From: a virus
Direction: 5' to 3' (one strand)
IMG/VR virus record: IMGVR_UViG_3300035698_024294
Coordinates: 1 to 61,789 of that record
Length of the DNA stretch: 61,789 nt
In this document: positions 1-61,789 of the stretch, piece after piece
How the letters are laid out: every line of letters starts with the position of its first letter
How positions within the stretch are numbered: the first letter of the stretch is position 1
Position numbers and translations under genes: made by a program
Notes under the pieces: generated by a model
What the model was told of the DNA's origin: nothing
What the model saw: the letters and a program-made list of their open reading frames with translations, nothing else
Databases searched by the model: none

Positions 1-299
1 GCTATATTCTCATAGTTACTTTTTAGAGAACTTGAGTTTTTATTCATTTCTTTAATATTAGAAGAAGTTCCGGTTAGTATACCACTAAAACTACTCGCAC
101 TTTTGCTTGATTTATTTATATTATTAGCTATGTTTTTAAAGCTACTATTTAACATGTTAGATTTTTTATTCATATCTTCCATGTTTTTCACAACTTTATC
201 AGCTAAGTTATCAAAACTACCAAGACTTTTTTCAGCTTTATTTAAGTTTTCATCGAGTCCATCTTGTATGTTAAGAAAAAGGTCTACTGAGCCTGCCAT
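1..299 (-). CDS. tape measure-like tail protein, N-terminal part (runs off left edge)
   Basis: An open minus-strand frame starts at ATG 299 behind GGAGATAAT and is still open at base 1, so only about 99 residues are seen. It begins MAGSVDLFLNIQDG and is rich in Asn, Lys and Ser with a heptad-like pattern (NLNKAEKSLGSF, KNMEDMNKKSNML). That composition, an N-terminal position and a place just downstream of a large baseplate-type gene fit the start of a tail length tape measure protein, which sets tail tube length. No diagnostic domain is visible, so the assignment rests on composition and context. A late-type AAAGATAA motif lies 32 bases before the start codon. Confidence 0.5.
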   Translation of the reverse strand, partial: MAGSVDLFLNIQDGLDENLNKAEKSLGSFDNLADKVVKNMEDMNKKSNMLNSSFKNIANNINKSSKSASSFSGILTGTSSNIKEMNKNSSSLKSNYENI

Positions 300-330
300 A
301 TTATCTCCAAAAGGATTTTTCCTGTTTACA

Positions 331-338
331 TTATCTTT
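331..338 (-). promoter_or_regulatory. late-type motif AAAGATAA
   Basis: On the minus strand the sequence reads AAAAGATAATGTAAA, about 32 bases before the ATG of the tape measure-like gene. It matches the GTAAAGATAA-type motif found upstream of other virion-type genes in the window. Confidence 0.4.
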
Positions 339-362
339 TCAATTGAAAAACATTATGACAAA

Positions 363-2309
363 TTATTCGATACCAGTGGTTGGATATCTTTGTACATCCA
401 ATGTAGTTCTAAATCCACTTGAGCTAATAGTATGTGTAATTTTCTTAATAAGATAATAACCAGTTAAATAACTTTGATTTAGTATTTTGTTGTTACTTGG
501 ATTATATTCATTATAGTTTCTATATATATTTAGTCTAATGTAATACTGATAAGGCTGAAGAGTTGCGTCAAATAAATAAAATGGGTCTCCAAGTATTTCA
601 ACATTACCGAAGAATATACCGTCATTCATATTTTGAACTACTTTATCTGCTACTATATTTGCATTACTATCTCCATTATCCTCAACTACTTTATTTACAA
701 GAGTGAAATTATTACTCTTAAGTTGACCTGCAAAAACTTCATTAACATTAGCAGGAGCAGAACCTTCGTTACTATCAGTTTCCTTTGATGGAGTGGAAAT
801 TAAAGCATCTAATTTTTTACCTTTTACTATTATACTTTGATTTAACTGTATGAAATCTAAACTGTTTTTTACATTAAATGCTGTAACAATTGAAGTTGGT
901 GATTGCATATAATCATAACTACGAACATAATCCTGGCTTGTATTATCCAATCTTCTATAGAAAAATCTGATTACTACTATGGTATCAGTATTTGCACCTG
1001 TACCTAAATCTGCAGTTTGTTCATTTACAGAATATGTATATCGTATAGGTTCAAACACAGAAGCATCATAAGTATTATCTACATTATCAATTATAGCTTT
1101 TACTTTTTCAGCATCTGTAATATATTTATTCGTGTCTTTATTTCTTAATATAGTAGGAACTTTACTTGTAAAGTCATTTAACAATTCTTTAACTGACATA
1201 AATTCATTTACAATTTTGTTTGTTCTTTTCCCGCTTTTGTCTATTTCATAGCTTGGTTCTCCGCCTAAAGAAAGACTTATATTTACCCATTTAGAACTTT
1301 CCTCTAAGTCGGACTTATCAGCATCAGATAAACTGTCTGGATAAACATCATCTCCTTCTTCTGGATCTACTGACCATTGAATAGGTAAATCGCTAGGAGA
1401 TCCGTAATCTACGCTTGAACCAATAGCTCTTGAAACACCGTCTGGAAGAATTGGAGTTCCATTTGAGGTATGAGAACCACCCGCTAATGCTCCTTTTACG
1501 ACTTGAACTCTTCCTCCAGTTGCTAAATATAATTGTTGGCCAATACTATTAAACAATTTTTGAGGAGTTCCTTTCATTAAGGCAAATCTTTTTATTATTT
1601 TTGTTTTATCCAAAAATGTATTAGAAATTGATATTCCTTCTACATTAGCAACTAATCCCTTTTGAGTTAAATTAAAATTTACACCCATCATCATGAAATA
1701 TAACCAAGGACTTTTTATATATAAACTATTTTTTTTATTAGAGGTTGTTCTACTTTTCCATTCTGGTGAAGACTTTAATGCTGGTTGGTATACATTAGAA
1801 CCAGATGCTAAATCTGAATATCCAAATCTAACTCGAAAGTTTATATTAGAGCTTGGATTAGGCATAAATTCAAGTATTGAACTTGGAGTAGCATTATTCA
1901 AATTGTTCATTGCAGCTTCATTACCGCCTTTAGTTGCAATCATTGATTTTATTATTATATTTTCAAGTCTCTCTAAGTCTTTATCAAACAATTGCATTTT
2001 ACAATTTTGAACTCCACCATTATCTTCAATAGTTACTGTTTCAAAATAGTTGTCAAACTTTAAAGAGCTTGTATCATCAGAACCAGTCGGAGGTACATAT
2101 CCGTCACTTGCCTGTCTAAATGTAACAGTAGTCCATTCATTTTCTTGAGTTGGAGTTACTGAATTTAAGTTTCTATCGTCAGAAATAACGTTAGTTCTAA
2201 ATTGTATTTCTACCCATGGCGACATAGGTAACATACCAGTAGCGCTTTGGTTTGTACTATTTGCGTTTATCTTAAAGATACTTTCTGCTTTTACTATAGG
2301 TTTTGCCAT
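363..2309 (-). CDS. baseplate hub/tail structural protein
   Basis: A 648-residue protein, start MAKPIVKAES behind AGAGGAAAAT. The N-terminal third has a pattern common in phage baseplate hub proteins: a beta-rich stretch FETVTIEDNGGVQNCKMQLF, then FRVRFGYSD, as in gpD/gp27-like hub domains that cap the tail tube. The C-terminus (FYLFDATLQPYQYYIRLNIYR) is also beta-rich. No membrane segment or enzyme motif is seen. It lies directly upstream of the tape measure-like gene, the usual neighbourhood of hub proteins, and has a late-type motif 17 bases before its start. The fold is inferred; exact baseplate position is unknown. Confidence 0.6.
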   Translation of the reverse strand: MAKPIVKAESIFKINANSTNQSATGMLPMSPWVEIQFRTNVISDDRNLNSVTPTQENEWTTVTFRQASDGYVPPTGSDDTSSLKFDNYFETVTIEDNGGVQNCKMQLFDKDLERLENIIIKSMIATKGGNEAAMNNLNNATPSSILEFMPNPSSNINFRVRFGYSDLASGSNVYQPALKSSPEWKSRTTSNKKNSLYIKSPWLYFMMMGVNFNLTQKGLVANVEGISISNTFLDKTKIIKRFALMKGTPQKLFNSIGQQLYLATGGRVQVVKGALAGGSHTSNGTPILPDGVSRAIGSSVDYGSPSDLPIQWSVDPEEGDDVYPDSLSDADKSDLEESSKWVNISLSLGGEPSYEIDKSGKRTNKIVNEFMSVKELLNDFTSKVPTILRNKDTNKYITDAEKVKAIIDNVDNTYDASVFEPIRYTYSVNEQTADLGTGANTDTIVVIRFFYRRLDNTSQDYVRSYDYMQSPTSIVTAFNVKNSLDFIQLNQSIIVKGKKLDALISTPSKETDSNEGSAPANVNEVFAGQLKSNNFTLVNKVVEDNGDSNANIVADKVVQNMNDGIFFGNVEILGDPFYLFDATLQPYQYYIRLNIYRNYNEYNPSNNKILNQSYLTGYYLIKKITHTISSSGFRTTLDVQRYPTTGIE

Positions 2310-2325
2310 TATTTTCCTCTATACA

Positions 2326-2345
2326 TTATCTTTATGGAAAGATAA
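2326..2345. promoter_or_regulatory. bidirectional late-type motif
   Basis: TTATCTTTATGGAAAGATAA is an imperfect inverted repeat. It gives TAAAGATAA reading left toward the baseplate gene and GGAAAGATAA reading right toward the small gene at 2371, so one short site carries the late-type motif in both directions. Confidence 0.5.
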
Positions 2346-2370
2346 CATTAGTGCTATATAAGGATTTGAA

Positions 2371-2538
2371 ATGAACTTTAAAGAAGTAAGAAAATTAATC
2401 GGTGATAAAGTATCAGCTAAGAAAATAAGAGAAGCGATGAATAAGATATCTCCAGCGGAATTTAGAAAAGAAATGGGCAATAAAGATGGTTCTATGATAA
2501 GCTTAATTAAGAAAAAAATTAAGGCAGCGTCGGAGTAG
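2371..2538 (+). CDS. small basic protein, possible internal protein
   Basis: A 55-residue frame starting MNFKEVRKLIGDKVSAKK and ending KKKIKAASE, with AAGGATTTGAA as ribosome site. It is basic (many Lys) and predicted mostly helical. It is divergent from the baseplate gene and shares its bidirectional late-type motif; its last 20 bases overlap the 3' end of the convergent gene at 2519. The N-terminus resembles other short amphipathic starts of late genes here. No family recognised. Confidence 0.6.
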   Translation: MNFKEVRKLIGDKVSAKKIREAMNKISPAEFRKEMGNKDGSMISLIKKKIKAASE

Positions 2539-3172
2539 CTGACTTTAATGCGCTTATTGGTTTTGAAGCAAGAGTTCGATTTACTCTATCCGCTATTTCA
2601 GTTTTAGAATAAGCAACTTGCACCTTTGTAAATCCTATCTCTTGTGGTTCTAATTGTTTATTTAGAAATTGAATATATGGATCTTGAAATGGGTATACCA
2701 ATTTACCAAGATGAGTCCAGCCGGCAGAAACCATTTTTGGAGCTACTATCATAGAAGTATGATATCTTCTATATGCTGTTCTGATAATTGTAGGTCTATT
2801 TAACTTAAGAAATCTATAAAATAAACGAGGATTCATAACCTGATTACCTTTTTTAATCAGATAAATAGTTCTTGCAAGCCATTGTTTATCTGCAACACTC
2901 ATATAATGAATATTTAATCCATCTGTATAATGACCAGAAATATGAACGAACCTTCTTGGGCCTGAATATAACGTTAGAATTAAAGGTGCTTGGTCATGCT
3001 TAAAGTTAGAGTATCTCATAGAATAAATGCATCCAAAAATTAAAGCTCTGCCTTGAGTGCTTTGCATAGCATAACGTCTATTTCTTAATTTTGCTAGAAT
3101 CCAATTTACAACAGAGATAAAGCATATCCCCAGTGAAATCCGCCAGCGGTTTTTCTTTTTTCTTTGCAGCAT
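2519..3172 (-). CDS. conserved phage protein, probably structural; uncertain 5' end
   Basis: The frame encodes 217 residues. The conserved-looking part starts near residue 36 (MQSTQGRALIFGC) and contains LILTLYSGPRRFVHISGHY, GLNIHYMS and ADKQWLARTIYLIKK, a pattern I associate with an uncharacterised virion-region protein of T4-like phages. The first ~30 residues overlap, in another frame, the end of a GIY-YIG endonuclease (NUMOD1 repeat at 3106-3258), so they are probably not native. Either translation starts at the in-frame ATG at 3067, which has a poor ribosome site, or insertion of the endonuclease replaced the original start. Function unknown. Confidence 0.55.
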   Translation of the reverse strand: MLQRKKKNRWRISLGICFISVVNWILAKLRNRRYAMQSTQGRALIFGCIYSMRYSNFKHDQAPLILTLYSGPRRFVHISGHYTDGLNIHYMSVADKQWLARTIYLIKKGNQVMNPRLFYRFLKLNRPTIIRTAYRRYHTSMIVAPKMVSAGWTHLGKLVYPFQDPYIQFLNKQLEPQEIGFTKVQVAYSKTEIADRVNRTLASKPISALKSATPTLP

Positions 3173-3258
3173 TCTGTTATCTTAGAGTTTGAAGCAATTC
3201 CAGCAAATTCAGCAGCTTCAACTGTTGTATAAAAAATTTTTCCTGTTTCTATACACAT
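3106..3258 (-). pseudogene. detached NUMOD1 tail of the GIY-YIG endonuclease
   Basis: A 50-residue frame from ATG 3258 reads MCIETGKIFYTTVEAAEF...ECCKEK...AGGFHW, a typical NUMOD1 DNA-binding repeat (compare CIETGKKYNSQQEAA in the HNH gene at 35497). It starts inside the stop codon of the GIY-YIG frame (TGATG) and is one base out of frame with it, so a single-base deletion in a GAAAAG tract separated the module. The TGATG overlap could still allow coupled translation. Confidence 0.7.
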
Positions 3259-3851
3259 CACTTTTCTACCTTTATTCCTTTATTCCTTTTAGCTTCTATG
3301 GATTGATTTTTTCCTGTTAATGCTTCTCTAATCTTATCTCTTGTTTCTTGTAAAACTTCGTGACCTATTAATGTTTCTTTAATCTTATTCCTTGTTTCTT
3401 GTAAAACTTCGTGACCAATCATTTTCTTTCTTCTCTTTTCAATTGTTTCTTTAGATTGTTTTTTACCTAAACTTCTTTGTCTATTTGCTTCATTTTGTTC
3501 AGGTGTTGCTTTTCTTCCAGTTAAGGCAGCACTTATTTTATCCTTTGTATCTTGAGTAAACGGTGCATTAAACCCACCTTCAGTTAAGTTATATCCATTT
3601 GGTGATATACAATTCATTTCATTTATATAAAATTTTTCTTTATCGTTTAACTCATCAAAAGTAAAAGCTTCATCTATTACAGAAAAATCAAAATTTTCTT
3701 TTCCGTATTTATGAATAGCGTTTTTTATAAAACTACGCCCAGTCTTACTCTTGCAACAATGCTGGCTCCACCGTCTCTCTGGTTTCTGTATAGTTTGACC
3801 TATATAGACTTTTCCATTGAGTTTATTTTCAATTTTATAGATACAACCCAT
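3258..3851 (-). CDS. GIY-YIG homing endonuclease
   Basis: 197 residues. The N-terminus has the GIY-YIG core: MGCIYKIENKLNGKVYIGQT, then the Arg of PERRWSQH and the Glu of DKEKFYI, and ends with PNGYNLTEGG. Residues ~100-190 carry NUMOD3-type DNA-binding repeats (IGHEVLQETRNKIKE twice, then LTGKNQS). Such genes spread by cutting cognate alleles. The C-terminal NUMOD1 module has been split off by a frameshift (see 3106-3258). It sits between small late-strand genes with 1 base to the upstream neighbour, so it is probably co-transcribed with them. Confidence 0.85.
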   Translation of the reverse strand: MGCIYKIENKLNGKVYIGQTIQKPERRWSQHCCKSKTGRSFIKNAIHKYGKENFDFSVIDEAFTFDELNDKEKFYINEMNCISPNGYNLTEGGFNAPFTQDTKDKISAALTGRKATPEQNEANRQRSLGKKQSKETIEKRRKKMIGHEVLQETRNKIKETLIGHEVLQETRDKIREALTGKNQSIEAKRNKGIKVEK

Positions 3852-3852
3852 A

Positions 3853-4035
3853 TTATCTACTATCTTCTATTTCTTCTTTTAATTCTACCATATAAGTGCC
3901 AGAAGATGACAAACTATTTATAAAACCTGTAAATGACTTCTTTGTTTTTGTGTTTATAACTTCAACTGTTCTATCATCTTCTTTTTCAATGAATTGCCAG
4001 TCGGTTTTGCCAATTACTATTTTTATTAAATCCAT
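3853..4035 (-). CDS. small hypothetical protein
   Basis: 60 residues, MDLIKIVIGKTDWQFIEKED..., acidic C-terminus. The start codon follows the stop of the upstream gene without a gap, so it is translated as part of the same minus-strand operon. A short beta-rich pattern is visible; no family recognised. Confidence 0.5.
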   Translation of the reverse strand: MDLIKIVIGKTDWQFIEKEDDRTVEVINTKTKKSFTGFINSLSSSGTYMVELKEEIEDSR

Positions 4036-4293
4036 TTATTTGCCTCTTTTGGCCATACTTCTCTTTCGTCTGGCATTTATTTGGGCTCTCTTTCCTTTCA
4101 TTCTACGAGCTGCTTTCTTGCCTGATAATCTTCTTTTTCTTATTTCACTTGGACTCATTCTTACTTCTTTTCGTTGTCCGTCATTATTAAGAACTCTATA
4201 TCCTTCACGGCTGGAAGTATATCTAATCTTCCACTTACCCTTTCTAATTACTCTCTCTTTTTCCATCATTTCCAGTATTTGCTTAAGTTTCAT
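4036..4293 (-). CDS. small very basic late protein
   Basis: 85 residues if it starts at MKLKQILEMMEK (ATG 4293, behind GAAGG). The frame is open further upstream, but that part overlaps the divergent gene at 4357 and looks non-native. The C-terminus is extremely basic (KRRLSGKKAARRMKGKR, RRKRSMAKRGK), suggesting nucleic acid binding, for example DNA condensation in the head. The N-terminal helix fits the capsid-targeting-like pattern seen in other late genes. A GTAAAGATAA motif is 18 bases upstream of the start. Confidence 0.65.
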   Translation of the reverse strand: MKLKQILEMMEKERVIRKGKWKIRYTSSREGYRVLNNDGQRKEVRMSPSEIRKRRLSGKKAARRMKGKRAQINARRKRSMAKRGK

Positions 4294-4310
4294 AGTTAAT
4301 CCTTCAGTAG

Positions 4311-4320
4311 TTATCTTTAC
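4311..4320 (-). promoter_or_regulatory. late-type motif GTAAAGATAA
   Basis: A perfect GTAAAGATAA on the minus strand upstream of the basic protein gene at 4036-4293. Confidence 0.5.
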
Positions 4321-4356
4321 AATAAGCCTAACCCATATATAACAATAGATAATCTT

Positions 4357-5268
4357 ATGGAGAATAACTTGAAGAAAAAAACTAAAGATGATTTTATAAT
4401 AGAAGCAAATAAAATTCATAATAATAAATATGACTATAGTTTAGTTGAATATAAAAATAATAGAACTAAAGTTAAAATTATATGTCTTAAACATGGCGTA
4501 TTTAAAAAGTCTCCAGATAGTCATATCAATCAAAAACAAGGGTGTCCTTTATGCAATAAAATGAAAATATTTAATAAAGATGACTTTATAATAGAAGCAA
4601 ATAAAATTCATAATAATAAATATGATTATAGTTTAGTTGAATATATAGGTTCTAAAATGAAAGTTAAAATTATATGTCCTAAGCATGGAATATTTGAACA
4701 AGTAGTTAATAATCATATTCATCAAAAACAAGGATGTCCTTTATGCTATGGTAATAATAGAAAAACTAAAAATGATTTTATAGCAGAAGCAAATAAAGTT
4801 CATAATAATAAATATGATTATAGTTTAGTTAAATATAAAAACAATAAAACTAAAATTAAAATTATATGTTCTAAGCATGGAATATTCGAACAAGCTCCTC
4901 AAGATCACTTAAAAGGAAGTGGATGCGCTATTTGTAATTCATCAAAGGGAGAAATTAAAATAATAAATTTTTTAGAAAAAAATAATATTGATTTTAAAAC
5001 TCAAAAGACATTCGATGAATGTAAAGATAAGTATAAATTAAGATTTGATTTTTATTTACCTAATAGTAATTCATGTATTGAATATGATGGAATTCAACAC
5101 TTTAAACCTATTTCTTTTTTTGGTGGATACGAAGCGCTAAAGAAAATTAAAAATAGAGATGACATTAAAAACTCGTACTGTAAAGATAATAATATTAGCT
5201 TATTACGAATAAAATATAATGAAATTATAGAAAATAAACTACTGAATTTTATCCGTAAAGGTAATTAA
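4357..5268 (+). CDS. VSR-like (EDxHD) homing endonuclease with zinc-ribbon repeats
   Basis: 303 residues. Three near-identical ~65-residue repeats begin DDFIIEANKIHNNKYDYSL, each followed by a CxKHG...H...GCPLC zinc ribbon (DUF723-like DNA-binding units). The C-terminal ~90 residues form a Vsr/PD-(D/E)xK-like nuclease: LRFDFYLPNSNSCIEYDG followed by IQHF, as in the I-Bth0305I (EDxHD) family. This family is linked to fractured genes and intron mobility. It lies free-standing between the basic protein gene and the late gene at 5292. The ribosome site is weak. Confidence 0.8.
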   Translation: MENNLKKKTKDDFIIEANKIHNNKYDYSLVEYKNNRTKVKIICLKHGVFKKSPDSHINQKQGCPLCNKMKIFNKDDFIIEANKIHNNKYDYSLVEYIGSKMKVKIICPKHGIFEQVVNNHIHQKQGCPLCYGNNRKTKNDFIAEANKVHNNKYDYSLVKYKNNKTKIKIICSKHGIFEQAPQDHLKGSGCAICNSSKGEIKIINFLEKNNIDFKTQKTFDECKDKYKLRFDFYLPNSNSCIEYDGIQHFKPISFFGGYEALKKIKNRDDIKNSYCKDNNISLLRIKYNEIIENKLLNFIRKGN

Positions 5269-5291
5269 AAGAAATGCTTCAGGAGAAAAAA

Positions 5292-5789
5292 ATGAAACTT
5301 AACGACCTATTAGAAGAAATTAAATTCGGAAAAGAATTTGTAGATTCTAAAAATACAATAAAAGAAATAAATGATTTTATGGATGAAGATTTCAACATTT
5401 TCCTTGCAGGCAAACGGTCTGAATCTCTATTGGAAAGTTGTGATAACAAAAAATCGTTTATTAAGAAATTAGAGAGAGCTACAAGAAACTATGTAGAATT
5501 TGAGAATAAACTTTTAGAAGGAAGAACTGTATCTTCTGTATATGCTAAAATGAAAATCGATTCTATAGTAGAAGATGTTAATGCAGCGGTCATAGAATTA
5601 GATAAAAACCCAAAAGTTTTACGAGAATCTAACAAGGAAGCTATTGCAAAGTCAATCGCAACTTTAGAATATGGTATAACGCTTTTAGGTGAATCTACAG
5701 TTTCTGGCAAAAGAAAAATCAAAGAAGCAAAAGCTACGCTTCAGGCTTTTGTAAATAAAGAAACAAATATTATTAAAGAAACAGTCTAA
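5292..5789 (+). CDS. late helical protein, candidate internal head protein
   Basis: 165 residues from ATG 5292 (ribosome site AGGAGAAAAAA); an earlier ATG at 5274 is less well placed. Mostly charged helices. The N-terminus MKLNDLLEEIKFGKEF is strikingly like the start of the HExxH protein at 47886 (RLNDYLIELKIGK), and LEE followed by IKFG fits the [LI]-x-E cleavage pattern of T4-type capsid-targeting sequences. It ends just before a bidirectional terminator. Function unknown. Confidence 0.65.
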   Translation: MKLNDLLEEIKFGKEFVDSKNTIKEINDFMDEDFNIFLAGKRSESLLESCDNKKSFIKKLERATRNYVEFENKLLEGRTVSSVYAKMKIDSIVEDVNAAVIELDKNPKVLRESNKEAIAKSIATLEYGITLLGESTVSGKRKIKEAKATLQAFVNKETNIIKETV

Positions 5790-5802
5790 AAGAATATTAC
5801 CT

Positions 5803-5835
5803 AAAAAAAAGACATCCAATTGGATGTCTTTTTTA
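5803..5835. terminator. bidirectional terminator
   Basis: A-tract, stem GACATCC, loop AATT, stem GGATGTC, T-tract, between convergent genes. The same hairpin with the same flanks recurs at 26314-26346. Confidence 0.9.
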
Positions 5836-5850
5836 TTGCTTTTTTATAAT

Positions 5851-7503
5851 TTAGAATGTAACATTCTCGATAATTATATTTTTTAATGAAACACTTTCAT
5901 TAGTTACTGGTGCTTCTTTCTTGCTGCCAACTGCTTTTTCTATCTCTTTATTCACAGCTTCAATCATTAACGTTTTAAAATAACCCATTACTTTTACTTT
6001 ATTTTTAGAATATTCTTTCTTAGCTGCTTCAAGTTCATCTAATCTTGCTATTTGTTTAGCAAGTCCAGGAACTCTTGCTAAGAACTCTGCTTTTTTAATT
6101 TTATCTTCTTTCTTTCTTCCCTTCATTACCTTAAGAGATTTAACTCTTTTTGAAATAGGAACAAGAGCTTTATATTCTTCTCTCATTTTCTTAGGCATAA
6201 GACCAAATAATCCCATTCCACCAGCGTTTGTAATACCAGCATGTCCACCCATTTCTTCATCTACTATATTAAAAGCCCATTTATTATATTTTGTCTCAAA
6301 CTTCTTTTTAACTTCACCGAAGACTTTCTTCATAATTTCGACAAGGTTGACTTTATCTTTAACTTCTTTAGGAGCTTCTGGACTAAGTGATACTTGGAAG
6401 AATCCCATCCCGCTCCAGCTTCTCATCATAGCAAAATATTTCTTTACGTCTGGATCGTCATTAGGAACTGTAAATCCAAGATATCGTGATGGTTGTTTTG
6501 AACCGCTTAAATCTGAAAGAACTACATACTTTCCTGCTTTTGCAAAATATTTATCTTTATCTGCAAAGTCTTTAACATTCTTTTCCTTAAGGTTTTCAGG
6601 AGTATTTACAAATTTTGCTTGCGTTCCTTTCTTAACATCAAGAGCAAAGCTTTTGAAACCTTTCTTTATTAGTTCATTACGAACTTCATCAGCAAGCTTT
6701 TGATTAGGAACTTTTTTATTAAGAGCACCTTGACCTTTTACCTGAAGATTGATAGCATCTGCTAATTTCTTGGCATATGTATTCATAGAAAGTAAAGAGT
6801 CTCCACTATTTTTAATAAATAATGCAACTGCTTTTCTATGTTTTCTTCCTCTTGCAAACTGCGATAAGTTTATAAAAAGATCACCAATTAGTTTTAATTT
6901 TTTACTATCTGATTTCTCAAGACCAAGAGACTTGGTTAAACTTTCTCTGAATGTTGCTGAGTCTGCATCTGAAAATGCAAGAACTGCTTTAGCATCAACA
7001 CCCTTTGTAACATTTTTGGTAGCAAGGTGTTCTGTGTCTGATTTGAACTCAGTAGCACCAGTTTTACCACCACCTTTAGTTATTGGATCGTCTGATTCAT
7101 GATGATCAGACTGAAAGTTCACAGCTCCTGCTTTCATAGCAGTTTTTACTTTATCTCCAAACTTTGTAAATCTATCAAAGTCTACTACTAATACCATCTG
7201 GTTAGGATCTGACTTTAAGATTTTCTCTACATAATCTGGTTTAGAACTATCTGTAACTTCAGTAGAGGTTATTCTACTATCAATTATTTTACCAATTTCT
7301 TTATCGGACTTGTTTGGATTTTCTTTTCTGAACTGTTTGAACACTTGATTGTGAATTTGTTTACGAGCCATTTTGGCAGAACCTAAGCCATCTGCGTCGT
7401 CATGATGTAAAATCTTAAACGCTTTTGTTCCAGCAGGAATTCTTATACCTGCTTCAGTAAGTAATTCTATCTTAGAGGATTCTAAAATATTATTAATATC
7501 CAT
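5851..7503 (-). CDS. DHH-family phosphoesterase, possibly virion-packaged
   Basis: 550 residues. DHH motifs in order: HHDDADGLGSA (residues ~33-43), VLVVDFD (~105), QSDHHESDD (~133), and far downstream GGHAGITNAGG, which resembles the DHHA1 GGHxxAxG motif. Family members (RecJ, NrnA, exopolyphosphatase) are metal-dependent phosphodiesterases or phosphatases on nucleic acid, nanoRNA, cyclic dinucleotides or polyphosphate; the substrate here cannot be read. Unusually, the DHH domain follows an N-terminal extension, MDINNILESSKIELLTE, then AG, which fits a T4-like capsid-targeting peptide. It shares a late-type promoter with the gene at 7503-7859, which it overlaps by one base. Confidence 0.8.
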   Translation of the reverse strand: MDINNILESSKIELLTEAGIRIPAGTKAFKILHHDDADGLGSAKMARKQIHNQVFKQFRKENPNKSDKEIGKIIDSRITSTEVTDSSKPDYVEKILKSDPNQMVLVVDFDRFTKFGDKVKTAMKAGAVNFQSDHHESDDPITKGGGKTGATEFKSDTEHLATKNVTKGVDAKAVLAFSDADSATFRESLTKSLGLEKSDSKKLKLIGDLFINLSQFARGRKHRKAVALFIKNSGDSLLSMNTYAKKLADAINLQVKGQGALNKKVPNQKLADEVRNELIKKGFKSFALDVKKGTQAKFVNTPENLKEKNVKDFADKDKYFAKAGKYVVLSDLSGSKQPSRYLGFTVPNDDPDVKKYFAMMRSWSGMGFFQVSLSPEAPKEVKDKVNLVEIMKKVFGEVKKKFETKYNKWAFNIVDEEMGGHAGITNAGGMGLFGLMPKKMREEYKALVPISKRVKSLKVMKGRKKEDKIKKAEFLARVPGLAKQIARLDELEAAKKEYSKNKVKVMGYFKTLMIEAVNKEIEKAVGSKKEAPVTNESVSLKNIIIENVTF

Positions 7504-7859
7504 TACTCATCATCCTCTTCTGGTTCTTCTGCTTTAACCACTCTTATTTCTTTCTTAAAGGTTTTTTCTATTTCTTCTTCAACTACTTTAAGTTTTTCTT
7601 TAGCTATTGAGTGAAGTTTTCCCATATCTACAGTTTTTTCTTGTTCTGTTTTTTCAGCAGGTGTCATATTATTAGAATTATAACCATAATAATTAATTCG
7701 TTCTGCATCAGCCTGTATGAATTTTAACTCTCTAAGTAAGGAACTAAAAGCACCTATGAGTCTTGATTCAGCGCTCATTGTTTTCGCCTGACTTATTTCT
7801 GATTCATTCAAACCAACACCAGAATAATTTTTCATTTCTTGTATTAATTTTTTTGACAT
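7503..7859 (-). CDS. hypothetical late protein, acidic C-terminus
   Basis: 118 residues, start MSKKLIQEMKNYSG behind AGGAGAACGAT. Helical, ends EEPEEDDE. It is first in a two-gene operon with the DHH phosphoesterase (ATG overlap) under a GTAAAGATAA motif. No family recognised; it may be a partner or scaffold-like protein. Confidence 0.6.
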   Translation of the reverse strand: MSKKLIQEMKNYSGVGLNESEISQAKTMSAESRLIGAFSSLLRELKFIQADAERINYYGYNSNNMTPAEKTEQEKTVDMGKLHSIAKEKLKVVEEEIEKTFKKEIRVVKAEEPEEDDE

Positions 7860-7896
7860 ATCGTTCTCCTAAATACTTACATGTTTCTTTATATTA

Positions 7897-7906
7897 TTAT
7901 CTTTAC
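7897..7906 (-). promoter_or_regulatory. late-type motif GTAAAGATAA
   Basis: A perfect GTAAAGATAA on the minus strand followed by TAATATAAAG, about 38 bases before the gene at 7503-7859. Confidence 0.5.
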
Positions 7907-7934
7907 TGTAACAAAATATACTGTTTACTCAAGT

Positions 7935-7984
7935 AAAGCAAAATTTTGCTTTGACGACAAGCAAAATTTTGCTCGTTAATAATA
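7935..7984. repeat. paired AT palindromes, possible operator
   Basis: Two perfect palindromes, AAAGCAAAATTTTGCTTT (7935-7952) and AGCAAAATTTTGCT (7960-7973), centred 23 bases apart between divergent late genes. The second plus the following CGTTAATAATA recurs exactly at 52717-52741. The spacing (about two helical turns) suits binding of paired dimers of a regulator. Confidence 0.6.
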
Positions 7985-8106
7985 TAGTGGAGAAAATAGA
8001 ACTACTAGTAGGAGAGAAATATTTTGCTTAACTCAACTTTAACAAATAAAAATTATTCAGGAAAGGTAGGTCATATATAACAGTAGAAAATAAGGAGAGC
8101 TATTGC

Positions 8107-8955
8107 ATGCCAGAAAATAAAGCTCCAGAAGCACCTAAGATTGATTTATCTAAGATAGTAAACGTTCCAGGTGCTGAGCGAAAGAAAAGAAAGGGTAAGT
8201 TTAATTTCACTGAAGCTGAAGTAACTGCTTTACCATCAAGAGGTATTTTGTATAAGAATGTAACACAAGATACAGATATTCTTAATGGACAGATTCAAAT
8301 GTATCCAATGACAGTAAAAGATGAAGAGATTTTATCAACCAGTAGATTTCTAAAATCAGGTGCTGCAACCAGAATGGTTATTGATAACTGTATTGCTTCT
8401 GATATTGAAGCAAGAGACATTCTTCTATACGATAGTAATTATTTGCTATTTTTCCTTAGAAGTATTTCTTATGGAGATGATTATAAGTTCAAACTAAAGT
8501 GTTCTAATTCATCTTGCGGAATGGAATTTGACCATACAGTTAAAATTTCAGAATTGAAATTTGAAGAAATTCCTGAAGACATAGTAGAACCTTTTGTTGT
8601 TGACTTACCTAAATCAAAATACAAAGTTACATTTGTATTACCACGATTAGCACATTCAGAAGAAATTTATAACAGAAATCGAAAAAGAAAAAAATCAACT
8701 GCTGATTCAGATCAGAGATTGGTTGATAATTTAATTGTGACAACAATTAAAATAACTGCACCTGATGGAACTGAAGTTCCTATGGGAGATTGGGAAGAGT
8801 TTTATGAATCCTTAATCGGAATGGACAGAGCAGTGTTAAACGAAAAGGCGGATTTTTCTACAGGAGTAGATAAACTGGAAGGAGTCGTTTGTCCATACTG
8901 TGAAACGGACTTCTCGGGTACTATCCCTATCGGCGTAGACTTCTTTTGCTTTTAA
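8107..8955 (+). CDS. gp26-like baseplate/tail assembly protein
   Basis: 282 residues, start MPENKAPEAPKIDLSK behind AAGGAGAGC. It matches the T4 gp26 baseplate protein family: LPSRGILYKN near residue 40, MTVKDEEILSTSRFLKSG, then a CxNSSC and CPYC pair (residues ~138 and ~267) likely to bind zinc. The frame ends TTC TTT TGC TTT TAA C. The following +1 frame is open and protein-like for 68 codons (8954-9160) but has no start codon at its head, and Phe-tRNA on TTT can re-pair with TTT one base on. This looks like a programmed +1 frameshift giving a longer product. Confidence 0.8.
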   Translation: MPENKAPEAPKIDLSKIVNVPGAERKKRKGKFNFTEAEVTALPSRGILYKNVTQDTDILNGQIQMYPMTVKDEEILSTSRFLKSGAATRMVIDNCIASDIEARDILLYDSNYLLFFLRSISYGDDYKFKLKCSNSSCGMEFDHTVKISELKFEEIPEDIVEPFVVDLPKSKYKVTFVLPRLAHSEEIYNRNRKRKKSTADSDQRLVDNLIVTTIKITAPDGTEVPMGDWEEFYESLIGMDRAVLNEKADFSTGVDKLEGVVCPYCETDFSGTIPIGVDFFCF

Positions 8956-9160
8956 CGAAGAAAATAGACAAAGAATACAGGAAAGCATCTTTTATTTAAT
9001 CAAGTGGGGGTTTGATTACTCCGACTTGAAAAATATTCCTATTGAGGAATATAATAAATATGTTAAAATGTTGAATCAACACTATAAAGACAAAAAAGAT
9101 GCGACTGATAAAATAAATACAAAAGGAACTGGATAAAATAATCAGTTCCTTTTTTTATTG
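8954..9160 (+). CDS. +1 frameshift extension of the gp26-like protein
   Basis: Codons after the shift read NEENRQRIQESIFYLIKW, then GFDYSDLKNIPIEEYNKYVK and a Lys-rich tail, a pattern like the second domain of phage tail assembly proteins. The frame opens at 8939 and has no ATG before 9068, so translation most likely comes from the preceding gene by +1 slippage at 8950-8953. The last codons run through the terminator hairpin and stop inside the next promoter's -35. A 3'-terminal mutation that separated two once-fused parts is the alternative. Confidence 0.6.
9124..9155 (+). terminator. intrinsic terminator
   Basis: Stem GGAACTG / CAGTTCC with an 11-base loop, followed by seven T. It closes the gp26-like transcript just before the permease promoter. 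Confidence 0.85.
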
Positions 9161-9185
9161 ACAATAAAAGTATAATATGTTATAA
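9157..9185 (+). promoter_or_regulatory. early-type promoter
   Basis: TTGACA, 17-nt spacer ATAAAAGTATAATATGT, TATAAT. Drives the NCS2 permease, whose ATG is 18 bases after the -10. Confidence 0.9.
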
Positions 9186-9202
9186 TTATTTAAGGAGAAA
9201 GA

Positions 9203-10525
9203 ATGATAGGTTTTTTGAAGAGGTTTTTCAAGATTGAGGAAAACGGGACAAGCATTAAGACAGAAATTACTGCTGGTTTTACAACGTTCCTTACAATGGC
9301 ATATATTATTATAGTTAATCCAGCTATATTAAGTGCTGTAGGCGTTCCATTCGCCGGGATAATGTTTGCAACTATTATAGTGGCAAGTGTTTCAAGTATA
9401 CTAATGGGTCTATATGCAAATTTACCATTTGCACTGGCTCCGGGAATGGGACTAAACGCGTTTGTTGCATTTGGAATGATTCTTGGAATGGGAATTAGTT
9501 GGGAAACTGCAATGGGTGCAGTTGTGATTTCTGGTATAGTATTTATTATTATATCATTACCAAAAATTAATCTAAGAGAGAAGATAGTTAAAGCTATCCC
9601 TAAAACGTTACGGCTTGGAATAGCTGCTGGTATCGGTTTATTTTTAGCATTTATAGGTTTAGTAGATGCAGGAATTATAATTCCTAACGCGGCAACCCTA
9701 GTGGGGTTTTCAGGATTAACTCTAAACTTTGTGTTGTTTTTGTTTGGAATTATAGTTACAGGAGTTTTATTAGCCAAGAAAGTTAAAGGTGCTTTAGTAA
9801 TTGGAATAATTTCTACAGCAATTTTAGCGACGGTAACTTCGCTTGCTGGAATTGGAATGGTAGTAACTTTACCAACTGCAATTTTCGCATTACCAAGCCT
9901 TGAGATTTTTGCACACTTTGATATCTTAGGTGCGTTAAGTGTTGGAATGATTGCTCCACTATTTACACTTCTATTTACTGATATGTTTGATTCAATTTCA
10001 ACATTCGTAGGTGTTTCAGAAGTTGGTGGAATGATGGATGAAAATGGAGAACCTAAAAATGTAGGTAAAGCACTTTTAGTAGATGCAGTATCAACAACGA
10101 TTTCAGGTTTGACAGGAACATCACCCGGAACGACTTTTGTAGAAAGTGCATCTGGTGTTGAAGCAGGTGGAAGAACAGGATTGACTGCAGTAATCGCAGG
10201 ACTTTGTTTCTTGCCATTTATGTTTCTAAGTCCATTACTGAGTTTTATTCCAGTTGTGGCAACGGCTCCGGCATTAGTTATTGTTGGATTGTTTATGATG
10301 TCAGCATTGACAAAATTGGATTGGAAAGAATATACAACTTCCATTCCAGCATTTTTGGCAATGATTGCAATTCCGTTAACTTACAGTATTACCACGGGAA
10401 TTGTAGTAGGGTTTATAACGTATATATTTATGATGGTTTTCGCAAAGAAAATCAGAGAAATTCCAGTGACCTTATGGGTCGTAGGGATGTTCTCAGTATT
10501 CTCGTTAATTCTTACAGTAATCTAA
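9203..10525 (+). CDS. NCS2-family purine (guanine/hypoxanthine-type) permease
   Basis: 440 residues, nearly all hydrophobic helices (about 12-13 membrane segments), normal length for the AzgA/PbuG branch of NCS2. Family signatures are intact: EITAGFTTFLTMAYIIIVNP at the N-terminus, ALAPGMGLNAF, LFTDMFDSI, and GTSPGTTFVESASGVEAGGR. These proteins import guanine, hypoxanthine or adenine with protons or sodium across the inner membrane. It has its own early-type promoter (AAGGAG ribosome site) and terminator, so it is an independent unit. A nucleobase importer is an unusual phage gene and most likely feeds purine salvage during replication. Probably captured from a host. Confidence 0.9.
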   Translation: MIGFLKRFFKIEENGTSIKTEITAGFTTFLTMAYIIIVNPAILSAVGVPFAGIMFATIIVASVSSILMGLYANLPFALAPGMGLNAFVAFGMILGMGISWETAMGAVVISGIVFIIISLPKINLREKIVKAIPKTLRLGIAAGIGLFLAFIGLVDAGIIIPNAATLVGFSGLTLNFVLFLFGIIVTGVLLAKKVKGALVIGIISTAILATVTSLAGIGMVVTLPTAIFALPSLEIFAHFDILGALSVGMIAPLFTLLFTDMFDSISTFVGVSEVGGMMDENGEPKNVGKALLVDAVSTTISGLTGTSPGTTFVESASGVEAGGRTGLTAVIAGLCFLPFMFLSPLLSFIPVVATAPALVIVGLFMMSALTKLDWKEYTTSIPAFLAMIAIPLTYSITTGIVVGFITYIFMMVFAKKIREIPVTLWVVGMFSVFSLILTVI

Positions 10526-10533
10526 TTTGATAT

Positions 10534-10557
10534 AATCCCTAAACTTAATTAGGGATT
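10534..10557 (+). terminator. terminator after permease
   Basis: Nine-base-pair stem AATCCCTAA / TTAGGGATT with loop ACTTAA, followed by a T-rich but interrupted tract. Confidence 0.6.
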
Positions 10558-10581
10558 ATTCTCTTATTGTTTAGTGAAAGC

Positions 10582-10610
10582 TTGACAATAAAAGAATAAT
10601 ATGTTATAAT
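10582..10610 (+). promoter_or_regulatory. early-type promoter
   Basis: TTGACA, ATAAAAGAATAATATGT, TATAAT. The next ATG (10616) is only six bases after the -10, so its transcript would be leaderless or nearly so. Confidence 0.9.
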
Positions 10611-10615
10611 AAAAT

Positions 10616-10759
10616 ATGGAAAAGAAACGATTTGATATATTTTTAGCTAAACATTTTGGGTTTGGAATTAGGTGGGATAGTTTTTCGTATAAACTTGACC
10701 TTTCGATTTCATTTCCGTTCTTTACGATAGTTTTTGGACTTGGTAAAGAGCTTAACTAA
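10616..10759 (+). CDS. small protein, possibly leaderless mRNA
   Basis: 47 residues, MEKKRFDIFLAKHFGFGIRW, with a hydrophobic C-terminal half (SISFPFFTIVFGLG). It fills the space between two early-type promoters. The start codon is at the expected transcription start, so no ribosome site is possible; either it is read as a leaderless message or this frame is not translated. No family recognised. Confidence 0.45.
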   Translation: MEKKRFDIFLAKHFGFGIRWDSFSYKLDLSISFPFFTIVFGLGKELN

Positions 10760-10764
10760 AAACA

Positions 10765-10793
10765 TTGACAATAAAAGAATAATGTGTTATAAT
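10765..10793 (+). promoter_or_regulatory. early-type promoter for SSB
   Basis: TTGACA, ATAAAAGAATAATGTGT, TATAAT. It yields a leader of roughly 85 bases before the SSB start. The leader has complementary segments (TATGGG with CCCTATA; GGAC with GTCC; TCCC with GGGA) that could form alternative hairpins or a pseudoknot. Confidence 0.9.
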
Positions 10794-10884
10794 TATTATA
10801 ATGTTCCGTATGGGACAAAAAAATAAAATCGCCCTATAGTCCAAATCCCCAAAGATGGGAAATGACAAACGGCAAGGAGAAAAG

Positions 10885-11733
10885 ATGAACGCACAAGAAA
10901 CAAAAGCTATGTTAGCAGCAATGGAATCAGATCAAAAAAAGGGAAGCGGTAATTTCTGGTCACCAGAAGCCGATGAAAATGTAATCCGTTTCCTCCCACC
11001 TATTAAATCACTTGGTGAAGTAGTACCTTATTTTCACCACAGAGTTCACTGGATTGATGGAACCCCTTACGAATGTATCGGACAAAGTTTTATCGACAAA
11101 CACGGAAATTTGCACGAAGCTGAGGCATGTCCTGCATGTCAGAAATCAAAAAAGTTTTACAAGATCGGAGAAAAGGATTCAGAGGAAAGAGATATCGCTT
11201 ATGAACTATCCGGAAAAGACAGGTATGTCTTTAGAATTGTAGACCGAGCAAAAGATGAAAATACAGTGACCGAACCTGAATTTTATGAAGTTGGGCCATC
11301 TATCTTTAAGAAGTTCTTCGGAATTATGAAAGGTGGAAGATATGGAAATATCGTTCATCCTCTTGAAGGAAGAGATTTCATTATTGATAAGCAAGGAACT
11401 GGTCGTAGAACCAATTACGATAACAGCGCACCTGATCCTAACATAACTAAAATTTTTGATAACAAGGATGACCTTGTAAAAGTTCTAACTGCTGTCAAAG
11501 AAATGAAGTATACCGATCTGATCAAATTTCCTTCTGCTCAAACTATTAAAGAAGCTGTGGATGAATTTCTTAATCCAGATGAAGCAGTTCCTGAAGTAGT
11601 AACTCGGAAGAAAGCAGCTGACGAAACTGGTGATGAAAAAGTACCAGCAAAAGTTACTGAAGAGCCAGTTGATGCTAAAAATGAAGAAGCAAACACAGAT
11701 GCTATCGACGACATTTTAGGTGAATTTGTCTAA
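10885..11733 (+). CDS. 32: gp32-like single-stranded DNA-binding protein
   Basis: 282 residues from ATG 10885 (CAAGGAGAAAAG); an ATG at 10855 lacks a ribosome site. Gp32 hallmarks: Lys-rich N-terminus, NFWSPEADENVIRFLPP, a zinc-site candidate with HxxxAEACPACQKSKKF, FKKFFGIMKGGRYG, and a long acidic tail ending DDILGEFV. Such proteins coat ssDNA and recruit replication and recombination partners through the acidic tail. The final residues resemble those of the 5'-3' exonuclease at 40404 (VDDFLKEFV). Followed by a terminator and uvsX. Confidence 0.85.
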   Translation: MNAQETKAMLAAMESDQKKGSGNFWSPEADENVIRFLPPIKSLGEVVPYFHHRVHWIDGTPYECIGQSFIDKHGNLHEAEACPACQKSKKFYKIGEKDSEERDIAYELSGKDRYVFRIVDRAKDENTVTEPEFYEVGPSIFKKFFGIMKGGRYGNIVHPLEGRDFIIDKQGTGRRTNYDNSAPDPNITKIFDNKDDLVKVLTAVKEMKYTDLIKFPSAQTIKEAVDEFLNPDEAVPEVVTRKKAADETGDEKVPAKVTEEPVDAKNEEANTDAIDDILGEFV

Positions 11734-11738
11734 AAGTG

Positions 11739-11766
11739 ATGAGCCGGCAATCGTCGGCTCATTTTG
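11739..11766 (+). terminator. GC-rich terminator/attenuator between SSB and uvsX
   Basis: Stem ATGAGCCG / CGGCTCAT then TTTTGTT. No early-type promoter is seen before uvsX, so the hairpin may only partly stop transcription and lower uvsX relative to SSB. Confidence 0.75.
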
Positions 11767-11779
11767 TTAAAGAGGAATA

Positions 11780-13930
11780 ATGGCAAAGAAAAAAGAAGTA
11801 ATAAAAGACACTGAAATAAATGTCTTCAATAACTTAGATAAACTAATTAACTCTCAGTTCAAGGATGTTATTGACTTATCTAAAGTAGATGGAAAAGTAA
11901 AAACGTGGTATGATACAGGAATTTATAGTCTTAATTATGCTATGTCGAAGCACCTCCTTAAAGCAATACCTTGTGGCAGGATATCATCTTTTGATGGGTT
12001 AAGTGGCTGTCTTTATGATAATACAATTATTAAGATAAATAGAGGTAATAGAAGTAATTATAGAGAATATACAATTGCAGAACTTTATAGAAAGTTTCAT
12101 AAATTTGGTCCTTTTGACAGAGGAGAGAAGCCTTGGAATAATAGTCCAACTAATACGTTTTCATTTAAAGGTGACTCTATAAGATATAATGAAATTACAA
12201 ACGTAATTGATTCTGGAACTAAGGAATGTTTTTTATTAAAAACAGAGTCTGGAAAGATGATAATAGTGTCTTCAGAACATCCGTTTAAAGTTCCTGATGA
12301 TAAAGTAGGAACGAGAGGTGTATTAGAAAAAGATAATTTTGTAGCATTAAAAGATTTGATTGTTGGTGAAGTAGTTATGGTCAAGTCAGACGCTAATAGT
12401 AAAGTCAAACTTGGCGGAAGAAAAAAAGGAAGAAGAGAAGTTTGTGGAGTAGAGTATCATCCGTATGCTTGGAAAAAAGAAACTGGTGATTATTCCTATA
12501 AAAGAATTCATTTTGCAAGACTTGTTGTTGAAGCTGATATGAATAACATATCGATTACAGAAATGATAAACTTTGTAAAAAATGAAGCACACAGATCAAA
12601 GTGTTTAAAGTATTTAACATCAGATTTAATTGTTCATCATAAAGATTTTAATCCTTCTAATGATGTTCTTGAAAATCTTAAGGTTATGACTAAAAAAGAA
12701 CACGACAAACTTCACGCAGAAGAAAAAAACTTTAGAGCGTTTGGGTATAATGAATTTCACTATGAAAAAATAACATCAATTAGTTCTGTTGGTGAAAAAC
12801 ATACATATGATATTAGAATGAAAAAACCATATAGTAATTTTGTTGCTGATGATTTCATAGTCCATAACACAGGAAAATCATTAATTGCAGCAACGGTAAT
12901 GAGAGATCCACAATTAGATATGGTTATTGTTATTGAAACAGAGGGTGGCGGTCAAGCAAAAGAATTAATTGAATTTGCTGGTGTTGATGCAAGCAAGGTA
13001 AGGATTCTTAAAGCTCATACATTTGGTAACTACAAAATTAATAAGAAGAATGGTAAAATTGACGAGGTTTCTGATAATAAATTTCCAGTAAAAATAGATA
13101 CACCTGAAAGTTTTTTTGTAGAAGGTGCAACACGAAAGATTAAGAAAATAGTTAACGCATTACAGTTTAATCCTAAACTTAGAGAAGCAAAGATTTTAAT
13201 TCTTCTTGATTCTCTTGGAAACTTACAATCAGTAAGAGAGTTTGGCGGAACTGTAGATATGGGTGCAAGAGCTCAGGATGTTGGAAAGTTTTTCAGAACT
13301 TTTGATACAGCATTTGAAAGATCTAATATAGCTTTCTTATTTACTAATAAGATATATAATTCTTTCAATATTTACGATCCTTATAAAGCAAATGGTGGAG
13401 TTAACGCAGCATATAATCCATCCGTAAGCGTAAGATTTACAGAGTTATCTGCTAACGAAGAAATTGCAGATAAGGATATGACAAAAGAAAAAGACAGAAG
13501 AAAAACTTCATTAGGAAGTTCTCTGAAGTCAATAAGAGGACAGATTACTAAATCAAGATTTGGTACAGAGCGTCGGAACGCTTGGTTCTTGTTTGATTAT
13601 GCGGTTGGGCCTGTTAGGCATTCTGGTCTATTTACATTATTGAAAGATTTTGGAATAGCGCAGAAAGTAGGAACTTTATATCTTATAGATGGTTGGAATA
13701 ATGATAAATCATTTTACAAGAAAAACTTTATTTCCATTTTGTTAAAAGATGAAGCTAAATCAATTCTTTATTTTCAGGATTTACTTGAGAAGAAAGAAAA
13801 AGAAATGATAGAAGAAAAGAAGAATCTTCAGATTAATGATTTGAGCGAATTAGAAGAAACTGAAGAAGAAGAAGGCGAATACGAAACTGCAGAAATGTTA
13901 ACTGCAATGGTAAAAGACGTAGAAGGTTAG
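11780..13930 (+). CDS. uvsX: UvsX/RecA-like recombinase containing an intein
   Basis: 716 residues as translated; about 429 after removal of the 287-residue intein (residues 77-363). The join restores the P-loop DGLSG + TGKS. Downstream are MVIVIETEGGG, a Walker B-like ILILLDSLGNLQS and a SxRFTELSAN segment; the C-terminus is acidic. UvsX forms filaments on ssDNA and drives strand invasion and recombination-dependent replication with gp32, UvsW and gp46/47, all encoded nearby. Ribosome site AGAGGAATA. It is followed 8 bases on by the GroES-like gene. Confidence 0.9.
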   Translation: MAKKKEVIKDTEINVFNNLDKLINSQFKDVIDLSKVDGKVKTWYDTGIYSLNYAMSKHLLKAIPCGRISSFDGLSGCLYDNTIIKINRGNRSNYREYTIAELYRKFHKFGPFDRGEKPWNNSPTNTFSFKGDSIRYNEITNVIDSGTKECFLLKTESGKMIIVSSEHPFKVPDDKVGTRGVLEKDNFVALKDLIVGEVVMVKSDANSKVKLGGRKKGRREVCGVEYHPYAWKKETGDYSYKRIHFARLVVEADMNNISITEMINFVKNEAHRSKCLKYLTSDLIVHHKDFNPSNDVLENLKVMTKKEHDKLHAEEKNFRAFGYNEFHYEKITSISSVGEKHTYDIRMKKPYSNFVADDFIVHNTGKSLIAATVMRDPQLDMVIVIETEGGGQAKELIEFAGVDASKVRILKAHTFGNYKINKKNGKIDEVSDNKFPVKIDTPESFFVEGATRKIKKIVNALQFNPKLREAKILILLDSLGNLQSVREFGGTVDMGARAQDVGKFFRTFDTAFERSNIAFLFTNKIYNSFNIYDPYKANGGVNAAYNPSVSVRFTELSANEEIADKDMTKEKDRRKTSLGSSLKSIRGQITKSRFGTERRNAWFLFDYAVGPVRHSGLFTLLKDFGIAQKVGTLYLIDGWNNDKSFYKKNFISILLKDEAKSILYFQDLLEKKEKEMIEEKKNLQINDLSELEETEEEEGEYETAEMLTAMVKDVEG
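12008..12868 (+). mobile_element. UvsX intein with HNH endonuclease domain
   Basis: Begins CLYDNTIIKI (Cys1, block A), has block B SSEHPFKVP, an HNH-type core LIVHHKDFNPSNDVLENL followed by KEHDKLH, and ends FVADDFIVHN before Thr+1. It sits inside the ATP-binding P-loop, so recombinase activity needs splicing. The endonuclease looks intact. Confidence 0.92.
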
Positions 13931-13938
13931 GAGAAAAA

Positions 13939-14247
13939 ATGGTAGAAAATATTAGAGCACTTGGCGAGATGGTTATCATCAAGTTTGTAAAAGCAGACAG
14001 AAATAATAAGTCACCGAATGGGATTATTATTGTTGATAAAACTGAAGATAAGTATCACGCAATTGTGGATGGTATCGGTAATAAAGTAGATAAGGATTGT
14101 GGATTTGAAGTTGGTGATAAAATCATCTTTAATCAGCATGACATTATGTCCTTTGATGAAGAAGATCCAGATAATCCGCTGAAGACAATTCAAAAAGGAT
14201 TGATTCAAGCAAGTTCTGTCTGGGGAGTTTACGACTCTGCTAAATAA
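13939..14247 (+). CDS. GroES/gp31-like co-chaperonin
   Basis: 102 residues, near GroES length. Visible pattern: IRALGEMVIIKFVKADRN, a mobile-loop region, GIIIVD, HAIVDGIGN, then FEVGDKIIFNQHD, typical of the GroES beta barrel. In T4, gp31 replaces GroES to fold the capsid protein gp23; a similar role for the capsid protein at 58297 is inferred. It lies between uvsX and uvsW, 8 bases after uvsX, with ribosome site AGGAG. Confidence 0.75.
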   Translation: MVENIRALGEMVIIKFVKADRNNKSPNGIIIVDKTEDKYHAIVDGIGNKVDKDCGFEVGDKIIFNQHDIMSFDEEDPDNPLKTIQKGLIQASSVWGVYDSAK

Positions 14248-14411
14248 TGTTAGAGAGTAAAACTAAAAAAAAGATACTCGCCTTGTTAAAAGAGCAAGGC
14301 GGGCATAACGGAATTAGTTATTCAGGAAAAACTGAACTTTATACTATAAAATTTAACAAAGGTATTGTTATCAGTTTATCTTTTGATGAAATGAAGGAAC
14401 TTGAATTTTGA
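14247..14411 (+). CDS. small hypothetical protein between co-chaperonin and uvsW
   Basis: 54 residues, MLESKTKKKILALLKEQGG, ending MKELEF. It overlaps the co-chaperonin stop (TAATG) and the TTG start of uvsW (four bases), so all are translationally coupled. No family recognised. Confidence 0.6.
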   Translation: MLESKTKKKILALLKEQGGHNGISYSGKTELYTIKFNKGIVISLSFDEMKELEF

Positions 14412-16852
14412 AAATATTATTAACTGATTCTTACATAGCAATTGGTGATATATCTAAAGAAGTAATACTCAGCATAAAAGCTGAGTTTACTTATAAGGAC
14501 ATGTCTCAAGCAATGACTTCAAAAGGTTTTAATAAAAGAAAGATCAAAAAAGTATGCTTTGCAAAACAGAAAGGAAGCGCTTTAGTTTTAAGAGCTGGCT
14601 TTATAAAGGAATTACTTTTATTTATTAAAACAAATGGATACTCAGTTTCAGAGTTTCAGGATAAAAGAACTAAAGTAGAAATAAAAAAGTATACAGATGA
14701 ACAGTTAAGAAAACTGTTCGATCCAAAATTCAAATATGTTAAACATCAAATTAATTCGCTTCAAGCTTTATTAAAAACAAATGTAGGAATAATAAAAGCT
14801 CCTACTTCTGCTGGAAAGACTTCTATAATAATAGCTCTTATGAAATTGGTAAATATACCAACATTAATATTAGTTGATAGTGTGTCGTTAGCAACACAAA
14901 CGCTCGAAAGACTTAATGACGCTGGAATAAATTGTGGAATTTGTTATGGTAAAGGAAAAACTGATGGAGACCATGTGATTTCCACAATCGGTTCTTATAA
15001 AAAGCTTGGTGATTTAACCAGATATCAGAGAGTGATTGTAGATGAGTGTTTTCCAGGAGATACGAAAGTATTAACAGAAAATGGAAAAAAAACAATAGCA
15101 TCTTTGGTTAGATCGAAGTCTACTGAAAAAGTTTGGTCTTTCAGCGAAGAAACTGAAGGTTTTGAACTTAAAGAAATTTATAATTGGTATGAAAAGAAAA
15201 CTGAATCTAACTTAATAAAAGTTTGGTTTAACGGAATAGATTTTATTAAATCTACCCCTAATCATAAATATTATGTTTTAGAGAATAATTGTATTTTAGA
15301 AAAAAAGGCTGAAGATCTGAAGATCGGAGATGATTGCGTTGTTATGCCTAAAAAAACAAATAATAATAGAAGCATATCTCCTAAATTAAGTGAAAAACAA
15401 TACAAAGCAGCTATAGGTATGATTATCGGAGATGGTTGTATTCATAAGACGTCAAATCTTGCAAGGTTAGTTTTCTCTCAAGGAGAGGATCAATTAGATT
15501 ACTTGAATTATAAGTTATCTCTTCTTGATAACTTATATCAAAGAGATAATATAGCTGAAGGTGTTTCTGGATATAATGAAGAAAGGATAGTATACAACAC
15601 CTCAACACAGTCTTCTCAGGATTTTCTTGATTTATATGAGAAGTTTTATGTAAATGGTGTAAAAACAATTAAAAATATTATAAAAGAAATAGACGAAGTG
15701 AGCTTAGCTTTTTGGATAATGGATGATGGATGTCTTCAAAAAAAGTCTAAGACGTATGATCTATCAACTCATTCTTTTTCAAAAGAAGATAATGAGTTGA
15801 TAATGAAAGTATTTGAAGAAAAATTCGACATTTTATCAGTATTAAGATACGATAAAAGAATTGGAAAGTATTGGATCTATATAAGAAAAGAATCAACTGA
15901 AACAGTTTCTAGATTAATTTCTAAATATGTTCCTTCCTGTATGAATTATAAGTTGCTTGATGAAGATAAGAATAATTTTAATTTTATTATTGATGATAAG
16001 GTTTCTTATGGGATAAGAAGAGTTAGAAAAATAGAAGAGTTGATTCCTAGATTCAAGAACGTATACAACATATCAGTCAAAGATAATCATAATTATCTAG
16101 TTAATGATAACTTTCTTGTGTCTAATTGTCACATCGTTGGTTCAGCAAGGTTTCAGGAGTTTTTTGAAACAACAAGTTATCCATATAGATATGGATTTTC
16201 AGCAACACCTGATGGAAATGATAAATACAGATATGCTACTATTCGCCAGCATATTGGTGGAGAGATTTTTGAGATTTTTACTGATGAGCTGATGGAAAAT
16301 GAAGTAATGTCAAGACCTAAGATTAAATTTGTTCATGTTGATTGTATTGAAACACCGTCTTGGGATGCTGCGTATGAGAAATGTATTGTAAAGAATGAAT
16401 CCAGAAATAAGAAAATTGTAGAGTTAGCTAATCAGCAAGATGTTCCAACCCTTATTTTATATAAGATTATAGAACATGGAAAGATGCTTGGTGAAATGAT
16501 AGAAGGTTCTGTTGTATTAAATGGTAAAAGTACTGTTGCTGAAAGGCAAGATGCAATTGATAGATTTAAGTCTGGAGAAATTAAGTGTTTAATTGCTTCA
16601 AATATCTTCAAGCAAGGAATTTCTATCAATAACATTCAAACTTTAATAAATGCATCTGGCGGAAAATCAAAGATAGAAGTCCTTCAGAAGATAGGTAGAG
16701 CTCTCAGGCTTCACGAAGGAAAAGATTATGCACTCGTATATGACTTTATGGACGCAGGAAATAAGTATACAGATAGACACTCTCTTCAGAGAGAAAATCT
16801 GTATAGAAAAAATGGTTTTGATGATATAGAGTTTATAGAAGTAGAAGTTTGA
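14408..16852 (+). CDS. uvsW: UvsW-like superfamily 2 helicase containing an intein
   Basis: 814 residues as translated, about 454 after excision of the 360-residue intein (residues 214-573). Starts with TTG. Helicase motifs: Walker A APTSAGKTS (~residue 135), DExH box completed only by splicing (IVDE + CHIVG), motif III FSATP, then the second RecA domain with LIASNIFKQGISI and QKIGRALRL. UvsW rewinds and branch-migrates DNA and removes R-loops in the switch to recombination-dependent replication. It is the last gene of the SSB-uvsX-GroES segment and runs up to an early-type promoter. Confidence 0.88.
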   Translation: MKILLTDSYIAIGDISKEVILSIKAEFTYKDMSQAMTSKGFNKRKIKKVCFAKQKGSALVLRAGFIKELLLFIKTNGYSVSEFQDKRTKVEIKKYTDEQLRKLFDPKFKYVKHQINSLQALLKTNVGIIKAPTSAGKTSIIIALMKLVNIPTLILVDSVSLATQTLERLNDAGINCGICYGKGKTDGDHVISTIGSYKKLGDLTRYQRVIVDECFPGDTKVLTENGKKTIASLVRSKSTEKVWSFSEETEGFELKEIYNWYEKKTESNLIKVWFNGIDFIKSTPNHKYYVLENNCILEKKAEDLKIGDDCVVMPKKTNNNRSISPKLSEKQYKAAIGMIIGDGCIHKTSNLARLVFSQGEDQLDYLNYKLSLLDNLYQRDNIAEGVSGYNEERIVYNTSTQSSQDFLDLYEKFYVNGVKTIKNIIKEIDEVSLAFWIMDDGCLQKKSKTYDLSTHSFSKEDNELIMKVFEEKFDILSVLRYDKRIGKYWIYIRKESTETVSRLISKYVPSCMNYKLLDEDKNNFNFIIDDKVSYGIRRVRKIEELIPRFKNVYNISVKDNHNYLVNDNFLVSNCHIVGSARFQEFFETTSYPYRYGFSATPDGNDKYRYATIRQHIGGEIFEIFTDELMENEVMSRPKIKFVHVDCIETPSWDAAYEKCIVKNESRNKKIVELANQQDVPTLILYKIIEHGKMLGEMIEGSVVLNGKSTVAERQDAIDRFKSGEIKCLIASNIFKQGISINNIQTLINASGGKSKIEVLQKIGRALRLHEGKDYALVYDFMDAGNKYTDRHSLQRENLYRKNGFDDIEFIEVEV
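15047..16126 (+). mobile_element. UvsW intein with LAGLIDADG endonuclease
   Basis: Starts CFPGDTKVLT (block A), has block B TPNHKYYVL, two LAGLIDADG helices AAIGMIIGDG and LAFWIMDDG, and ends YLVNDNFLVSN before Cys+1. The C-terminal residue pair is Ser-Asn rather than His-Asn. Inserted exactly in the DECH box. Confidence 0.92.
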
Positions 16853-16877
16853 TAATAAAAGAATAATATTCTATAAT
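16849..16877 (+). promoter_or_regulatory. early-type promoter
   Basis: TTGATA (one mismatch), ATAAAAGAATAATATTC, TATAAT. Overlaps the last codon of uvsW and drives the Cys-rich gene at 16908. Confidence 0.85.
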
Positions 16878-16907
16878 TATTTATAAGGTAAAAAAAAGGA
16901 AGGAAAA

Positions 16908-17249
16908 ATGGCAAAGAAAAGATTTTGTAAGGATTGTGCGAAATTCTATAGCACAGGAGAGAAATCACTATGTGAGTTCTGTTTGACTAATGATGAGGCA
17001 GATAAAGATAAATTCTCTACTCCGCCCGCTGGACATTTGGTTGTTCACTGTCAAGCAAAAGAATGTTTCACTGACTTAGAGGCAGAAAAACCTTCATTTA
17101 TTACTGGATACGATGGTCTTTCAGAACCTGGCCAGGTTCGTGTAAAGGGTTGTGCTCAGTTAAACAAGGATTTCAACTGTCCTCATTTCAGTAAAACTAT
17201 TTTAAGTATAGTTAGAAAGAATGGGTCTAAAAAAAAAGTAACTTACTGA
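16908..17249 (+). CDS. Cys-rich, probably zinc-binding protein
   Basis: 113 residues behind AAGGAAGG. Cys pairs CKDC and CEFC at the N-terminus (zinc ribbon) plus further Cys near residues 49, 53, 84 and 93. The Cys-rich start suggests a metal site; no enzyme family recognised. A very short in-frame peptide MFAKLGNMIKKS (17262-17303) follows it before the late motif. Confidence 0.55.
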   Translation: MAKKRFCKDCAKFYSTGEKSLCEFCLTNDEADKDKFSTPPAGHLVVHCQAKECFTDLEAEKPSFITGYDGLSEPGQVRVKGCAQLNKDFNCPHFSKTILSIVRKNGSKKKVTY

Positions 17250-17299
17250 AGAGCAATTTTTGGTATGTTCGCAAAACTCGGTAATATGATTAAGAAGTC

Positions 17300-17309
17300 G
17301 TAAAGATAT
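17300..17309 (+). promoter_or_regulatory. late-type motif GTAAAGATAT
   Basis: GTAAAGATATAAGTATAAC, about 33 bases before the start of the 663-residue gene. Confidence 0.5.
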
Positions 17310-17342
17310 AAGTATAACTTACAAAAAAGGAATTATACTATA

Positions 17343-19334
17343 ATGGCTAATCTTGAAGATATAATTTTTAACGAACTTAAAACCGAAGATATTACCGACG
17401 TTAATTTAGTAGAAGGGGTTCTACCTATGAACCCTATTCTCGCTTTCTATGTGCTCAAAAGAAATGTTAGAAAAAACCTTAAAAAGGTTTCTGGCGCTAC
17501 TGTTGGTAACGTCAAGAAAGCAGCTAAGAAAGCTAAAGGCGCTGCAATATTAGGTAGAGAAAAACTAAGATCTGACCTTGAATTTGAAGGTGGAAAAGAT
17601 AAAGACTCTACTGTATACAAACTCACAAAGAAACAGACAGAAGTAATGTCTGAAATTTACGAAAAGTATGGCTCATCTCTTATAAAAGACATAATGACTT
17701 TTAGAAAATCTGTCCTTGCTCCTTATCAAGTAATAAAAAGAACTGTTAAAAAGAATAAAATGCTCACTTCTACGGAAACTCTTGGTATGACAAAAGAGCA
17801 ATTTAAGTCAGCTTTGGAATCTGGAAGAAGAAAGATTGAAGCCAGAGGTCAACGTTTTGATAAGTTTGACGACTTAAAAGATAGAGTTGAAAAGCAAGAC
17901 AGAGTAATAGAAAGTCTTGAAACTGTAAAGAAAGGAATTATTTCAAATAAAAGTATTCCTCCAACAATTTTAGAAAGAATACTTAAAGAATATGATTTAG
18001 GTAAAGAAGAGTTTGAATCATATTCCTTGAATGACTTAAAAAAAGCTTTCTTTGAGATAACTAAGAATGTCGAAAAGCTTGGTGAACTTGGTGCTGATGA
18101 TTCTGCTGATAATGTCGAAAAAGCTACAGAAATAAGTAAATTAGTTCAAAGAAACATAGATCTAAGAAAAGGTAAAATAGCTAAAGAAGCTGTTGCTAAA
18201 CGATTAGAACAGAAACAAGCAGAAGCAGGTTATACAGCTTCTGATAGAACTGATGAAGATGTTTTATTAGAGTATAAGGTAGATTTAACTAAGAATAAAA
18301 ACTTTAGGCTTAGCAATGGTGGATTTAATTCAGCCCTTGGATTATATTTTTTGAGAAGAAATATAATGGAACAATTAAAGCCAGAAAAAAGAGATAGTAT
18401 TTATCGACAGACATATGTTAAAATTGTAGATAATCTTATAAAAGACGCAAAAGAAAGAAAGGCATCTCATCATACAAAAATTTCTAAGAATAAAAGTTCT
18501 GTAGAGTTTAACGATAGAGAAAGAAAAGTATGGGAGCTTAGACCTTCTGTAAAAAAACAATCTGATAAAGTTAGTGATTATGTTCAGAAACTTAAAGAAG
18601 AAGATTTCTTCAATCCTAAATTCTTTAAGAAGTCTGACCAACTTACAAAAGCAGAAAAGACAATTGAAGCTGGAGTTAAAAGATTTGAGAGAAGTCTTAA
18701 GAAAAAGCTTTCCGATGAGGATTATAAAAAACTTAAAAAATATAGATTGATAAATAATTTAATAACAGTTAGAGAAATGAAGTCTCCTGATAAGTTATTC
18801 AAAAGTCCAGAAGAGCTTCAAGGTTCAACTACTAAGAAAAAGAATTTCATTTCAGATGCTGAGTTTGAAAGAAAGATAAAGGAAATAGCTTCTGCTGAAT
18901 ATGATTCTATTTCTGAATTAAATAATGCTAAGAAAGAAGCTTCTGATTTATTTAATGCAAAGAGAGAGCAGGGTGATGATGAAGTTGCTGATAGTATGGA
19001 AAGTGTTCTTACGAAAATCAAGAGAAGAAAAGACGTTAAGTCAGGAAAATCTGATAAGACAGACATAACAATGGCCGATAATGATTTAGTTGATGCTAAA
19101 ACAATAGAGATAGAGTTAAATAAGATAATTGAAAAGAAATATGATGGTAACATAGAAGCTCTTAAGAGAGATAAATCAAGACTTAATAAAATGGTTGCTA
19201 AATATAAAGAAGAAGAAGGTGCTGACGCTGAAAGAAACCTTGAAGAGATTGAGTTCTTATTCAAGAAGTTAAGAGGAAAAGACGCTGAAGGCAAAGAAAA
19301 CAAAAAGTATGATGAAGAGGAAGAAGGTAAATAA
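17343..19334 (+). CDS. large charged helical late protein, candidate internal virion protein
   Basis: 663 residues, very rich in Lys and Glu, long coiled-coil-like stretches. Two related segments may reflect internal duplication: NPILAFYVLKRNVRKNLK (~residue 30) and NSALGLYFLRRNIMEQLK (~residue 328). The N-terminus MANLEDIIFNELKTEDITD with LVE followed by GVLP resembles capsid-targeting peptides with a prohead-protease site. It follows a late-type motif and overlaps the next gene (TAATG). Function unknown; packaged scaffold or internal protein is the inference. Confidence 0.6.
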   Translation: MANLEDIIFNELKTEDITDVNLVEGVLPMNPILAFYVLKRNVRKNLKKVSGATVGNVKKAAKKAKGAAILGREKLRSDLEFEGGKDKDSTVYKLTKKQTEVMSEIYEKYGSSLIKDIMTFRKSVLAPYQVIKRTVKKNKMLTSTETLGMTKEQFKSALESGRRKIEARGQRFDKFDDLKDRVEKQDRVIESLETVKKGIISNKSIPPTILERILKEYDLGKEEFESYSLNDLKKAFFEITKNVEKLGELGADDSADNVEKATEISKLVQRNIDLRKGKIAKEAVAKRLEQKQAEAGYTASDRTDEDVLLEYKVDLTKNKNFRLSNGGFNSALGLYFLRRNIMEQLKPEKRDSIYRQTYVKIVDNLIKDAKERKASHHTKISKNKSSVEFNDRERKVWELRPSVKKQSDKVSDYVQKLKEEDFFNPKFFKKSDQLTKAEKTIEAGVKRFERSLKKKLSDEDYKKLKKYRLINNLITVREMKSPDKLFKSPEELQGSTTKKKNFISDAEFERKIKEIASAEYDSISELNNAKKEASDLFNAKREQGDDEVADSMESVLTKIKRRKDVKSGKSDKTDITMADNDLVDAKTIEIELNKIIEKKYDGNIEALKRDKSRLNKMVAKYKEEEGADAERNLEEIEFLFKKLRGKDAEGKENKKYDEEEEGK

Positions 19335-20104
19335 TGCCATTTGTTAACGGTATCTGGATAGAACCAGATAAGAAACAAACAGAGAAACATAAAATTATAC
19401 CATCTCAGGTAAATCTTCATTTTACTTTAGGAAGAGCTGTTAATAAAACATATAGAGTAGTTTATATGGTTATTATTCAAGATAAAATGTCGATGTCTAC
19501 CGGTGCTCTTCCGTTACAAAATAGATTTATAGATCAAGAATCTTTAAAGTCATCTATTATTGCGAGTATCGAACCAGTTGATAGAGACTATATGAAACTG
19601 GTTAAGTTTTCTTCTGTTAGCGCTACATTTGAATTTAACTGGAATAAATGGTTTAACGATTCTCTGAAAAATGTTAGACCAAATAACAGACTGGCTAAGT
19701 TTGAGCAGACATTTAAGTTTAAGAAACAGGTTCCGAAGATGATTGCGTTCTCTACGACAAGAAATAATTTTGATAAGTTTATACTTAGAAAATTCAAAGT
19801 ATATATGGAAAAAAATAGAAAGGCGAGAACTTGGTTTGAGAAGTTTTTACCAAGAGAAATAAGCGGTAAGATAAGACTTGGTATTTCTACTATGTTTGAT
19901 TATGAATTTAACTGGCAGACTAATTCTATAGTTGCCAAACTTAAACCCGTATATGTTATGGGTATATTATTTTCGATTTCAGCAATAGCAAGCACTAAAA
20001 AACAGGATTATATTAAAGTAGACTTTAGTAAATCAGTTAAGAGAAAAGCTAAAAACTTTAATAGAAAAAAATGGAAGAGCTTTATAAATAGGCGCTTTAT
20101 CTAA
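19334..20104 (+). CDS. hypothetical late protein
   Basis: 256 residues, start codon overlapping the stop of the 663-residue gene. Begins MPFVNGIWIEPDKKQTEK; beta-rich with aromatic patches (FEFNWNKWFND, FDYEFNWQTN) and a very basic C-terminus. Virion protein by context. The stop is followed within 4 bases by an early-type promoter. Confidence 0.55.
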   Translation: MPFVNGIWIEPDKKQTEKHKIIPSQVNLHFTLGRAVNKTYRVVYMVIIQDKMSMSTGALPLQNRFIDQESLKSSIIASIEPVDRDYMKLVKFSSVSATFEFNWNKWFNDSLKNVRPNNRLAKFEQTFKFKKQVPKMIAFSTTRNNFDKFILRKFKVYMEKNRKARTWFEKFLPREISGKIRLGISTMFDYEFNWQTNSIVAKLKPVYVMGILFSISAIASTKKQDYIKVDFSKSVKRKAKNFNRKKWKSFINRRFI

Positions 20105-20107
20105 AGC

Positions 20108-20136
20108 TTGACAATAAAAGAATAATTTTGTATAAT
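20108..20136 (+). promoter_or_regulatory. early-type promoter for Hsp20
   Basis: TTGACA, ATAAAAGAATAATTTTG, TATAAT, with a ~55-base leader. Confidence 0.9.
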
Positions 20137-20197
20137 TAATTAAGAAAACGTTCGCTTCGTATGAAGGAACAAAAAAATACTCTATAGGAGAGTTACT

Positions 20198-20632
20198 ATG
20201 AATGAATTTTATAATTTAGGTGAAATTTTTGATGCAATGTTTGAGGATTGGGAAAAATTCTGTAGTGGGCCACTGACAAATAGCGGTGATGATATATATC
20301 ATGCTGCAAACTTCCCACCAGTGAATATCTTTATGGATGAAAAGACTAAAGATTTAAGGTTTGAATTTGCATTAGCTGGTTATGCTAAATCAGATGTAAG
20401 TATTACATTTGAAGGCGATAAGATGAAATTAAAAGTTGGAGCAAAAGAGGATGAACATTTCCTTAAAGTTTTGAAGAAAGGTTTTAAGACTTGTGCTATT
20501 GATGCAGATTATACCGTTCCAGCGGGAAAGTATAACACTGAAAGCACTATTGCCACAATGTTAAATGGAGTTCTGATTGTTCATATTTTAGCACTCGTAA
20601 AGCCAAAGCCAAGAAAAGTTAATATAAACTAA
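20198..20632 (+). CDS. Hsp20/alpha-crystallin-like small heat shock protein
   Basis: 144 residues. The alpha-crystallin domain is visible: PPVNIFMDEKTKDLRFEFAL, GYAKSDVSITFEGDKMKLKV, then a YTVPAGKYNTESTIATMLNG segment followed by VLIVHI, matching the strands before the usual A-x-x-x-N-G-V-L motif (here ATMLNGVL). The C-terminus has no clear IxI tail. Small heat shock proteins hold unfolded clients; Hsp20 genes also occur in T4-like cyanophages. Single-gene unit with its own promoter and terminator. Confidence 0.85.
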   Translation: MNEFYNLGEIFDAMFEDWEKFCSGPLTNSGDDIYHAANFPPVNIFMDEKTKDLRFEFALAGYAKSDVSITFEGDKMKLKVGAKEDEHFLKVLKKGFKTCAIDADYTVPAGKYNTESTIATMLNGVLIVHILALVKPKPRKVNIN

Positions 20633-20633
20633 G

Positions 20634-20662
20634 GTTTTATTATACCCCCCCTACAATAAAAC
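20634..20662 (+). other. hairpin with a C7 loop
   Basis: Stem GTTTTATT / AATAAAAC encloses ATACCCCCCCTAC. A run of seven C is out of character with this AT-rich DNA. It is followed by CTTTTATC; it could be a weak terminator or a binding site. Confidence 0.5.
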
Positions 20663-20675
20663 TTTTATCATTTTT

Positions 20676-20704
20676 GGAGTTGTTAGAAATAGCAACTCCT
20701 TTTT
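20676..20704 (+). terminator. terminator after hsp20
   Basis: Stem GGAGTTG / CAACTCC with a 10-base loop, then TTTTTA. Confidence 0.85.
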
Positions 20705-20740
20705 ATTGCTAAAAAATACTTATAATTGATATTTACGCAT

Positions 20741-20770
20741 AAAAAAACCCGATAATTATCGGGTTTTTTT
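20741..20770. terminator. bidirectional terminator
   Basis: A7, palindromic stem CCCGATAATTATCGGG, T8. Serves the hsp20 side and the convergent tail tube gene. Confidence 0.9.
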
Positions 20771-20785
20771 TACTAAATTTTAGAC

Positions 20786-21325
20786 TTAAAATACAGGGGT
20801 AGTATCTTCGTCTGCGCCTTTTATTGCGTAATCATATTTGAATGTTATAGCACATTCAGAAATCGTGTCGTCGTCATAAGAAAGAGCGTCACCCCAACCA
20901 ACACTTGTTGGCCAGATATAGTAAACATTCCAAAGTCTTACAATTCCGCCTGCTGGATCTAATTGAGCCATTGTTGAAGAAGTACTGTATTGAGTTTTGA
21001 AATACATTTGTCCGGTAATAGGATTATAGATACTTTGTGACCAATCGTAAAGAATTTGTCCGGCGGATTTTGCGCCAGCGATATAGTCATAAAAAGTACA
21101 TGAAAGGTCGTTGTAAGTTGGTTTACCAGCAGTAAAAACTCTTTCATTCAGTCTCTGGCTTTCAATTGGATTAAAGGTAATCTGAGGAATTGTAGCTGTG
21201 TGCATTGCAAATGCTAATTCAGCAGCATCTCCTCCGCCTGGAATTGCAGAAAACTGCATAACGAAACGATTTTTCTTTAAGGCTTCTAATGTGGAACTTT
21301 TACTTGTGGTTAATGATATAGCCAT
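20786..21325 (-). CDS. 19: tail tube protein (gp19-like)
   Basis: 179 residues, the expected length of T4-type tube protein. Starts MAISLTTSKSSTLEALKKNR behind AGGAGAAAATAA and has FVMQFSAIPG, FAMHTATIPQITFNP, TYNDLSCTFYDY and CAITFKYDYAIKG, matching the two-sheet tube fold. Tube subunits stack as hexamers inside the sheath. It stands alone on the minus strand between a terminator and an HNH gene; no sheath gene is adjacent, which is unusual since sheath and tube are normally neighbours. Confidence 0.85.
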   Translation of the reverse strand: MAISLTTSKSSTLEALKKNRFVMQFSAIPGGGDAAELAFAMHTATIPQITFNPIESQRLNERVFTAGKPTYNDLSCTFYDYIAGAKSAGQILYDWSQSIYNPITGQMYFKTQYSTSSTMAQLDPAGGIVRLWNVYYIWPTSVGWGDALSYDDDTISECAITFKYDYAIKGADEDTTPVF

Positions 21326-21346
21326 TTATTTTCTCCTAAACTAATT

Positions 21347-21356
21347 ATATCATTAC
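21347..21356 (-). promoter_or_regulatory. late-type motif, one mismatch
   Basis: GTAATGATATAATTAG on the minus strand, about 21 bases before the tail tube start. One mismatch from GTAAAGATAT. Confidence 0.4.
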
Positions 21357-21419
21357 CTTAACTCATAAATAATAAAAACGCAACAATTGTTGTCAAAGAA
21401 TTTTTTTTGAGGATATTTT

Positions 21420-21998
21420 ATGGATAGAAAAGAATACCAGAAAAGCTATAGAGAGTTACACAGAAGAGAAATAAAAGAGTATAAGAAGAAGTGGTATCAG
21501 AAGAATAAAGCAATCATTATAGATAGAGCTAAAAAATATTACCAAAAACATAAAGCTGAAATAAGAGAGAAGAACAAATCAGATTATTTCAATAAAAAAA
21601 ATGGTGACATGAACTTCATAATGAAACAGAGGATTCGTAAGTCTGTATATGACTGTGTTAAATCTGGTAGCGTCAACGTAGAACTTGAAAACCTTATAGG
21701 TATAACTATTAAAGAAATAAAAGAAACCCTTGAAGGTAAGTTTGAAGGAGTTATGAGATGGGAAAATTTCATCAACAGTTGGAGAATAGATCATATAATA
21801 CCAGACAGAGTATATAATTTTTATGATAAAAATGATATAAAGAGATGTTGGAATAAAAATAATTTATTTCCATCATTTCTTTTCAATAATTTCAATAGAG
21901 AAATAGATTGGGTATTAGTTAAAAAAAATAAGATAGAGGAATTAGTTCCTGATACTTTGTTAATAGAGGATTTTTTTGGAGTGAAGGATGAAATTTAA
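21420..21998 (+). CDS. HNH homing endonuclease
   Basis: 192 residues. Basic repeats in the first 60 residues (KKWYQKN, KKYYQKHKAEIREKNK) probably bind DNA. The HNH core is SWRIDHIIPDRVYNF with later CWNKNNLFP. Ribosome site TTGAGGATATTTT. It overlaps the next gene by 11 bases and sits at the head of the gp47 operon, so it is a free-standing intron-type endonuclease. Confidence 0.8.
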   Translation: MDRKEYQKSYRELHRREIKEYKKKWYQKNKAIIIDRAKKYYQKHKAEIREKNKSDYFNKKNGDMNFIMKQRIRKSVYDCVKSGSVNVELENLIGITIKEIKETLEGKFEGVMRWENFINSWRIDHIIPDRVYNFYDKNDIKRCWNKNNLFPSFLFNNFNREIDWVLVKKNKIEELVPDTLLIEDFFGVKDEI

Positions 21999-22284
21999 TA
22001 CTATGGTTAAGAAATTCGTATATTTCTTAGAAATGCATAACCAATATAATAAACATTATGCAGATATGATACTTGAAACAGCAGTTGCTTGGAACAAAGA
22101 AGCTCTCCTTAAAGAATTAGAACATCAGGTTCGCATCTTTATTGAGTATGACGAACAGCCAGACAAGGTTAATTTTAACTACTTACCTTTTTGTGAGATG
22201 TTTATGGTGAAATTACCACCAACCTATACGGTTGACAAAAAAAGAATAATAGTTTATAATTCAGATAGAGGTGAGAACAAATAA
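21988..22284 (+). CDS. hypothetical protein upstream of gp47
   Basis: 98 residues, MKFNTMVKKFVYFLEMHNQY; helical N-terminal half. Its 3' end contains an early-type promoter whose bases are read as codons VDKKRIIVYN. Translation ends next to the start of the gp47-like gene. No family recognised. Confidence 0.55.
   Translation: MKFNTMVKKFVYFLEMHNQYNKHYADMILETAVAWNKEALLKELEHQVRIFIEYDEQPDKVNFNYLPFCEMFMVKLPPTYTVDKKRIIVYNSDRGENK
22232..22260 (+). promoter_or_regulatory. early-type promoter inside a coding region
   Basis: TTGACA, AAAAAAGAATAATAGTT, TATAAT, embedded in the end of the 98-residue gene and 25 bases before the gp47-like start. Confidence 0.85.
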
Positions 22285-23262
22285 ATGAAAGTACTTTTAA
22301 CATCAGATTTACATATTCAATCTGGAATATATACAGATATAGGAATTGATTATATAGATTATCTATCAGTATTTTGTAAAGAGAATGGAATAAACGATAT
22401 AATAATAGCTGGCGATATATTTGAGAAATCAAGCAAAATAAATAATGATGCTTTTATTCCATTGTTTTTTAAATTTATGGAATTGAAAAAAGATGGGTTT
22501 AATATCGTTATTGTTCTTGGAAATCACGATATATTTTCAGTAGATAACGATAGTCTTGTAGAAACTTTTTCAGTATTTGGGAAAGTTGTAAAGAATTTAG
22601 AGCAAATAAAATTAGGTGGTAGAACAATAGATTTACTTCCATATACAAAAAAAGAAGATGATATTCCTTCTGGTGGAGATTTGCTTATAACTCATTTAAG
22701 TATTGCAGATTTTTCTTTTGATAATAAATATCATGTAAGTGAAAAAGCAGGTTTTACCAGAGAATTGTTCAAAGACTATGATACAGTTTTTACAGGACAT
22801 TTCCACAGACCACAAAAAAAAGGCAATGTTGTTTATATGGGTTCTCCATACCAGATGAACTTTGGAGAGATAGATCAGAAAAAAGGCTTTATCGTTTTAG
22901 ATTTAGAATCTAATAAATGGGATAGACATTTCTATACAGAAGCTCCTACATATAAAAAAATAAAAGGAGAAAACTTTCAAAACGAAGATGTAAAAAATAT
23001 GTTTGTTCAAGTTGAAATAGAAAAAAAACTTGATAATTATGTTAAGCTAAAACATCTTTTATATGAGAAAGGTGCTCTTAATGTTTCTCCTTATTTTATA
23101 GAAAACGATAAAGACTTGATTGTTGACGATGAGACAAAAATAGATATGAACTCATCAGTTCCAGTTATGGTTAAAGAGTATATTTTAGATAGCATAAAAG
23201 CTCCTAATATAGATAATAAAAAGTTAGTTAAGATTTTTGATAAAGTCCTTGCAGAAATATGA
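22285..23262 (+). CDS. 47: gp47/SbcD (Mre11)-like nuclease subunit
   Basis: 325 residues with the calcineurin-like metallophosphoesterase motifs in order: SDLHIQ, AGDIFEKS, VLGNHDIF, LLITHLS, FTGHFHRP. With gp46 it forms the Mre11-Rad50-type complex that resects DNA ends for recombination. First gene of the 47-46 operon, overlapping the next small gene by 4 bases. The late-acting UvsX, UvsW and SSB are encoded about 8-12 kb away. Confidence 0.92.
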   Translation: MKVLLTSDLHIQSGIYTDIGIDYIDYLSVFCKENGINDIIIAGDIFEKSSKINNDAFIPLFFKFMELKKDGFNIVIVLGNHDIFSVDNDSLVETFSVFGKVVKNLEQIKLGGRTIDLLPYTKKEDDIPSGGDLLITHLSIADFSFDNKYHVSEKAGFTRELFKDYDTVFTGHFHRPQKKGNVVYMGSPYQMNFGEIDQKKGFIVLDLESNKWDRHFYTEAPTYKKIKGENFQNEDVKNMFVQVEIEKKLDNYVKLKHLLYEKGALNVSPYFIENDKDLIVDDETKIDMNSSVPVMVKEYILDSIKAPNIDNKKLVKIFDKVLAEI

Positions 23263-23519
23263 TAAGGATGATTGATAGATTTGGAGCATTAGCAAAGATA
23301 TTTAATAATTATGCATCAAATGAAAGTATTGAAGTATTTGATATTTTTGTTGGTGGAGATTTAGTTGTCTTATACCTAAACAATCCTCCATTTAAAAAAA
23401 ATGAAGATATTATGATTGGAACATATGTTCCGATTTTTACTCCAACTATATACAAAAATGTTATAAGGTATGAAAGTTTTTTAAATAAATCGTTAGTGTC
23501 TACTACTACAAGGTCATAA
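23259..23519 (+). CDS. hypothetical protein between gp47 and gp46
   Basis: 86 residues, start codon overlapping the gp47 stop (ATGATAAGG). Short beta-rich protein (EVFDIFVGGDLVVLYL). Lies where T4 carries small ORFs (47.1). No family recognised. Confidence 0.55.
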   Translation: MIRMIDRFGALAKIFNNYASNESIEVFDIFVGGDLVVLYLNNPPFKKNEDIMIGTYVPIFTPTIYKNVIRYESFLNKSLVSTTTRS

Positions 23520-23539
23520 ATTACGAATGGAGAAAAAGA

Positions 23540-23698
23540 ATGAAAGCAACGAGAGGAAGATTAGGGTCTTTTCCCTTTATTTTCAAATATTATCTTAAAG
23601 ATTCTATTATGATTTCTTTAAGTAAAGAAAAAGTTTCTATTTTCCCTGATGGAAGCATAAGAAGAACAAAAAAGTATATAAGGAATAAAAACAAATAA
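23540..23698 (+). CDS. small basic hypothetical protein
   Basis: 52 residues, MKATRGRLGSFPFIFKYYL..., ending KKYIRNKNK, behind TGGAGAAAAAGA. Stop overlaps the gp46 start (TAATG). Confidence 0.55.
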   Translation: MKATRGRLGSFPFIFKYYLKDSIMISLSKEKVSIFPDGSIRRTKKYIRNKNK

Positions 23699-25875
23699 TG
23701 AAATTTGAGTGTGTTAAATTTAAGAACTTTAAGAGTTATCCTGATTCAGAAATAGCAATAGACTTAAGCTTTGATGGCATCAAACTTTTAGTTGGAGAGA
23801 ACGGTCATGGCAAATCAACAATAGTTGACGCTATTATTTGGGGAGTTTATGGAAAAAATAAAGATGGAGTTGATGGAGTTGTTAATAGAAAAACAAAGAA
23901 GAATTGTAAGGTAGAAGTTCTCTTTAAGGTTGGAAGTAATAACTATTCTATAGTTAGATATAGAAAACACGAAACTAACGGAAATAAATTGCTCTTCTTT
24001 AAGAATGGTAAAAACATTTCTCAAAGAACAACAGGAGCTACTCAAGAAGTTATTGATAGTGTAATTGAAATTTCTTATAGTGCTATGGTTTCTTCTGTAA
24101 TATTATCTTCAGAATTATATACTTCATTTTTAAGATCTTCAAGAGGAGATAGGCTTAAAACATTTGAGTCTATTTTATCTCTTAAGGATATAACTATTTT
24201 TTATTCTAAACTTAAGAAGTTAAAAATTCCAGTTGATGAAAAGGTTGTAACAACTAATAGAGAAAAAGATAAGATTGAAGTTTCAATATCATCCTTAAGC
24301 GATAATATTGATGAATATAAAGATGGAGTCAAGAGAACTTTATTAGAACTTAAAGTTGAAAAAGAAAGACTACAAGATGAAGTGTTTAAGCTAACTGGAA
24401 AGATTTCTGAATACGATGGAGTAAACGTAGAAAATGAATTAAAAGAAAATGAATCTTATGACTTAATAGTAGAAAGAAACAGAACTATTCAGGCATTAAT
24501 TGATAATGAAGAAGTAAAGTTAATCGACTTAAACCTTCTTGTTGGTAGTATTGATGAGAATAAAGAAATAATAAAAAATCTTAAATCAATCGACATTCAA
24601 AAAGAGATGGACTTAATAAAAAGATATGATGAAGCTATTGTTAAAAATGAAAAAATAAATAATGGAATAGATAAACTCAAAACTGGAATTAAGCATGTTG
24701 ACGAATTAAAAAGGACTATTGCTAAAGACGCTTTTAGCAAAATTACTTTAGAGGAAGAAGAAAAAGGCTTACAGGAAAACGTTAATATATGTCCAACTTG
24801 CAAGCAAAAAGTTGACAAGGAATTAACCGAAAGACTTTTGAAAGAGTGCCAGTTAAAATTAAAAGAGTTACTTAATTCTATTGAGGAAAACACTAAAGAG
24901 TTAAATACAATAGAGACTAAAAACCTTGAAATTAATGATGCTATTAAAAAGCTTAATGGTTTGATAGTTGAGCTTAAAGAAGTTCCTAAGTATGATAATA
25001 ACTACTTAATAAAACTAAATAATCAAATAAAAGAGTTACAGACCAAAAGTCTTTTATTAAATAAAGATATAGAAGCTGGTGAAAATTCTAACATAGATAT
25101 AAAGAAAAGAATTATTGCTTACGAATCTGAGATTAGGGAAAATGAAGAAGGACTAAAAGAGCCTTCTTATCACACAATATTCTTGAAAGACTTAAAAGAA
25201 AAAATACTTCTCCTTAAGGATGAAGCTGAAGAAAAAAGGACTAATATAGAAAAAATTGATGTTAAAGCTAAATCATCATATGATAAAGGGTATATAGATA
25301 ATACATTAAATACAATTAAAAAGCTTAAAAGAAAATTAGTTAGAGTAAAGAAAAGATTAAATGATGAAATTTCAGATCAGGAACATTACGAAGCATTGCT
25401 TACAGTTTTTTCTAATAAAGATTCAGGATTTAAAAAGTTCTTTATTAACAAAATGATAAGTGTATTTAATGATAGAATAAATTTTTATCTTCCATTTTTC
25501 TTTGATAATGAAGTGCATATAGAATTTGATAAAGACTTAAACGAAACCATTGAACTTGAGAAGGAGGTTGTAAGTTTTGCATCGTTTAGCTCTGGTCAAA
25601 AAACGAGATTTGATCTTTCGATTTCTTTCTCTTTATTTATGATGGTCAAGATGTTCTTTTCATCTACTATAAACCTTTTAGTGTTTGATGAGATACTTGA
25701 TATGAATTTAGATAAAAAAGGGTTTAATTCTGTTTATGATATTGTTGATAGTCTTGGAGCAAATAATACGGTATTTGTAGTATCACATAGGGAACTCTAT
25801 AAGGATAAGTTTAATCATCATATACAAATTAAACTTAATGATAAAGGCTTTAGTTATATTTACAGCGAGGTTTAA
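23698..25875 (+). CDS. 46: gp46/SbcC (Rad50)-like ATPase
   Basis: 725 residues. Walker A GENGHGKST (~33-41), two long coiled coils flanking a zinc hook CPTCKQK (~365), signature FSSGQKTRFDLS and Walker B NLLVFDEILD near the end, then VVSHRE. The layout is that of Rad50/SbcC family ATPases and length is normal. Works with the gp47-like nuclease to process DNA ends. Translationally coupled to its neighbours. Confidence 0.93.
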   Translation: MKFECVKFKNFKSYPDSEIAIDLSFDGIKLLVGENGHGKSTIVDAIIWGVYGKNKDGVDGVVNRKTKKNCKVEVLFKVGSNNYSIVRYRKHETNGNKLLFFKNGKNISQRTTGATQEVIDSVIEISYSAMVSSVILSSELYTSFLRSSRGDRLKTFESILSLKDITIFYSKLKKLKIPVDEKVVTTNREKDKIEVSISSLSDNIDEYKDGVKRTLLELKVEKERLQDEVFKLTGKISEYDGVNVENELKENESYDLIVERNRTIQALIDNEEVKLIDLNLLVGSIDENKEIIKNLKSIDIQKEMDLIKRYDEAIVKNEKINNGIDKLKTGIKHVDELKRTIAKDAFSKITLEEEEKGLQENVNICPTCKQKVDKELTERLLKECQLKLKELLNSIEENTKELNTIETKNLEINDAIKKLNGLIVELKEVPKYDNNYLIKLNNQIKELQTKSLLLNKDIEAGENSNIDIKKRIIAYESEIRENEEGLKEPSYHTIFLKDLKEKILLLKDEAEEKRTNIEKIDVKAKSSYDKGYIDNTLNTIKKLKRKLVRVKKRLNDEISDQEHYEALLTVFSNKDSGFKKFFINKMISVFNDRINFYLPFFFDNEVHIEFDKDLNETIELEKEVVSFASFSSGQKTRFDLSISFSLFMMVKMFFSSTINLLVFDEILDMNLDKKGFNSVYDIVDSLGANNTVFVVSHRELYKDKFNHHIQIKLNDKGFSYIYSEV

Positions 25876-25877
25876 GG

Positions 25878-26315
25878 ATGAGCAACGAAGACGAAAATAA
25901 AAACGAAGACGAAGTTGAAGCTGATACAAGGTCAGTAATCGAAATAGCAGAGGCAGCTATGAAAAAATTTAACTTTATTGATAAAGTTAAGAGTTCTTAT
26001 GGAATAGCTGTTTTAACTAACGGGACTATAGTAAAAATATTATATAATTTTGAAATTGTTGCTGAGAATTGGCGAATGTATAACAAAGCTATTTCTCTTG
26101 ACGATCAAAACTTAATTAAAGAAATATTAACAGTAAATACTGACGGAGGAATTGTAGATACTGGAGATGTAATGATTGACATTAATCTTATTTCTACGAT
26201 GCATCCTTTATATAGAAATGCAGCCTTGAGCGAAAAAGATTTTATGGAATATACAAAAAGGGAAATGATTATTGAGAGTTATTTTTATAATTCTGATGGA
26301 GAAATTGAAGAGTAA
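25878..26315 (+). CDS. hypothetical protein downstream of gp46
   Basis: 145 residues, acidic start MSNEDENKNEDEVEADTRSV. Mostly helical, no motif recognised. Two bases after gp46, ribosome site AAGGATG within the preceding stop region; ends in the bidirectional terminator. Confidence 0.6.
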   Translation: MSNEDENKNEDEVEADTRSVIEIAEAAMKKFNFIDKVKSSYGIAVLTNGTIVKILYNFEIVAENWRMYNKAISLDDQNLIKEILTVNTDGGIVDTGDVMIDINLISTMHPLYRNAALSEKDFMEYTKREMIIESYFYNSDGEIEE

Positions 26316-26346
26316 AAAAAAGACATCCAATTGGATGTCTTTTTTA
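26314..26346. terminator. bidirectional terminator (copy of 5803-5835)
   Basis: A-tract, GACATCC-AATT-GGATGTC, T-tract between convergent genes. The hairpin, A-tract and T-tract are identical to those at 5.8 kb. Confidence 0.9.
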
Positions 26347-26347
26347 T

Positions 26348-27742
26348 TTATGCTATTTTAGAATTTACTTTATCTGTAGCTTGCTTAGCTACCATTATGT
26401 TTTTTGGTGGTGTTCCAGTTTGTTTAGCTGGTTTTGCTTTTGCAAGTCTTCTTACTTTATCAGCAGCTATTCTTGCTTCTTCTCTCTTCTTTTTTGCTTT
26501 ATCAAGAATATCTTTTTTAACGGCTGGGTCGTCAGAGTTTACAAATTTCTCAAACTCTTTTGGACTATATTTTTTAATGATACTATCAGCAGTTTCCGTT
26601 TTAACTTTAGAGATAACCTTTTCTGCTGTTCTTTTAATAACAGGAGCTGCTGTTTCGCTACCTCTTTTTACAACTTCTCCAACTTTTTTAGCGGCTACTC
26701 CAACTTTGTCTTTAGCATCTTGTGCTATTTTAGAGCCGGCAACTTTGCTTATGCCTTTTTTTACAGATGCAGCACCTGCAGCAATTGAAGAACCTGCTCT
26801 CTGAGCTACGCTATCTAAACTTTTAACAATAACTGCATTTTCTGCGGTATTTACTATTTGTTTTATTTCGTTATATAGCTTTTTTGAATTAGTGGTTGCT
26901 TTTAATCTGGAAGAAAAATTTGAATGAGACGAATAACCAGATTGTTGTTTTTCAATAGAGTTTATTTTTTTATTTACTTGTTTTTCAAGGTTTGTTATAA
27001 CCTTTTTCATTTTTATTTTTTTCTGATCTGACAAGTTTTCTTTTGATGCTTTTTCGTTAAACTCTTCCATTTTATCTTTAAGAAGAGTTGATGCTTCTTG
27101 AGAATAAAACTCTGGACTTTTTTTATCATTAACATTAGGGGTTCTCATAGAACCTGACTTGATATCTTTTTGAAGGGTTTTACTTCTTTTGATTAAGTCT
27201 TCAGATTTATCGAACTCTTTTGGGGCAGGAGTTTCTGGTTTGTCATTTTCTCCTGATGCTTCAGCGGGTTCTTCTGCTTCAGCAGGAGCATCCTTTTCAG
27301 CAGGAGCATCCTTTTCAGCAGGAGCATCCTTTTCAGCAGGTGTTTCTGTTTTCAGGGATTTGATGTAATCTTTAGTTCCGGCTTTGATGTTTTTAATAAT
27401 AGGAAGGTTTTTAAGTTTTCCGTCTTCGCCAGGTATAATTCCAAGGCTACTTAATGACTCAAGAGCAGCTTTATCTGCGTTTGTTGATAAAACTTCAATA
27501 GCTAATGCAAGATTTTTATAATCATCTTGTTTTATGCTAACAGCTTTAGAACCAGCATCATTCTTGAAAGCAGCTATAAGTTCTTTGTTAGCAGAAGCTT
27601 TCTTGAGAACTTCGGCAGCTTTTACTTTGGCTTCCTTGTTTTTCTTAAAGCCTATTCCGTATTCACCTATGAGAGCTTCAAAAGAATCTTTCTCAAGAGC
27701 TTCGTTAATTCTATCGTTATAATAATCTTTGAATGATTTCAT
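26348..27742 (-). CDS. Ala/Lys-rich late protein, candidate internal head protein
   Basis: 464 residues, rich in Ala, Lys and Glu, largely helical, with a proline-rich repeat (APAEKD three times) around residues 135-160. It begins MKSFKDYYNDRINE followed by ALEKDS: INE-A matches the I-x-E cleavage rule of T4 capsid-targeting peptides, and MKSFKDYY resembles T4 MKTYQEFI. A late-type motif precedes it. Internal protein packaged with the DNA is the best guess; no enzyme motif seen. Confidence 0.6.
   Translation of the reverse strand: MKSFKDYYNDRINEALEKDSFEALIGEYGIGFKKNKEAKVKAAEVLKKASANKELIAAFKNDAGSKAVSIKQDDYKNLALAIEVLSTNADKAALESLSSLGIIPGEDGKLKNLPIIKNIKAGTKDYIKSLKTETPAEKDAPAEKDAPAEKDAPAEAEEPAEASGENDKPETPAPKEFDKSEDLIKRSKTLQKDIKSGSMRTPNVNDKKSPEFYSQEASTLLKDKMEEFNEKASKENLSDQKKIKMKKVITNLEKQVNKKINSIEKQQSGYSSHSNFSSRLKATTNSKKLYNEIKQIVNTAENAVIVKSLDSVAQRAGSSIAAGAASVKKGISKVAGSKIAQDAKDKVGVAAKKVGEVVKRGSETAAPVIKRTAEKVISKVKTETADSIIKKYSPKEFEKFVNSDDPAVKKDILDKAKKKREEARIAADKVRRLAKAKPAKQTGTPPKNIMVAKQATDKVNSKIA
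27279..27340 (-). repeat. 18-bp tandem repeat inside the Ala-rich gene
   Basis: TCAGCAGGAGCATCCTTT three times in tandem followed by a partial fourth copy, encoding the repeat APAEKD. Slippage could change its copy number. Confidence 0.9.
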
Positions 27743-27762
27743 ATTTTAATTCTCCATTTAAT

Positions 27763-27772
27763 ATACCTTTAC
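27763..27772 (-). promoter_or_regulatory. late-type motif, one mismatch
   Basis: GTAAAGGTATATTAAA on the minus strand, about 20 bases before the Ala-rich gene. Confidence 0.4.
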
Positions 27773-27781
27773 AGTATATAG

Positions 27782-27810
27782 TTGACAATAAAAGAATAAT
27801 ACTCTATAAT
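27782..27810 (+). promoter_or_regulatory. early-type promoter for dnaE N-terminal part
   Basis: TTGACA, ATAAAAGAATAATACTC, TATAAT, 17 bases before the ATG. Confidence 0.9.
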
Positions 27811-27827
27811 TAACTAAAGGAGATAAA

Positions 27828-29117
27828 ATGAGCTTTTCGCACTTACATATCCATTCTCACATTGGAAGTCAATTGGATGGGGTAGGAACGCCTACCCAAT
27901 ATGCCGAATTGGCTAAAAAGATGGGTCATACATCTTTAGCAATTACAGACCACGGAAAAATGAATGGTCATTACGAACACTATCAAGCATGCAAAAAAGC
28001 TGGTATAAAACCTATCTTTGGAGTTGAGGCTTATGTAGAATTTGAGCTTGAAAGAATGGCTGAAGTTAAAGGAAAGGTGAAACGTCAAAGAAATAAAAAC
28101 ATGCATATGGTTTTATTGGCTAAGAACGAGATTGGATATAAAAACTTATTAAAGTTAAATTACTTATCTAATTCAGATGAAAAACATTATTATTACACAA
28201 ATCACATTTTAATTAAAGAAATTTTTGAGCATAAAGAAGGAATAATTATAGGAACTGCTTGTATGGGTTCTCCGTTTGCAAGATTATATAGAGATGATAA
28301 AAAAGATTTATCTGAAAAATTATTCAAGACTTTTAAGGAGCAGTTTGGAGAAGATTTTTACGCTGAAATTCAGATGAATGAAATTACTCATCCTATTGAT
28401 AATTTTGAGCATGGACAAAAATCTGTAAACGAATGGATGATTAGCCTTGCCAAAAAGTATGATGTTCCAATTGTAATGACGGGAGACGTTCACTATGCAG
28501 AACCAGGACTTGATAAAATTCAAACTCTTGCTATTGCAATAAGTAGAAAAACAACTCTTGCTGAATTAGATTGGAAGCTTGAAGGAAAAAGTTTATTCTA
28601 TATGGATGAAAGCGACTTTCATAAGTTTAATGAAGATTGGGATTATGGATACACAAAAGAAGAGATTGATGAATGGTGTAATAATACTCAATTGATTGCT
28701 GACAGATGTGAGTTTAAATTTATGGAAAGAAACAGATTGTTACTTCCGAAGTTTTCTAAGGATGATGATAGTTTATTGATTAAGGAAAGCAAGAATGGAC
28801 TCGTAAATAAAATGAAGCTTTCACTTTGGGAAGAAGTTCCAGTAAAATATAGAAAGCGACTTGTTAGAGAACTTGAAATTCTTTTAAGAAAAGGGTTTGC
28901 AAGTTATATTATGATTCTTTGGGATGTGTTTAACTTTTCAAAGAGAGAAAATATTATGAGAGGCCCTTCTCGCGGCTCTGGTGGAGGTTCTTTAGTTTTA
29001 TATTCCTTAGATATAACAACTTTAGATCCAATTGAATATGAACTGATTTTTGAAAGATTTCTTTCTGATGAACGTTCGATGGATGTTATATATGATTACT
29101 TTGGAGAAGCAATATGA
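27828..29117 (+). CDS. dnaE: DNA polymerase III alpha (DnaE), N-terminal piece: PHP domain and start of palm
   Basis: 429 residues. The PHP domain (1-~230) keeps metal-site motifs: HLHIHSHIGS, ITDHGKMNG, FGVEAYVE, GTACMGS and TGDVHYAEP, so proofreading by PHP is possible. Palm follows: MRGPSRGSGGGSLVLYSL, then TTLDPIEYELIFERFLSDER. In DnaE the next residues are SMPD(I/F)D.D with the catalytic Asp pair; here the frame reads SMDVIYDYFGEAI and stops, so the piece lacks all catalytic Asp. The missing part continues at 32087-33167 after 3 kb of other genes. Ribosome site AAAGGAGATAAA. ATGA overlap with the next gene. Confidence 0.92.
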   Translation: MSFSHLHIHSHIGSQLDGVGTPTQYAELAKKMGHTSLAITDHGKMNGHYEHYQACKKAGIKPIFGVEAYVEFELERMAEVKGKVKRQRNKNMHMVLLAKNEIGYKNLLKLNYLSNSDEKHYYYTNHILIKEIFEHKEGIIIGTACMGSPFARLYRDDKKDLSEKLFKTFKEQFGEDFYAEIQMNEITHPIDNFEHGQKSVNEWMISLAKKYDVPIVMTGDVHYAEPGLDKIQTLAIAISRKTTLAELDWKLEGKSLFYMDESDFHKFNEDWDYGYTKEEIDEWCNNTQLIADRCEFKFMERNRLLLPKFSKDDDSLLIKESKNGLVNKMKLSLWEEVPVKYRKRLVRELEILLRKGFASYIMILWDVFNFSKRENIMRGPSRGSGGGSLVLYSLDITTLDPIEYELIFERFLSDERSMDVIYDYFGEAI

Positions 29118-29407
29118 AAACAATTTATAAATACGAATTAGAAGTTGCAGATAGACAAATGGTTAAATTGCCAGTAGGTGCTGAAATTCTTTCTGTATTT
29201 TCGCAAAAGAAGGAAGGAACAGAAGAATTGTTTATATGGGCTATGATAGACACTAAAGAAGAAAATACTTCAGTCAGATGGATTAATGTATATGGAACTG
29301 GAAATCCAATAATTGATTCTGAATATCTTGACTTAAAATTTATAGGAACTTGCCATATGTTTAAAGGTTCTCTTGTTTGGCATGTTTTTGAAAGTGTAGG
29401 GAGTTAA
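29114..29407 (+). CDS. conserved small phage protein
   Basis: 97 residues, MKTIYKYELEVADRQMVKLP, then AEILSVFSQ, GTGNPI and GSLVWHVFE. I recognise this as a widespread uncharacterised phage/bacterial family of this length. It overlaps the dnaE piece by 4 bases and starts a cluster of small genes inserted between DnaE parts. Confidence 0.65.
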   Translation: MKTIYKYELEVADRQMVKLPVGAEILSVFSQKKEGTEELFIWAMIDTKEENTSVRWINVYGTGNPIIDSEYLDLKFIGTCHMFKGSLVWHVFESVGS

Positions 29408-29408
29408 A

Positions 29409-29570
29409 ATGGACGATGAAATTTATGATGAATTTGTTGATGGGTTTAATCAAGGCAAAGCATTTCTTGCTGATTATTTATTGGAGTGGATAAATACTGA
29501 TGAAAGTATTCCGCAAGAAACTTCAGAACTTTTAAGGCAAAAGATAGAAGGTTTTAATAATGAAGATTGA
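29409..29570 (+). CDS. small acidic hypothetical protein
   Basis: 53 residues, MDDEIYDEFVDGFNQGKAFL, two bases after the previous stop, overlapping the next gene by 11 bases. No family recognised. Confidence 0.5.
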   Translation: MDDEIYDEFVDGFNQGKAFLADYLLEWINTDESIPQETSELLRQKIEGFNNED

Positions 29571-29772
29571 GTTTATAGAAGGTGAGTTAGAAAAAGTTTC
29601 AACACAAATATTAGAATTTTTATTAGAGTTTTTTTTAAATAATTGTGATGATCAAGAATTAGGTTATATTGTATATCATATGGAAGATTATGCTTATAAA
29701 GTTTCTATTGATAAAGAACGTAACAGAATAAATATAGAAAAGTATCTTAACGATGATAAGGAAGTAATGTAA
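29560..29772 (+). CDS. small hypothetical protein
   Basis: 70 residues, MKIEFIEGELEKVSTQILEF, acidic, helical first half. Overlaps neighbours on both sides (TAATG downstream). Confidence 0.5.
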   Translation: MKIEFIEGELEKVSTQILEFLLEFFLNNCDDQELGYIVYHMEDYAYKVSIDKERNRINIEKYLNDDKEVM

Positions 29773-29942
29773 TGGAAGTAGAGTATACTGTATCTTGTAA
29801 TGAATGTGGCGAAAAGTTTAAGGTAAGATTTGATACATCAGGCTTAGACAAAGAAATGCAGATGATGGCTGTTTGTCCATCATGTCAAAAAGAAGTTGAA
29901 GTTACCCTCAAAGGAAATATTCAAAGAATAAAAAAAGATTGA
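29772..29942 (+). CDS. small zinc-ribbon protein
   Basis: 56 residues with CNECGEKF and CPSCQKEV, a four-Cys zinc ribbon. Start overlaps the previous stop. Its stop codon lies in the -35 of the next promoter. Confidence 0.6.
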   Translation: MEVEYTVSCNECGEKFKVRFDTSGLDKEMQMMAVCPSCQKEVEVTLKGNIQRIKKD

Positions 29943-29967
29943 CATAAAAAGAATAATTGTCTATAAT
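29939..29967 (+). promoter_or_regulatory. early-type promoter for Pif1-like helicase
   Basis: TTGACA, TAAAAAGAATAATTGTC, TATAAT. ATG follows five bases after the -10, so the message would be leaderless or start very close to the ATG. Confidence 0.88.
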
Positions 29968-29972
29968 TAGGC

Positions 29973-31277
29973 ATGAACCAAGAAGAAAAAGATGAACTGA
30001 AAATAATTATAGACAAGTATCTAAAAGACTTTGACGATTTAGGATACGAAATGAATGATGAACTCAAGAAAGCACTTTTGCTTGCTGAGTTCTCTGAGAA
30101 AAACGTTATCGTTTCTGGGAGTGCAGGGACTGGTAAATCTACATTTATAGAATTATTGCAGGCTAATACGGAAAAGAATTTAGTCTTGTTGGCTCCTACT
30201 GGAGTTGCTGCAGTTAATATTAAAGGTGTAACTATACACTCATTCTTCAAACTTGCCTTTGGCATAATAAATAAATTCGCAGTATCGTCAGGAAATAAAG
30301 ATGTAATAATGAAAACAGATGTTATTATTATAGATGAAATTTCAATGGTGAGAGCTGACTTAATGGATGCTATGGATTATCAGCTAAGAGTTTTAACTGG
30401 TAATTCTAATGTTCCATTTGGCGGAATTAAAATTATTGCTGTTGGTGACTTATTTCAATTACCTCCAATCGTTAGGAGAGGAAGTGCAGATGAGAAATAT
30501 ATAAAGGAAAACTTTTATTCTTCTTGGTTCTTTAGTGCTCCTGATATTGGACATTTCTCTATCGTTGAACTAACAAAAATTTATAGACAAAAAGACGAAA
30601 ATTTTGTAGAAACTCTTAATAGAATTAGAACAGGAAAACAGTCTTGGGATGATTTGAAATATATTAATAAAAGAGTTGTAAAAGAAGAAAGTTTTGGTGA
30701 TGATTATATTTATTTATCTACTACTAACAGAGTAGCTGATGAAATAAATAGAAAGCGTCTAAAGGAAATTAAGGAAAGGTCATATTATTTTTCAGCTCTT
30801 ATTTCAGGGGATTATCCTCAAGGTTCATATCCAACAACTGAAAGATTAGAGCTTAAGAAAGGCGCTCAAATAATGATGATTAAAAATGGATTGAATTGGT
30901 ATAATGGTCAAATAGGTTTTATTACTTCTATTGGAGAAGATTATATTAAAGTTTCTCTTGATGGTATAACTCGTTTAATTGCTAAAACTGTTTGGATAAA
31001 TGGAGACTATGAATTAAAGAATGGGAAAATTCAGATTACTGAAAAGGGACGTTTTACTCAATTTCCAGTTAAGCTTGCTTATGCAATAACAATTCATAAA
31101 AGTCAAGGAAAAACTTATGATAAAGTTTATATTGATTTAGGAAATGGAGCGTTTAGTGCAGGACAGACTTATGTTGCATTATCAAGATGCAAAACGTTAA
31201 AAGGAATTGGACTAAAGTATAAAGTGGAAAAATCAGATATTATAGTTGATAGAGTTTTGAAAGAAAATTTTGCATGA
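29973..31277 (+). CDS. Pif1-like superfamily 1B helicase (Dda role)
   Basis: 434 residues. Walker A GSAGTGKST (49-57), APTGVAAVNIKG, Walker B VIIIDEISMV, AVGDLFQLPP, and C-terminal YAITIHKSQGKTYDKV and TYVALSRCKTLKG. These are the motifs of the Pif1/RecD branch of 5'-3' helicases, as in T4 Dda. It likely removes proteins or structures at forks. Its gene lies between DnaE pieces and has its own promoter; the stop overlaps the HNH gene by 4 bases. Confidence 0.9.
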   Translation: MNQEEKDELKIIIDKYLKDFDDLGYEMNDELKKALLLAEFSEKNVIVSGSAGTGKSTFIELLQANTEKNLVLLAPTGVAAVNIKGVTIHSFFKLAFGIINKFAVSSGNKDVIMKTDVIIIDEISMVRADLMDAMDYQLRVLTGNSNVPFGGIKIIAVGDLFQLPPIVRRGSADEKYIKENFYSSWFFSAPDIGHFSIVELTKIYRQKDENFVETLNRIRTGKQSWDDLKYINKRVVKEESFGDDYIYLSTTNRVADEINRKRLKEIKERSYYFSALISGDYPQGSYPTTERLELKKGAQIMMIKNGLNWYNGQIGFITSIGEDYIKVSLDGITRLIAKTVWINGDYELKNGKIQITEKGRFTQFPVKLAYAITIHKSQGKTYDKVYIDLGNGAFSAGQTYVALSRCKTLKGIGLKYKVEKSDIIVDRVLKENFA

Positions 31278-31741
31278 CAAAAGCAGAATATAAAAGAGAC
31301 TGGAAAAGAGAAGCAAGAAAAAAAGATCTTTATTATAAGTCATGGGATAGTTTAGCTCGCCTTATCCGGCAAGATATCGGAAAAGAAAAAAAAGGAATAT
31401 GGATTGGAGAAATTGTAGGATATTCTAAGCAAGATTTTGGTAATTATATAGAAAGCATTTTTGAAGAAAAAATGAATTGGAAAAACTATGGAAAAGGAAA
31501 AGGTTTTTGGAATATAGATCATATTATTCCAAGAAATTTTTTTTATGATGCTTATGGATATAATTTAGAGGCAGCTAAAAAAGCAAACTCTTTAAGGAAT
31601 TTAAGACCTTTTTGGTTTGAAGATAATGTAATAAAAAGAAGAAACATAAGATTAGAAGAAGTGGAAAAATATCAATTAGAAGATTTAATTCCAGAGGTGT
31701 TTTTTGAAAAGCTTAAGTTATTAAAAGCAATAAAAACTTAA
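31274..31741 (+). CDS. HNH homing endonuclease
   Basis: 155 residues, basic N-terminus MTKAEYKRDWKREARKKD, HNH core FWNIDHIIPRNFF and NSLRNLRPFWFEDNV. Begins inside the helicase stop codon (ATGACA). It sits upstream of a decayed HNH gene and 0.6 kb before the group I intron, which carries no endonuclease of its own. Confidence 0.8.
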   Translation: MTKAEYKRDWKREARKKDLYYKSWDSLARLIRQDIGKEKKGIWIGEIVGYSKQDFGNYIESIFEEKMNWKNYGKGKGFWNIDHIIPRNFFYDAYGYNLEAAKKANSLRNLRPFWFEDNVIKRRNIRLEEVEKYQLEDLIPEVFFEKLKLLKAIKT

Positions 31742-31757
31742 CTAAAGGATAATAAAA

Positions 31758-32100
31758 ATGTTAAAAGAGAAAAAAACTATGATAATTAAAGTTCCTAGGA
31801 AGAGATAAAGACGGAAATAAATGGACTGAAATTTTAGGTTATAATGCTGATGATTTATTAAAGCATTTTGGAGTTTCTTTTATTCCAGAAGAATATCAAA
31901 TAGATCATATAATTCCAATAGATTTATATAATTTTTGTGGAATAGATGAAGAATTTATGAAATGCTGGAATATTAGAAACTTAAGAATAATTCCAGCTAA
32001 AGAAAATCAAGCAAAAGGAAATAAGCTTGACAAAAAAAGAATAATTGAGTATAATATAATAAACTTGTTACCAAAGGAGATAATTTTTGAAGACATTTGA
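31758..32100 (+). pseudogene. decayed HNH endonuclease
   Basis: The ATG frame at 31758 stops after 16 codons. The next frame is open for ~95 codons with EILGYNADDLLKHFG, then YQIDHIIPIDLYNF and CWNIRNLRIIPAKENQAKGN, a clear HNH core of the phage intron type. A one-base shift near 31800 separates start and domain. The early-type promoter at 32027 lies inside its 3' part. Confidence 0.75.
32027..32055 (+). promoter_or_regulatory. early-type promoter for dnaE middle piece
   Basis: TTGACA, AAAAAAGAATAATTGAG, TATAAT. Followed by AAAGGAG and a TTG start at 32087. Confidence 0.88.
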
Positions 32101-33167
32101 AGACTTAAAAAGTCTTTGCGAAAAGTCAGAAAGATTTTTTGTTCTCACAGAAGAACAGAAAAAAAGATACAAAAAAGAAATTAGTGTAGCTAAAAGATTT
32201 TATGACAATGGAAGAAATTTATATAATGAATTAGTTGAAAAACAGTTAATGTTAAAAACTCAATATATAATTCCATACATTATAGGATTAACAGATATGT
32301 TAACTGATGAAAAACCAGTTTATATTCAAGTAAAGTCTGGAGCCTCAGGTGGTAAGGCTTATGCCACCCGTTATAGAAATATAGCGTAAAAAATGTTCTA
32401 AATTGTCGGGGAACTCCAGAGATGGACAATCCGCAGCGAAACCCGAAAGGGGACGTTCAACGACTATAATGGACTGCCTAAACGTAAAGACGTAGGTAAA
32501 GGGATAGTCTGATCTTACTATATAATCTAAAAAGAAAAGTAAGCTAACATAAATGATAGACATAGATACTGACTGGCAAGGGAATGGTCGTGAAAAAATA
32601 TATAACTATCTTAAAGAAAAATATGGTGAAGATAGAGTTCTTCACGTAGGAACGTTTTCTGCACTTGGGCCAGCTTCTGCTGCTAAAGATGTTTTAAGGG
32701 CTAATGGAGCAGACTTTGGAAAATCAAATAAGTTTACAAAAGTTCTTGAAAAGAATGAAACTTGGCAAGAAAATCTCGATAGGATTAAAAGAGAAGAGCC
32801 AGAAAATTGGAAGTTCTATTTAGCTAACGAGAAAATTTTTGAAAGTGTTCCTCATCTAATCGGAAAAATTCGTCAGAGCGGAAAACATGCTGGAGGTATT
32901 GTAGTAAGTGATAAACCTATTTACAATTATATTCCAGTTGATAGAGTTAATGGAGAAGTTGTAACAGCTTTTCCAGAATCTGGAAGTAACGCCGTTCTTG
33001 ATGAATTAGGTATTATTAAATATGATATTCTTGGTATATCAATTCTTGACGTTATGGCAGAAACTATTGATATGATTGATGAAGAAATTTATATGATTGA
33101 AGATGATGATGGAGTAATTAAATTTGTTCCTCAGAGTTATATTGATAAAGAAATAGAACAATTTTAA
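32087..33167 (+). CDS. dnaE: DnaE middle piece with catalytic aspartates, interrupted by a group I intron
   Basis: Read as join(32087-32353, 32556-33167), 292 residues. Exon 1 gives 89 residues from a TTG start (AAAGGAG), MKTFEDLKSLCEKSERFF to QVKSGASGG, which I cannot align to DnaE. Exon 2 opens IDIDTDWQGNGREK, the palm motif with two catalytic Asp, continues VLHVGTFSALGPASAAKDVL, GKHAGGIVV and ELGIIKYDILGIS (third catalytic Asp, equivalent to E. coli D555), and stops at the position where DnaE continues in the 34805 gene. Without splicing only a 100-residue peptide ending in the intron is made, so polymerase activity depends on splicing. Whether exon 1 replaces a lost N-terminal join is unknown. 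Confidence 0.8.
32354..32555 (+). ncRNA. group I intron, 202 nt, no ORF
   Basis: P1: exon GGTGGT (32348-32353) pairs with GCCACC (32363-32368), giving the U-G pair at the 5' splice site. P6 is CCC-GAAA-GGG with a GNRA loop. P7 is CGACTA (32461-32466) with TAGTC (32505-32509). P8 is CCTAAACGT/ACGTAGG. P9 is CTTAC/GTAAG. The last intron base is G32555. P10 pairs exon 2 AUAG with UUAU next to the guide. Both exons join in frame. The core resembles the T4 td-type (IA2) intron. Confidence 0.85.
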
Positions 33168-33177
33168 GGGAGAGAAA

Positions 33178-33439
33178 GTGAAACTAAAATATAAAGAGTA
33201 TAAAGAAAAGGAAGTTAATATACATAAACGCGAAATGTTCTGATCTTTGCATATGTATTATTTATGATTCAGACGGCAATTTGTTAAAAGAAACTGACGG
33301 ATATGTTCCTTCATTTATGCCAGATGGCGGTGGAGATTATGTTGATTTAGAAATTGATGTAGATACAGGTCAAATTCTAAACTGGAGAGCAAACAAAGAA
33401 AATCTTGAAGATTTTATAAATGAAAAAGGAGATGAATAA
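33178..33439 (+). pseudogene. small gene with an internal frameshift
   Basis: A GTG frame (AGGGAGAGAAA ribosome site) reads MKLKYKEYKEKEVNI and stops at 33241. The +1 frame continues NAKCSDLCICIIYDSDGN, then YVPSFMPDGGGDYVDLEID and ends with TAAATG at the next start. Together they look like one 85-residue protein broken near 33220. A sequencing error or programmed shift is possible. Function unknown. Confidence 0.55.
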
Positions 33440-33652
33440 ATGAGAGCAAAATTTGAATGTTGTAGCGTAACGAGACTTAAAGATACTGTTGAAGCTTCAT
33501 TGACCGCTGTGTCAGGAGAAGATAAAGCAGATCAGGAGTTTAATAAATATACTCCATCAGGCACATTAACAATAATGATTGATAATAAAGCAGTTTTTAA
33601 TTTTTTTGAGCCTGGTAAAAAATATTTTCTTGACATTTCCGAGGAGGGTTAA
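33440..33652 (+). CDS. small hypothetical protein
   Basis: 70 residues, MRAKFECCSVTRLKDTVEAS, beta-rich, with FFEPGKKYFLDISEE at the end. Similar to small phage proteins of unknown function often seen beside replication genes. Start overlaps the previous stop region (TAAATG). Confidence 0.55.
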   Translation: MRAKFECCSVTRLKDTVEASLTAVSGEDKADQEFNKYTPSGTLTIMIDNKAVFNFFEPGKKYFLDISEEG

Positions 33653-33871
33653 GTGGCAATAAAAAATAAAGAAGTAATGGTTTTAGTAAACAAGAAAATA
33701 GAAGAGATGGAAAAACACTTTAATGTTTTAGAAACTGAAATTCAAAAAGATGATGATAAGTTTAATAAATCTATTGTCGCAGTTAGTGTTGGAAAATTGA
33801 TGAAACTCCATCAAGATGTTTCATTTTTTCTTGGTGTATTTGATGGTAAACCAAAATACGAAGGGCAATAA
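33653..33871 (+). CDS. small helical hypothetical protein
   Basis: 72 residues from a GTG start directly after the previous stop (GAGGAGGGT serves as ribosome site). Helical, charged. No family recognised. Confidence 0.5.
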   Translation: MAIKNKEVMVLVNKKIEEMEKHFNVLETEIQKDDDKFNKSIVAVSVGKLMKLHQDVSFFLGVFDGKPKYEGQ

Positions 33872-33874
33872 GAT

Positions 33875-34138
33875 ATGGAATTTTATAAAGGAATGTCAAT
33901 CCCTGGATTAGTTAGCGGATATATTTTTGAAGGAAACTTGCCTTTTTATAACGGTAAAAATGATTCAGGGATTACAATAGAAATGGATGGTGGCGTTAGA
34001 GGATTTAACATACGAGCAACTGCTATTTTTGACGGGGAAAAATGGAAAGTAAGTGGTAGCAGTTTTGACTTTACTGGAGAGAAAGTTTATATATGTGAAA
34101 AGGTAAGAACTCTCGTTTACGAAAAGGAAAAGGAATAG
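33875..34138 (+). CDS. small hypothetical protein
   Basis: 87 residues, MEFYKGMSIPGLVSGYIFEG, beta-rich (alternating hydrophobic, several Gly). Three bases after the previous gene; runs into the sigma-like gene. Confidence 0.5.
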   Translation: MEFYKGMSIPGLVSGYIFEGNLPFYNGKNDSGITIEMDGGVRGFNIRATAIFDGEKWKVSGSSFDFTGEKVYICEKVRTLVYEKEKE

Positions 34139-34141
34139 TAA

Positions 34142-34528
34142 TTGTTAAATATAGATAAAGATATCCTTAATGAAAAATATAATTCTGGTGATATGGATTA
34201 TTTTTTCAGTAAGGCTAACGAAATAACAGATTTCATTTTAACCAGAAAGTATAATATATATGATGATGAGAAGCGTGCTGATATGACTCAAGAATGTCTT
34301 GAAAACTTATGGAAGAAAGTAAAAGTAGGTAAGGTTGATGGTTCGAAGAACTTGATGAGTTTTGTTTGGCAAAACTCAACTTTCAGAATACTTGAAATTT
34401 TAAGGAAAGAAAAGAATCGAAATAGGATTGCACCTTTCATTTCGTATGACAATGAAGAATTTGAATTTCTTAAAGGCGTAGATAGTGCTAAGTATGGTCA
34501 AGCAGAAATAGATAAGATATTTGCGTAA
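34142..34528 (+). CDS. sigma-like factor, candidate late sigma (gp55-like)
   Basis: 128 residues from a TTG start (AAAAGGAATAG). The central part resembles sigma-70 region 2: DEKRADMTQECLENLWKKVK, then GSKNLMSFVWQNSTFRILEI and LRKEKNRNR, as in ECF factors and T4 gp55. The C-terminus is short and holds no region 4, like gp55, which needs other phage proteins. The window's late genes share a GTAAAGATAA-type motif that such a factor could read. Assignment by pattern only; a non-sigma helical protein is the alternative. Confidence 0.6.
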   Translation: MLNIDKDILNEKYNSGDMDYFFSKANEITDFILTRKYNIYDDEKRADMTQECLENLWKKVKVGKVDGSKNLMSFVWQNSTFRILEILRKEKNRNRIAPFISYDNEEFEFLKGVDSAKYGQAEIDKIFA

Positions 34529-34540
34529 AGAGGGGATAAA

Positions 34541-34768
34541 ATGAATGGATTTATAGCGAACAATTTCAGAGTAAAGTTTGAGTATATGTTGCTAGAACAA
34601 TACTCAAATGGGCCAGACCAGCACGAACGCTGGGTTAAAGTGATACAACTAAAGACAGAAGATGCGTTATTCATTGTTAGAGAGCGTTCCTTTGAACAAA
34701 TAAAAGATAAAGAATTTGAAAGTATGTGTAATTATACTGTTTGGGTTTTAGCAGGAAAACCAGAATAA
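34541..34768 (+). CDS. small hypothetical protein
   Basis: 75 residues, MNGFIANNFRVKFEYMLLEQ, behind AGAGGGGATAAA. Beta-rich start, no family recognised. Last gene before the promoter of the DnaE C-terminal pieces. Confidence 0.5.
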   Translation: MNGFIANNFRVKFEYMLLEQYSNGPDQHERWVKVIQLKTEDALFIVRERSFEQIKDKEFESMCNYTVWVLAGKPE

Positions 34769-34770
34769 CC

Positions 34771-34799
34771 TTGACATAAAAAGAATAATATAGTATAAT
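34771..34799 (+). promoter_or_regulatory. early-type promoter for dnaE C-terminal pieces
   Basis: TTGACA, TAAAAAGAATAATATAG, TATAAT; ATG at 34805 is five bases after the -10, so there is no room for a ribosome site. Confidence 0.88.
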
Positions 34800-34804
34800 T
34801 AGTT

Positions 34805-35476
34805 ATGAGAATAATAAAAAAGGTAACTAAACAAGAATTGAAAGATCGTCTGTATAATATTGATACAGGCGATCTTAATCTTTACAAAGAAGCTAACAAC
34901 GAAAATTCTATTGGTATTTTTCAACTCAATGGAAATCTTGCACACGAAATAATTAAAAAAGTAAAACCTCAAAATTTTGACGAGATAAATGCAGTCTCTG
35001 CTTTCGCAAGACCTGGAACATCAAGTTTCGTCGATAAATACATTAAAAACAGAGAAAATCATAAATCTCAGTATCCAGAAAAAATAGCTGCATTGTTACA
35101 AGAAACTCAATCCGTTGTTTTATATCAGGAACAGGCAATGTCTGTATTTAATAAGATTGGTGGATTTTCTCTTGAAGAGTGTTTAACTGGAGATACTATA
35201 ATTCTTACAAATAAAGGGGATATTTCAATAAAAGAAATAGTAGAAAATAAATTAGATATAAAAGTTTTATCACTGAATGAAGAAACTGGTGAACTTGAAA
35301 TGAAACCAGTGATTAAGTTCTTTAATAATGGAACAAGAGAACTAATAGAAATAGAGATAGAAGCAGGAAATGCTATAAAATGCACTCCAGAACATGAATT
35401 TTATACAAAGAATAGAGGCTGGATAGAAGCTAAAGATTTAACAGAAGAAGATGAACTTTTTCATAACCCATCGTAA
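34805..35476 (+). CDS. dnaE: DnaE third piece fused to N-terminal half of a split intein
   Basis: 223 residues. Residues 1-125 continue DnaE after the catalytic Asp: SIGIFQLNGNLAHEIIKKVK, FDEINAVSAFARPGTSSFVD, SVVLYQEQAMSVFNKIGG (fingers). After FSLEE the intein half starts at Cys126, CLTGDTIILT, with block B CTPEHEFYTK, and ends DELFHNPS with a stop. Residues 126-223 (98 aa) are a normal split-intein N half. The partner is at 36371. An HNH gene separates them, the layout called a fractured gene. The spliced product is DnaE residues joined as FSLEE + CDSIRGLM. Confidence 0.93.
   Translation: MRIIKKVTKQELKDRLYNIDTGDLNLYKEANNENSIGIFQLNGNLAHEIIKKVKPQNFDEINAVSAFARPGTSSFVDKYIKNRENHKSQYPEKIAALLQETQSVVLYQEQAMSVFNKIGGFSLEECLTGDTIILTNKGDISIKEIVENKLDIKVLSLNEETGELEMKPVIKFFNNGTRELIEIEIEAGNAIKCTPEHEFYTKNRGWIEAKDLTEEDELFHNPS
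35180..35473 (+). mobile_element. split intein, N half (DnaE)
   Basis: 98 codons from Cys1 (TGT 35180) to the stop, blocks A and B present. Split is at the canonical position between the horseshoe halves. Confidence 0.92.
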
Positions 35477-35482
35477 AGATAA
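35473..35482 (+). promoter_or_regulatory. late-type motif GTAAAGATAA before the HNH gene
   Basis: A perfect GTAAAGATAA that includes the stop codon of the N-intein gene, followed by TATAAGGAG and the HNH start. If functional, it would give the endonuclease late expression separate from the polymerase pieces. Confidence 0.45.
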
Positions 35483-35496
35483 TATAAGGAGATACG

Positions 35497-36381
35497 ATGA
35501 ACTATGAAAAAAACTATAATGATTATATTAATTATGTTAAATCTTTAAATAGAAAAAAAAGTGACTGTATGTATTATGAATTACATCATATAATCCCTAG
35601 AAGCTTAAAAGGAACAAACGATGACGGCAATTTAGTTTTGTTGACATATAGAGAGCATTATTTAGCCCATTTTTTATTATGGAAAATTTATAGCAATAAA
35701 GAAATGATGTATTCTTTTTGGTTAATGAATAACACAAAGAGCAAAGTTAAGTTTAACATAAGTTCAAGATTATATGAAAGTCTAAAAACTTCTTTTATAA
35801 AGGCACAAGAGAAAAAAGTTATTTGTTTAGAAACAGGTAGAGTTTTCGATTCTATGAAAAAAGCTTCCTCTTTTTATGACTTAACAAGTGCAGACGGGAT
35901 AAGGATTTCAATAAAGAATAAAAACAGTATTTCAGCTGGATATCATTGGGATTATTATTATGATAATATAGATTATACAAGAGATAAGTTTTACAAAAAA
36001 CAAAAAAATGTATATACTGTTATTAGGCTAGAGGACGTGGAAAAATATCTCTCTTATAAAGAGGCTGGAATAGATAATAACATAACAGGATCTACTATTT
36101 GTGATGCTGCAACTGGCAGAACAAAAACAGCCAATGGATATCATTGGAGTAAATTTGATAGCCTTGTTGATTATACTAAAAATAAGTTTTATAAAAAAGA
36201 AAGAATGTCATTTCCTTCTGGATACAAAAAAGTTGTTTGTATCGAAACAGGAAAAAAATATAATTCTCAGCAAGAAGCTGCTAGAGACATAGGATATAAA
36301 ATATCTGGAGATATAGGCAGATGTTGCGACGGAAAATTGAAGTCTTGTGGCGGATTTCGCTGGAGAAGAAATGAAAATTAA
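35497..36381 (+). CDS. HNH endonuclease with NUMOD1 repeats, inside the split-intein gap
   Basis: 294 residues. HNH core YYELHHIIPRSLKGTNDDGN, then LVLLTYREHYLAHFLL. The rest holds three NUMOD1-like DNA-binding repeats: VICLETGRVFDSMKKAS, an internal copy YLSYKEAGIDNNITGSTI, and VVCIETGKKYNSQQEAA, each ending in (A/G)GYHW or CGGFRW. It lies exactly between the two intein halves and overlaps the C half by 11 bases. It presumably targets intein-free dnaE. Confidence 0.88.
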   Translation: MNYEKNYNDYINYVKSLNRKKSDCMYYELHHIIPRSLKGTNDDGNLVLLTYREHYLAHFLLWKIYSNKEMMYSFWLMNNTKSKVKFNISSRLYESLKTSFIKAQEKKVICLETGRVFDSMKKASSFYDLTSADGIRISIKNKNSISAGYHWDYYYDNIDYTRDKFYKKQKNVYTVIRLEDVEKYLSYKEAGIDNNITGSTICDAATGRTKTANGYHWSKFDSLVDYTKNKFYKKERMSFPSGYKKVVCIETGKKYNSQQEAARDIGYKISGDIGRCCDGKLKSCGGFRWRRNEN

Positions 36382-36472
36382 AAACATAAAAAAAATTGAA
36401 TCAGAAACTGTTTACGATATAAAAGTTAAAGATAACCATAACTTTTTTGCTAATAACGTTTTGGTTCATAAT
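36371..36472 (+). mobile_element. split intein, C half (DnaE)
   Basis: 34 codons ending His-Asn before Cys+1 (36473), matching the N half at 35180. Confidence 0.92.
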
Positions 36473-37615
36473 TGCGATAGTATTCGTGGTCTTATGAAAA
36501 AACTTGGAAAGGCTGAAAAAAAGAAAGAAGATCTTGATAAATGGGATGTCGTTATTAAACGATTTACAAAAGGAGCACAAGAAACTGGTATCTCTTTAAA
36601 AGATGCAAAAAATGTTGCTAGCGATATGCTTAAAATGTCGTCGTACCAATTTAATAAATCTCATGCAACTGCATATACTTTTATTGCAGCTCAAACTTTG
36701 TATTTATCATATTACTTTAGAAAATACTTTTATGCGTCAGTTCTCCATTACGAGGTAGGACGAGATAAGTATCTTTTAGAGAGATTAAAATCTGTTAAGT
36801 CTCAAGGGTTTAACATACTTCCTCCAGATGTAAACAAATCAAAAATAAGTTTATCTCCTGTTAAAGGAAGCGCAAACTCTATTATCTTTGGATTATATGA
36901 TGTTAAAGGTATTGGAGAAGTTCCGGCAACTACTATTAAATCGTTACAACCATTTGATTCAATGATAGATTTCATTCTTAAAATTCAGGGTAAAAGAATT
37001 TCTATTACTGTTATAAAGGCTCTCGTTGTAGCAGGTGCTTTTGATGATATAGAGGATTATGATAAGAAGATTTTATATGAAGCTGTTCTTTTATTCTGGA
37101 AGGATAAGAAGTCGACAAAAGTTCCAGAAAAGTTAGAGCAGATTTGGGATGCTTCTTTACAAACAGTTATAGAGACAACTCTTCCAGCTACGTTTGAGGA
37201 ACAGAAAGACTATGAAAGAAAATCTCTTGGGTTTAATTTCTTTATAAATTCTTTCACAGAAGAGTTCTTATCAGCAATTGATGTTCTTGTCAAGAAAGGA
37301 TTAGCTTATCCGTCAATAGATAAAGTAAGAAAAGGATCTGCTAAAGTTCCTGTAGTTGTTAATAAGATTAAAACCCTTAACGACAAGAATGGTAAAGAAA
37401 TGGCTTTTCTTGATTTAGAAGATCAATTAGGCCAAGACTTAAGCGTTCCAATATTTCAAAGTTTTTGGAAGGTTCTGAAGACAAGGTTTGTTGAAGGTAA
37501 GATGCATATGATAAATTTGTATCTTGATGATGATCAGGTTATGTTCGGAAAGAGTGGATATGTCAGGAAGGATATGGAAATTTCAAGAATGGTGAAGAGA
37601 TTAGATAACCTGTAA
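36371..37615 (+). CDS. dnaE: C-terminal half of split intein fused to DnaE C-terminal piece
   Basis: 414 residues from ATG 36371 (TGGAGAAGAA); an upstream ATG at 36347 lies within the HNH gene. Residues 1-34, MKIKNIKKIESETVYDIKVK to NNVLVHN, are the intein C half (blocks F and G), followed by Cys+1. DnaE continues CDSIRGLMKKLGKAEKKKED, SSYQFNKSHATAYTFIAAQT (fingers), GFNILPPDVNKS, YDVKGIGEVPA (HhH) and an OB-like C-terminal region. A clear clamp-binding peptide is not visible. About 505 DnaE residues result after trans-splicing with the 34805 product. Confidence 0.93.
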   Translation: MKIKNIKKIESETVYDIKVKDNHNFFANNVLVHNCDSIRGLMKKLGKAEKKKEDLDKWDVVIKRFTKGAQETGISLKDAKNVASDMLKMSSYQFNKSHATAYTFIAAQTLYLSYYFRKYFYASVLHYEVGRDKYLLERLKSVKSQGFNILPPDVNKSKISLSPVKGSANSIIFGLYDVKGIGEVPATTIKSLQPFDSMIDFILKIQGKRISITVIKALVVAGAFDDIEDYDKKILYEAVLLFWKDKKSTKVPEKLEQIWDASLQTVIETTLPATFEEQKDYERKSLGFNFFINSFTEEFLSAIDVLVKKGLAYPSIDKVRKGSAKVPVVVNKIKTLNDKNGKEMAFLDLEDQLGQDLSVPIFQSFWKVLKTRFVEGKMHMINLYLDDDQVMFGKSGYVRKDMEISRMVKRLDNL

Positions 37616-37617
37616 TT

Positions 37618-37627
37618 GTAAAGATAA
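37618..37627 (+). promoter_or_regulatory. late-type motif GTAAAGATAA
   Basis: Perfect match just after the dnaE stop and 22 bases before the late gene at 37650. Confidence 0.5.
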
Positions 37628-37649
37628 AGTCATAAGGAATTATGACTAT

Positions 37650-38738
37650 ATGAATGTAACTGATATTTTACTTTTGGAAGGCGCTCACAATATAATTGAT
37701 GCTATAGCTGTATCCAGAAAGCCTATGCCCCATCTTATAAAAAAGGGAGTAGGCTCTTCTTTTATTGATATTTACTTGCACTATAATAAATTGACAAATA
37801 CAAACAGAGAAGAAAAAATAAAGAAAATACTAAAAGACATAAAAGGTATTGACACAAAAAAGCCTATAATTTACAAGAGCTATAAGAACATAGAAAGTCT
37901 AAACAAGGCTCGTGCTGATCTGAAAAAGTACTTAAATGACACTCTTGAATATGATAAAAAGGTCTCTAAACATAAAAAGCAAGAAGAAATTATAGAGAAA
38001 GAATATGCTAAAAAATCATCTGTTAAAGATCCTGAGATACAGCTATCAGCAGATGAAAGAAGTATGAGGTTTAGTGGAAAAATAAATGCGTTAATTAAAT
38101 CTTCGATTGGCGGAAATACAAATTTTTTTATTAATTATTTAAGTAGCGGTAAAGAAGTTAATTTCTTTAAGTCTGACGTTAAACTCGAAACCAAGAAAAA
38201 AGATTATCCCTCTAAAGGCGAAAAAAAGATAAGTAAAAACATATCACACATAGAGGTAAAATTAGAAGATCCAAGCAAAAAATTCAAATTTGGAGAAATC
38301 CTTTCAATAAGAAGTGAATCACAGTGGATACAATATAGAGACGGGCTAATGGCAGAGCTAAAGAAAAAAGGTATGGCTAAAAATGTTTCAAATACAGATA
38401 AAATAGCTTCTATATATTTTACAAAATTAGTAACTGCTTTAGACAAAGCTCCAGATTCCGAAAAGAATAAAATTATAAATAGAGTTTTTACTCATGCCGG
38501 CAGAACACATAGTAATTCTTTTATCTCAATAGGTAAAGGAAAACACAATCAAGTTACAGTTCCATTTAATAAGAAATACGTAAGACTAACTTTAGAAAAA
38601 GGTAATCTTATGAGACCAAGTTCAAAAATTAAATACCAAATACCAAGAATTATAGTAAAGTTTCAGGTTATAAAAAAGTTTGAAGGAAATGTTACAGAAG
38701 CGTTAAAAGCCTTTAAGAGTGAGATGCTAAATGATTAG
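37650..38738 (+). CDS. late protein, candidate internal virion protein
   Basis: 362 residues, basic, mixed helical. Starts MNVTDILLLE followed by GAHNII; LLE-G fits the capsid-targeting/cleavage pattern. The C-terminal part (THAGRTHSNSFISIGKGKHN and VTVPFNKKYVRLTL) looks like a folded beta domain. Follows a late-type motif and overlaps the next gene by 8 bases. No family recognised. Confidence 0.6.
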   Translation: MNVTDILLLEGAHNIIDAIAVSRKPMPHLIKKGVGSSFIDIYLHYNKLTNTNREEKIKKILKDIKGIDTKKPIIYKSYKNIESLNKARADLKKYLNDTLEYDKKVSKHKKQEEIIEKEYAKKSSVKDPEIQLSADERSMRFSGKINALIKSSIGGNTNFFINYLSSGKEVNFFKSDVKLETKKKDYPSKGEKKISKNISHIEVKLEDPSKKFKFGEILSIRSESQWIQYRDGLMAELKKKGMAKNVSNTDKIASIYFTKLVTALDKAPDSEKNKIINRVFTHAGRTHSNSFISIGKGKHNQVTVPFNKKYVRLTLEKGNLMRPSSKIKYQIPRIIVKFQVIKKFEGNVTEALKAFKSEMLND

Positions 38739-39192
38739 ATTAAATCACTCCACTATAGTAGAAAATAAACAAGTAACTCCATTTCTTATTCAAGGAACTA
38801 ATGTTTATTGCTTTGACAAGAAAAAAGAAACGATAATTTTACCAATAGATTCCTTTAAGACTAAAAGAAAAAATAAAAAACCAATTGTTGTTCCAATAGC
38901 AAGAACTAACAATACCAGATCAAGTAGCAGAATATATCCAGTAAAACCAACTATGATAGTTAAAGCTGTTGGTAGCGGAATAATTAAAGTAATGGGCAGT
39001 GCTGATTTTTCTCATGTTGCAAATGAAATTGTTGTACAAGAAGTTGGCAAATATAGATATAAAGCATCTGGAATGATTAAGACGATTGGTGCCGCAGATG
39101 TTAGAAAAGAAGTAGTAGAAGAAACTATAATTCCACCAGTGGTTGATAATAGTAGATATGTAAGACCATCGTTAGATAACGATTATATTTAG
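38731..39192 (+). CDS. hypothetical late protein with internal repeat
   Basis: 153 residues. Two related stretches are visible, VKAVGSGIIKVMGSADFSHV and YKASGMIKTIGAADVRKEV, each with a GxI(K)xxGxADxxxV pattern, so a short domain seems duplicated. Overlaps the upstream gene; cotranscribed with 39201. Virion protein by context. Confidence 0.55.
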   Translation: MIRLNHSTIVENKQVTPFLIQGTNVYCFDKKKETIILPIDSFKTKRKNKKPIVVPIARTNNTRSSSRIYPVKPTMIVKAVGSGIIKVMGSADFSHVANEIVVQEVGKYRYKASGMIKTIGAADVRKEVVEETIIPPVVDNSRYVRPSLDNDYI

Positions 39193-39200
39193 GAGATAGC

Positions 39201-39521
39201 ATGAAAGCTTCAGAAGTAATAAAAGAAGAATTAAATCCAGTATTTATGAAAGAACTTAATTCATTAGCAGCAACAAAGAAACAGATTGACGCAGTTTTAG
39301 CGCAAAATCCTTTAATCGCAAAGCAGATGGCTGCACCTGTTGGAGAAATAGATAAGAAAATTAATAGTCTTAAAATGGCTTTAGCGGCAGAACAGCAAAA
39401 AGATAGAAGCAAACAAAAAGACGGAGTAGGAACTCAAACTACAGCTAAAAAAACTGTAGCTCCAGTTGTAGCTCCAGTTGTAGCTCCAGTTAAACAGCCA
39501 ATAAATGTAAAGCCTGTTTAA
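39201..39521 (+). CDS. small Ala/Val-rich late protein
   Basis: 106 residues, start MKASEVIKEELNPVF behind AGGAGATAGC. Helical, with a C-terminal repeat of VVAP (three copies). IKE followed by E near the start fits the targeting-peptide pattern loosely. Last gene of the late block before an early-type promoter. Confidence 0.55.
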   Translation: MKASEVIKEELNPVFMKELNSLAATKKQIDAVLAQNPLIAKQMAAPVGEIDKKINSLKMALAAEQQKDRSKQKDGVGTQTTAKKTVAPVVAPVVAPVKQPINVKPV

Positions 39522-39523
39522 CC

Positions 39524-39552
39524 TTGACAATAAAAGAATAATCTGTTATAAT
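39524..39552 (+). promoter_or_regulatory. early-type promoter
   Basis: TTGACA, ATAAAAGAATAATCTGT, TATAAT. Heads the operon 39579-43033 with the exonuclease, PPAT-like and tubulin-like genes. Confidence 0.9.
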
Positions 39553-39578
39553 TATATAACAACAGGGAGATAAAACAT

Positions 39579-39842
39579 TTGAATGATTTTTGCAAAGAGT
39601 GTCAGAACCGCGATGTGCCAAAGAGCATAAAAGATAAGTTTAATGAAGGGTTTAAAAACACTTTTGTTGAATGTCCTACGTCTGATAAAAAAGTAGTTGG
39701 ATGCGTTATTCCAATAAACTTTAAGATTAACTGGGATAGTTTTTGCGTTTGGCTAGAAGAACAAAATGATTTAACTGTAAAAGAAGCAGCTGAAATGACT
39801 AAGTTAGGTTTATACAATAAAGGGGGAACTACTACAACGTGA
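39579..39842 (+). CDS. Cys-containing hypothetical protein
   Basis: 87 residues from a TTG start (AGGGAGATAAAACA). CKEC at the N-terminus and further Cys (VEC, VGC) suggest a metal site. Overlaps the next gene by 4 bases. Confidence 0.5.
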   Translation: MNDFCKECQNRDVPKSIKDKFNEGFKNTFVECPTSDKKVVGCVIPINFKINWDSFCVWLEEQNDLTVKEAAEMTKLGLYNKGGTTTT

Positions 39843-40402
39843 TAAAAGAAGAGGTTTCTTATAGATTAGCAAGTGCTTTTATGAAAGAGTATAAGAATTA
39901 TGGTTCTTATCTTTTTTCAATGAGAAATGTCGATAAAACTAAATGGTGGGTTCACTTTGAAAGAGCTGCTGGATATCGTTCTATTGAAGGATGGACTCCA
40001 GAAACTCACGTTAAAAGTTGTTTTGAGAAATATGGAAAAATTCTTCCATTTAGAATTTATGGAAAGACAGCATTAGAAGCTTGGAAAGAATATCATCATA
40101 GATATGATGAACCTAACAAAAATAGTTTTGTTATACAGATGTTAGGCACATATAAAAAGATGAAAAAATGGGGAAACGGATACGATTCAAAATTTTATGA
40201 AGCTAACAAACTGGCTATCAGAAGAAAACTTTTATCAATTCACTTCCTTTCTTTGTCAAAAGCATTTAGAGAATTAAATGAAATAGAGCGATATTATGAT
40301 GATGATATGTTAGACATAAAACGTTCGATTGTTTATACAAACAAAAAATTGTATAGTAAAATGAAAGAATTGTTTAACGACGATTTTTACGAAGGGGAAT
40401 AA
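39839..40402 (+). CDS. hypothetical protein
   Basis: 187 residues from GTG overlapping the upstream TGA. Aromatic-rich N-terminal half (TKWWVHFERAAGYRSIEGW) and helical C-terminal half. Directly precedes the 5'-3' exonuclease gene. No family recognised. Confidence 0.55.
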   Translation: MIKEEVSYRLASAFMKEYKNYGSYLFSMRNVDKTKWWVHFERAAGYRSIEGWTPETHVKSCFEKYGKILPFRIYGKTALEAWKEYHHRYDEPNKNSFVIQMLGTYKKMKKWGNGYDSKFYEANKLAIRRKLLSIHFLSLSKAFRELNEIERYYDDDMLDIKRSIVYTNKKLYSKMKELFNDDFYEGE

Positions 40403-40403
40403 A

Positions 40404-41366
40404 TTGAAAGTATTGATTGACCATATGAACTTTCTGTTCATGGGGTATCACGCAGCACGAAGACAATTAAAAGAAGAGTTTGGAAAAGACGAAATTCTAT
40501 TAGAAGATATGGGTTTCTTTTATCATATACTTTTTAACAAATACAATAACTATTTCAAAACTTACGGACAGTTAATTATTTGTCATGAAGGTAAAGGATC
40601 TCTTGATTGGAGAAGAAATATCTATGATGGATATAAAAGAAATAGAGATAAATCAAAACAAGAACAGTCTTATGCAGATCTGAAAACAACTTTTCCAATT
40701 ATTGAAAAGGTATTAGACTTATATCCAACTAAGCAAATCAAGGTTGATGGTATGGAAGCTGATGATGTAATGTATGCTTTAGCTATGGAATTTGCTGAAA
40801 ATGCTGATGATGTGTTAATTATTTCTTCTGATAAAGATATGATACAACTTAAAAATCATTACAGGAATATTGATGTATACAGTCCAATCATGAGAAAGTA
40901 TTATGAAAAAGTTCCAAACATCGTAATGGAAAAGGCAATTTGTGGAGATACTTCAGATCATATTCCTGGATTGTATAGAGTTGGTCCAAAAACATTAGAG
41001 AAAATGTTAGTTGATAAAACTCTTTGGAATAAAAAAATGGCTGGAGGTAATCAAGAGATTTATGAAAGTTTTCTTAAAATTGTAGATCTAAGCGTTTTTC
41101 CGGAAGAAAAGCATGAAGAAGCAGTTAAACAGTTTTACGAAAAAGACTATAATCTTTTTGACCCAAATCAGATTGAATTGTTTTATTATGAAAATAAAAT
41201 GCAAGACCATCTTGGTCGATGGGGAAACGAAGCAGGAAATATCATAGATGAATTGATGAATAAAGGAATTAAGACTAAACCTTATAATCCATTCAAGAAC
41301 ACAGAGACATCTGTTGAAGTTGAGATTGATACAGAAGTTGATGATTTTTTAAAGGAGTTTGTGTAA
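40404..41366 (+). CDS. 5'-3' exonuclease / RNase H-like (FEN family)
   Basis: 320 residues from TTG. FEN/PIN motifs: VLIDHMNFLF (first Asp), RRNIYDGYKRNRDKS (arch), VDGMEADDVMYAL, ISSDKDMIQL, CGDTSDHIPGLYRVGPKTLE (helix-hairpin-helix). In T4 the equivalent Rnh removes RNA primers and short flaps from lagging strands. The C-terminus ends VDDFLKEFV, close to the SSB tail DDILGEFV. Its stop overlaps the PPAT-like ATG. Confidence 0.9.
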   Translation: MKVLIDHMNFLFMGYHAARRQLKEEFGKDEILLEDMGFFYHILFNKYNNYFKTYGQLIICHEGKGSLDWRRNIYDGYKRNRDKSKQEQSYADLKTTFPIIEKVLDLYPTKQIKVDGMEADDVMYALAMEFAENADDVLIISSDKDMIQLKNHYRNIDVYSPIMRKYYEKVPNIVMEKAICGDTSDHIPGLYRVGPKTLEKMLVDKTLWNKKMAGGNQEIYESFLKIVDLSVFPEEKHEEAVKQFYEKDYNLFDPNQIELFYYENKMQDHLGRWGNEAGNIIDELMNKGIKTKPYNPFKNTETSVEVEIDTEVDDFLKEFV

Positions 41367-41797
41367 TGGAAAAAAAATTAGGAATTTATGCAGGTAGTTT
41401 TAATCCATATCATATTGGGCATGAAGATATTTACCGACAAGCTTCTAAAGTTTTTGATGAAGTTATGATAGCACAATGTTATGATAGAGGAAAGGGTCAG
41501 CCAGCAAATCTTAAGCTAAAAGGAAGAAATGTTATTCACCATGGAGGACTTTTATATGAACTGTTTTATAAAGAATATCAAGTAGGAAAGTTTCTTGTCA
41601 GAGGGCTTAGAACGAGTTTCGATGTTGGGTATGAAAGTGATTTAAGAAATGTGCTTCTCGATTTTGATCCAACAATCAAAATCGTATATTTCTTTTGTAA
41701 GAAAGAACATGAACATGTATCTTCTTCAATGATAAGAAGTTTATATGGTTTTGGAGATGAAAATTATAAAAAATATTTAGTAGAGGGAGATATATAG
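41366..41797 (+). CDS. coaD: phosphopantetheine adenylyltransferase-like nucleotidyltransferase
   Basis: 143 residues, slightly short for CoaD (~160). Motifs: LGIYAGSFNPYHIGHEDI (HxGH nucleotide-binding site), FLVRGLRTSFDVGYESDL (RG substrate loop), then HVSSSMIRSL near the end, as in CoaD and related adenylyltransferases. CoaD transfers AMP to phosphopantetheine in coenzyme A synthesis; a change of substrate in this phage protein is possible. Start overlaps the exonuclease stop and its stop overlaps the next GTG. Confidence 0.75.
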   Translation: MEKKLGIYAGSFNPYHIGHEDIYRQASKVFDEVMIAQCYDRGKGQPANLKLKGRNVIHHGGLLYELFYKEYQVGKFLVRGLRTSFDVGYESDLRNVLLDFDPTIKIVYFFCKKEHEHVSSSMIRSLYGFGDENYKKYLVEGDI

Positions 41798-42819
41798 TGA
41801 TAGTTATAGGAAGTGGAAATTGTGGTTCTAAGTTAGCTACTTTATTTGACGATGATCCAATTCTAATTTCTACAGCTCATCAGGATTCGATGAACTTTAG
41901 TGATTACAAAGTAAATACGTTTACAGACGAAGGATGTGGTAAAAAATATGGAACTGGAGTTAAACTCTGGAATACTCATCTTAAGGAACTTGAAGCTGTA
42001 TTTGAAAAAGTAGATAACGAACAGGTCATTATTTTCTCAAGTATGGGCGGAGGTTCAGGAAGTTCTTCTCTTCAATTTATATCTAAGATTTTAATTGAAA
42101 AGGGAAATGATGTTTTAATTATTGGAGTTTTGCCTTTCAAGAAAGAAGTGGTTCCTCCTTTGGCAAATGCAGTTCAATCAATTAGCAGCCTTATGCCTTT
42201 GATAAATGATATAACAATTATGTTATTCGATAATCAAATATTATTAAAAGAACATAACAATGACTGGACTGAAGTAAATAACAATATAGTTAGAAAAGTA
42301 AATTATGCTGTTAATTTAATTGATAATCATTCAGTTGATGGATATTCTCCATTAACTATTGATCAGTCAGAAGTTGAATCTGTAGTGTTTGGTGGTGGAT
42401 TTTTAGATGTATCGGATGTGTTTCTTGAAGAAAATCCGCCTAAGTTTCAATATGGAAGATTAGACAAAGAAACAAAAAATGTAATGATTGCAATGTTTGT
42501 AGATGAAATGGTTGAAGATGATAAGCTTGAAGACTATCACAAAAAGTTAACTGAGGTTCAAAGCAAATACGCAGGAAGAGCAAAGAACGCAAGGATTGTT
42601 CCTGGCATAATTCGAGGAAGAGTTCTAAATTCATATTCAGAAGAAAAAGTAACTGATAGAGCTTATATCACAATTGCTTCTGGGTTGAATGTAGAAAAGT
42701 ATCTTGTTCGAATAGAGAAACTTAGAGATTTTGCTGTAGAGAAGGCAACTATTTTTTCCAGTAAGATTGTTGGAAGAAAAGTTGTTAGCAATAAAGAAAC
42801 AAAGATACTGGATATTTAA
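41797..42819 (+). CDS. FtsZ/tubulin-superfamily GTPase
   Basis: 340 residues from GTG. The N-terminal nucleotide loop is MIVIGSGNCGSKLATLF, the tubulin signature is SMGGGSGSSSLQF (residues ~83-92; GGGTGTG in FtsZ), followed by IIGVLPFKKEV as in FtsZ GVVTxPF, and LFDNQILL like the FtsZ N-x-x-L segment. A helix with NNNIVRKVNYAVNLI follows. The C-terminal domain is shorter than in FtsZ and has no conserved tail. Phage tubulins (PhuZ, TubZ-like) form filaments that position phage DNA; alternatively this protein interferes with host FtsZ. It is cotranscribed with replication-type genes. Confidence 0.78.
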   Translation: MIVIGSGNCGSKLATLFDDDPILISTAHQDSMNFSDYKVNTFTDEGCGKKYGTGVKLWNTHLKELEAVFEKVDNEQVIIFSSMGGGSGSSSLQFISKILIEKGNDVLIIGVLPFKKEVVPPLANAVQSISSLMPLINDITIMLFDNQILLKEHNNDWTEVNNNIVRKVNYAVNLIDNHSVDGYSPLTIDQSEVESVVFGGGFLDVSDVFLEENPPKFQYGRLDKETKNVMIAMFVDEMVEDDKLEDYHKKLTEVQSKYAGRAKNARIVPGIIRGRVLNSYSEEKVTDRAYITIASGLNVEKYLVRIEKLRDFAVEKATIFSSKIVGRKVVSNKETKILDI

Positions 42820-42820
42820 T

Positions 42821-43033
42821 ATGAACTTACGAGAATTAAAAGAAAGAATAAAAACTGCTGAAGAAATGGGAGCGATAGAAGAAGATGATTTAGTAGGAGT
42901 TTTGATTCATACTAAAGACGGAGTTGTAACGAAATTTATTTCAACTATTGCAGCTCCTGCCTTAAAAAGAAATATTTTTCCTGAAGACTTTGACAGCATT
43001 CCAATGCAAATAACGTTCTTTAGAAATGCTTGA
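42821..43033 (+). CDS. small hypothetical protein
   Basis: 70 residues from ATG 42821 immediately after the tubulin-like gene, MNLRELKERIKTAEEMGAIE. No family recognised. Its stop overlaps the -35 of the next promoter. Confidence 0.55.
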   Translation: MNLRELKERIKTAEEMGAIEEDDLVGVLIHTKDGVVTKFISTIAAPALKRNIFPEDFDSIPMQITFFRNA

Positions 43034-43058
43034 CAATAAAAGAATAATATTCTATAAT
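43030..43058 (+). promoter_or_regulatory. early-type promoter
   Basis: TTGACA, ATAAAAGAATAATATTC, TATAAT. Start of the long small-gene operon including primase and deformylase. Confidence 0.9.
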
Positions 43059-43078
43059 TACAACATAAGGGAGAAAAA

Positions 43079-43333
43079 GTGGGAAAAAGAAAAATAGCAT
43101 TACGAAAGAAAAATCCTGATAGGCATAAGGCTTATTTGAGGATTAGAGAGAAAGACACAAGTGAACTTTTTACGATGAGTAATGGAGCTCAAGTTGTTAT
43201 AAACCCTATGAAGAAATTTCTTCTTAAAGAGAAATATGCTCATTCGGAATTTAAGGCTGAGCTTTTAAGATTGGTCACTAAGTTTAGTCTTGGCGAAAAG
43301 AAATACAATGAAGTAATTAGAGGAGAAAATTAA
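43079..43333 (+). CDS. small basic hypothetical protein
   Basis: 84 residues from GTG (AGGGAGAAAAA). Very basic start MGKRKIALRKKNPDRHKAYL; possibly nucleic acid binding. One base before the next gene. Confidence 0.5.
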   Translation: MGKRKIALRKKNPDRHKAYLRIREKDTSELFTMSNGAQVVINPMKKFLLKEKYAHSEFKAELLRLVTKFSLGEKKYNEVIRGEN

Positions 43334-43334
43334 A

Positions 43335-43580
43335 ATGGCGTTAGATCCGGCAGAAAGAAAAGAAGTTCAAAGTTCTTTTCAGTTATGGCTTGAAGTTCAA
43401 GACAGACGAAAAGAACTCACAGTTGAGAATAAAAATATTGTAGAAACGACAGCAAGTCTTTTAGACCAAAAACCAAAGATGATTAACAAACTATTCAAGG
43501 TTTTGCAGTCAAAACTGGAAGATGGTGAAGATGAACTTGAAGATCTTTACAATTTAATGGCTGAGGTTGAAGGCGAGTAA
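43335..43580 (+). CDS. small helical hypothetical protein
   Basis: 81 residues, MALDPAERKEVQSSFQLWLE, acidic C-terminus EDLYNLMAEVEGE. Helical. No family recognised. Confidence 0.5.
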   Translation: MALDPAERKEVQSSFQLWLEVQDRRKELTVENKNIVETTASLLDQKPKMINKLFKVLQSKLEDGEDELEDLYNLMAEVEGE

Positions 43581-43586
43581 AGATAA
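43577..43586 (+). promoter_or_regulatory. late-type motif GTAAAGATAA
   Basis: A perfect motif overlapping the stop codon of the upstream gene, followed by TAATATAAAC and, 29 bases later, the start at 43615. Confidence 0.5.
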
Positions 43587-43614
43587 TAATATAAACTTAA
43601 TAAGGAATATTATT

Positions 43615-43980
43615 ATGAAAAAACAAGAAGATCTTTTAGATTGGTATCAAACGCTTAATGAAGAAGAAATAGCAAAAATAACAGTTCCTGTGTTAGATGC
43701 TGGGGATGATCATCCCCACGGATTTCCACCAGTTCTACAAGAACCAGAAGTTGAGCCAGAAATAGACATTGAACCAAAGAAAGTAGAAGATCCTGTAGTT
43801 GAAAAAGACAAGGATACTTCTTTGGTTGCTTTTGTAATGGCAAAAGGGATGCAAGATTTGTTGGTTAGAATAGCTGGACTATCAGAACCATACGAATCTG
43901 ATTCCGAACAACGACAAGCAATGGTCGATAAAATAAAAGCATTATATACCAGTCTTGGAGAACACATAGGAAAATTATAA
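43615..43980 (+). CDS. late protein with capsid-targeting-like start
   Basis: 121 residues from ATG 43615 (TAAGGAATATT). MKKQEDLLDWYQTLNEEE fits the targeting pattern with LNE before E. A middle Pro/Glu/Val-rich linker (EVEPEIDIEPKKVEDP) joins a C-terminal helix. A GTAAAGATAA motif precedes it. Function unknown. Confidence 0.6.
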   Translation: MKKQEDLLDWYQTLNEEEIAKITVPVLDAGDDHPHGFPPVLQEPEVEPEIDIEPKKVEDPVVEKDKDTSLVAFVMAKGMQDLLVRIAGLSEPYESDSEQRQAMVDKIKALYTSLGEHIGKL

Positions 43981-44156
43981 TGGATGAGGTTTCGAAAGCT
44001 AAACTGCAAGAAATTATCAATCTTCTTAAGAACATTGATAAAACAATGAATGAACAACTGAATTTCTTCAGGGCAATTGAAGAAAGCTCTTTAGGGGACG
44101 ATAAAGGATATAACGAAGAATTAAAGAAGGACAGTTTTCGTCCAAAGATTGTATAG
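43980..44156 (+). CDS. small helical hypothetical protein
   Basis: 58 residues, MDEVSKAKLQEIINLLKNID, start overlapping the previous stop (TAATGG). Single helix-like, ends DSFRPKIV. Confidence 0.5.
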   Translation: MDEVSKAKLQEIINLLKNIDKTMNEQLNFFRAIEESSLGDDKGYNEELKKDSFRPKIV

Positions 44157-44188
44157 CTATACCACTTAAATAATTTTGGGAAGGCAAC

Positions 44189-44632
44189 ATGGTAAAAGCA
44201 ATTGAAGCTTTAGTTTCAGTGAAATTTATTCAAAGAGGGAATAAGATTTTTCAACACTTTGTTATAGAAAAAAAAAGAGGTGTATCTAAATACTTATTAG
44301 ATACACGTTTTTTGGTTTACGACAAGTTTGAAGAAAAAATAAAAGAATTTGCCTTATCTAACAAAAGTGATGAGTATCACTTTCTTGAAAGAAGAAATGA
44401 ATCAGATAGAATTGTATTAGAGTTTCAGACAAATTTGAACAAAAAATGGAATAACTATTATTTTGTTATTCCAGGATTTGTTCCTACTACTGCAGGGTGT
44501 GAATCTTGCAAATTTAGAAAAGACAACGAAGATGGAATTTCTTTTTACTGTAATTATAAGGAAAAGATATTTGCATATAAATTAAAGAACTGTCAATTCT
44601 TCAGACAAGAAGAAGGACTGTTCAAAACTTAG
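44189..44632 (+). CDS. hypothetical protein with C-terminal Cys cluster
   Basis: 147 residues. Begins MVKAIEALVSVKFIQRGNKI; the C-terminal part has CESCKFRKDNEDGISFYC and a final CQFF, so four Cys may bind a metal. Lies directly upstream of the primase gene; could be a primase or helicase accessory protein, but no family is recognised. Confidence 0.55.
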   Translation: MVKAIEALVSVKFIQRGNKIFQHFVIEKKRGVSKYLLDTRFLVYDKFEEKIKEFALSNKSDEYHFLERRNESDRIVLEFQTNLNKKWNNYYFVIPGFVPTTAGCESCKFRKDNEDGISFYCNYKEKIFAYKLKNCQFFRQEEGLFKT

Positions 44633-44641
44633 GGGAAATTT

Positions 44642-45637
44642 GTGACATTCAATATACCGGAAAACATAATCATAACTTTTATAGAAGCAAACTTTCCAGA
44701 AACAAAACAAACTTCGTCAGGTGAATATCATTTCAATATTCCATCTGAAAAAGACGGAAAGCTTAGATTATACGTAAATCCATCGAAAGGAAGATTTTAT
44801 AATCAAAAAAGTCAAACAGGTGGAACGTTTTCAAACTTTGTTGCTGAGTATTTAGGAGTTTCATCTACTGAAGTTGCCTCTATCTTAATAAGAGAATACA
44901 GCAGTAGAGGTGATGAACAAATAGATCTTAAAGAAGTAATAGAAGTTAAAAAGGAACTTGAACTTCCAAAAGGTTTAGTGTTTTTCGACAATAAACTTGA
45001 TGGTATATTCAGAAATATAGCTGCAAAATATTTAACTCGACGAGGAATAAACACAAGTGGATTAGGTTATATTTTTAAGCCAGGTTCTGATTTTCATAAA
45101 AGAGTTTTTATTCCATTCTACGAAGAAGATAGAATGATTTACTTTATTGCAAGAGCATTTGACGGTAGTAAATTAAGATATAAAAACCCTGATGGTGTTT
45201 CAGCAAGTTCTGCTGTATTTAACATAGATAATATAGAAGATGAAGTGTTTATTTTTGAAGGAGTGTTTGATGCATTATCCTTAAAAAATCAAGTAGGAAC
45301 TTGTATGTTATCTAATTCATTAAAAAGAGAACAGGCAATTAAAATTCTTGATAGAATGCCTGAACGCATTATTTTTGTTCTTGATAATGACAAAAAAGAA
45401 AAAACCAGAAGAACAATTGAAAAAAGTTTAGAAAAAAATATAGATATGTTAATGGAATATAAATCAAATTCTTTGAATCTAAAAGTTTATACGTTTAGAC
45501 CACCAAAAGATTTCAAGGACTTTAATGAATATTCAGTATCAACTGGCATACATCATATTTATCTTGAAGATTGTGAATTATGGAAAAAACCTACAGTTGA
45601 TACGTTAGTAAATAGATTAAACTGGAGTAGCAAATGA
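44642..45637 (+). CDS. DNA primase with TOPRIM domain (gp61/DnaG-like)
   Basis: 331 residues from GTG. An N-terminal DNA-binding-like part (YVNPSKGRFYNQKSQTGGTF, similar to DnaG-type zinc-binding domains but without the Cys set) is followed by the RNA polymerase core: FHKRVFIPFYEEDRMIYFIA, then TOPRIM motifs FIFEGVFDALS and FVLDNDKKEK. It makes RNA primers with the gp41/DnaB-like helicase encoded 3 kb away. Overlaps the next gene by 4 bases. Confidence 0.85.
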   Translation: MTFNIPENIIITFIEANFPETKQTSSGEYHFNIPSEKDGKLRLYVNPSKGRFYNQKSQTGGTFSNFVAEYLGVSSTEVASILIREYSSRGDEQIDLKEVIEVKKELELPKGLVFFDNKLDGIFRNIAAKYLTRRGINTSGLGYIFKPGSDFHKRVFIPFYEEDRMIYFIARAFDGSKLRYKNPDGVSASSAVFNIDNIEDEVFIFEGVFDALSLKNQVGTCMLSNSLKREQAIKILDRMPERIIFVLDNDKKEKTRRTIEKSLEKNIDMLMEYKSNSLNLKVYTFRPPKDFKDFNEYSVSTGIHHIYLEDCELWKKPTVDTLVNRLNWSSK

Positions 45638-45909
45638 AAGATAAAGATCTTTTAATAAAGTGTTTGAAGTCGCAAATGGAGAAATCGTATTTTAACGGAA
45701 TTGTAAAAGTAAAAGCAGGAGAAGAAACTCTTTGTATTCCAGTTGCTGCAATAAGCCTTGAACATTTAACTATTATAGATTTTTCTATAAGTAATGGCGG
45801 CTATTTAATACCAGAAGTTAGTAAAGGACTTTTTGAAAAATGGTATAAAAATGCTTTTACTGTATCTAATTTATCGAAAGGAATTATTGGAGAATGTTTA
45901 TATGAATAA
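45634..45909 (+). CDS. small hypothetical protein
   Basis: 91 residues, MKDKDLLIKCLKSQMEKSYF, start overlapping the primase stop. Mixed alpha/beta. No family recognised. Confidence 0.5.
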   Translation: MKDKDLLIKCLKSQMEKSYFNGIVKVKAGEETLCIPVAAISLEHLTIIDFSISNGGYLIPEVSKGLFEKWYKNAFTVSNLSKGIIGECLYE

Positions 45910-46138
45910 AATAACAGAGATAGATGCTAACACTCAAATAAAGTATGATAAGTTATTATCTAAAAATGAATCTAAAAAAAGAAGATTGTTAAAGAGAACT
46001 CTCAACAAATGCACAAAAAAACAAATAAAGTTTTTTAACAGGCTTTATGTTTCTGTAAATAAAATTCCTGAAGATAAGATTAAACATGCAATTTTTCAAT
46101 GTGAAAATTCTATTAAAAAAAACAAGGAAGAGAAATGA
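45902..46138 (+). CDS. small basic hypothetical protein
   Basis: 78 residues from ATG 45902, MNKITEIDANTQIKYDKLLS, Lys-rich (KKRRLLKRTLNKCTKKQIK). Overlaps both neighbours by a few bases. No family recognised. Confidence 0.5.
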   Translation: MNKITEIDANTQIKYDKLLSKNESKKRRLLKRTLNKCTKKQIKFFNRLYVSVNKIPEDKIKHAIFQCENSIKKNKEEK

Positions 46139-46482
46139 AAAAGAGTGAAGTTTGTAAGTACGCTATTAAAAAAAGTTCTGATTGGTATAAATGCGAATTG
46201 ACGTCTCCTAAAGGTATAACGAATATATCGTGTGTTGTATGTGCGGAAACTCATGAAGCTCCGCTTGAAGATTTCGCCTTAACTAATTGCGACGTTAGAA
46301 TACGAAATGAATTAAAGAAAATGGAGAAAGAGAAGATGAAAGACGATAAAACAGATGTAGAAATAGAAATTAGCGATGAAGATTTTCTTTTTTGGGCAAA
46401 AGAAGCACACAAACGAGATATTACTATTAATCAAATGATAAATGAAGCATTAAAAAAAATGCTTGAGGAAGAAAATGTATAA
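46135..46482 (+). CDS. hypothetical protein with Cys motif and ribbon-helix-helix-like tail
   Basis: 115 residues. N-terminal Cys residues (VCKYA, KCEL, CVVC) suggest a zinc site; the C-terminal part EISDEDFLFWAKEAHKRDIT followed by INQMINEALKKML resembles the helix pair of small DNA-binding proteins. Overlaps the deformylase start. Confidence 0.5.
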   Translation: MKKSEVCKYAIKKSSDWYKCELTSPKGITNISCVVCAETHEAPLEDFALTNCDVRIRNELKKMEKEKMKDDKTDVEIEISDEDFLFWAKEAHKRDITINQMINEALKKMLEEENV

Positions 46483-46966
46483 ATATAATAATGAAGAATT
46501 AGAATTATCTCCTGCAGAATTAATAGAAAATGTTAAGTGTGATGATGTAACACTTGAAGAGTTTCCGGAAATTAAAAAACTTGGCGAAGCAATGATTCAC
46601 TTCTGTGTAGAGAATGGTGGTATCGGACTGGCTGCTCCGCAAGTAGGAGTTAATCTAAATATGTTTGTTTGGATGAATGGAGATAAACAATTTCAAATCA
46701 TTCTCAATCCAGCCTTGTTTCCAGGCAAGAAGAAAACAAATGTAGTTGAAGCTTGTTTGTCATATCCAGGAGAACACTATTTCCTTACAAGGTCAAAAGA
46801 ATGTAGAGTTAAGTTTTATTACGTTAAAGACGGAGAAATGAAATCACATAGCAGAAACCTTCAGGGAGAAAGATCATTTATCTTTCAACACGAATATGAT
46901 CATCTTAGAGGTGAAACTATAGCAATGAAAGGAACAAGCTTTGGAAAAGAAAACAATAACTCATAA
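46475..46966 (+). CDS. def: peptide deformylase
   Basis: 163 residues from ATG 46475 (GAGGAAGAAA). All three Def motifs: GGIGLAAPQVG, EACLSYPG (EGCLS equivalent, metal Cys) and FQHEYDHLRG (HExxH). Def removes the formyl group from nascent proteins; phage copies occur in marine T4-like viruses and may help rapid protein maturation. Length and metal ligands are intact, so it should be active. It overlaps genes at both ends. Confidence 0.92.
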   Translation: MYKYNNEELELSPAELIENVKCDDVTLEEFPEIKKLGEAMIHFCVENGGIGLAAPQVGVNLNMFVWMNGDKQFQIILNPALFPGKKKTNVVEACLSYPGEHYFLTRSKECRVKFYYVKDGEMKSHSRNLQGERSFIFQHEYDHLRGETIAMKGTSFGKENNNS

Positions 46967-47351
46967 GGAGTATATTAAATCTCCTTATTGGAAGAGGTTT
47001 TCAAAAAAGATATTAGATGATCCAGAAGTTGAATGTGCAATGTGTCATAGAAAAAAATGGAGCATCTATAAAAGAAACACAAAAAAGCGCAAGAAAGGCG
47101 ATAAAAAAAGATTGATTGTATTAAATCTTCATCACGTTGATTATGAAGATTTAGGTGAAGGTCGCGATCACGTTATTGCTTTATGCAGAAGATGTCACAT
47201 GTTATCTCATGACTTAGAAAGAGCTGGACAGGTAGAACAGTTATGGGCAAAAGTATATGACTTTTTAGTTAAAAATTCAAATTGGGAATTTGAACACGGA
47301 GACTTTTATGAAGTTCCTGTAGATTTTATATTATCAAAAAAAAGGGAGTAA
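46941..47351 (+). CDS. HNH nuclease
   Basis: 136 residues from TTG 46941, overlapping def by 26 bases. Zinc-type HNH: CAMCHRKKW, LNLHHVDYEDLGEGRDHV and CRRCHMLSHD. The fold is that of McrA/terminase-linked HNH proteins rather than of intron endonucleases. It could be a homing enzyme or nick DNA for replication or packaging. Confidence 0.75.
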   Translation: MEKKTITHKEYIKSPYWKRFSKKILDDPEVECAMCHRKKWSIYKRNTKKRKKGDKKRLIVLNLHHVDYEDLGEGRDHVIALCRRCHMLSHDLERAGQVEQLWAKVYDFLVKNSNWEFEHGDFYEVPVDFILSKKRE

Positions 47352-47352
47352 G

Positions 47353-47586
47353 GTGTTGGAACAGAGATTAATATTTTTACATTTTTTATTTATAGAAACA
47401 AGTTATGATTCTGTAGTAACTACTTCTGTAGATATATTAAATAGTAAAGTAAACGAAGTTCTTGGAAATTCTCCAAGCCAAAGAAAAATGTTTTTAGCTG
47501 TAGTATACAACAAATATATTAAATGTTTACCAAACGTAAAATGCGAAGAAAAAAAGAAATCCACTTTCAAAATGACAAGAGTGTAA
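47353..47586 (+). CDS. small hypothetical protein
   Basis: 77 residues from GTG behind AGGGAGTAAG, MLEQRLIFLHFLFIETSYDS. The next gene overlaps it by 64 bases in another frame, so one of the two ends or starts may be shorter than drawn. Confidence 0.45.
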   Translation: MLEQRLIFLHFLFIETSYDSVVTTSVDILNSKVNEVLGNSPSQRKMFLAVVYNKYIKCLPNVKCEEKKKSTFKMTRV

Positions 47587-47846
47587 AAAAGGGAAGACTT
47601 GTAATTCTAATAAAACTTTTTGGTTGTAAACCAGGCTCTACTTATGAAAAAATTATTAGAGAAACATATACTAATTCACATAGAAATGAACATATGACAA
47701 TACATTATAGTGTTAAGGAAAACGACCTTAAAGCTTACACAGAAGAAAAAAATATATTTTTCCCTAAAGCAAATGAGTATAATACTATAGCATATCATAA
47801 TGCTATACACCAGTTAATAAAAAAGTTTGATGAAAAATATGAATAA
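47523..47846 (+). CDS. small basic hypothetical protein
   Basis: 107 residues, MFTKRKMRRKKEIHFQNDKS, then VILIKLFGCKPGSTYEKI. No clear ribosome site; a later start is possible. Ends just before a late-type motif. Confidence 0.45.
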   Translation: MFTKRKMRRKKEIHFQNDKSVKKGRLVILIKLFGCKPGSTYEKIIRETYTNSHRNEHMTIHYSVKENDLKAYTEEKNIFFPKANEYNTIAYHNAIHQLIKKFDEKYE

Positions 47847-47852
47847 TTCTAT

Positions 47853-47862
47853 GTAAAGTTAA
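47853..47862 (+). promoter_or_regulatory. late-type motif, one mismatch
   Basis: GTAAAGTTAATAGTAAC, 23 bases before the HExxH gene. Confidence 0.4.
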
Positions 47863-47885
47863 TAGTAACAAAACAGGAGATAATA

Positions 47886-48461
47886 ATGGCCAGATTAAAC
47901 GATTACTTAATAGAGTTAAAGATAGGAAAAAGACCGGATGTAGAAAAAGTCTTTAACCTTTCATTAAAAGAAGTGTTTTCTTTAACTTTTTTAAGTAAGA
48001 TTGAGAATACAATAAAGAAGAGAATTAAAATAAAAGAGAAAATTTCTAAAGATCAGAACGTAGTTGCTTGGAATACAGGAACTACTATATTTATAAACAA
48101 ACCTGTGTTTTATACTAAATCACTAAAACAACAAATGAGCTATTTGTTACATGAATTTGTGCATGTGCTTCATCACTCAAAGAGTTTCTTTGTAATAAGA
48201 AATTTCAAAGAGATGAAACAATTATCTAAAAAACTATGGGACATTATAGAGGATAACACAAGAGATAAAGGAATGTTTTTAACCGGAAAGAGAATTGATA
48301 AGAAATTTCTTAATTCAGAAGAAACTGTTTCTTACTTAATGAACGGTAGCATTAAATGGAACTTTATAACCTCAAGAGGTAAACTTCTGTTTATCAATGA
48401 ACTGAAAAAATCTGGTATGTTTAATCTATCAAATCAATTCTGGATTAAAAGACTAAAATAA
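47886..48461 (+). CDS. HExxH metalloprotein, candidate packaged protease
   Basis: 191 residues, ribosome site AGGAGATAAT. The core SYLLHEFVHVLHHSKSFF has the HExxH zinc motif of metallopeptidases, and a later EETVSYLMN could give the third ligand. The start MARLNDYLIELKIGKRP closely matches the late gene at 5292 (KLNDLLEEIKFGK), consistent with a capsid-targeting peptide removed in the prohead. Preceded by a late-type motif. Substrate unknown. Confidence 0.65.
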   Translation: MARLNDYLIELKIGKRPDVEKVFNLSLKEVFSLTFLSKIENTIKKRIKIKEKISKDQNVVAWNTGTTIFINKPVFYTKSLKQQMSYLLHEFVHVLHHSKSFFVIRNFKEMKQLSKKLWDIIEDNTRDKGMFLTGKRIDKKFLNSEETVSYLMNGSIKWNFITSRGKLLFINELKKSGMFNLSNQFWIKRLK

Positions 48462-48465
48462 ACAT

Positions 48466-48494
48466 TTGACAATAAAAGAATAATTGAGTAAACT
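48466..48494 (+). promoter_or_regulatory. early-type promoter for the DnaB helicase
   Basis: TTGACA, ATAAAAGAATAATTGAG, TAAACT: spacer conserved but -10 degenerate. Confidence 0.8.
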
Positions 48495-48511
48495 GACATA
48501 AGGGAGAAGGT

Positions 48512-49225
48512 TTGTCAAAAAAAGAAAACTTAAAATTACCAAGTGAAATATTAGAACCATATATCATAGTTCATTCATTAAATAATATTTCATTTTTCTT
48601 AAAAATTAAACAGTATCTATTTACAAGTAGTGATAACAAATCATATTTTACAGACAAAAAGCTGCAAAGGATATTTAACGGTATCTGTAAGTGGCATAAT
48701 AAGTTCTCAACCTTTCCGAAAGAGAAAGAACTTCTTATCATAATAGACAAAACAGAAAAAGACGAAGCTGTAAAAATTCTTGTAAAATCGAAAATAAGGG
48801 AGTTATATAATGGAGATCCGGGAGATCTGGATGTTAGATATGTAGAAGAAGAAACAAAGAAATTTATTCAAGAAAATCAAGTATATGAAGCAATACTAAA
48901 TTCGCAAGTAGATATTGATGCAGGAAACTTTGGTGCAATTTCAGAAAGAATGACTAAGGCTGTTACTGTTAATTTTGATAAAGATTTAGGAATTAGTATT
49001 CGCGATGTAGCAGCCGGAATTGCTGAAATCAATTCTCTGAACGATGAATCAGTTATTCCTTCAGACTTTGATACGTTAGATAGCGAATCGGTGTTAGATG
49101 GTGGATTTCGTAACGATGAAATTTATGTATTCGCTGCAATTCCTGGACTTGGAAAATGTTGTTTTCGGGATATAAAGGTAATGATATCCTACGAAATTGA
49201 TACAGAAACTGGAGAAATAATGTAA
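48512..49225 (+). CDS. gp41/DnaB-type replicative helicase N-terminal piece fused to a 22-residue N-intein
   Basis: 237 residues from TTG (AGGGAGAAGG). The N-terminal domain and linker lead to DGGFRNDEIYVFAAIPGLGK, the start of the RecA-type Walker A. The intein begins at Cys216, CCFRDIKVMISYEIDTETGE, and the frame stops after 22 intein residues. Cys1, Asp and Val match block A. The rest of the intein and the helicase core are in the 49344 gene. Without trans-splicing the P-loop is broken and the helicase is dead. Confidence 0.9.
   Translation: MSKKENLKLPSEILEPYIIVHSLNNISFFLKIKQYLFTSSDNKSYFTDKKLQRIFNGICKWHNKFSTFPKEKELLIIIDKTEKDEAVKILVKSKIRELYNGDPGDLDVRYVEEETKKFIQENQVYEAILNSQVDIDAGNFGAISERMTKAVTVNFDKDLGISIRDVAAGIAEINSLNDESVIPSDFDTLDSESVLDGGFRNDEIYVFAAIPGLGKCCFRDIKVMISYEIDTETGEIM
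49157..49222 (+). mobile_element. atypical split intein, N half (helicase)
   Basis: 22 codons only, split right after block A. This resembles the atypically split class with very short N halves such as AceL-TerL. Confidence 0.88.
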
Positions 49226-49347
49226 TGGGGAGAGCAGAAAGAGAGTTTATTTGTATAATTTGCGGTAAAACTTTTCTAAGAAATATGAAAAACAAATATC
49301 AAGACAGATTAGAAATAAAACACGATCCATATGAGGAAGCTAAGTGA
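49225..49347 (+). CDS. small Cys-pair protein in the split-intein gap, possible endonuclease remnant
   Basis: 40 residues, MGRAEREFICIICGKTFLRN, one zinc-finger-like CxxC. It overlaps both flanking genes (TAATG and GTGATT). In other fractured genes a homing endonuclease fills this place; this may be its vestige. Confidence 0.55.
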   Translation: MGRAEREFICIICGKTFLRNMKNKYQDRLEIKHDPYEEAK

Positions 49348-49763
49348 TTAAAACAATAACAGAAGAAATAGAAGTTGGAAAACTTTTTAAGAAATTAAAC
49401 ATTAATAGCCAAGGAACATATAAAGCTCCATCCTCATTAAAAGTAAAAACTGTTGATGGATATAAAAAAGTTAATGGATTATTAAGAACTCAACTCAATC
49501 CAGAATGGGTTGTTAAAACCGAATCTGGAAGAGAGGCTATTTTTGCTGATAAGCATAAATTAGAAGTAAAGAAATCTAATATGCTTGATGTTAATAGATT
49601 TTGGAAGCATGTAGACAATTTAGTAATTGGAGAAGAAGTAAATACAGAAAATGGTTGGGAAAAAATAACAGAATGTTATTTTAATGGTAATGAAAGCGAA
49701 ATGTATGACATGGAAGTGTCTAAGGTTAAGAGCTTTTATGCTAATGGATTTAATTCGCATAAC
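49344..49763 (+). mobile_element. atypical split intein, C half (helicase)
   Basis: 140 codons ending Ser-His-Asn, then Thr+1 at 49764. No endonuclease domain inside; total intein 162 residues. Confidence 0.9.
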
Positions 49764-50447
49764 ACAGCTTTGCTTGGAAACATTGCTGTAAATTCTTTCC
49801 TTCAGGGAAAGAATGTTTTAGTGTATACTTTTGAAACATCTAAGAAGAGACTTCTTTCAAGGTATTACTCAAATTTAATTGAAATGACTAAGAAAGAGAT
49901 TATAATAGATAATCAAAAGACAGAAGATGAACTGAATAATGTAATGGCACAAACTACTGGAGATATTATTCTAAAAGAATATCCGGCAAATACAACATCT
50001 TCTAATGACCTTCTGGCTCACATTAACGACTTGTGGCTTTACAAGAAGTGGAAACCTGACATTATCATTGGTGATTATATCTTAATTATGGCAGCTAACG
50101 ATAAATCATTAAAATCAGATAATTCATATAAATATTATAAAACTGTAACAGAAGAATTTAGAAATTTATGTTGTTTGCTTCACATACCGGGAGTTTCAGC
50201 AACGCAGATAAACAGAGCAGGACAAGATGATCGTGGTGGTTCAAAAGCATTAACAACATCAAAAGATATTTCAGAAAGTCGTGGTATTTACGATACAGCA
50301 GATTTTTTCGCTACTATAAATCAGACAGCGAAAGATAGAGAATTTGGTAAGATTATGATTTACGTCGACAAAAATCGCAACTCAAATAAAGGAGCGAAGA
50401 TTAAAATGAGCATAGACTATGAACATATGCGCTTTAGTGAGATATAA
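49344..50447 (+). CDS. C half of atypical split intein fused to helicase core
   Basis: 367 residues from GTG. Residues 1-140 are the large C half: MIKTITEEIEVGKLFKKLN, block B-like ADKHKLEVK, block F EMYDMEVSKVKSFYANG, ending FNSHN before Thr+1. Splicing gives PGLGK + TALLGNIAVNSF, an intact Walker A. Helicase motifs follow: VLVYTFETSKKRLLSRYYS, DIIIGDYILIM (Walker B), VSATQINRAGQDDRGGSKAL and YVDKNRNSNKGAKI. It is the gp41/DnaB-type fork helicase partner of the primase. Confidence 0.92.
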   Translation: MIKTITEEIEVGKLFKKLNINSQGTYKAPSSLKVKTVDGYKKVNGLLRTQLNPEWVVKTESGREAIFADKHKLEVKKSNMLDVNRFWKHVDNLVIGEEVNTENGWEKITECYFNGNESEMYDMEVSKVKSFYANGFNSHNTALLGNIAVNSFLQGKNVLVYTFETSKKRLLSRYYSNLIEMTKKEIIIDNQKTEDELNNVMAQTTGDIILKEYPANTTSSNDLLAHINDLWLYKKWKPDIIIGDYILIMAANDKSLKSDNSYKYYKTVTEEFRNLCCLLHIPGVSATQINRAGQDDRGGSKALTTSKDISESRGIYDTADFFATINQTAKDREFGKIMIYVDKNRNSNKGAKIKMSIDYEHMRFSEI

Positions 50448-50480
50448 AATGAAATTATTAGAAATATTAAGGGATGAAAA

Positions 50481-51146
50481 ATGATGACAACTTATTTTTT
50501 AGTATACGCGCTATTTTTCTTAGCGGTAATTATTGGAAGAGTGATTATAACAGAGCTTGAAAGTAAAAAACTTTGTTCTTGTTACATAAAAGTTCCATTT
50601 ACTTTAATGTCAGGATTAGTAATGCTTGGCTATTATGCATTATCTGGTTATACATTATCGTTAATGATTATTATAGTAATGGGATTAGCAATGATTGGTA
50701 ACGCTCTCGTTGGAAATTTATCAAAAAAGTTTAAGTGGGCCGAGCTTACTGGTCAAATAAGTTTATTACTGTCATATGTAGTTATGACAGTAACGATGAT
50801 AGCATTATACGGAATACCAACGTATTATGTTTTTATAATAATAAGTTCTTTATTTATTATATATATATCATATATGAAATTCTGGTTAAAAATTTCTTTT
50901 TTGAAGAATTGGCAAGAATACATATATATGACAGTGATGATTATAATGTTATCTGTTGCTTTTCAAACAGCAGTTCCATTAACAATTATGATAGCAATAA
51001 CGTTTTGGTTCTATAGTGAACTAATTCTTCAGATTTCAAGACTAACTAACTTACTCAAGCCAAAAGCTGAGTATAATGCAGCATCAATATATTTATTGGC
51101 AATGGCTTTTTTAGCTATGCCAGAAAACTTTTTAGGAGTGTTATAA
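50481..51146 (+). CDS. integral membrane protein
   Basis: 221 residues with about seven hydrophobic helices spread over the whole length; only short charged loops (ESKKLCSCYIK, NLSKKFKWAE, NLLKPKAEYN). Size and a K-x-P near the start of helix 2 recall the YhhN/TMEM86 family, but the match is weak. Ribosome site AGGGATGAAAA. The short peptide frame 50448-50483 before it is probably just leader. Confidence 0.6.
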   Translation: MMTTYFLVYALFFLAVIIGRVIITELESKKLCSCYIKVPFTLMSGLVMLGYYALSGYTLSLMIIIVMGLAMIGNALVGNLSKKFKWAELTGQISLLLSYVVMTVTMIALYGIPTYYVFIIISSLFIIYISYMKFWLKISFLKNWQEYIYMTVMIIMLSVAFQTAVPLTIMIAITFWFYSELILQISRLTNLLKPKAEYNAASIYLLAMAFLAMPENFLGVL

Positions 51147-51147
51147 A

Positions 51148-51330
51148 GTGGTAAATTTCAGAATTTGTGAATGCGGCAAAGACTCTATTTATTTTAGAAC
51201 GGAAGATGCAGGCAAAACAAAAGTTTGTCCTGCGTGTGGAAGAGAGTATACAGTTTTTATTGAGTTTGAAGAAGATTCAAAGAACTACGAACTTTACGCA
51301 GAACCAAATGAAGTACTTTTAGTAGAGTAA
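51148..51330 (+). CDS. small zinc-ribbon protein
   Basis: 60 residues from GTG. CECG and CPACGREY form a four-Cys ribbon. Its last 37 bases overlap the convergent gene at 51294. Confidence 0.6.
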   Translation: MVNFRICECGKDSIYFRTEDAGKTKVCPACGREYTVFIEFEEDSKNYELYAEPNEVLLVE

Positions 51331-51596
51331 ATTTTTACCATAACTTTACTATAAAATGGGTGTGATAGAAGATGTTCTATTACACCCTCGTCAAACCATT
51401 CTCCTCTAACGTGAAATCTTGCACAAACACTATGAACGTGTAATTCAAAATCTTCAGGCACATTCTCTATCTTATAAAGTAACCGCAAATCAACAGAATT
51501 AGCAACTTGTAATTCCTCTATTCTTCTCTCTACATCTATAGAACGACCTATCTTAACTTCGTTCCCTCTTTTAATGAAATATATGTTTGTATCCAT
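51294..51596 (-). CDS. T5orf172-type GIY-YIG protein
   Basis: 100 residues. YFIKRGNEVKIGRSIDVERR is the degenerate GIY-YIG start of the T5orf172/MUG113 family, followed by LHVHSVCARFHVRGEWFDEG with the conserved E-W-F. Such small domains are nucleases often attached to phage regulators; here it stands alone on the minus strand. Divergent from the collagen-like gene, 32 bases away. Confidence 0.8.
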   Translation of the reverse strand: MDTNIYFIKRGNEVKIGRSIDVERRIEELQVANSVDLRLLYKIENVPEDFELHVHSVCARFHVRGEWFDEGVIEHLLSHPFYSKVMVKIYSTKSTSFGSA

Positions 51597-51614
51597 AACT
51601 TATATAAGAAACTG

Positions 51615-51624
51615 GGAAAGATAA
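51615..51624 (+). promoter_or_regulatory. late-type motif GGAAAGATAA
   Basis: GGAAAGATAATTATATG: the motif lies only four bases before the ATG at 51629 and overlaps any ribosome site, so its role here is uncertain. Confidence 0.35.
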
Positions 51625-51628
51625 TTAT

Positions 51629-52375
51629 ATGAATAAATTCAAAGATTACTTAAAAAACAAAGAAAATCAAAACAAACCAATCGATAAAAAAACTCCTTTC
51701 AAAAACTTTATAGATGAAAAAGAAGATTTAGGGTTTCCTTTATTTGCTGAAGGTTCTAACTTTTTTTTCGTTTCTGAAGGGTACATTAAGTTCAATAATG
51801 AATATGAAGAGATTGTAGAACTCTTAGAGGTCAACACAGACAAAGAAAACTTCATTAATATAAACGTTATAAAAGATAAATTAGAATGGAAGTTTATTGA
51901 TGAAACTATTTGGAGAGTGGCTGAAAATACAAATAATATTTTATTAGATGAAAACTTCATAGAAATACATACAGATAAAAACTGGAATAAGATAAGTATA
52001 TTAAAAGAAGAAGAAAGTAGGCTTAAGGGGTCTAACGGTAAAGACGGTGTTGCTGGAAAAGATGGTATTGTTGGAAAAGACGGCATTGCTGGAAAAGATG
52101 GTATTGCTGGAAAAACTGGTGAACAAGGACATAAAGGAATTTCCGGAAAAGATGGTGTTGCTGGAAAAGACGGTATTGACGGAAAAGATGGTCTTGCCGG
52201 TAAAAACGGAATTGATGGTAGAGATAGTAAAGAAATTCAGCTCAAAAGTGTTTTTAAAAAAATCATGTGGAAATACAAGGGCGAACCAAAATGGACTTTA
52301 CTCTTAGATTTAGATAAAAAAACAGATAAAGAAAAGATTAAAGATTTAGTTGGAAAAGAAGAAAAAAACTATTAA
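51629..52375 (+). CDS. virion protein with collagen-like repeats
   Basis: 248 residues. The N-terminus MNKFKDYLKNKENQ resembles other late starts. Residues ~133-192 form an unbroken Gly-X-Y tract, mostly GKDG(V/I)A units, typical of trimeric collagen-like stalks in phage fibres and decoration proteins. A Lys-rich C-terminal domain follows. The preceding domain contains two short similar segments (ETIWRVAENTNN, DKNWNKISIL). Probably a fibre or head decoration. It ends before a terminator. Confidence 0.75.
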   Translation: MNKFKDYLKNKENQNKPIDKKTPFKNFIDEKEDLGFPLFAEGSNFFFVSEGYIKFNNEYEEIVELLEVNTDKENFININVIKDKLEWKFIDETIWRVAENTNNILLDENFIEIHTDKNWNKISILKEEESRLKGSNGKDGVAGKDGIVGKDGIAGKDGIAGKTGEQGHKGISGKDGVAGKDGIDGKDGLAGKNGIDGRDSKEIQLKSVFKKIMWKYKGEPKWTLLLDLDKKTDKEKIKDLVGKEEKNY

Positions 52376-52410
52376 GTTTAGCCAATTTTATTGGTTTAAA
52401 ATAAATTACT

Positions 52411-52440
52411 AAAGACACCTATTTTGGGTGTCTTTTTTTT
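52411..52440 (+). terminator. terminator
   Basis: AAAGACACC, loop TATTTT, GGTGTC, T8. Same GACA...TGTC style as the convergent-gene terminators. Confidence 0.88.
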
Positions 52441-52456
52441 TGCAAAGGAGCAATAT

Positions 52457-52702
52457 ATGAATAGAAAAAATTTACCTTATGAGTGGGAAAGAGAAGATTT
52501 TAAAGTCCCAATGATTGGAGAAACACCTTTAATGGAAAGATGTTTCTGTGTCTATAATTCTTTTGATAGAAAAATAGGGAAAGGATGTTACACTGTTATA
52601 GAAAACTGTCCTGATTGTAAGGAAACAGGATTTATGATAACAGGAGCAGGAAAGGCAATTATCAGTTTATTGAAATGGAATAATGCTTTGGAGAGCAATT
52701 AA
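52457..52702 (+). CDS. small Cys-containing hypothetical protein
   Basis: 81 residues from ATG 52457 (AAAGGAGCAATAT). CFCV and CPDCKETGF suggest metal binding. Its last codons lie in the palindrome cluster at 52693. No family recognised. Confidence 0.55.
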   Translation: MNRKNLPYEWEREDFKVPMIGETPLMERCFCVYNSFDRKIGKGCYTVIENCPDCKETGFMITGAGKAIISLLKWNNALESN

Positions 52703-52741
52703 TTGCTCACTGATAGAGCAAAATTTTGCTCGTTAATAATA
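52693..52741. repeat. palindrome cluster, second locus
   Basis: GAGCAATTAATTGCTC (52693-52708) and GAGCAAAATTTTGCTC (52716-52731), then CGTTAATAATA. The 25 bases from 52717 to 52741 repeat those at 7960-7984. Confidence 0.7.
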
Positions 52742-52747
52742 AGCATG

Positions 52748-52790
52748 GCGGAGTTCCCTAAAGGAAACTCCTTGCCAAGTAGGAGTTTTT
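52748..52790 (+). promoter_or_regulatory. mutually exclusive hairpins, terminator/attenuator
   Basis: GGAGTT (52750) can pair with AACTCC (52766), extended by GGC/GCC outside; AACTCC can instead pair with GGAGTTTTT (52782-52790), which is terminator-like. The two folds exclude each other. It lies upstream of the DHH gene promoter and would act on read-through from upstream. Confidence 0.5.
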
Positions 52791-52791
52791 C

Positions 52792-52820
52792 TTGACAAAA
52801 AAAGAATAATATGTTATTAT
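52792..52820 (+). promoter_or_regulatory. early-type promoter for DHH/DHHA1 gene
   Basis: TTGACA, AAAAAAGAATAATATGT, TATTAT; ATG six bases after the -10 (near-leaderless). Confidence 0.85.
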
Positions 52821-52826
52821 AATTAT

Positions 52827-53864
52827 ATGAAGAAAGAAATAGAATTATTTAAGACATTTATTACAGAGATGAAGGCATCACTGACAGCTGATGAAGGTAC
52901 AGTAAATATAGCTGTTCATGATGCACCTGATCCAGATGCTATGGGATCTGCAGTAGGAATTCAATTTCTCTTAAAAATGAATGAAATTGAATCTACTATT
53001 TATTACAGAGGAGAAGTTTCTCATCCACAGAATAAAACATTAGTTAATATTCTCAATGTACAAATGGAAAAGGTTACTGAAGATATTAGTAATCCTTATT
53101 TCACAATTTGTGTTGATTGTACTGAAACTAACAGTTGCGCAACTAAACCTGACTTTATTATTGACCATCATAAAAACGCTACATCTTCAAAGAAGAAAAT
53201 TATCCTTCCTCAATTCGGAGCTTGCTCTACTATTGTTTTCACTTTAATAAAAGCAATCTATCCGGAGTACAAAGACATGACAGAATACACTGACGTATTC
53301 ACTGCACTACTTTTAGGAATTAGAACAGATACAAATGATTTAATTTCTGAAAATATGATTAAAGAAGATTTTACAGCATATCAAGAACTTCTTGATTTGT
53401 CAGACAAAGAAAAACTACAAAAAGTAATGAACTATCCTTTACCACGATATTCATATGACAAAAGACTATTACTTCATAAAGAAGGAAATAGTTCTGAGTC
53501 TAATGGAATGTTTGTGGGTGGGATAGGGTTTATTTCAGAAACACAGAGAGATGTTATTGCAGTTCTTTCTCAGGAATATGTTAGAATGGATTCTATAACA
53601 ACTGCTGTGATTTTTGCAATTGTTGATAAAAATAAGTTACAGATTTCAGTGCGTTCTACTAACGTAGCTTTAGATGTTGGTGCGATGTGTAAAGATTTGT
53701 TTAATGATTTTGGAGGAGGCACTTCTTATAAAGCAGGCGCTTCTATTCCATTGAATTTCTATTCTAATTTAGAGAATGGAGAAAAAGAAGACTTGTGGAA
53801 AATAACTTGTAAACATATGTTTAGAAGAGTTTTGAAAGAAACATTGGATGTAACAAATGAATAA
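52827..53864 (+). CDS. DHH/DHHA1 nanoRNase-type phosphodiesterase
   Basis: 345 residues. VHDAPDPDAMGSAVG (motif I), FTICVDCTETN (motif II), FIIDHHKNA (DHH motif III), FGACSTIVFTL, GIRTDTNDL (motif IV) and C-terminal DFGGGTSYKAGASIPL, the DHHA1 loop. In NrnA-like enzymes this loop reads GGGHxxAAG; here Thr replaces His, which may alter substrate binding. Likely roles are degradation of short oligonucleotides or cyclic dinucleotide signals. Overlaps the next gene by 8 bases. Confidence 0.85.
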   Translation: MKKEIELFKTFITEMKASLTADEGTVNIAVHDAPDPDAMGSAVGIQFLLKMNEIESTIYYRGEVSHPQNKTLVNILNVQMEKVTEDISNPYFTICVDCTETNSCATKPDFIIDHHKNATSSKKKIILPQFGACSTIVFTLIKAIYPEYKDMTEYTDVFTALLLGIRTDTNDLISENMIKEDFTAYQELLDLSDKEKLQKVMNYPLPRYSYDKRLLLHKEGNSSESNGMFVGGIGFISETQRDVIAVLSQEYVRMDSITTAVIFAIVDKNKLQISVRSTNVALDVGAMCKDLFNDFGGGTSYKAGASIPLNFYSNLENGEKEDLWKITCKHMFRRVLKETLDVTNE

Positions 53865-54189
53865 TAAGTATGAAGAATTGCAGAGTATGAGTTTTAATGA
53901 TGTCAAGCCTGTTTTTGACGATATATTTTCAGGAATGGATAATCTTTCTTTACAAAAAGTTTATGAAAGTCTTGTGAATAGACTTGGAGATAATTCTATT
54001 GTAGATGATGAATCTTATGATAAAGGTTATGAAGAAGGTTATGAAGAAGCTGATAGAAATAGTGAATCTGATCAAGAAGATGCGTATGATAATGGAGTAG
54101 AAGATGGACAAGAAACTTTTAGAAAAGCTGTGAATGCTTTAGAAGAAGAGTTAAATAGTTCTTTAGCAAATTTGAGAAATGAAGTATAA
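53857..54189 (+). CDS. acidic hypothetical protein
   Basis: 110 residues, very acidic middle with repeated (D/E)xGYEEG (SYDKGYEEGYEEADRN, AYDNGVEDGQ), helical ends. Overlaps the DHH gene. Possibly a partner protein; no family recognised. Confidence 0.5.
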   Translation: MNNKYEELQSMSFNDVKPVFDDIFSGMDNLSLQKVYESLVNRLGDNSIVDDESYDKGYEEGYEEADRNSESDQEDAYDNGVEDGQETFRKAVNALEEELNSSLANLRNEV

Positions 54190-54191
54190 GA

Positions 54192-54779
54192 ATGTATATT
54201 CATCTTACAGAAGTTTATAACAGAGAATCTATTAGAAGGAATGGAATTGTTCCTTCTAAAATCAATCTTAGACACCATCTTGATTTTTTTAAGGAACAAT
54301 GCCTTTGTACTAAAGACGGTAAGATGATTTATCTTTGGAATGATTGCGATAAGAATGAAAGATTTATACGAGATATGATATACGTTAAAGTCTTTGGTCA
54401 TGCAAGAAACGCATTTCAAAATAAAATAGATGAAGATCTTGAAGTAAAAAAAATGTATCCAAAAGGTATAAAGTATTATGATGATTACTACTATGAACAA
54501 ATGGATATGACAAGATTTAAAGGTAAACCATTTTATAAATTTAATCAAATGTTATTTGATATTCATTTAGTTGAAACATCTGAACCTGTTTATGTTGGTG
54601 GCATTCACATTCAAACAGCTTCTGATAGTAAAATTGGTTCATTTTATGAAATGGATACAAGATATGAACATGATGATAAAAAAATGTTTGTTGCAAAAGT
54701 TCCTGTGAAAAGCACAGTAATTGGACAAGCAGAATATTATTATGATAATAATAAAATAAACATTAGAGTAATTAGATAG
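54192..54779 (+). CDS. hypothetical protein, possible ADP-ribosyltransferase-like fold
   Basis: 195 residues, MYIHLTEVYNRESIRRNGIV. The HLT...NRESIRRNGI start recalls ADP-ribosyltransferase-like proteins (H-x-T followed by xxSIxxxGI), but the downstream catalytic residues cannot be assigned. Two bases after the previous stop; 10 bases before the VWA gene. Confidence 0.45.
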   Translation: MYIHLTEVYNRESIRRNGIVPSKINLRHHLDFFKEQCLCTKDGKMIYLWNDCDKNERFIRDMIYVKVFGHARNAFQNKIDEDLEVKKMYPKGIKYYDDYYYEQMDMTRFKGKPFYKFNQMLFDIHLVETSEPVYVGGIHIQTASDSKIGSFYEMDTRYEHDDKKMFVAKVPVKSTVIGQAEYYYDNNKINIRVIR

Positions 54780-54789
54780 GGAGAAAATT

Positions 54790-55428
54790 ATGAATGAGAA
54801 TTTAACGGAAATTGTAGTTATTTTAGACAGGTCTGGTTCTATGGCAGGATTAGCAAAAGATACAATTGGTGGCTTTAATTCCTTCTTGGAAAAGCAAAAA
54901 CTCCTTAAGGGAGAAGCAAAATTAACGCTTATTCTTTTTGATGATAGTTATGAAGTATGCGATAACGCAGTTGATATTAAACTTGTTTCTCCATTAACTG
55001 ACAGTGCTTATTTTGCAAGAGGTATGACTGCGTTAAATGATGCAGTTGGTAAAACAATAAATACTATTGGAGAACGTCTTAAAAATACTAAAGAGAGCGA
55101 ACGACCAGGAAAGGTAATTTTCTTAATTACTACAGATGGTCAGGAAAATTCCTCAAAAGAGTTTAAGGCAAGCCAGATTAAAGAAATGGTAAAGCGTCAG
55201 CAAGAAACTTATAATTGGGAGTTTGTATTTTTAGGAGCTAATATTGATTCTTTTGCTGAAGGCGATAAAATGGGATATAGTTTAAATTCTACTGCTAATT
55301 ATGAACCATCAGTAAAAGGAATGGAAGCATTGTATTCTGCATTATCAAGGTCTGTAACAGATACGAGAAATGGAGTGACAGAAAAAATGTCTATGGGCGA
55401 TTATATGAAAGAAGAAGAAAAGAATTAA
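54790..55428 (+). CDS. von Willebrand factor A domain protein
   Basis: 212 residues. MIDAS metal site complete: VVILDRSGSMAG (DxSGS), ARGMTALND (Thr) and ITTDGQENSS (Asp). A single VWA domain with a short tail. VWA proteins bind partners through a metal ion, often with MoxR-type ATPases (none seen here). It precedes the ligase promoter. Role unknown. Confidence 0.85.
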   Translation: MNENLTEIVVILDRSGSMAGLAKDTIGGFNSFLEKQKLLKGEAKLTLILFDDSYEVCDNAVDIKLVSPLTDSAYFARGMTALNDAVGKTINTIGERLKNTKESERPGKVIFLITTDGQENSSKEFKASQIKEMVKRQQETYNWEFVFLGANIDSFAEGDKMGYSLNSTANYEPSVKGMEALYSALSRSVTDTRNGVTEKMSMGDYMKEEEKN

Positions 55429-55438
55429 TACAAAATTC

Positions 55439-55467
55439 TTGACAGTAAAAGAATAATTTTGTATTAT
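55439..55467 (+). promoter_or_regulatory. early-type promoter for ligA
   Basis: TTGACA, GTAAAAGAATAATTTTG, TATTAT, 17 bases before the ATG. Confidence 0.85.
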
Positions 55468-55484
55468 AAATTAAGAGGGAATAA

Positions 55485-57356
55485 ATGAAATTAGAAGAAA
55501 AAATTAAATATCATCAAGATAAATATTATAATGGTGAAGCTGAAATAACTGATTTTGAATTTGATGCTTTATGGAATCAACTAAAAAAAGAAAATCCTAA
55601 TAGTAAGTTGTTAAAATCTGTTGGAGAAACTTCTTGGAATGGTTGGCCTAAAACTGAACATAAAATGATGATGGGTAGTCAGGATAAATTTAATAATGAA
55701 ATTGATTTTAAGGATTGGTTAAGAGTTAAAAGAATTAAATTCCCTCTTATTTTACAACATAAGCTTGATGGGTTATCTTTAGAATTACAATATGTAGATG
55801 GAAAACTTAATAAAGCTGTTACAAGAGGTGATGGCATCATTGGTGATGATATTACTCCTAATGTAAAAAAAATGAATGGAGTGCCTATTGATCTGAAAGA
55901 CAAATGGACTGGTTCTGTTCGTGGAGAAATCATTCTAAAGAATAGTGTTTTTAATAAATACTTCAAAGATTCTAAAAACCCAAGAAACATGGCTTCTGGT
56001 ATTACTAAAAGAAAAAACGGTGAAGAAACTGAACTGTTAAATTTAATTGTATATGATGTTCAAGGAGAATTTACTTCACTTTCTCTGGAAAGTGATAAAG
56101 TTGAACAATTAAAACTTTGGGGGTTTGATGTTGTAGAGACTATATGTTGTAATGCTTCAGAAGAAGTTATAATAGAAAGAGATAGAATTGTTCAAATTAG
56201 AGAAAGTTTAGATATAGCAATTGATGGTATAGTTCTTAAACAAAATTTAATTGTGATGTCTGATTTGTACAGAAAACGTCCTGAATATCAGAGAGCTTTC
56301 AAATTTGAGACAGAAGAAGCTGTTACAAAGCTACTTGATATTGAATGGTCAAGGTCTGGATATAATTATACTCCTGTTGCTAATCTTGAGCCTATAGATT
56401 TAATGGGAAGCATTGTTAAAAGAGCAAGCCTTGCGAATCTTGATAACATTAAGAAACTTGGTGTTAAGATAGGTGATAAAGTTCTTATTCACAAAGCTGG
56501 TGATATTATTCCGCAGATATTAAAAGTTGTTGAAGAAGGAGAAATTAGAGGTGAAAAACTTCCTCCTGCATTATGCGAAGTTTGTGGAACCGAATTAATT
56601 GTTACAGGTGCAAGAGTTTATTGTCCTAATTTAGATTGTGGTGGAAGAGATTTTCATAGATTAGAAAAATGGATTGATAAAACAGGTGTGAAAGGTTTTG
56701 GGCCGGCTCTCATGAACCATCTTTTTGATAATAGATTTGTTGTTAATATTGTTGATTTGTATGAACTTGATTTAGACGAAATTTTGAAATCAACTAATTT
56801 AAAGAAGGCTACAGAAAAAGCTTTCAAAAAGTTGTATGATATAAAAGAATTGAAATTAGAAACATTTGTTTCTGGATTTGACATTGAAGGTATTGGTGAA
56901 GGTGTCGTTAAGTTCGCAGTAAATGCTGGATATGATACACTTGAAAAACTTCACGATGCAACTGTAAATGATTTAATTCAGGTTGAAGGGTTTAGCGATG
57001 GAAGAGCAGTTTTACTTTATAATGCAATGAGAAAGCTCTATACAGAAATGGTTGAATTGTCAAACTACGTTAGTATAAAAAAAGTGGTAGAGATTGAGGA
57101 GGATGATATGGGTAAATTGAATGGAGCTAGCTTTTGTTTTACAGGGAAACTTGAGAATATGACAAGAGATGAAGCTGCTGAAAAGGTTCTCAGTAAAGGT
57201 GGAATAGTTAAATCAGGAGTGTCTAAGGATTTAGATTTCCTTGTGACAAATAACGCAACAGATGATACTAAGTCATTGTCTGCAAAACTTAAAAAGGCTT
57301 TAACTTTAGGTGTAAAGTTAATAACTGAAGGTCAGTTTATGAAAATGTTGTTATAG
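55485..57356 (+). CDS. ligA: NAD-dependent DNA ligase
   Basis: 623 residues, slightly shorter than bacterial LigA. Domain order: Ia (YHQDKYYNGEAEIT), adenylation domain with KLDG active-site Lys93, GRGD-like TRGDGIIGDD, SVRGEI, OB fold (GDKVLIHKAGDIIPQI), four-Cys zinc finger (CEVC...CPNLDC), HhH (TGVKGFGPALM) and a C-terminal BRCT (GASFCFTGKLENMTRDEA). Joins lagging strand nicks using NAD. T4 uses an ATP ligase, so this gene marks a non-T4 replication history. Confidence 0.95.
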   Translation: MKLEEKIKYHQDKYYNGEAEITDFEFDALWNQLKKENPNSKLLKSVGETSWNGWPKTEHKMMMGSQDKFNNEIDFKDWLRVKRIKFPLILQHKLDGLSLELQYVDGKLNKAVTRGDGIIGDDITPNVKKMNGVPIDLKDKWTGSVRGEIILKNSVFNKYFKDSKNPRNMASGITKRKNGEETELLNLIVYDVQGEFTSLSLESDKVEQLKLWGFDVVETICCNASEEVIIERDRIVQIRESLDIAIDGIVLKQNLIVMSDLYRKRPEYQRAFKFETEEAVTKLLDIEWSRSGYNYTPVANLEPIDLMGSIVKRASLANLDNIKKLGVKIGDKVLIHKAGDIIPQILKVVEEGEIRGEKLPPALCEVCGTELIVTGARVYCPNLDCGGRDFHRLEKWIDKTGVKGFGPALMNHLFDNRFVVNIVDLYELDLDEILKSTNLKKATEKAFKKLYDIKELKLETFVSGFDIEGIGEGVVKFAVNAGYDTLEKLHDATVNDLIQVEGFSDGRAVLLYNAMRKLYTEMVELSNYVSIKKVVEIEEDDMGKLNGASFCFTGKLENMTRDEAAEKVLSKGGIVKSGVSKDLDFLVTNNATDDTKSLSAKLKKALTLGVKLITEGQFMKMLL

Positions 57357-57364
57357 GAGAAAAA

Positions 57365-58264
57365 ATGATTGGAGTTTATTTAATAGAAAATAAGGTTAAT
57401 TTAAAGAAATATATTGGAAGTTCTAGCAATATAGAAGAAAGAGTATATAGACATAAAAGAATGTTAATAAACAACAATCATTTTAATAAACATCTTCAAA
57501 GTTCTTGGAATAGATATGGAGAAAATAATTTTCTTTTTTCTATTTTAGAAGAAAATGTTTTAGAGGAAAATCTATTAGAAAGAGAGAGTTTTTGGTTTGA
57601 GAGTTATGATATTTTTGAAGAAAATAAAGGCTATAATATTCTTTCAATAGCAAAAAGGCATAAAGGAAGAAGATTAAGGTTAACAGATAAACACAAAAAA
57701 AACATTTCAGAAGGGTTGAATAAGTTTTACAATAATAACGATAGTCCAAAAAAAGGAAAAAAATATCCTGAAATAAATATTATACAATCAAAAGAAACAA
57801 AAAATAAAATTTCTTTATCTTTAAGAAAGTTTTATGAGAATAATGATAATCCTATGAAAGGAAAAAAGCATACAAAAGAATCAAGATTAAAAATGAGCAA
57901 TTCACAGAAAAAATATTTTAGTGAAAATGATAATCCTATGAAAGGAAAGAAGCATACAAAAGAATCAAGATTAAAAATGAGCAATTCACATAAAGGATAT
58001 AAACAATCAGAAGAACAAAAGAAGAAATTATCTGAAAGAGTATCTGGAAAAAATCATCCTTTATATGGTAAAAAAGGAAAAGAAAATCCAAAGTATATTT
58101 CTTTAACAGAAGAAAATATAAATATTATTATTGATTTATATTGTATGAAGAAATATAGCATAACTAAGATTGTAGACGAAACAGGAATTAAAAGACCTAT
58201 AATTACAAGAGAGTTGAAATTAAATGGGGTTGAAATAAAAAAAATAAATCAATTCACTATATAA
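57365..58264 (+). CDS. GIY-YIG homing endonuclease with NUMOD3 repeats
   Basis: 299 residues. GVYLIENKVNLKKYIGSSSN (GIY-YIG), RHKRML, ENNFLFSILEE, LERESFWFESY with the catalytic Glu. Four NUMOD3 (SegE-like) repeats follow, such as NPMKGKKHTKESRLKMSNSQ, and a helix-turn-helix-like C-terminus YSITKIVDETGIKRPIITR. It lies 8 bases after ligA and ends in a terminator. Confidence 0.9.
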   Translation: MIGVYLIENKVNLKKYIGSSSNIEERVYRHKRMLINNNHFNKHLQSSWNRYGENNFLFSILEENVLEENLLERESFWFESYDIFEENKGYNILSIAKRHKGRRLRLTDKHKKNISEGLNKFYNNNDSPKKGKKYPEINIIQSKETKNKISLSLRKFYENNDNPMKGKKHTKESRLKMSNSQKKYFSENDNPMKGKKHTKESRLKMSNSHKGYKQSEEQKKKLSERVSGKNHPLYGKKGKENPKYISLTEENINIIIDLYCMKKYSITKIVDETGIKRPIITRELKLNGVEIKKINQFTI

Positions 58265-58293
58265 AAAAAAGACACTCAGTTGAGTGTCTTTTT
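58263..58293. terminator. bidirectional terminator
   Basis: A8, GACACTCA-GT-TGAGTGTC, T6 between convergent genes. Confidence 0.9.
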
Positions 58294-58296
58294 TAT

Positions 58297-59955
58297 TTAA
58301 TTAGCGGAATATCCGGTTAGTGTAACTTTGTGATACATAGTGTTTCCACCGTTTACTTTTGTTATTCCAAATCTGTTAATGATTGCTTGAGTTAATGAAA
58401 AATCAGAATTTGTAATTGTATTTCCAAGAGCAATTACATATGGTGAATATACAATTCCAGCACTCATATTTCCAATTGGCTTTTTTCCTACATACATATC
58501 ATATGATGTAGTGTCAAAAGTATTTACGTAAACTTCAAGATAATCAAGCTTTCCAATTTTACTTATAGGGCCAAGAGTTGGTTCTGCAGAAGCAACGAAA
58601 CCAGGCATCGATGTAATAAGTTCCTGAACAAGAGTTGGAACAATAATAAAATTAGCCAATCCTTTTCTTGTCGCCGAAGCTATGTTTCCAGAAGCTCTCA
58701 TAATAGCAACTTTTAATTCATAAAGAGAATTAAGGAAGTTTACTGTTGAACTCCAATCAAAACCGTCAGAAATATCAACAGTTGAAGTAGTTGTTGCTTT
58801 TGTAACTTCTACTCCTGCAGTTGCTGCATCTACTCCTGTCAATAATGTTATTAATGACGAACCAAGAGCAGGAGCTGCTATTAAAATAGAAGACGATGTT
58901 AAAGAATCTGAAGTAACTCTAATTTTTCCATCACCGTCAATTGTAACTGTAACAGAAACTGCACCAGTTACAATATCAGCATCTTCATTTATTGCTGTTT
59001 GAATAGCTGTTATGATATCTGCAAATGTTTCATTAGCGGCTAAAGCTACAGATAAATCTCCAGAACCTGCGATTCCATCTACTGTTACAGTAAAAGTATA
59101 ATTTTGGGCTAAAGACGTTGTTGGATCTGTAATAGATGTGAAAGTTTGATAACCAGAAACGGCATCGATTCCGGTATATGTTGCTGCGGTAAATCCTAAA
59201 GTTGATAGACCAGTTCCTCCAGCATCTATTATAAAATTACCATCAATTCCATCTACAGTAGCTGTTAAAATTATATGAGTTGCATCGTTAGTTGCGATTA
59301 AAGTACTTGGTAAAGTGTTGTTTATTAAATTTTGAACTTCTGTAATGTTTGTAGTTACTTTATTTAATAGTATTGAAGATACTCCAGCATTTAAGCCAAT
59401 AACTTCTGTATTATTATCCCAGCTATGATTTATTGCTGTATGATAATCTGAGTGAGCTTTTATTGCTGCTATGATATCGTAATCAATACCTGCTGCAATT
59501 TCGGCACCAACTGTTTTAACTTTTTCACCTTCAAGGTTAAATTTTAATGTTCTTAAATCTTGAGCTAATTCTTGAGTGTAGTTTAACTTAGCTTTTCTTG
59601 TTTTAGCTACTACTATTGATTCTTTTAGTTTAAGCACTAAGTCTGGTATATCGCTGTTTTCTGATATTTCAGAGAAAGCATTATTAAATGTATCAACGGC
59701 AGACGTACCAGATATAACATTACCTGCGGCGTCTTGAATGTCGATACCGTAAACTCTACCTTCCTTAAAATTGATTGGTTGAACATCAACAAGTTCTTTA
59801 GCTACGAGATTTTGCTGAACGTGAAATATTAATGGTTTAACAAGTTCTTGGCTAAAAGAACTATCGGCAGTTGCTGTTAGAGCTTCGTTCAAATTGTTCA
59901 ACATTATCTCTGCTGTATTTTTATCTTCTTCATTTAGGTTTTCAAAATAGTCCAT
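58297..59955 (-). CDS. 23: major capsid protein (gp23-like)
   Basis: 552 residues. T4 gp23 landmarks: FSQELVKPLIFHVQQNLVAK followed by ELVDVQPIN, VVAKTRKAKLNYTQELAQDL, and in the C-terminal half GLANFIIVPTLVQELI, LDYLEVYVNTF and MSAGIVYSPYVIALG. Between them (~residues 205-395) is an inserted Thr/Gly-rich beta region with two TVDGI(D/A)G segments, probably surface exposed. The N-terminus MDYFENLNEEDKN to NNLNE followed by ALTA gives a short propeptide with LNE-A, like the T4 I-A-E cleavage site. Late-type motif upstream. Confidence 0.85.
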   Translation of the reverse strand: MDYFENLNEEDKNTAEIMLNNLNEALTATADSSFSQELVKPLIFHVQQNLVAKELVDVQPINFKEGRVYGIDIQDAAGNVISGTSAVDTFNNAFSEISENSDIPDLVLKLKESIVVAKTRKAKLNYTQELAQDLRTLKFNLEGEKVKTVGAEIAAGIDYDIIAAIKAHSDYHTAINHSWDNNTEVIGLNAGVSSILLNKVTTNITEVQNLINNTLPSTLIATNDATHIILTATVDGIDGNFIIDAGGTGLSTLGFTAATYTGIDAVSGYQTFTSITDPTTSLAQNYTFTVTVDGIAGSGDLSVALAANETFADIITAIQTAINEDADIVTGAVSVTVTIDGDGKIRVTSDSLTSSSILIAAPALGSSLITLLTGVDAATAGVEVTKATTTSTVDISDGFDWSSTVNFLNSLYELKVAIMRASGNIASATRKGLANFIIVPTLVQELITSMPGFVASAEPTLGPISKIGKLDYLEVYVNTFDTTSYDMYVGKKPIGNMSAGIVYSPYVIALGNTITNSDFSLTQAIINRFGITKVNGGNTMYHKVTLTGYSAN

Positions 59956-59972
59956 ATTTTCTCCTGTATAAC

Positions 59973-59982
59973 TTATCTTTAC
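59973..59982 (-). promoter_or_regulatory. late-type motif GTAAAGATAA for the capsid gene
   Basis: A perfect GTAAAGATAAGTTATAC on the minus strand, 17 bases before the capsid ATG. Confidence 0.55.
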
Positions 59983-60024
59983 ATCTTCAGAACGGTTAGT
60001 CTATATATGAGTGGGAAACTTTTA

Positions 60025-60053
60025 TTGACAAAAAAAGAATAATTTTGTATAAT
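60025..60053 (+). promoter_or_regulatory. early-type promoter
   Basis: TTGACA, AAAAAAGAATAATTTTG, TATAAT, 18 bases before the gene at 60072. Confidence 0.9.
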
Positions 60054-60071
60054 TAATCAAGGGGAAAAGAT

Positions 60072-60650
60072 ATGACATTAAAAAATGCAACGAAAGATAC
60101 TGTTTTTGTAGGGGCTATTGTTTATATGGGTAAGGTTAAATTGCATGTCTATAAGGCAAATGCAAAGTCTCTTTATGTTGGAGAGATGACTGAAAAACTT
60201 TTCTCAGAAAAGGTTGAAGCAAGTAAAAAAGCTGGTTTCAAATGGACTGAGTTTGCACTTAAGAATGGTGCTAAAAAGGTTTCTTATGATGGGCTTACTA
60301 TGTCTACCGAAGAAGCAGCTCGCAGAGAGGGTTTTATTCAGATGATGAAGGCTCGCGAATCAATGAAGGACTGGCTTGGCAAACCAGGAAAGAAAGTTAT
60401 AAAAGGTTTGCTTGCTCTTGATAAGAAAAATAGAAGTGTAACAATGACACCAGCTTCTTATGGAAATCATAAGATTTATATGCTGGCTATTCATCCAGAT
60501 AAAAATGGTCTGTGTTTATTTCGGTTGGATGAAGCTTATTTTTTCTATGACGCGGAGACTGAAGTTTATACTCGGTTCAAGAAAGACATTCATAAAGATG
60601 GTGCTAATGTAATTTGGCCTGAACGATTAGTAGAAAAGGTGGCTATTTAA
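60072..60650 (+). CDS. hypothetical early protein
   Basis: 192 residues, MTLKNATKDTVFVGAIVYMG behind AGGGGAAAAGAT. Basic, alpha/beta, with EAARREGFIQMMKARESMKDW and a beta-rich C-terminal half. No family recognised. Single-gene unit with an early-type promoter and strong terminator; placed next to a cluster of small early genes, so a host-takeover role is plausible but unproven. Confidence 0.6.
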   Translation: MTLKNATKDTVFVGAIVYMGKVKLHVYKANAKSLYVGEMTEKLFSEKVEASKKAGFKWTEFALKNGAKKVSYDGLTMSTEEAARREGFIQMMKARESMKDWLGKPGKKVIKGLLALDKKNRSVTMTPASYGNHKIYMLAIHPDKNGLCLFRLDEAYFFYDAETEVYTRFKKDIHKDGANVIWPERLVEKVAI

Positions 60651-60695
60651 TTTTTTTAAAAAAAGTATTTTTAAAAAAATTAAAAAAGTATAATA

Positions 60696-60733
60696 GCGTC
60701 GGCGGGGTTCCTCCCCGTTGACGTTTATTTTCT
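60696..60733 (+). terminator. GC-rich terminator
   Basis: Stem GCGTCGGCGGGG / CCCCGTTGACGT, loop TTCCT, then TTATTTTC. It stands out in AT-only surroundings. A TATAAT at 60689 just before it has no -35. Confidence 0.75.
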
Positions 60734-60741
60734 CTTAGGCA

Positions 60742-60781
60742 TATGGGGGTATATAGGACTATATAATGGTGTATCCCCATA
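60742..60781 (+). other. long hairpin, possible structured RNA
   Basis: TATGGGGGTATA pairs with TGTATCCCCATA (12 pairs, two wobbles) around a 16-base loop. No coding frame fits. It may be part of an RNA element or a second terminator. Confidence 0.45.
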
Positions 60782-60782
60782 G

Positions 60783-60848
60783 GAAATAAAAAAAATAAAC
60801 AATAAATTAAAAAAATTAAAAAAAAATTAAAAAAATTAAAAAAAACAA
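60783..60848. repeat. low-complexity A/T repeat
   Basis: Repeated TTAAAAAAA-type units (ATTAAAAAAATTAAAAAAA). No gene. It may be a curved or easily melted segment ahead of the tandem promoters. Confidence 0.7.
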
Positions 60849-60891
60849 AACAATTCTGCAAAAAATCCTGTAAAACAAAAAAAATCCATAC

Positions 60892-60920
60892 TTGACAATA
60901 AAAGAATAAATCTGTATAAT
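60892..60920 (+). promoter_or_regulatory. early-type promoter, array copy 1
   Basis: TTGACA, ATAAAAGAATAAATCTG, TATAAT; followed by AAAAGTCGAAAGGG but no gene. Confidence 0.88.
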
Positions 60921-60969
60921 ATAAAAGTCGAAAGGGAAAATAAAATCTTAACAGATTAGAAAATACCGA

Positions 60970-60998
60970 TTGACAAAAAAAGAATAATTGTTTATTCT
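60970..60998 (+). promoter_or_regulatory. early-type promoter, array copy 2
   Basis: TTGACA, AAAAAAGAATAATTGTT, TATTCT; followed by GAAAGTCGAAAGGG. Only a weak 31-codon frame (61027-61122) lies downstream. Confidence 0.75.
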
Positions 60999-61069
60999 TT
61001 GAAAGTCGAAAGGGATAGAATCAATTATGATACTGCAAGTCAGGTTAATCATAAAAAGGAAAATCCCGA

Positions 61070-61098
61070 TTGACAGTAAAAGAATAAATGGTTATTGT
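61070..61098 (+). promoter_or_regulatory. early-type promoter, array copy 3
   Basis: TTGACA, GTAAAAGAATAAATGGT, TATTGT; followed by AAAAGTTGAACGGG and a T6 run. Confidence 0.7.
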
Positions 61099-61163
61099 GT
61101 AAAAGTTGAACGGGTTTTTTAGTTATTGTTTTTCTTAAATTGATTTTGGATTTTACAGGTCGG

Positions 61164-61192
61164 TTGACAGAAAAAGAATAATCTTGTATAAT
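61164..61192 (+). promoter_or_regulatory. early-type promoter, array copy 4
   Basis: TTGACA, GAAAAAGAATAATCTTG, TATAAT, 18 bases before the gene at 61211. Confidence 0.9.
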
Positions 61193-61210
61193 GTTTTCAA
61201 GGGGGATGAT

Positions 61211-61465
61211 ATGACTGAAATGATAAGCAGACAAGATAGACTGGAAATGAAAGCGCGGAAAGATTCAGCAAACAGGATTTTCGCACTTGGTATTCACGTA
61301 TCGCCGACAAAAAACAGAGTAGCAAAATGCGTGAGCGGTGTTCACAAGGTTAGAATGTATAGCAGAAATATCGTTCAGAAAAATGATCCGCGGTCGGATT
61401 CTTTCAAAAAGAGAATTGCGGACTTGCAAAAAAAAGCGAGAGCAAAAGACTTGGTTAGATTTTAG
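61211..61465 (+). CDS. small basic early protein
   Basis: 84 residues from ATG 61211 (AAGGGGGATGAT). MTEMISRQDRLEMKARKDSA, strongly basic with FKKRIADLQKKARAKDLVRF at the end. Probably nucleic acid binding; no family recognised. Confidence 0.6.
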   Translation: MTEMISRQDRLEMKARKDSANRIFALGIHVSPTKNRVAKCVSGVHKVRMYSRNIVQKNDPRSDSFKKRIADLQKKARAKDLVRF

Positions 61466-61505
61466 TCTGGAAAAGTGAAACCTTGTCGGAATAAATCTGG
61501 CAAGG

Positions 61506-61534
61506 TTGACAGAAAAAGAATAATATTGTAAAAT
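61506..61534 (+). promoter_or_regulatory. early-type promoter
   Basis: TTGACA, GAAAAAGAATAATATTG, TAAAAT. This promoter and its leader (to 61546) repeat almost exactly at 61664. Confidence 0.82.
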
Positions 61535-61553
61535 AATTCAAGAGGCATGAAAA

Positions 61554-61667
61554 ATGGATAATTTTTTTGACGATATTGAAGCTATTCTTGAGCAAGATTC
61601 TGCTCCGTATAATGAAAGCGAATTATTCGATGAGTATGATTGTTTTGATTTTTTGTATGATGATTGA
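61554..61667 (+). CDS. highly acidic 37-residue protein
   Basis: MDNFFDDIEAILEQDSAPYN, ending DEYDCFDFLYDD, behind AGAGG. Twelve or more Asp/Glu and no Lys or Arg. Size and charge recall small anti-host or DNA-mimic proteins of phages, an inference only. Own promoter; stop overlaps the next -35. Confidence 0.6.
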   Translation: MDNFFDDIEAILEQDSAPYNESELFDEYDCFDFLYDD

Positions 61668-61692
61668 CAGAAAAAGAATAATATTGTAAAAT
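61664..61692 (+). promoter_or_regulatory. early-type promoter (duplicate of 61506)
   Basis: TTGACA, GAAAAAGAATAATATTG, TAAAAT. The TTGACA-to-AGAGG block (61664-61703) is the same as 61506-61545. Confidence 0.82.
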
Positions 61693-61710
61693 AATTCAAG
61701 AGGTAAGAAA

Positions 61711-61789
61711 ATGAAAAAAAGAACTGGCGAACTCTGTTCGTATTCGCAAGATTTTATTCAATCTCAAATTGATTATTATAAAAAACTAA
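61711..61789 (+). CDS. early protein, N-terminal part (runs off right edge)
   Basis: ATG 61711 behind AGAGGTAAGAAA; reads MKKRTGELCSYSQDFIQSQI and is open at the end of the window (26 codons seen). Family unknown. Confidence 0.5.
   Translation, partial: MKKRTGELCSYSQDFIQSQIDYYKKL

Follow-up and report, generated by a model that had tools for sequence, protein, structure and literature searches.

The window, that is, the whole stretch of DNA analysed, is the 61,789-base IMG/VR virus record IMGVR_UViG_3300035698_024294, a single record. The gene at positions 8107-8955 is a member of the T4 gp26 baseplate family PF12322 (E 1.2e-14, 55 bits against a cut-off of 24.5) and matches phrog_150 as well (E 4.8e-16). 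The features at and beyond its 3' end are the following.

8107-8955, + strand: 0-frame gene of the gp26-like type, 282 aa before the TAA stop; short form, also 'G' or TAC-N; PF12322, phrog_150
8944-8949, + strand: likely slip site; P-site TTT 8944-8946 would re-pair with TTT 8945-8947, with the rare TGC 8947-8949 in the A site
8948-9136, + strand: extension in the +1 frame, 62 codons and the TAA 9134-9136; also 'T' or TAC-C
8950-8955, + strand: second candidate slip site, proposed in an earlier note on this DNA; TTT, then the stop TAA in the A site
8952-9031, + strand: candidate stimulatory RNA structure, weak; MFE -18.9, z -3.9 in the window
9123-9156, + strand: terminator-like hairpin, found by eye; stem of 9 bp (9123-9131/9143-9151) with a loop of 11 nt, then a run of Ts

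The gene ends with TTC(8941) TTT(8944) TGC(8947) TTT(8950) TAA(8953) C. From 8939 onwards the +1 frame has no stop before the TAA at 9134-9136. This confirms the two-frame arrangement described in the earlier note, a stop in TTT TAA C followed by an open +1 frame. Counted from stop to stop this frame has 65 codons and not the 68 given there; 62 codons would be used with a shift at 8944-8946, and 60 beyond a shift at 8950-8952. The note's observation that a start codon is missing near the head of the +1 frame was correct: ATG, GTG and TTG are absent for approximately 25 codons, the first TTG being at 9026 and the first ATG at 9068. Joining the gene to the extension in silico yields a protein of 342 aa.

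A scan of viral contigs provided six close relatives of the window, five with 82-86% identity (L009-L013) and one with 57% (L014). All six keep both frames and read TTY TTT CG[GC] TTT TAA, where the window reads TTC TTT TGC TTT TAA. For a wider comparison 94 loci were assembled from named phages and 79 of 80 further contigs (L017 repeats L011); the gene runs off the contig end in 7, and the remaining 87 were reduced to 81 by removing near-duplicates at 90%. A +1 frame that crosses the stop and continues for at least 40 codons is present in 77 of these 81 non-redundant loci, the other frame in 6/81. Three of the four loci counted as lacking it (L025, L029 and L094) run to the end of the contig without meeting a stop in this frame, and the fourth (L004) shifts -1. 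Among control ORFs of at least 150 aa from the same loci a comparable +1 frame was found in 40/360, in 6 of them without an ATG. Within the window clade (the window and L009-L013) the +1 codons have a pN of 0.23 and a pS of 0.78, with pN below pS in 15/15 pairs; judged by these substitutions, the extension is under purifying selection. A conserved second frame that overlaps the 3' end of the gene and has no start of its own is the arrangement of genes of the G/GT kind. The check suggested in the earlier note, whether relatives encode the same two frames, came out in favour of its likely programmed +1 frameshift in the close relatives and in the larger set, and a programmed +1 shift at the end of the gp26-like gene is well supported by the comparison.

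The slip site was examined in an alignment of 80 loci anchored on the final Phe pair read in frame 0. The P-site codon before the shift is TTT in 76/80 and CTT in 2/80, and the A-site codon is TGG in 64, TTC in 5, CGG in 4, and TGC, CGC, CGT, AGT, CAC, TAC and TTT in one locus each. A tRNA that left TTT for the codon one base ahead would meet TTT or TTC in 75/80; re-pairing at the aligned codon would be poor in LIS04 (TTT to TTA) and in two other loci (CTA to TAT and TTC to TCT). These figures sustain the part of the earlier note in which tRNA-Phe slips from TTT to TTT, and not the part that puts a stop codon into the A site. A slip at TTT 8950-8952 before TAA, in the manner of prfB, with the upstream TTT TGC merely coding, is a possibility that we consider rather unlikely. 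TTT TAA lies 6 nt downstream of TTT 8944-8946 and is kept in all seven members of the window clade (the window and L009-L014), and in documented cases +1 shifting is favoured by a stop codon at the A site, according to a passage of PMC3498833; it is, however, absent from the rest of the family, where the upstream TTT persists, and the bases TTTTAAY are forced by the Phe-Asn residues of the +1 frame. Because the upstream site is common to the family and TTT TAA is restricted to one clade, the more likely slip codon is TTT 8944-8946, where the A site would hold the sense codon TGC.

The A-site codons of the window clade are among the rarest of the window. In 12,524 codons from 35 window ORFs CCC is the rarest (5 occurrences), CGC and CGG are tied in second place (7 each) and TGC is fourth (18). 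This rarity supports the site and does not prove it, since coding in the +1 frame leaves only TGG/CGG or TGC/CGC to choose from; within that constraint, five close relatives of the window all use CGG and never TGG.

In prfB the +1 site is CUU UGA. The likeness to it that the earlier note had seen turned out to be a loose one: in both cases a pyrimidine-rich P-site codon would re-pair one base forward, and two family members have CTT TGG at the slip site, but most members have a sense codon in the A site and the family shows no enrichment for a Shine-Dalgarno sequence. Shine-Dalgarno-like pairing was found at 10% of the sites and at 8% of the controls over the 80 loci, and a stimulator of this type was rejected. 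A conserved downstream RNA structure was likewise rejected: although strong in the window, the structure is not conserved in the family, with a mean z of -0.66 over 79 relatives and 16% of them below -2. A further parallel is the PA-X site UCC_UUU_CGU (PMC3498833), which combines a UUU P site, a slow CGN A site and a +1 shift, much as the relatives of the window have UUY UUU CGG/CGC, whereas PA-X belongs to an unrelated eukaryotic virus gene for which an efficiency of about 1% is given in the same source. Slippage from UUU to UUC with a slow A-site codon is favoured by the peptide evidence cited there, and the text consulted also holds its authors' prediction of a class of UUU_C sites (PMC3498833). 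The tail gene of HSTV-2 is described in a passage of PMC5009743 as a myovirus G-T gene with very likely a +1 shift; it is from an archaeal virus and is likened to the window by the direction of the shift only.

The relation to the T4 proteins bears on what the extension is. The full PF12322 profile is matched by residues 1-201 of T4 gp51 (3.9e-52), and gp26 also matches PF12322 over its full length, so that the two are paralogues (hhalign E 3.8e-20). The alignment of the gp51 family with the in-silico fusion spans 228 columns, crossing the junction and reaching the end of the fusion (E 4.3e-8); the match of this family is 8.2e-5 with the short form alone, 1.9e-3 with the extension alone and 0.46 with the reversed extension used as control. 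With the T4 gp26 family, the short form gives a match (1.2e-8) and the extension does not (0.29); T4 gp26 has no comparable frameshift extension. The C-terminal family phrog_634 ('baseplate hub assembly catalyst') is matched by gp51 (1.2e-23) and by the extensions of S13 (1e-10) and OLIVR5 (2e-7); the +1 extension of one relative, taken alone, matches it weakly (E 0.041). The in-silico fusion has the composition of gp51, a gp26-like domain followed by a phrog_634 C-terminal domain. In T4 there are two genes, of which gp26 matches the short form and gp51 the fusion.

A rival reading takes the extension as a separate small protein, started within the overlap by reinitiation or at an unusual start codon; in its favour, 25/77 of the +1 loci have an ATG between -45 and +60. 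A small gene is also annotated at this place in SP-15, immuto, S-SSM5, OLIVR5 and Melnitz-3. On the other hand, 52/77 have no ATG in that interval and 28/77 have no ATG, GTG or TTG; in the window, where none of the three occurs before 9026, conserved residues upstream of the first start would drop out of such a protein, and in T4 gp51 the extension domain is fused to the gp26-like domain. We regard a separate protein as improbable.

Still less probable is RNA polymerase slippage or a -2 ribosomal shift in place of the +1 shift. Transcriptional slippage needs longer runs, and a run of seven Ts is indeed present in most +1 relatives, but the T runs of the window are only four long and those of L009 and L014 are three at the upstream site, while a -2 move from 8944-8946 would land on TCT, which tRNA-Phe cannot read; for the window clade both mechanisms were rejected on run length and pairing. 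A sequencing error or a decayed gene, conceivable in a single IMG/VR record, has a negligible probability and was rejected, as independent contigs retain both frames and purifying selection acts on the +1 frame (see above); the outcome that the earlier note had named as pointing to such an error, relatives with one fused frame and a single-base difference, was decided in favour of the shift.

The predicted structure of the short form has a mean pLDDT of 87. A fold search with its residues 31-122 placed the HK97 tail assembly chaperone 2ob9 first (77 residues, 3.2 A) with a modest Z of 5.8, which is below the safe level, as values under 8 may reflect a common arrangement; the next match has a Z of 3.3. 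Foldseek alone gave an E of 2.1. In the model of the fusion (poor as a whole, mean pLDDT 58.5) the extension is predicted to form three helices at residues 291-340 with a pLDDT of about 88-95. The fold search with this model, which returned no match above Z 3.3, was uninformative because the first domain had folded badly. Among solved chains no convincing match was found for the gp26 and gp51 families, and T4 gp25, gp27 and gp29 do have matches; this is weak evidence because T4 gp28 is also without one.

In LIS04 the gp26-like gene is annotated between the tail tube and tape measure genes, in immuto the order is tail completion gene, gp26-like gene and tape measure gene, and SP-15 shows this order too, with a 'putative tail protein'. 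The place of the gene in these annotated relatives is that of lambda G/T. In the window clade the gene does not adjoin a tape measure gene, and in the window it is followed by a permease gene; T4 genes 26 and 51 likewise do not directly precede gene 29. Tape measure PHROG families were matched by 2 of 8 large downstream ORFs tested. In a second test, which comprised 7 downstream ORFs and, as the eighth protein, T4 gp29 itself, they were the best match of one ORF (LIS04); the ORF downstream in BRock had a weak tape measure match behind stronger tail families. Because adjacency to a tape measure gene is not found in the window, the gene is referred to here as a PF12322 member that would work like a tail assembly chaperone.

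Lambda gpG/gpGT and HK97 gp13 likewise consist of a short form and a long form made by frameshifting near the 3' end, and several relatives of the window resemble them in having the gene upstream of the tape measure gene, with the modest N-domain fold match to 2ob9 as a possible further similarity. The comparison is one of arrangement and of this possible likeness in fold, and the shift in lambda is -1 according to the relevant passage of PMC5009743, in contrast to +1 in the window. We estimate at roughly 0.82 the probability that the locus encodes a lambda G/GT-type tail assembly chaperone that belongs to the T4-gp26 (PF12322) family and uses a +1 shift.

From the two frames, their conservation, the selection and the homology to gp26 and gp51 we infer the shift, the slip codon, the ratio of the products and the chaperone role as follows. 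Most ribosomes would stop at 8953 and produce the short protein of 282 aa. A minority would pause with tRNA-Phe on TTT 8944-8946 because of the rare codon TGC that comes next; the tRNA would slip +1 onto TTT 8945-8947, and decoding would continue with GCT TTT AAC to 9136, giving the 342-aa fusion with a small, presumably helical domain at its C-terminus. If lambda is a guide, the part common to both forms may form a coat on the tape measure protein, the extension may recruit tail tube subunits, and both forms would leave before the tail is completed.

T4-like chaperones share PF12322 and the short and long forms with the window, but many T4-like relatives carry a -1 site, T TTT TT[CT], where the window would shift +1 at TTT TGC. 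The -1 heptamer was found at the same place in 12/12 named T4-like phages examined, all of which had either looked -1 previously or were newly fetched, and in 35/35 non-redundant cyanophage-type loci; its carriers include S-SSM5, PhiW-14, nt-1 and PBECO4. The +1 form was found in RM378, LuckySocke and BRock. In a tree of the short domain T4 gp26 and gp51 each form one clade; the two are sisters (98/95) and lie inside a branch with -1 phages (100/100). The +1/-1 label changes at least 3 times on this tree, which is unrooted and has some weak placements. The locus at 3656-4765 of the huge phage LR756511 (L004) falls among the +1 relatives with weak support, yet has a -1 site, T TTT TTC; its 0 frame extends about 20 codons further. 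These data make it fairly likely, with less confidence than for the locus itself, that a large, mostly uncultivated branch of contractile-tailed phages shifts +1 at UUU before slow UGG/CGG/CGC/UGC, that its sisters shift -1 at U UUU UU[CU], that the direction has switched at least three times at the same Phe-Phe codons with the fusion retained, and that T4 has split the gene into two.

The gene family, the T4 split and the -1 sites are already known. Vladimirov, Gautam and Davidson reportedly assigned chaperone roles to T4 genes 26 and 51 in 2022 and described frameshifting in other T4-like groups. Their 2022 report of T4-like tail assembly chaperone genes is cited in PMC12846349, in a sentence that concerns poly-T -1 sites; by this citation, the remark of the earlier note that such shifts were 'not described for gp26' is mistaken for the family. 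A passage of a 2016 review has G-T frameshifting conserved in long-tailed phages 'except T4' (PMC5009743). In a T4 review gp26 and gp51 are listed as hub assembly chaperones; the review also states that genetic studies support the presence of gp26 in the T4 hub, which speaks against the reading given here (PMC3004832). In the open-access literature searched, no description of a +1 shift in gp26-like genes was found, and the +1 branch and the repeated switching between +1 and -1 look unreported.

The family would represent a natural series in which the same two products are made while the direction of the shift changes, ending with two genes in T4. With 80 aligned shift sites at which a sense codon occupies the A site, the codon rules of bacterial +1 shifts become testable, and the annotation of small genes that are at present listed as individual hypothetical proteins or as gp51 would be corrected. 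In S-SSM5, OLIVR5 and Melnitz-3 the -1 extensions carry the annotation gp51 or hub assembly protein. Small CDSs are present at the position of the extension at 4767-4886 of L003 (SP-15), 4830-4940 of L007 (immuto) and 2199-2381 of L113 (S-SSM5), and these three may be mis-annotated parts of the fusion.

The terminator-like hairpin overlaps the end of the extension and was missed by a pattern search that allowed loops of 3-8. It is followed by a promoter-like site at 9158-9186 (12-of-12 match) and by the permease gene at 9203, and from this order the transcript appears to end with the extension, where the hairpin would terminate it. The permease gene (9203-10525, + strand) is of the xanthine/uracil type (PF00860) and lies in a phage contig; its PHROG, phrog_27398, is labelled 'tail protein', a label that looks wrong. 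Several other + strand ORFs of the window were noted by eye. Three have an intein-interrupted look and resemble UvsX (11780-13930), a UvsW-type helicase (14408-16852) and a bacterial-type DNA polymerase III alpha subunit (34805-37615), and the ORF at 41797-42819 has a GGGSGS motif and a layout like that of an FtsZ/tubulin protein. The ORF at 51629-52375 (+ strand) contains collagen-like Gly-X-Y repeats (GKDGVAGKDG...).

Follow-up and report, generated by a model that had tools for sequence, protein, structure and literature searches.

A phage DNA polymerase III alpha encoded as three separate proteins

Results

Organisation of the polymerase locus

The window, by which we mean the whole stretch of DNA analysed (61.8 kb), is a metagenomic contig and, like all contigs of its clade, it is linear and possibly incomplete. 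It holds a DnaE-type DNA polymerase III alpha in the form of three proteins, here called N, M and C, whose Pfam domains keep the DnaE order of PHP, NTase palm, fingers and HhH from one piece to the next; all features of the locus given below lie on the plus strand. An earlier, sequence-only reading had described four polymerase reading frames in DnaE order without clear overlap, and the Pfam matches agree with this. Its picture of an enzyme in four frames holds for the open reading frames, of which there are indeed four, but only three proteins are predicted after RNA and protein splicing.

N (27828..29117) comprises the PHP domain (PF02811, 2e-33) and the N-terminal half of the palm (PF07733, positions 5-99). 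The PHP metal ligands are complete, nine of nine (H7, H9, D17, H42, E67, H93, C145, D220 and H222), and the nucleotide-binding loop RGSGGGSL is found at 28971-28994. The protein closes with a conserved tail, SMDVIYDYFGEAI (29076..29114), which is a remnant of the catalytic strand: profile alignment and inspection by eye place the conserved tails, e.g. SPDLVIDY and SMDVIYDYF, on the MPDFDVDF strand with the second catalytic Asp replaced, the position being Val or Ile in the relatives (SPDLVIDY in L012 and L014). The tail has its own stop and lacks an intein motif.

M is encoded in two exons. Exon 1 (32087..32353) opens with a TTG start, preceded by AAGGAG, and encodes about 89 residues that are helical; no Pfam match was obtained for the open reading frame that contains it (32087-32389), which was assigned to M because in the relatives L008 and L006 its counterpart of 88 residues is continuous in frame with the IDIDTD segment, the intron being absent. 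Exon 2 (32556..33167) is the C-terminal half of the palm (PF07733, positions 102-260) and carries the first and second catalytic Asp (32559-32561 and 32565-32567) as well as the third (33024-33026, in IKYDILGIS at 33015). Since M aligns to residues 401-574 of E. coli alpha, all three members of the catalytic Asp triad (401, 403 and 555 in E. coli) are on M, as had been claimed for the palm piece. The claim that the first cut falls just before the Asp pair has to be corrected, as M begins about 90 residues upstream of it, with a conserved helical segment followed by its own GGIDIDTD strand. PF07733 is divided without overlap between the reading frames 27828-29117 (5-99) and 32553-33167 (102-260), and the NTP-binding loop and the metal-binding Asp are found on different chains.

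The exons of M are separated by 202 nt (32354..32555) that the covariance model RF00028 assigns to the group I introns (65.1 bits, E 1.2e-16, gathering threshold 50), in line with the interruption proposed earlier; the intron was absent from an Rfam search of the whole window at the gathering threshold and was revealed by a narrow search. Read from the sequence, the 5' exon GGUGGU is able to pair with GCCACC of the intron so that a U.G pair forms at the splice site; the last intron base is G, and splicing is predicted. Introns are present at the identical site of M in L003 and L005. Trans-splicing of N to exon 2 through this intron (SMDV/IDIDTD) was considered and rejected, as the intron-free relatives identify exon 1 as the 88-residue open reading frame immediately upstream.

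C is specified by 34805-35179 and 36473-37615 and contains the fingers, HhH and, judged by eye, probably an OB fold at its end. The N-extein (34805..35179; fingers, PF17657 7.6e-27) runs into the N half of a split intein (CLTGDTI..., 35180..35476; PF14890 1.8e-13, positions 1-92), and the C half (...NNVLVHN, 36371..36472; PF14890 2.8e-9, positions 122-155) leads into the C-extein with the remaining fingers, HhH and the OB-like end (36473..37615; PF14579 1.3e-14); Pfam reports the intein C half and HHH_6 in 36347-37615. A free-standing HNH homing endonuclease gene lies between the intein halves (35497..36381; PF22083 5e-6 and PF01844 3e-4, both slightly below the curated cut-offs). The proposal that a split intein rejoins the last two frames is supported because the extein junction EE/C...HN/CDSIRG corresponds to EECDGIRG, which is unbroken in L008 and L006. 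C has no intein in L008, L014 and L028.

Other genes lie between the pieces. A DUF7352 protein (29114..29407; PF24043 1.5e-25), whose start codon shares bases with the stop codon of N (ATGA), is followed by a Pif1-like helicase (29973..31277; PF05970 6.4e-29), recognized already from the letters, whose presence between N and M is limited to the window subclade, and by a probable HNH-type homing endonuclease (31274..31741), paralogues of which are repeated in relatives. Of the HNH genes, which had been described for the gaps, 35497-36381 is identified by Pfam hits below the cut-off and 31274-31741 by a weak PHROG match to endonuclease VII (9.6e-5). A small conserved gene (34142..34528) lies between M and C in the examined clade members; its assignment as sigma-like found no support in Pfam, PHROGs, the PDB or a comparison with a phage sigma factor.

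A 29-nt motif, TTGACANWAAAAGAATAATNNNNTATAAT, resembles a sigma-70 promoter in form, the spacer being 17 bases long. The window contains 22 copies at up to 3 mismatches, against 0 expected, all of them on the plus strand. Exact copies stand before N (27782..27810, TTGACA-NWAAAAGAATAATNNNN-TATAAT), the Pif1 gene (29939..29967), M (32027..32055) and C (34771..34799, 5 nt before the start), and L008 likewise has exact copies before N, Pif1, M and C. Because a copy precedes each of the pieces, the motif argues that N, M and C would each be transcribed on its own in the window subclade.

Conservation of the break points

Scans of viral contigs provided 14 relatives. N and M have a gene each in 11 contigs (the window, 3300013103_000034, 3300008469_000014, 3300033146_004404, 3300014208_000032, three of 3300035698, 3300025141_013041, 3300033146_005954 and 3300038674_000677) and are fused in one open reading frame of 715 codons in L058 and in L060, which is a copy of L058 at a tree distance of zero; only N is visible in two further contigs. 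C is a separate gene in 13 of the 13 contigs where it is visible. N and M overlap by ATGA in L057, lie about 30 nt apart in L012, L014 and L028, and can be as far as 1-3 kb apart, with other genes in between. Because the same break points recur in related genomes, they represent a stable design and neither a broken gene nor an assembly error. Assembly error, which the sequence-only reading had named as a finding that would overturn it, could be suspected in a metagenomic contig, and the related-looking L017, which lacks the catalytic segment, may itself be such an error; nevertheless, gene order and breaks repeat in independent contigs from several metagenomes and a promoter copy precedes every piece in both the window and L008, and we find an assembly or sequencing error in the window contig barely conceivable.

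The intron and inteins are distributed differently from the breaks. L008 has neither intron nor intein, L006 holds a split intein in M, and L005 has all three pieces interrupted, N by a split intein, M by an intron and C by an intein; since the relatives differ in these insertions and some have none, the three-way split predates them. Covalent rejoining of N, M and C, whether by trans-splicing of the group I intron, by a further split intein or by ribosomes bypassing the stretch between N and M, is brought to mind by the group I intron right before the Asp codons and the split intein in C of the window, and by the split inteins within N and M of L005 and L006. However, the intron is complete in cis inside M, N and M are separate open reading frames even in L008, L014 and L028, which are without intron or intein, and other genes can fill up to 3 kb between them; N ends in its conserved tail and stop with no intein motif, and M is provided with a start and promoter of its own. 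An unseen joining event, which had been left as one possibility, is unlikely because the pieces have their own starts and promoters, N and M lie side by side or overlap in some relatives and one lineage has fused them in frame, and we regard covalent rejoining as quite improbable.

The breaks are identical across the clade at about 50% identity and all motifs are kept. Rough estimates of dN/dS, with dS near saturation for most pairs, ranged over 0.06-0.14 in N and 0.09-0.25 in M and came to 0.12 in C; all three pieces are under purifying selection. The crowding of the locus by HNH genes, together with an intron and an intein, might suggest a pseudogene, a decaying polymerase broken by homing endonucleases and insertions while another enzyme replicates the genome, but the shared breaks, the retained motifs and the low dN/dS argue against decay, as do the longest relatives, in which no other polymerase family was found; this explanation is very improbable.

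In the phylogenetic tree the split clade forms a single group with 100% support. The best tree nests the fused L058 within it and thereby prefers a re-fusion of formerly split genes, the alternative with L058 outside not being rejected (p-AU 0.19). Whichever order split and fusion took, the fusion ties N and M functionally.

Predicted structure of N-M and the search for other polymerases

The fused N-M of L058 was modelled by AlphaFold2 from 40 alignment rows with a mean pLDDT of 87.1 and a pTM of 0.81; in the second alignment for structure prediction, four annotated-phage rows were left out. Foldseek matched the model to the Pol III alpha of E. coli, Thermus and Mycobacterium over about 700 columns (E. 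coli 4jom, E 8.6e-41, TM 0.67), and fused N-M is predicted to adopt the Pol III alpha fold, although such a match is no proof of assembly from three chains. Confidence is lower in the stretch that connects N to M, with block means of about 43-84. M modelled alone from 4 rows gave a mean pLDDT of 58.7, and this model was set aside.

A second complete polymerase, the other finding that had been named as contrary to a split enzyme, did not appear in the longest relatives: PolA (PF00476), PolB (PF00136) and a further DnaE were all without a match in G001 (160 kb) and G002 (201 kb), and PF00136 gave 0 matches in six records of up to 201 kb, these records being possibly incomplete. The window encodes a DnaB-family helicase (49764-50438), and so do G002, G009 and G010; no beta clamp was found with PF02768. 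We infer that the N-M-C polymerase is the replicative enzyme of the phage.

Relationship of the M extension to the palm

The N-terminal extension of M had no relative in the bacterial genomes searched, and among annotated phages 0 records covered 80% of full-length M. A separate group of unsplit phage DnaEs (L070, L073, L078, L087 and others) carries an insert of about 100 residues at the very place of the N/M cut, and M exon 1 resembles this insert by hhalign, with a full-length likeness at P 0.0017-0.0028 and 0 of 100 shuffles. The insert profile was in turn matched to the N-terminal half of the palm of insert-free DnaEs with a probability of 94% (P 1e-7); 0 of 100 column shuffles came near and this was the best among 20 DnaE windows. 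Independently, residues 476-702 of L087 were aligned to positions 21-260 of PF07733. Compared directly with the palm by hhalign, the M extension gave no significant match, with up to 2 of 100 shuffles equal and a reversed control higher; its link to the palm is strong only by way of the unsplit insert. A tree uniting the split clade with the insert group was not rejected (p-AU 0.67) and had a likelihood somewhat above that of a quick free tree. These comparisons make it likely that the unsplit insert arose by duplication of the palm N-half, and they are suggestive of the same origin for the M extension.

Discussion

Our main reading is that N, M and C assemble non-covalently into one alpha subunit, to which we assign a probability of about 0.85. 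A phage DNA polymerase III alpha would then be built from three polypeptides, each transcribed and translated separately: N would contribute the PHP domain and the NTP-binding loop of the palm, M the remaining palm with all three catalytic Asp, and C the fingers, HhH and OB, in the window phage after trans-splicing by the split intein. With NTP loop and Asp divided between the chains, a complete active site would exist only in the assembled N-M-C complex. The N/M break would fall at a palm position tolerant of an extra segment, which in some unsplit phage DnaEs is probably a second palm N-half of about 90 residues, and the M/C break at the palm-fingers linker, and intron and intein would have been inserted later, leaving the three-chain design unaffected.

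Two-chain phage DnaEs are already known. Group 2.2 jumbo phages possess, beside a family B polymerase, a minimal Pol III alpha whose NTP-binding and Mg-binding parts are different proteins; this alpha consists of the core NTase and a template-binding domain, and its genes are far apart (Iyer et al. 2021, PMC7824862). The cut of the palm between NTP-binding and Mg-binding parts on separate proteins is common to these phages and the window, but the window differs in a PHP domain with the full ligand set, in its three chains, in genes clustered within about 10 kb whose order is kept in relatives, and in that PolB was not found in the six records searched. Cellulophaga phage phiST has adjacent DnaE genes, gp044 and gp045 (KC821604), with the same FERF/DID cut as N/M, although its fingers are not separate and other short extensions occur at the junction. 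The palm/fingers cut of M/C is found in Mycobacterium phage MrMiyagi (83/84) and Rossellomorea phage phiT1 (gp20/gp18), where, unlike in the window, N and M are one chain and the cut has no intron or intein. In Cybele and LilyPad DnaE is in two genes cut between PHP and palm, and in Staphylococcus phage PhiSepi-HH3 it is cut at DID, where the 462-nt gap could represent an intron. The unsplit phage DnaEs with the palm insert (such as L078 and L087) have between FERF and DID a segment of about 100 residues, a homologue of the palm N-half resembling the start of M, but they are a single continuous polypeptide. In the literature and collections searched, no published or annotated case combines the N/M and M/C breaks in three chains.

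The fractured genes that Dassa et al. reportedly described in 2009 have split inteins with a free-standing endonuclease between the halves. This is the layout of C, with intein N half, HNH gene and intein C half, the halves on separate open reading frames and the exteins matching an intact relative; it is present in C only and accounts for the cut within C, not for N/M or M/C. Cyanobacterial DnaE is encoded by two genes and rejoined via a split intein; in that case the whole of DnaE is restored covalently, whereas in the window only C is.

How the N/M break came about is more tentative. A tandem duplication of the palm N-half, a cut between the copies and their complementary decay may have led to an obligate three-subunit alpha, an origin to which we give slightly less than an even chance. 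The same duplication, put forward just as tentatively, might explain why N has kept the NTP loop and lost the second Asp while M has kept the Asp and lost the loop. If true, an essential active site would have been shared out between two proteins via decay of a duplicated half-domain, and the locus would be a case in which half-domain duplication with later complementary loss can be put to the test.

For annotation, the locus calls for caution, as pieces such as N, M and C are easily taken for gene fragments. If the three-chain reading is right, the breaks would also provide natural DnaE split sites that could be of use for controllable polymerases. If the three-chain assembly is true, NTP-binding and metal-binding residues can sit on separate chains, and the catalytic core of a replicative polymerase would be divisible among three independently expressed proteins and stable in that state over long evolution.

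Genes and promoters around the polymerase pieces

In the window and in the related clade members examined, a small conserved protein is encoded between M, the catalytic palm piece of the polymerase, and C, the piece from the fingers onward (34142-34528 in the window), and it is a candidate accessory factor of the polymerase. By eye this protein resembles sigma region 2, a likeness that was supported by none of the tools. Directly 5' of M, at 31797-32086, lies what is left of another reading frame for an HNH endonuclease, the second one here, and this remnant resembles an intact HNH ORF on a related viral contig (L003, 8861-9556).

A 29-nt promoter motif, TTGACANWAAAAGAATAATNNNNTATAAT, with a constant spacer of 17 bases, was found at 22 sites in the window (0 expected by chance), from 9158 to 61692 and all on the + strand. 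At several sites, including those of the Pif1 helicase gene and C, the start codon follows only 5 nt after the motif, a distance that suggests leaderless mRNAs. An FtsZ/tubulin-like gene, with a GGGSGSS motif read by eye, is located at 41797-42819, and similar ORFs were found downstream in contigs L012 and L013.

Divided polymerases and their inteins

In contig 3300008108_006898 (3148-7437), another phage DnaE is spread over several ORFs; a probable exonuclease gene sits between palm and fingers and the catalytic DID segment is absent at the junction, which may reflect a deletion or an assembly error. In Staphylococcus phage PhiSepi-HH3 (2934-3397), dnaE2 and dnaE1 are annotated as separate genes, but the cut falls directly 5' of DIDID, and the 462-nt gap looks like an intron.

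Among the clade relatives, intein-bearing loci were identified in L005 (2841-5538), L006 (9734-11928) and L057 (6995-9382), and C carries inteins in L012, L013, L058 and L005. These inteins, which are split or accompanied by endonuclease genes, occupy several distinct conserved sites within one polymerase, namely the GRGS loop in N (the PHP/palm start), the GKIRQ/SGKHAGG boundary in M and FN/SHA in C. Because several different conserved sites are occupied, the polymerase pieces are a repeated target of homing elements.

What the first reader, a model, noticed from the sequence alone, without database searches (positions are those of the whole stretch)
34805..37615. Fractured gene: canonical split intein around an HNH/NUMOD1 endonuclease in DnaE
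98-residue N half, free-standing endonuclease with its own late-type motif, 34-residue C half with His-Asn and Cys+1. This is the arrangement known from environmental phage data (split inteins with an endonuclease between), here in a Pol III gene. New natural split inteins with fast trans-splicing are rare.
Basis: partly seen in the sequence, partly recalled or inferred. Interest (0 to 1): 0.8.

Follow-up and report, generated by a model that had tools for sequence, protein, structure and literature searches.

The report
Split intein in three-gene phage polymerase
A virus of bacteria carries its DNA-copying enzyme in three separate genes, and one of these genes is cut again by a two-part self-splicing protein element with a DNA-cutting gene parked in the gap, so the enzyme seems to need both RNA splicing and protein joining to become whole.

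Summary
At 34805-37615 a DnaE gene is interrupted by a canonical class 1 split intein: IntN 98 aa (35180-35473, then stop), a free-standing HNH/NUMOD-like homing endonuclease ORF (35497-36381), and IntC 34 aa (36371-36472, ends His-Asn, Cys+1). Removing the insert leaves an extein that matches intein-free relatives with no residue gained or lost. The same split element (same stop, same overlapping IntC start) sits at the same site in a distant relative (L028); intein and endonuclease are at 60-77% identity there and all segments show dN well below dS. Closest solved intein: the natural split intein NrdJ-1. So trans-splicing is very likely, though untested. The 'late-type motif' before the endonuclease is not supported. 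The split intein is a new member of the known 'fractured gene' kind; the layered polymerase is a new variant.

The parts
27828..29117 (+). dnaE gene A: PHP domain and first part of the palm (GPSRGSGGGS), ends ...ERSMDVIYDYFGEAI
   Evidence: Pfam PHP E 2e-33, DNA_pol3_alpha positions 5-99; TIGR00594 positions 1-396; 75% identical full length in L003
32087..32353 (+). dnaE gene B, 5' exon (TTG start): helical N-terminal extension ending ...SGASGG
   Evidence: contiguous with the palm part in L003, L015, L005, L006 and others
32354..32555 (+). group I intron, 202 nt; U at the 5' splice site paired with G in P1 (GGUGGU/GCCACC), last base G
   Evidence: Rfam RF00028 at 32344-32529, 65.1 bits, cut-off 50, E 2.9e-16; exact boundaries and junction; P1 in the predicted fold
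32556..33167 (+). dnaE gene B, 3' exon: catalytic palm (IDIDTDW ... IKYDILGI)
   Evidence: Pfam DNA_pol3_alpha 102-260; TIGR00594 398-574
34771..34799 (+). sigma-70-type promoter TTGACA-17-TATAAT directly before gene C
   Evidence: 12 of 12 consensus bases; one of 17 copies of the motif in the window, 0 expected
34805..35179 (+). dnaE gene C, N-extein (fingers), ends ...GGFSLEE
   Evidence: DNA_pol3_finger E 7.6e-27; continuous with the C-extein in L003
35180..35476 (+). IntN, 98 aa plus TAA stop; blocks A and B (Cys1, TPEH)
   Evidence: TIGR01445 60.8 bits; 61% identical with the same last residues and stop in L028
35497..36381 (+). free-standing HNH homing endonuclease with NUMOD-like repeats (three seen by eye)
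   Evidence: phrog_655 E 1.2e-35; Pfam HNH and I-HmuI_NUMOD-like just under cut-off; 61-66% identical in L028
36371..36472 (+). IntC, 34 aa, own ATG and Shine-Dalgarno inside the end of the HNH ORF; ends His-Asn
   Evidence: TIGR01443 26.8 bits; 77% identical in L028; start context
36473..37615 (+). dnaE gene C, C-extein, begins with Cys+1 (CDSIRGLMKK)
   Evidence: HHH_6 E 1.2e-14; TIGR00594 706-1016
31274..31741 (+). HNH ORF upstream of gene B (possible partner of the intron)
   Evidence: phrog_1035 endonuclease VII E 9.6e-5
31786..32100 (+). C-terminal remnant of an HNH endonuclease directly upstream of gene B
   Evidence: 71% identical to the end of a longer ORF (8855-9556) at the same place in intron-bearing L012

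Best explanation
Gene C of a three-gene phage DNA polymerase III alpha carries a mobile 'fractured gene' element. The N precursor (extein plus IntN) and the C precursor (IntC plus extein) are made as separate polypeptides; the acidic IntN and IntC associate, and class 1 protein trans-splicing (Cys1, branched intermediate on Cys+1, Asn cyclisation) joins ...GGFSLEE to CDSIRGL... to give intact subunit C. The HNH/NUMOD-like protein, translated from its own ribosome-binding site between the halves, cuts intein-free gene C alleles so that repair copies the whole IntN-HNH-IntC block into them. Subunit C then assembles non-covalently with A and with B, whose mRNA first loses a group I intron. Shown from sequence: anatomy, intact splicing motifs, exact empty site, conservation of the split element in a second phage family member, and tiling of the enzyme by A, B and C. 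Inferred: trans-splicing, homing and three-chain assembly.
For: Both intein halves pass curated cut-offs. The spliced product ...GGFSLEECDSIRGLMKKLGKA matches the uninterrupted L004 product ...GGFSLEECDGIRGLMKKLGKA and L003 with no residue gained or lost. The same element is at the same site in L028, on another contig with exteins only 57% and 44% identical: IntN 61%, HNH parts 66% and 61%, IntC 76.5%, the same terminal DELFHNPS-stop and an overlapping IntC start; dN 0.30, 0.24, 0.27 and 0.10 against dS 0.87, 1.16, 1.84 and 1.15 for IntN, the two HNH parts and IntC. 2 of 16 distinct family members that cover the site hold the element. Closest solved structure by sequence is the split intein NrdJ-1 (8ubs, E 2.8e-22). 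Charge: IntN -10, IntC +2, as in the electrostatic capture described in passages of PMC11923092. A, B and C tile TIGR00594 as 1-396, 398-574 and 571-1016.
Against: No splicing, cleavage or polymerase activity has been shown. The HNH ORF in L028 is broken by one frameshift near a run of A, either an error or decay. HNH and NUMOD scores are just under the Pfam cut-offs. The elements could be joined by chance co-inheritance without active homing. With only 2 occupied sites, mobility rests on the patchy distribution.
Confidence: 0.82

Rival explanations
1. Assembly or sequencing error: a continuous intein with an internal endonuclease was broken into three ORFs by miscalled bases.
For: Metagenome record; L028's HNH ORF does have a frameshift next to a run of A.
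Against: In two separate contigs the N half ends at the same residue and stop, a Shine-Dalgarno and ATG follow for the HNH ORF, and IntC has its own ATG that overlaps the HNH end. The HNH frame differs from the two halves.
Confidence: 0.04
2. The halves are a decayed intein; subunit C is non-functional, or its two parts work as separate chains without splicing.
For: DnaE is already split elsewhere in this family without any intein, so chains can work unligated.
Against: All splicing residues are intact (Cys1, TxxH, His-Asn, Cys+1) and IntN and IntC are under purifying selection (dN far below dS); IntC is the most conserved segment of the locus between window and L028.
Confidence: 0.09
3. The HNH protein is a passenger: it homes to another site and merely landed in an existing split intein, so the element does not move as one block.
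For: Relatives of the HNH are free-standing homing endonucleases of T4-like phages at about 28% identity and one in contig L059 that is not next to dnaE gene C within the stretch seen.
Against: The HNH lies in the same gap of the same intein in L028 at 61-66% identity, as high as the intein itself.
Confidence: 0.25

Closest known systems
'Fractured genes' of environmental phages: split inteins with a free-standing endonuclease gene between the halves (Dassa et al. 2009, NAR 37:2560; paper not held; title seen in reference lists; content recalled)
   Same: IntN ORF, stop, free endonuclease ORF, IntC ORF, in an essential phage replication gene, split at the endonuclease insertion position
   Different: HNH with NUMOD-like repeats; the host gene is dnaE and is itself only one of three dnaE genes
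Pseudomonas phage vB_PaeM_MIJ3 PolB split intein with HNH gene (PMC6892783, passages read)
   Same: Split intein around an HNH homing endonuclease ORF in a phage DNA polymerase gene
   Different: Family B polymerase, Ser1 and Ser+1 according to the quoted blocks; here Pol III alpha, Cys1 and Cys+1
NrdJ-1 natural split intein (PDB 8ubs)
   Same: Closest solved intein by sequence, E 2.8e-22; natural split intein
   Different: Other host gene (ribonucleotide reductase; recalled from its name); clearly diverged sequence
Cyanobacterial split DnaE inteins (Npu/Ssp; 2keq, 4kl5)
   Same: Split intein in DnaE
   Different: Different insertion site (recalled: before Cys-Phe-Asn-Lys-Ser-His); no endonuclease gene between the halves (recalled); weaker match (2keq E 6.1e-12)
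Minimal Pol III alpha split into two proteins in group 2.2 jumbo phages (PMC7824862, passages read)
   Same: Split between the NTP-binding part and the Mg2+-binding part, as between genes A and B here
   Different: That version lacks the other Pol III domains and accompanies a family B polymerase; here a full-length PHP-type enzyme in three genes
Bacillus phage vB_BauM_KLEB27-3 Pol III alpha, two ORFs with an HNH gene between
   Same: dnaE broken with an HNH ORF in the gap
   Different: The gap holds a weak group I intron match (22.2 bits, below cut-off), not an intein, and lies elsewhere in the protein

Membership tests
Split intein (class 1) | Block A with Cys1 and block B TxxH in an N fragment | tested here: met
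   TIGR01445 60.8 bits vs 24.5; CLTGDT and TPEH read directly
Split intein (class 1) | Blocks F and G with terminal His-Asn and Cys/Ser/Thr+1 in a C fragment | tested here: met
   TIGR01443 26.8 bits vs 15.6; VLVHN|C
Split intein (class 1) | Fragments on separate ORFs, split at the endonuclease position (about 100 + 35-40 aa) | tested here: met
   98 and 34 aa, stop codon and separate ATG; conserved in L028
Split intein (class 1) | Trans-splicing activity | not testable with these tools
   needs co-expression
Fractured gene | Free-standing endonuclease gene between the halves | tested here: met
   HNH ORF 35497-36381, phrog_655 E 1.2e-35
Fractured gene | Uninterrupted homologues with an exact empty site | tested here: met
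   14 of 16 distinct family members that cover the site are empty
HNH/NUMOD homing endonuclease | HNH nuclease motif | tested here: inconclusive
   Pfam HNH 21.2 bits vs cut-off 21.4; PHROG homing endonuclease clear
HNH/NUMOD homing endonuclease | NUMOD DNA-binding repeats | tested here: inconclusive
   I-HmuI_NUMOD-like 26.4 vs cut-off 27; NUMOD1 itself not reported; the predicted fold is low confidence (pLDDT 54.8)
HNH/NUMOD homing endonuclease | Cuts the intein-free allele | not testable with these tools
   needs a cleavage assay
Group I intron | Conserved core, U.G at the 5' splice site, terminal G | tested here: met
   RF00028 65.1 bits vs 50; boundaries 32354-32555; P1
DNA polymerase III alpha | PHP, palm, fingers and HHH parts all present across genes A-C | tested here: met
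   intact single-gene forms in more distant relatives

The most novel reading that the evidence does not exclude
The phage's replicative Pol III alpha is a natural three-chain enzyme whose single active site is built from three gene products (A: GRGS nucleotide-binding part; B: catalytic Asp; C: fingers). Two of the three chains are matured by different self-splicing chemistries, group I RNA splicing for B and protein trans-splicing for C. The family is a hot spot in which split inteins with free endonuclease genes enter successive active-site positions (GRG|S, IRQ|SGKHAGG, SLEE|C).
Probability: 0.55. Interest if true: 0.7.

Novelty: new variant of a known kind. Interest (0 to 1): 0.52.

Why it matters
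As a split intein alone it adds a likely functional Cys-type natural split intein, nearest to NrdJ-1, for protein ligation. With its surroundings it offers a natural test of how finely a replicative polymerase can be cut and still work: three chains sharing one active site, with RNA splicing and protein trans-splicing both on the path. The distribution (empty, contiguous-intein and split-intein alleles in one phage family) gives material to ask whether a gene break precedes or follows intein invasion.

Tried and rejected
First idea: genes A and B are joined by a 3-kb or trans-acting group I intron. Rejected: the tail of gene A is conserved to its stop in relatives, no Rfam match lies at its end, and the intron's 5' exon is the ORF at 32087, contiguous with the palm in intron-free relatives.

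The ATG at 32553 as the start of a palm gene: rejected, it holds the intron's last base.

An intron at the B|C break: no Rfam match in 33100-34900 up to E 0.5.

Assembly error: rejected through L028.

Late promoter before the HNH ORF: no support.

HNH query alone in viral contigs: no relative; with the two-row alignment A7 it found L028 and weak ones. Structure predictions were too weak to use: gene B of L003 pLDDT 65.4, pTM 0.39 (only its N-terminal helices and one further stretch are confident); HNH pLDDT 54.8. No fold search was run on them. The whole-window Rfam scan missed the intron; the short-stretch scan found it. Dassa 2009 could not be read.

Full report
What is there. The window is a virus record of 61,789 bases. 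At 34805-37615 the C-terminal part of a DNA polymerase III alpha gene is interrupted by IntN (98 aa, stop at 35474-35476), an HNH endonuclease ORF (35497-36381) and IntC (34 aa, from ATG 36371). Both intein halves pass curated family cut-offs, the extein halves match polymerase III domains, and the endonuclease matches a PHROG homing endonuclease family at E 1.2e-35. Its Pfam HNH and NUMOD-like scores fall just below cut-off.

Empty site. In L003 the two extein halves run on without a gap, and in L004 the uninterrupted protein reads GGFSLEECDGIRGLMKK, against GGFSLEE|CDSIRGLMKK in the window after removal of the intein. Of 16 distinct contigs of this family that cover the site (17 records; L023 and L024 are 99.99% identical over 8 kb), 14 are empty and 2 are filled: the window and L028. 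Empty alleles have Thr, Ser, Cys, Ala or (L026) another residue at this place.

The second copy. L028 lies on a 71-kb contig whose dnaE exteins are 57% and 44% identical to the window's. It has IntN (61%), HNH (66% and 61% in the two parts compared) and IntC (76.5%) in the same order, with the same last residues DELFHNPS and stop, and the IntC start again inside the end of the HNH ORF. dN is well below dS in every segment; dS values of 0.9-1.8 are rough. One frameshift breaks the L028 HNH ORF near a run of A; whether this is an error or decay is open. This copy speaks strongly against an assembly artefact and shows that the split form is kept.

Nearest characterised inteins. Against solved structures the joined halves match NrdJ-1 best (8ubs, E 2.8e-22), then an Spl DnaX mini-intein and others; the cyanobacterial DnaE inteins are weaker (2keq, E 6.1e-12). 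Net charge is -10 for IntN and +2 for IntC, and -9 and +1 in L028. Passages of PMC11923092 describe association of oppositely charged fragments. Trans-splicing is therefore likely but untested.

The endonuclease's expression. The perfect promoter TTGACA-17-TATAAT at 34771-34799 precedes gene C, whose ATG at 34805 follows so closely that the mRNA may be leaderless. The motif occurs 17 times in the window, none expected by chance, and not before the HNH ORF. TATAAATA is at chance level. The HNH ORF and IntC have their own ribosome-binding sites.

A polymerase in three genes. The three genes tile the family model TIGR00594: A 1-396, B 398-574, C 571-695 and 706-1016. A holds PHP and the GRGS motif, B the catalytic Asp motifs, C the fingers and the rest. 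In the family, A and B are separate genes in 14 of 15 distinct viruses that show both (the exception, L023/L024, has A and B fused through the same linker of about 88 residues), and B and C are separate in 15 of 15. In more distant relatives the script found one continuous frame across the breaks in 12 records (L007, seen for B-C only; L029, L030, L032, L034-L037, L040, L048-L050). L051 has another A|B break, and L047 has intein parts at its A region. So the three-gene state arose inside this clade. No intron match lies at either gene break.

A group I intron in gene B. RF00028 matches 32344-32529 with 65.1 bits. The exact intron is 32354-32555: the upstream exon ends in U, P1 pairs GGUGGU with GCCACC, and the last base is G. 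The joined exons read GASGG-IDIDTDW, as in uninterrupted L015. The energy of the predicted fold is only mildly better than shuffles (z -1.72), so the case rests on the Rfam match and the boundaries. 3 of 16 distinct viruses that cover the site have it: window, L012, L014. In L012, as in the window, an HNH ORF ends right before gene B; in intron-free L003 and L015 none is seen there, and in intron-bearing L014 none was recognised.

Other insertions in the same polymerase. L014 gene A: split intein at GRG|S with an ORF between the halves. L006 gene A: contiguous intein at the same site. L015 gene B: split intein at IRQ|SGKHAGG with an HNH-like ORF between. L004, L014, L019, L023/L024 and L025 gene C: contiguous inteins at FNK|SH, 5 of 16 distinct viruses. 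These readings of endonuclease types are by eye.

How it most likely works. See best explanation. Trans-splicing has the strongest support, homing less, three-chain assembly is inferred from tiling and conservation.

Comparison with the literature. Phage MIJ3 has a split intein around an HNH ORF in its PolB (PMC6892783, passages). A minimal Pol III split in two proteins is described in jumbo phages (PMC7824862, passages), which also mentions an intron in the polymerase gene of phage G. Dassa et al. 2009 was not available and is recalled. Seven searches listed no title or abstract start on a three-gene PHP-type dnaE or on this intein; I read only listings and passages of four papers, so absence from print is not shown. 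The element itself is a new member of a known kind; the whole arrangement is a new variant.

Noticed in passing
window 32354-32555: 202-nt group I intron without ORF in dnaE gene B, just before the catalytic IDIDTDW motif; also in L012 and L014.
   Followed up: yes
window 27828-29117, 32087-33167, 34805-37615: DNA polymerase III alpha encoded in three genes in this phage clade, with a helicase gene and small genes between them; L023/L024 have A and B fused through an 88-residue linker.
   Followed up: yes
window 9158-61694, 17 sites: Highly conserved promoter TTGACA..AAAAGAATAAT-N4-TATAATTA, 17 copies on the + strand (none expected); before gene C and the Pif1-like helicase the start codon follows within a few bases, which suggests leaderless mRNAs.
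   Followed up: partly
window 11780-13930: RecA/UvsX-like gene (name by eye) with a contiguous intein, HNH-like region inside, at the Walker A motif.
   Followed up: no
window 14408-16852: DEAD-type helicase gene (by eye, UvsW-like) with a contiguous intein carrying a LAGLIDADG-like region (by eye).
   Followed up: no
window 31274-32100; L012 8855-9556: HNH ORFs directly upstream of intron-bearing gene B; the second is a truncated remnant in the window and a longer ORF in L012. Possible collaborative homing partner of the ORF-less intron; L014 has the intron without such an ORF.
   Followed up: partly
L008 9200-12403: A gene in a 198-kb viral contig (polymerase-like by eye) with two inteins whose halves are separated by stop codons, the first with no endonuclease gene in the gap.
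   Followed up: no
L015 9731-11928 and L014 2826-5560: Further split inteins with an ORF between the halves in dnaE genes B and A of relatives, at other active-site motifs.
   Followed up: partly
window 41797-42819: Tubulin/FtsZ-family GTPase gene (Pfam Tubulin 56.3 bits), conserved next to the polymerase genes in relatives.
   Followed up: no
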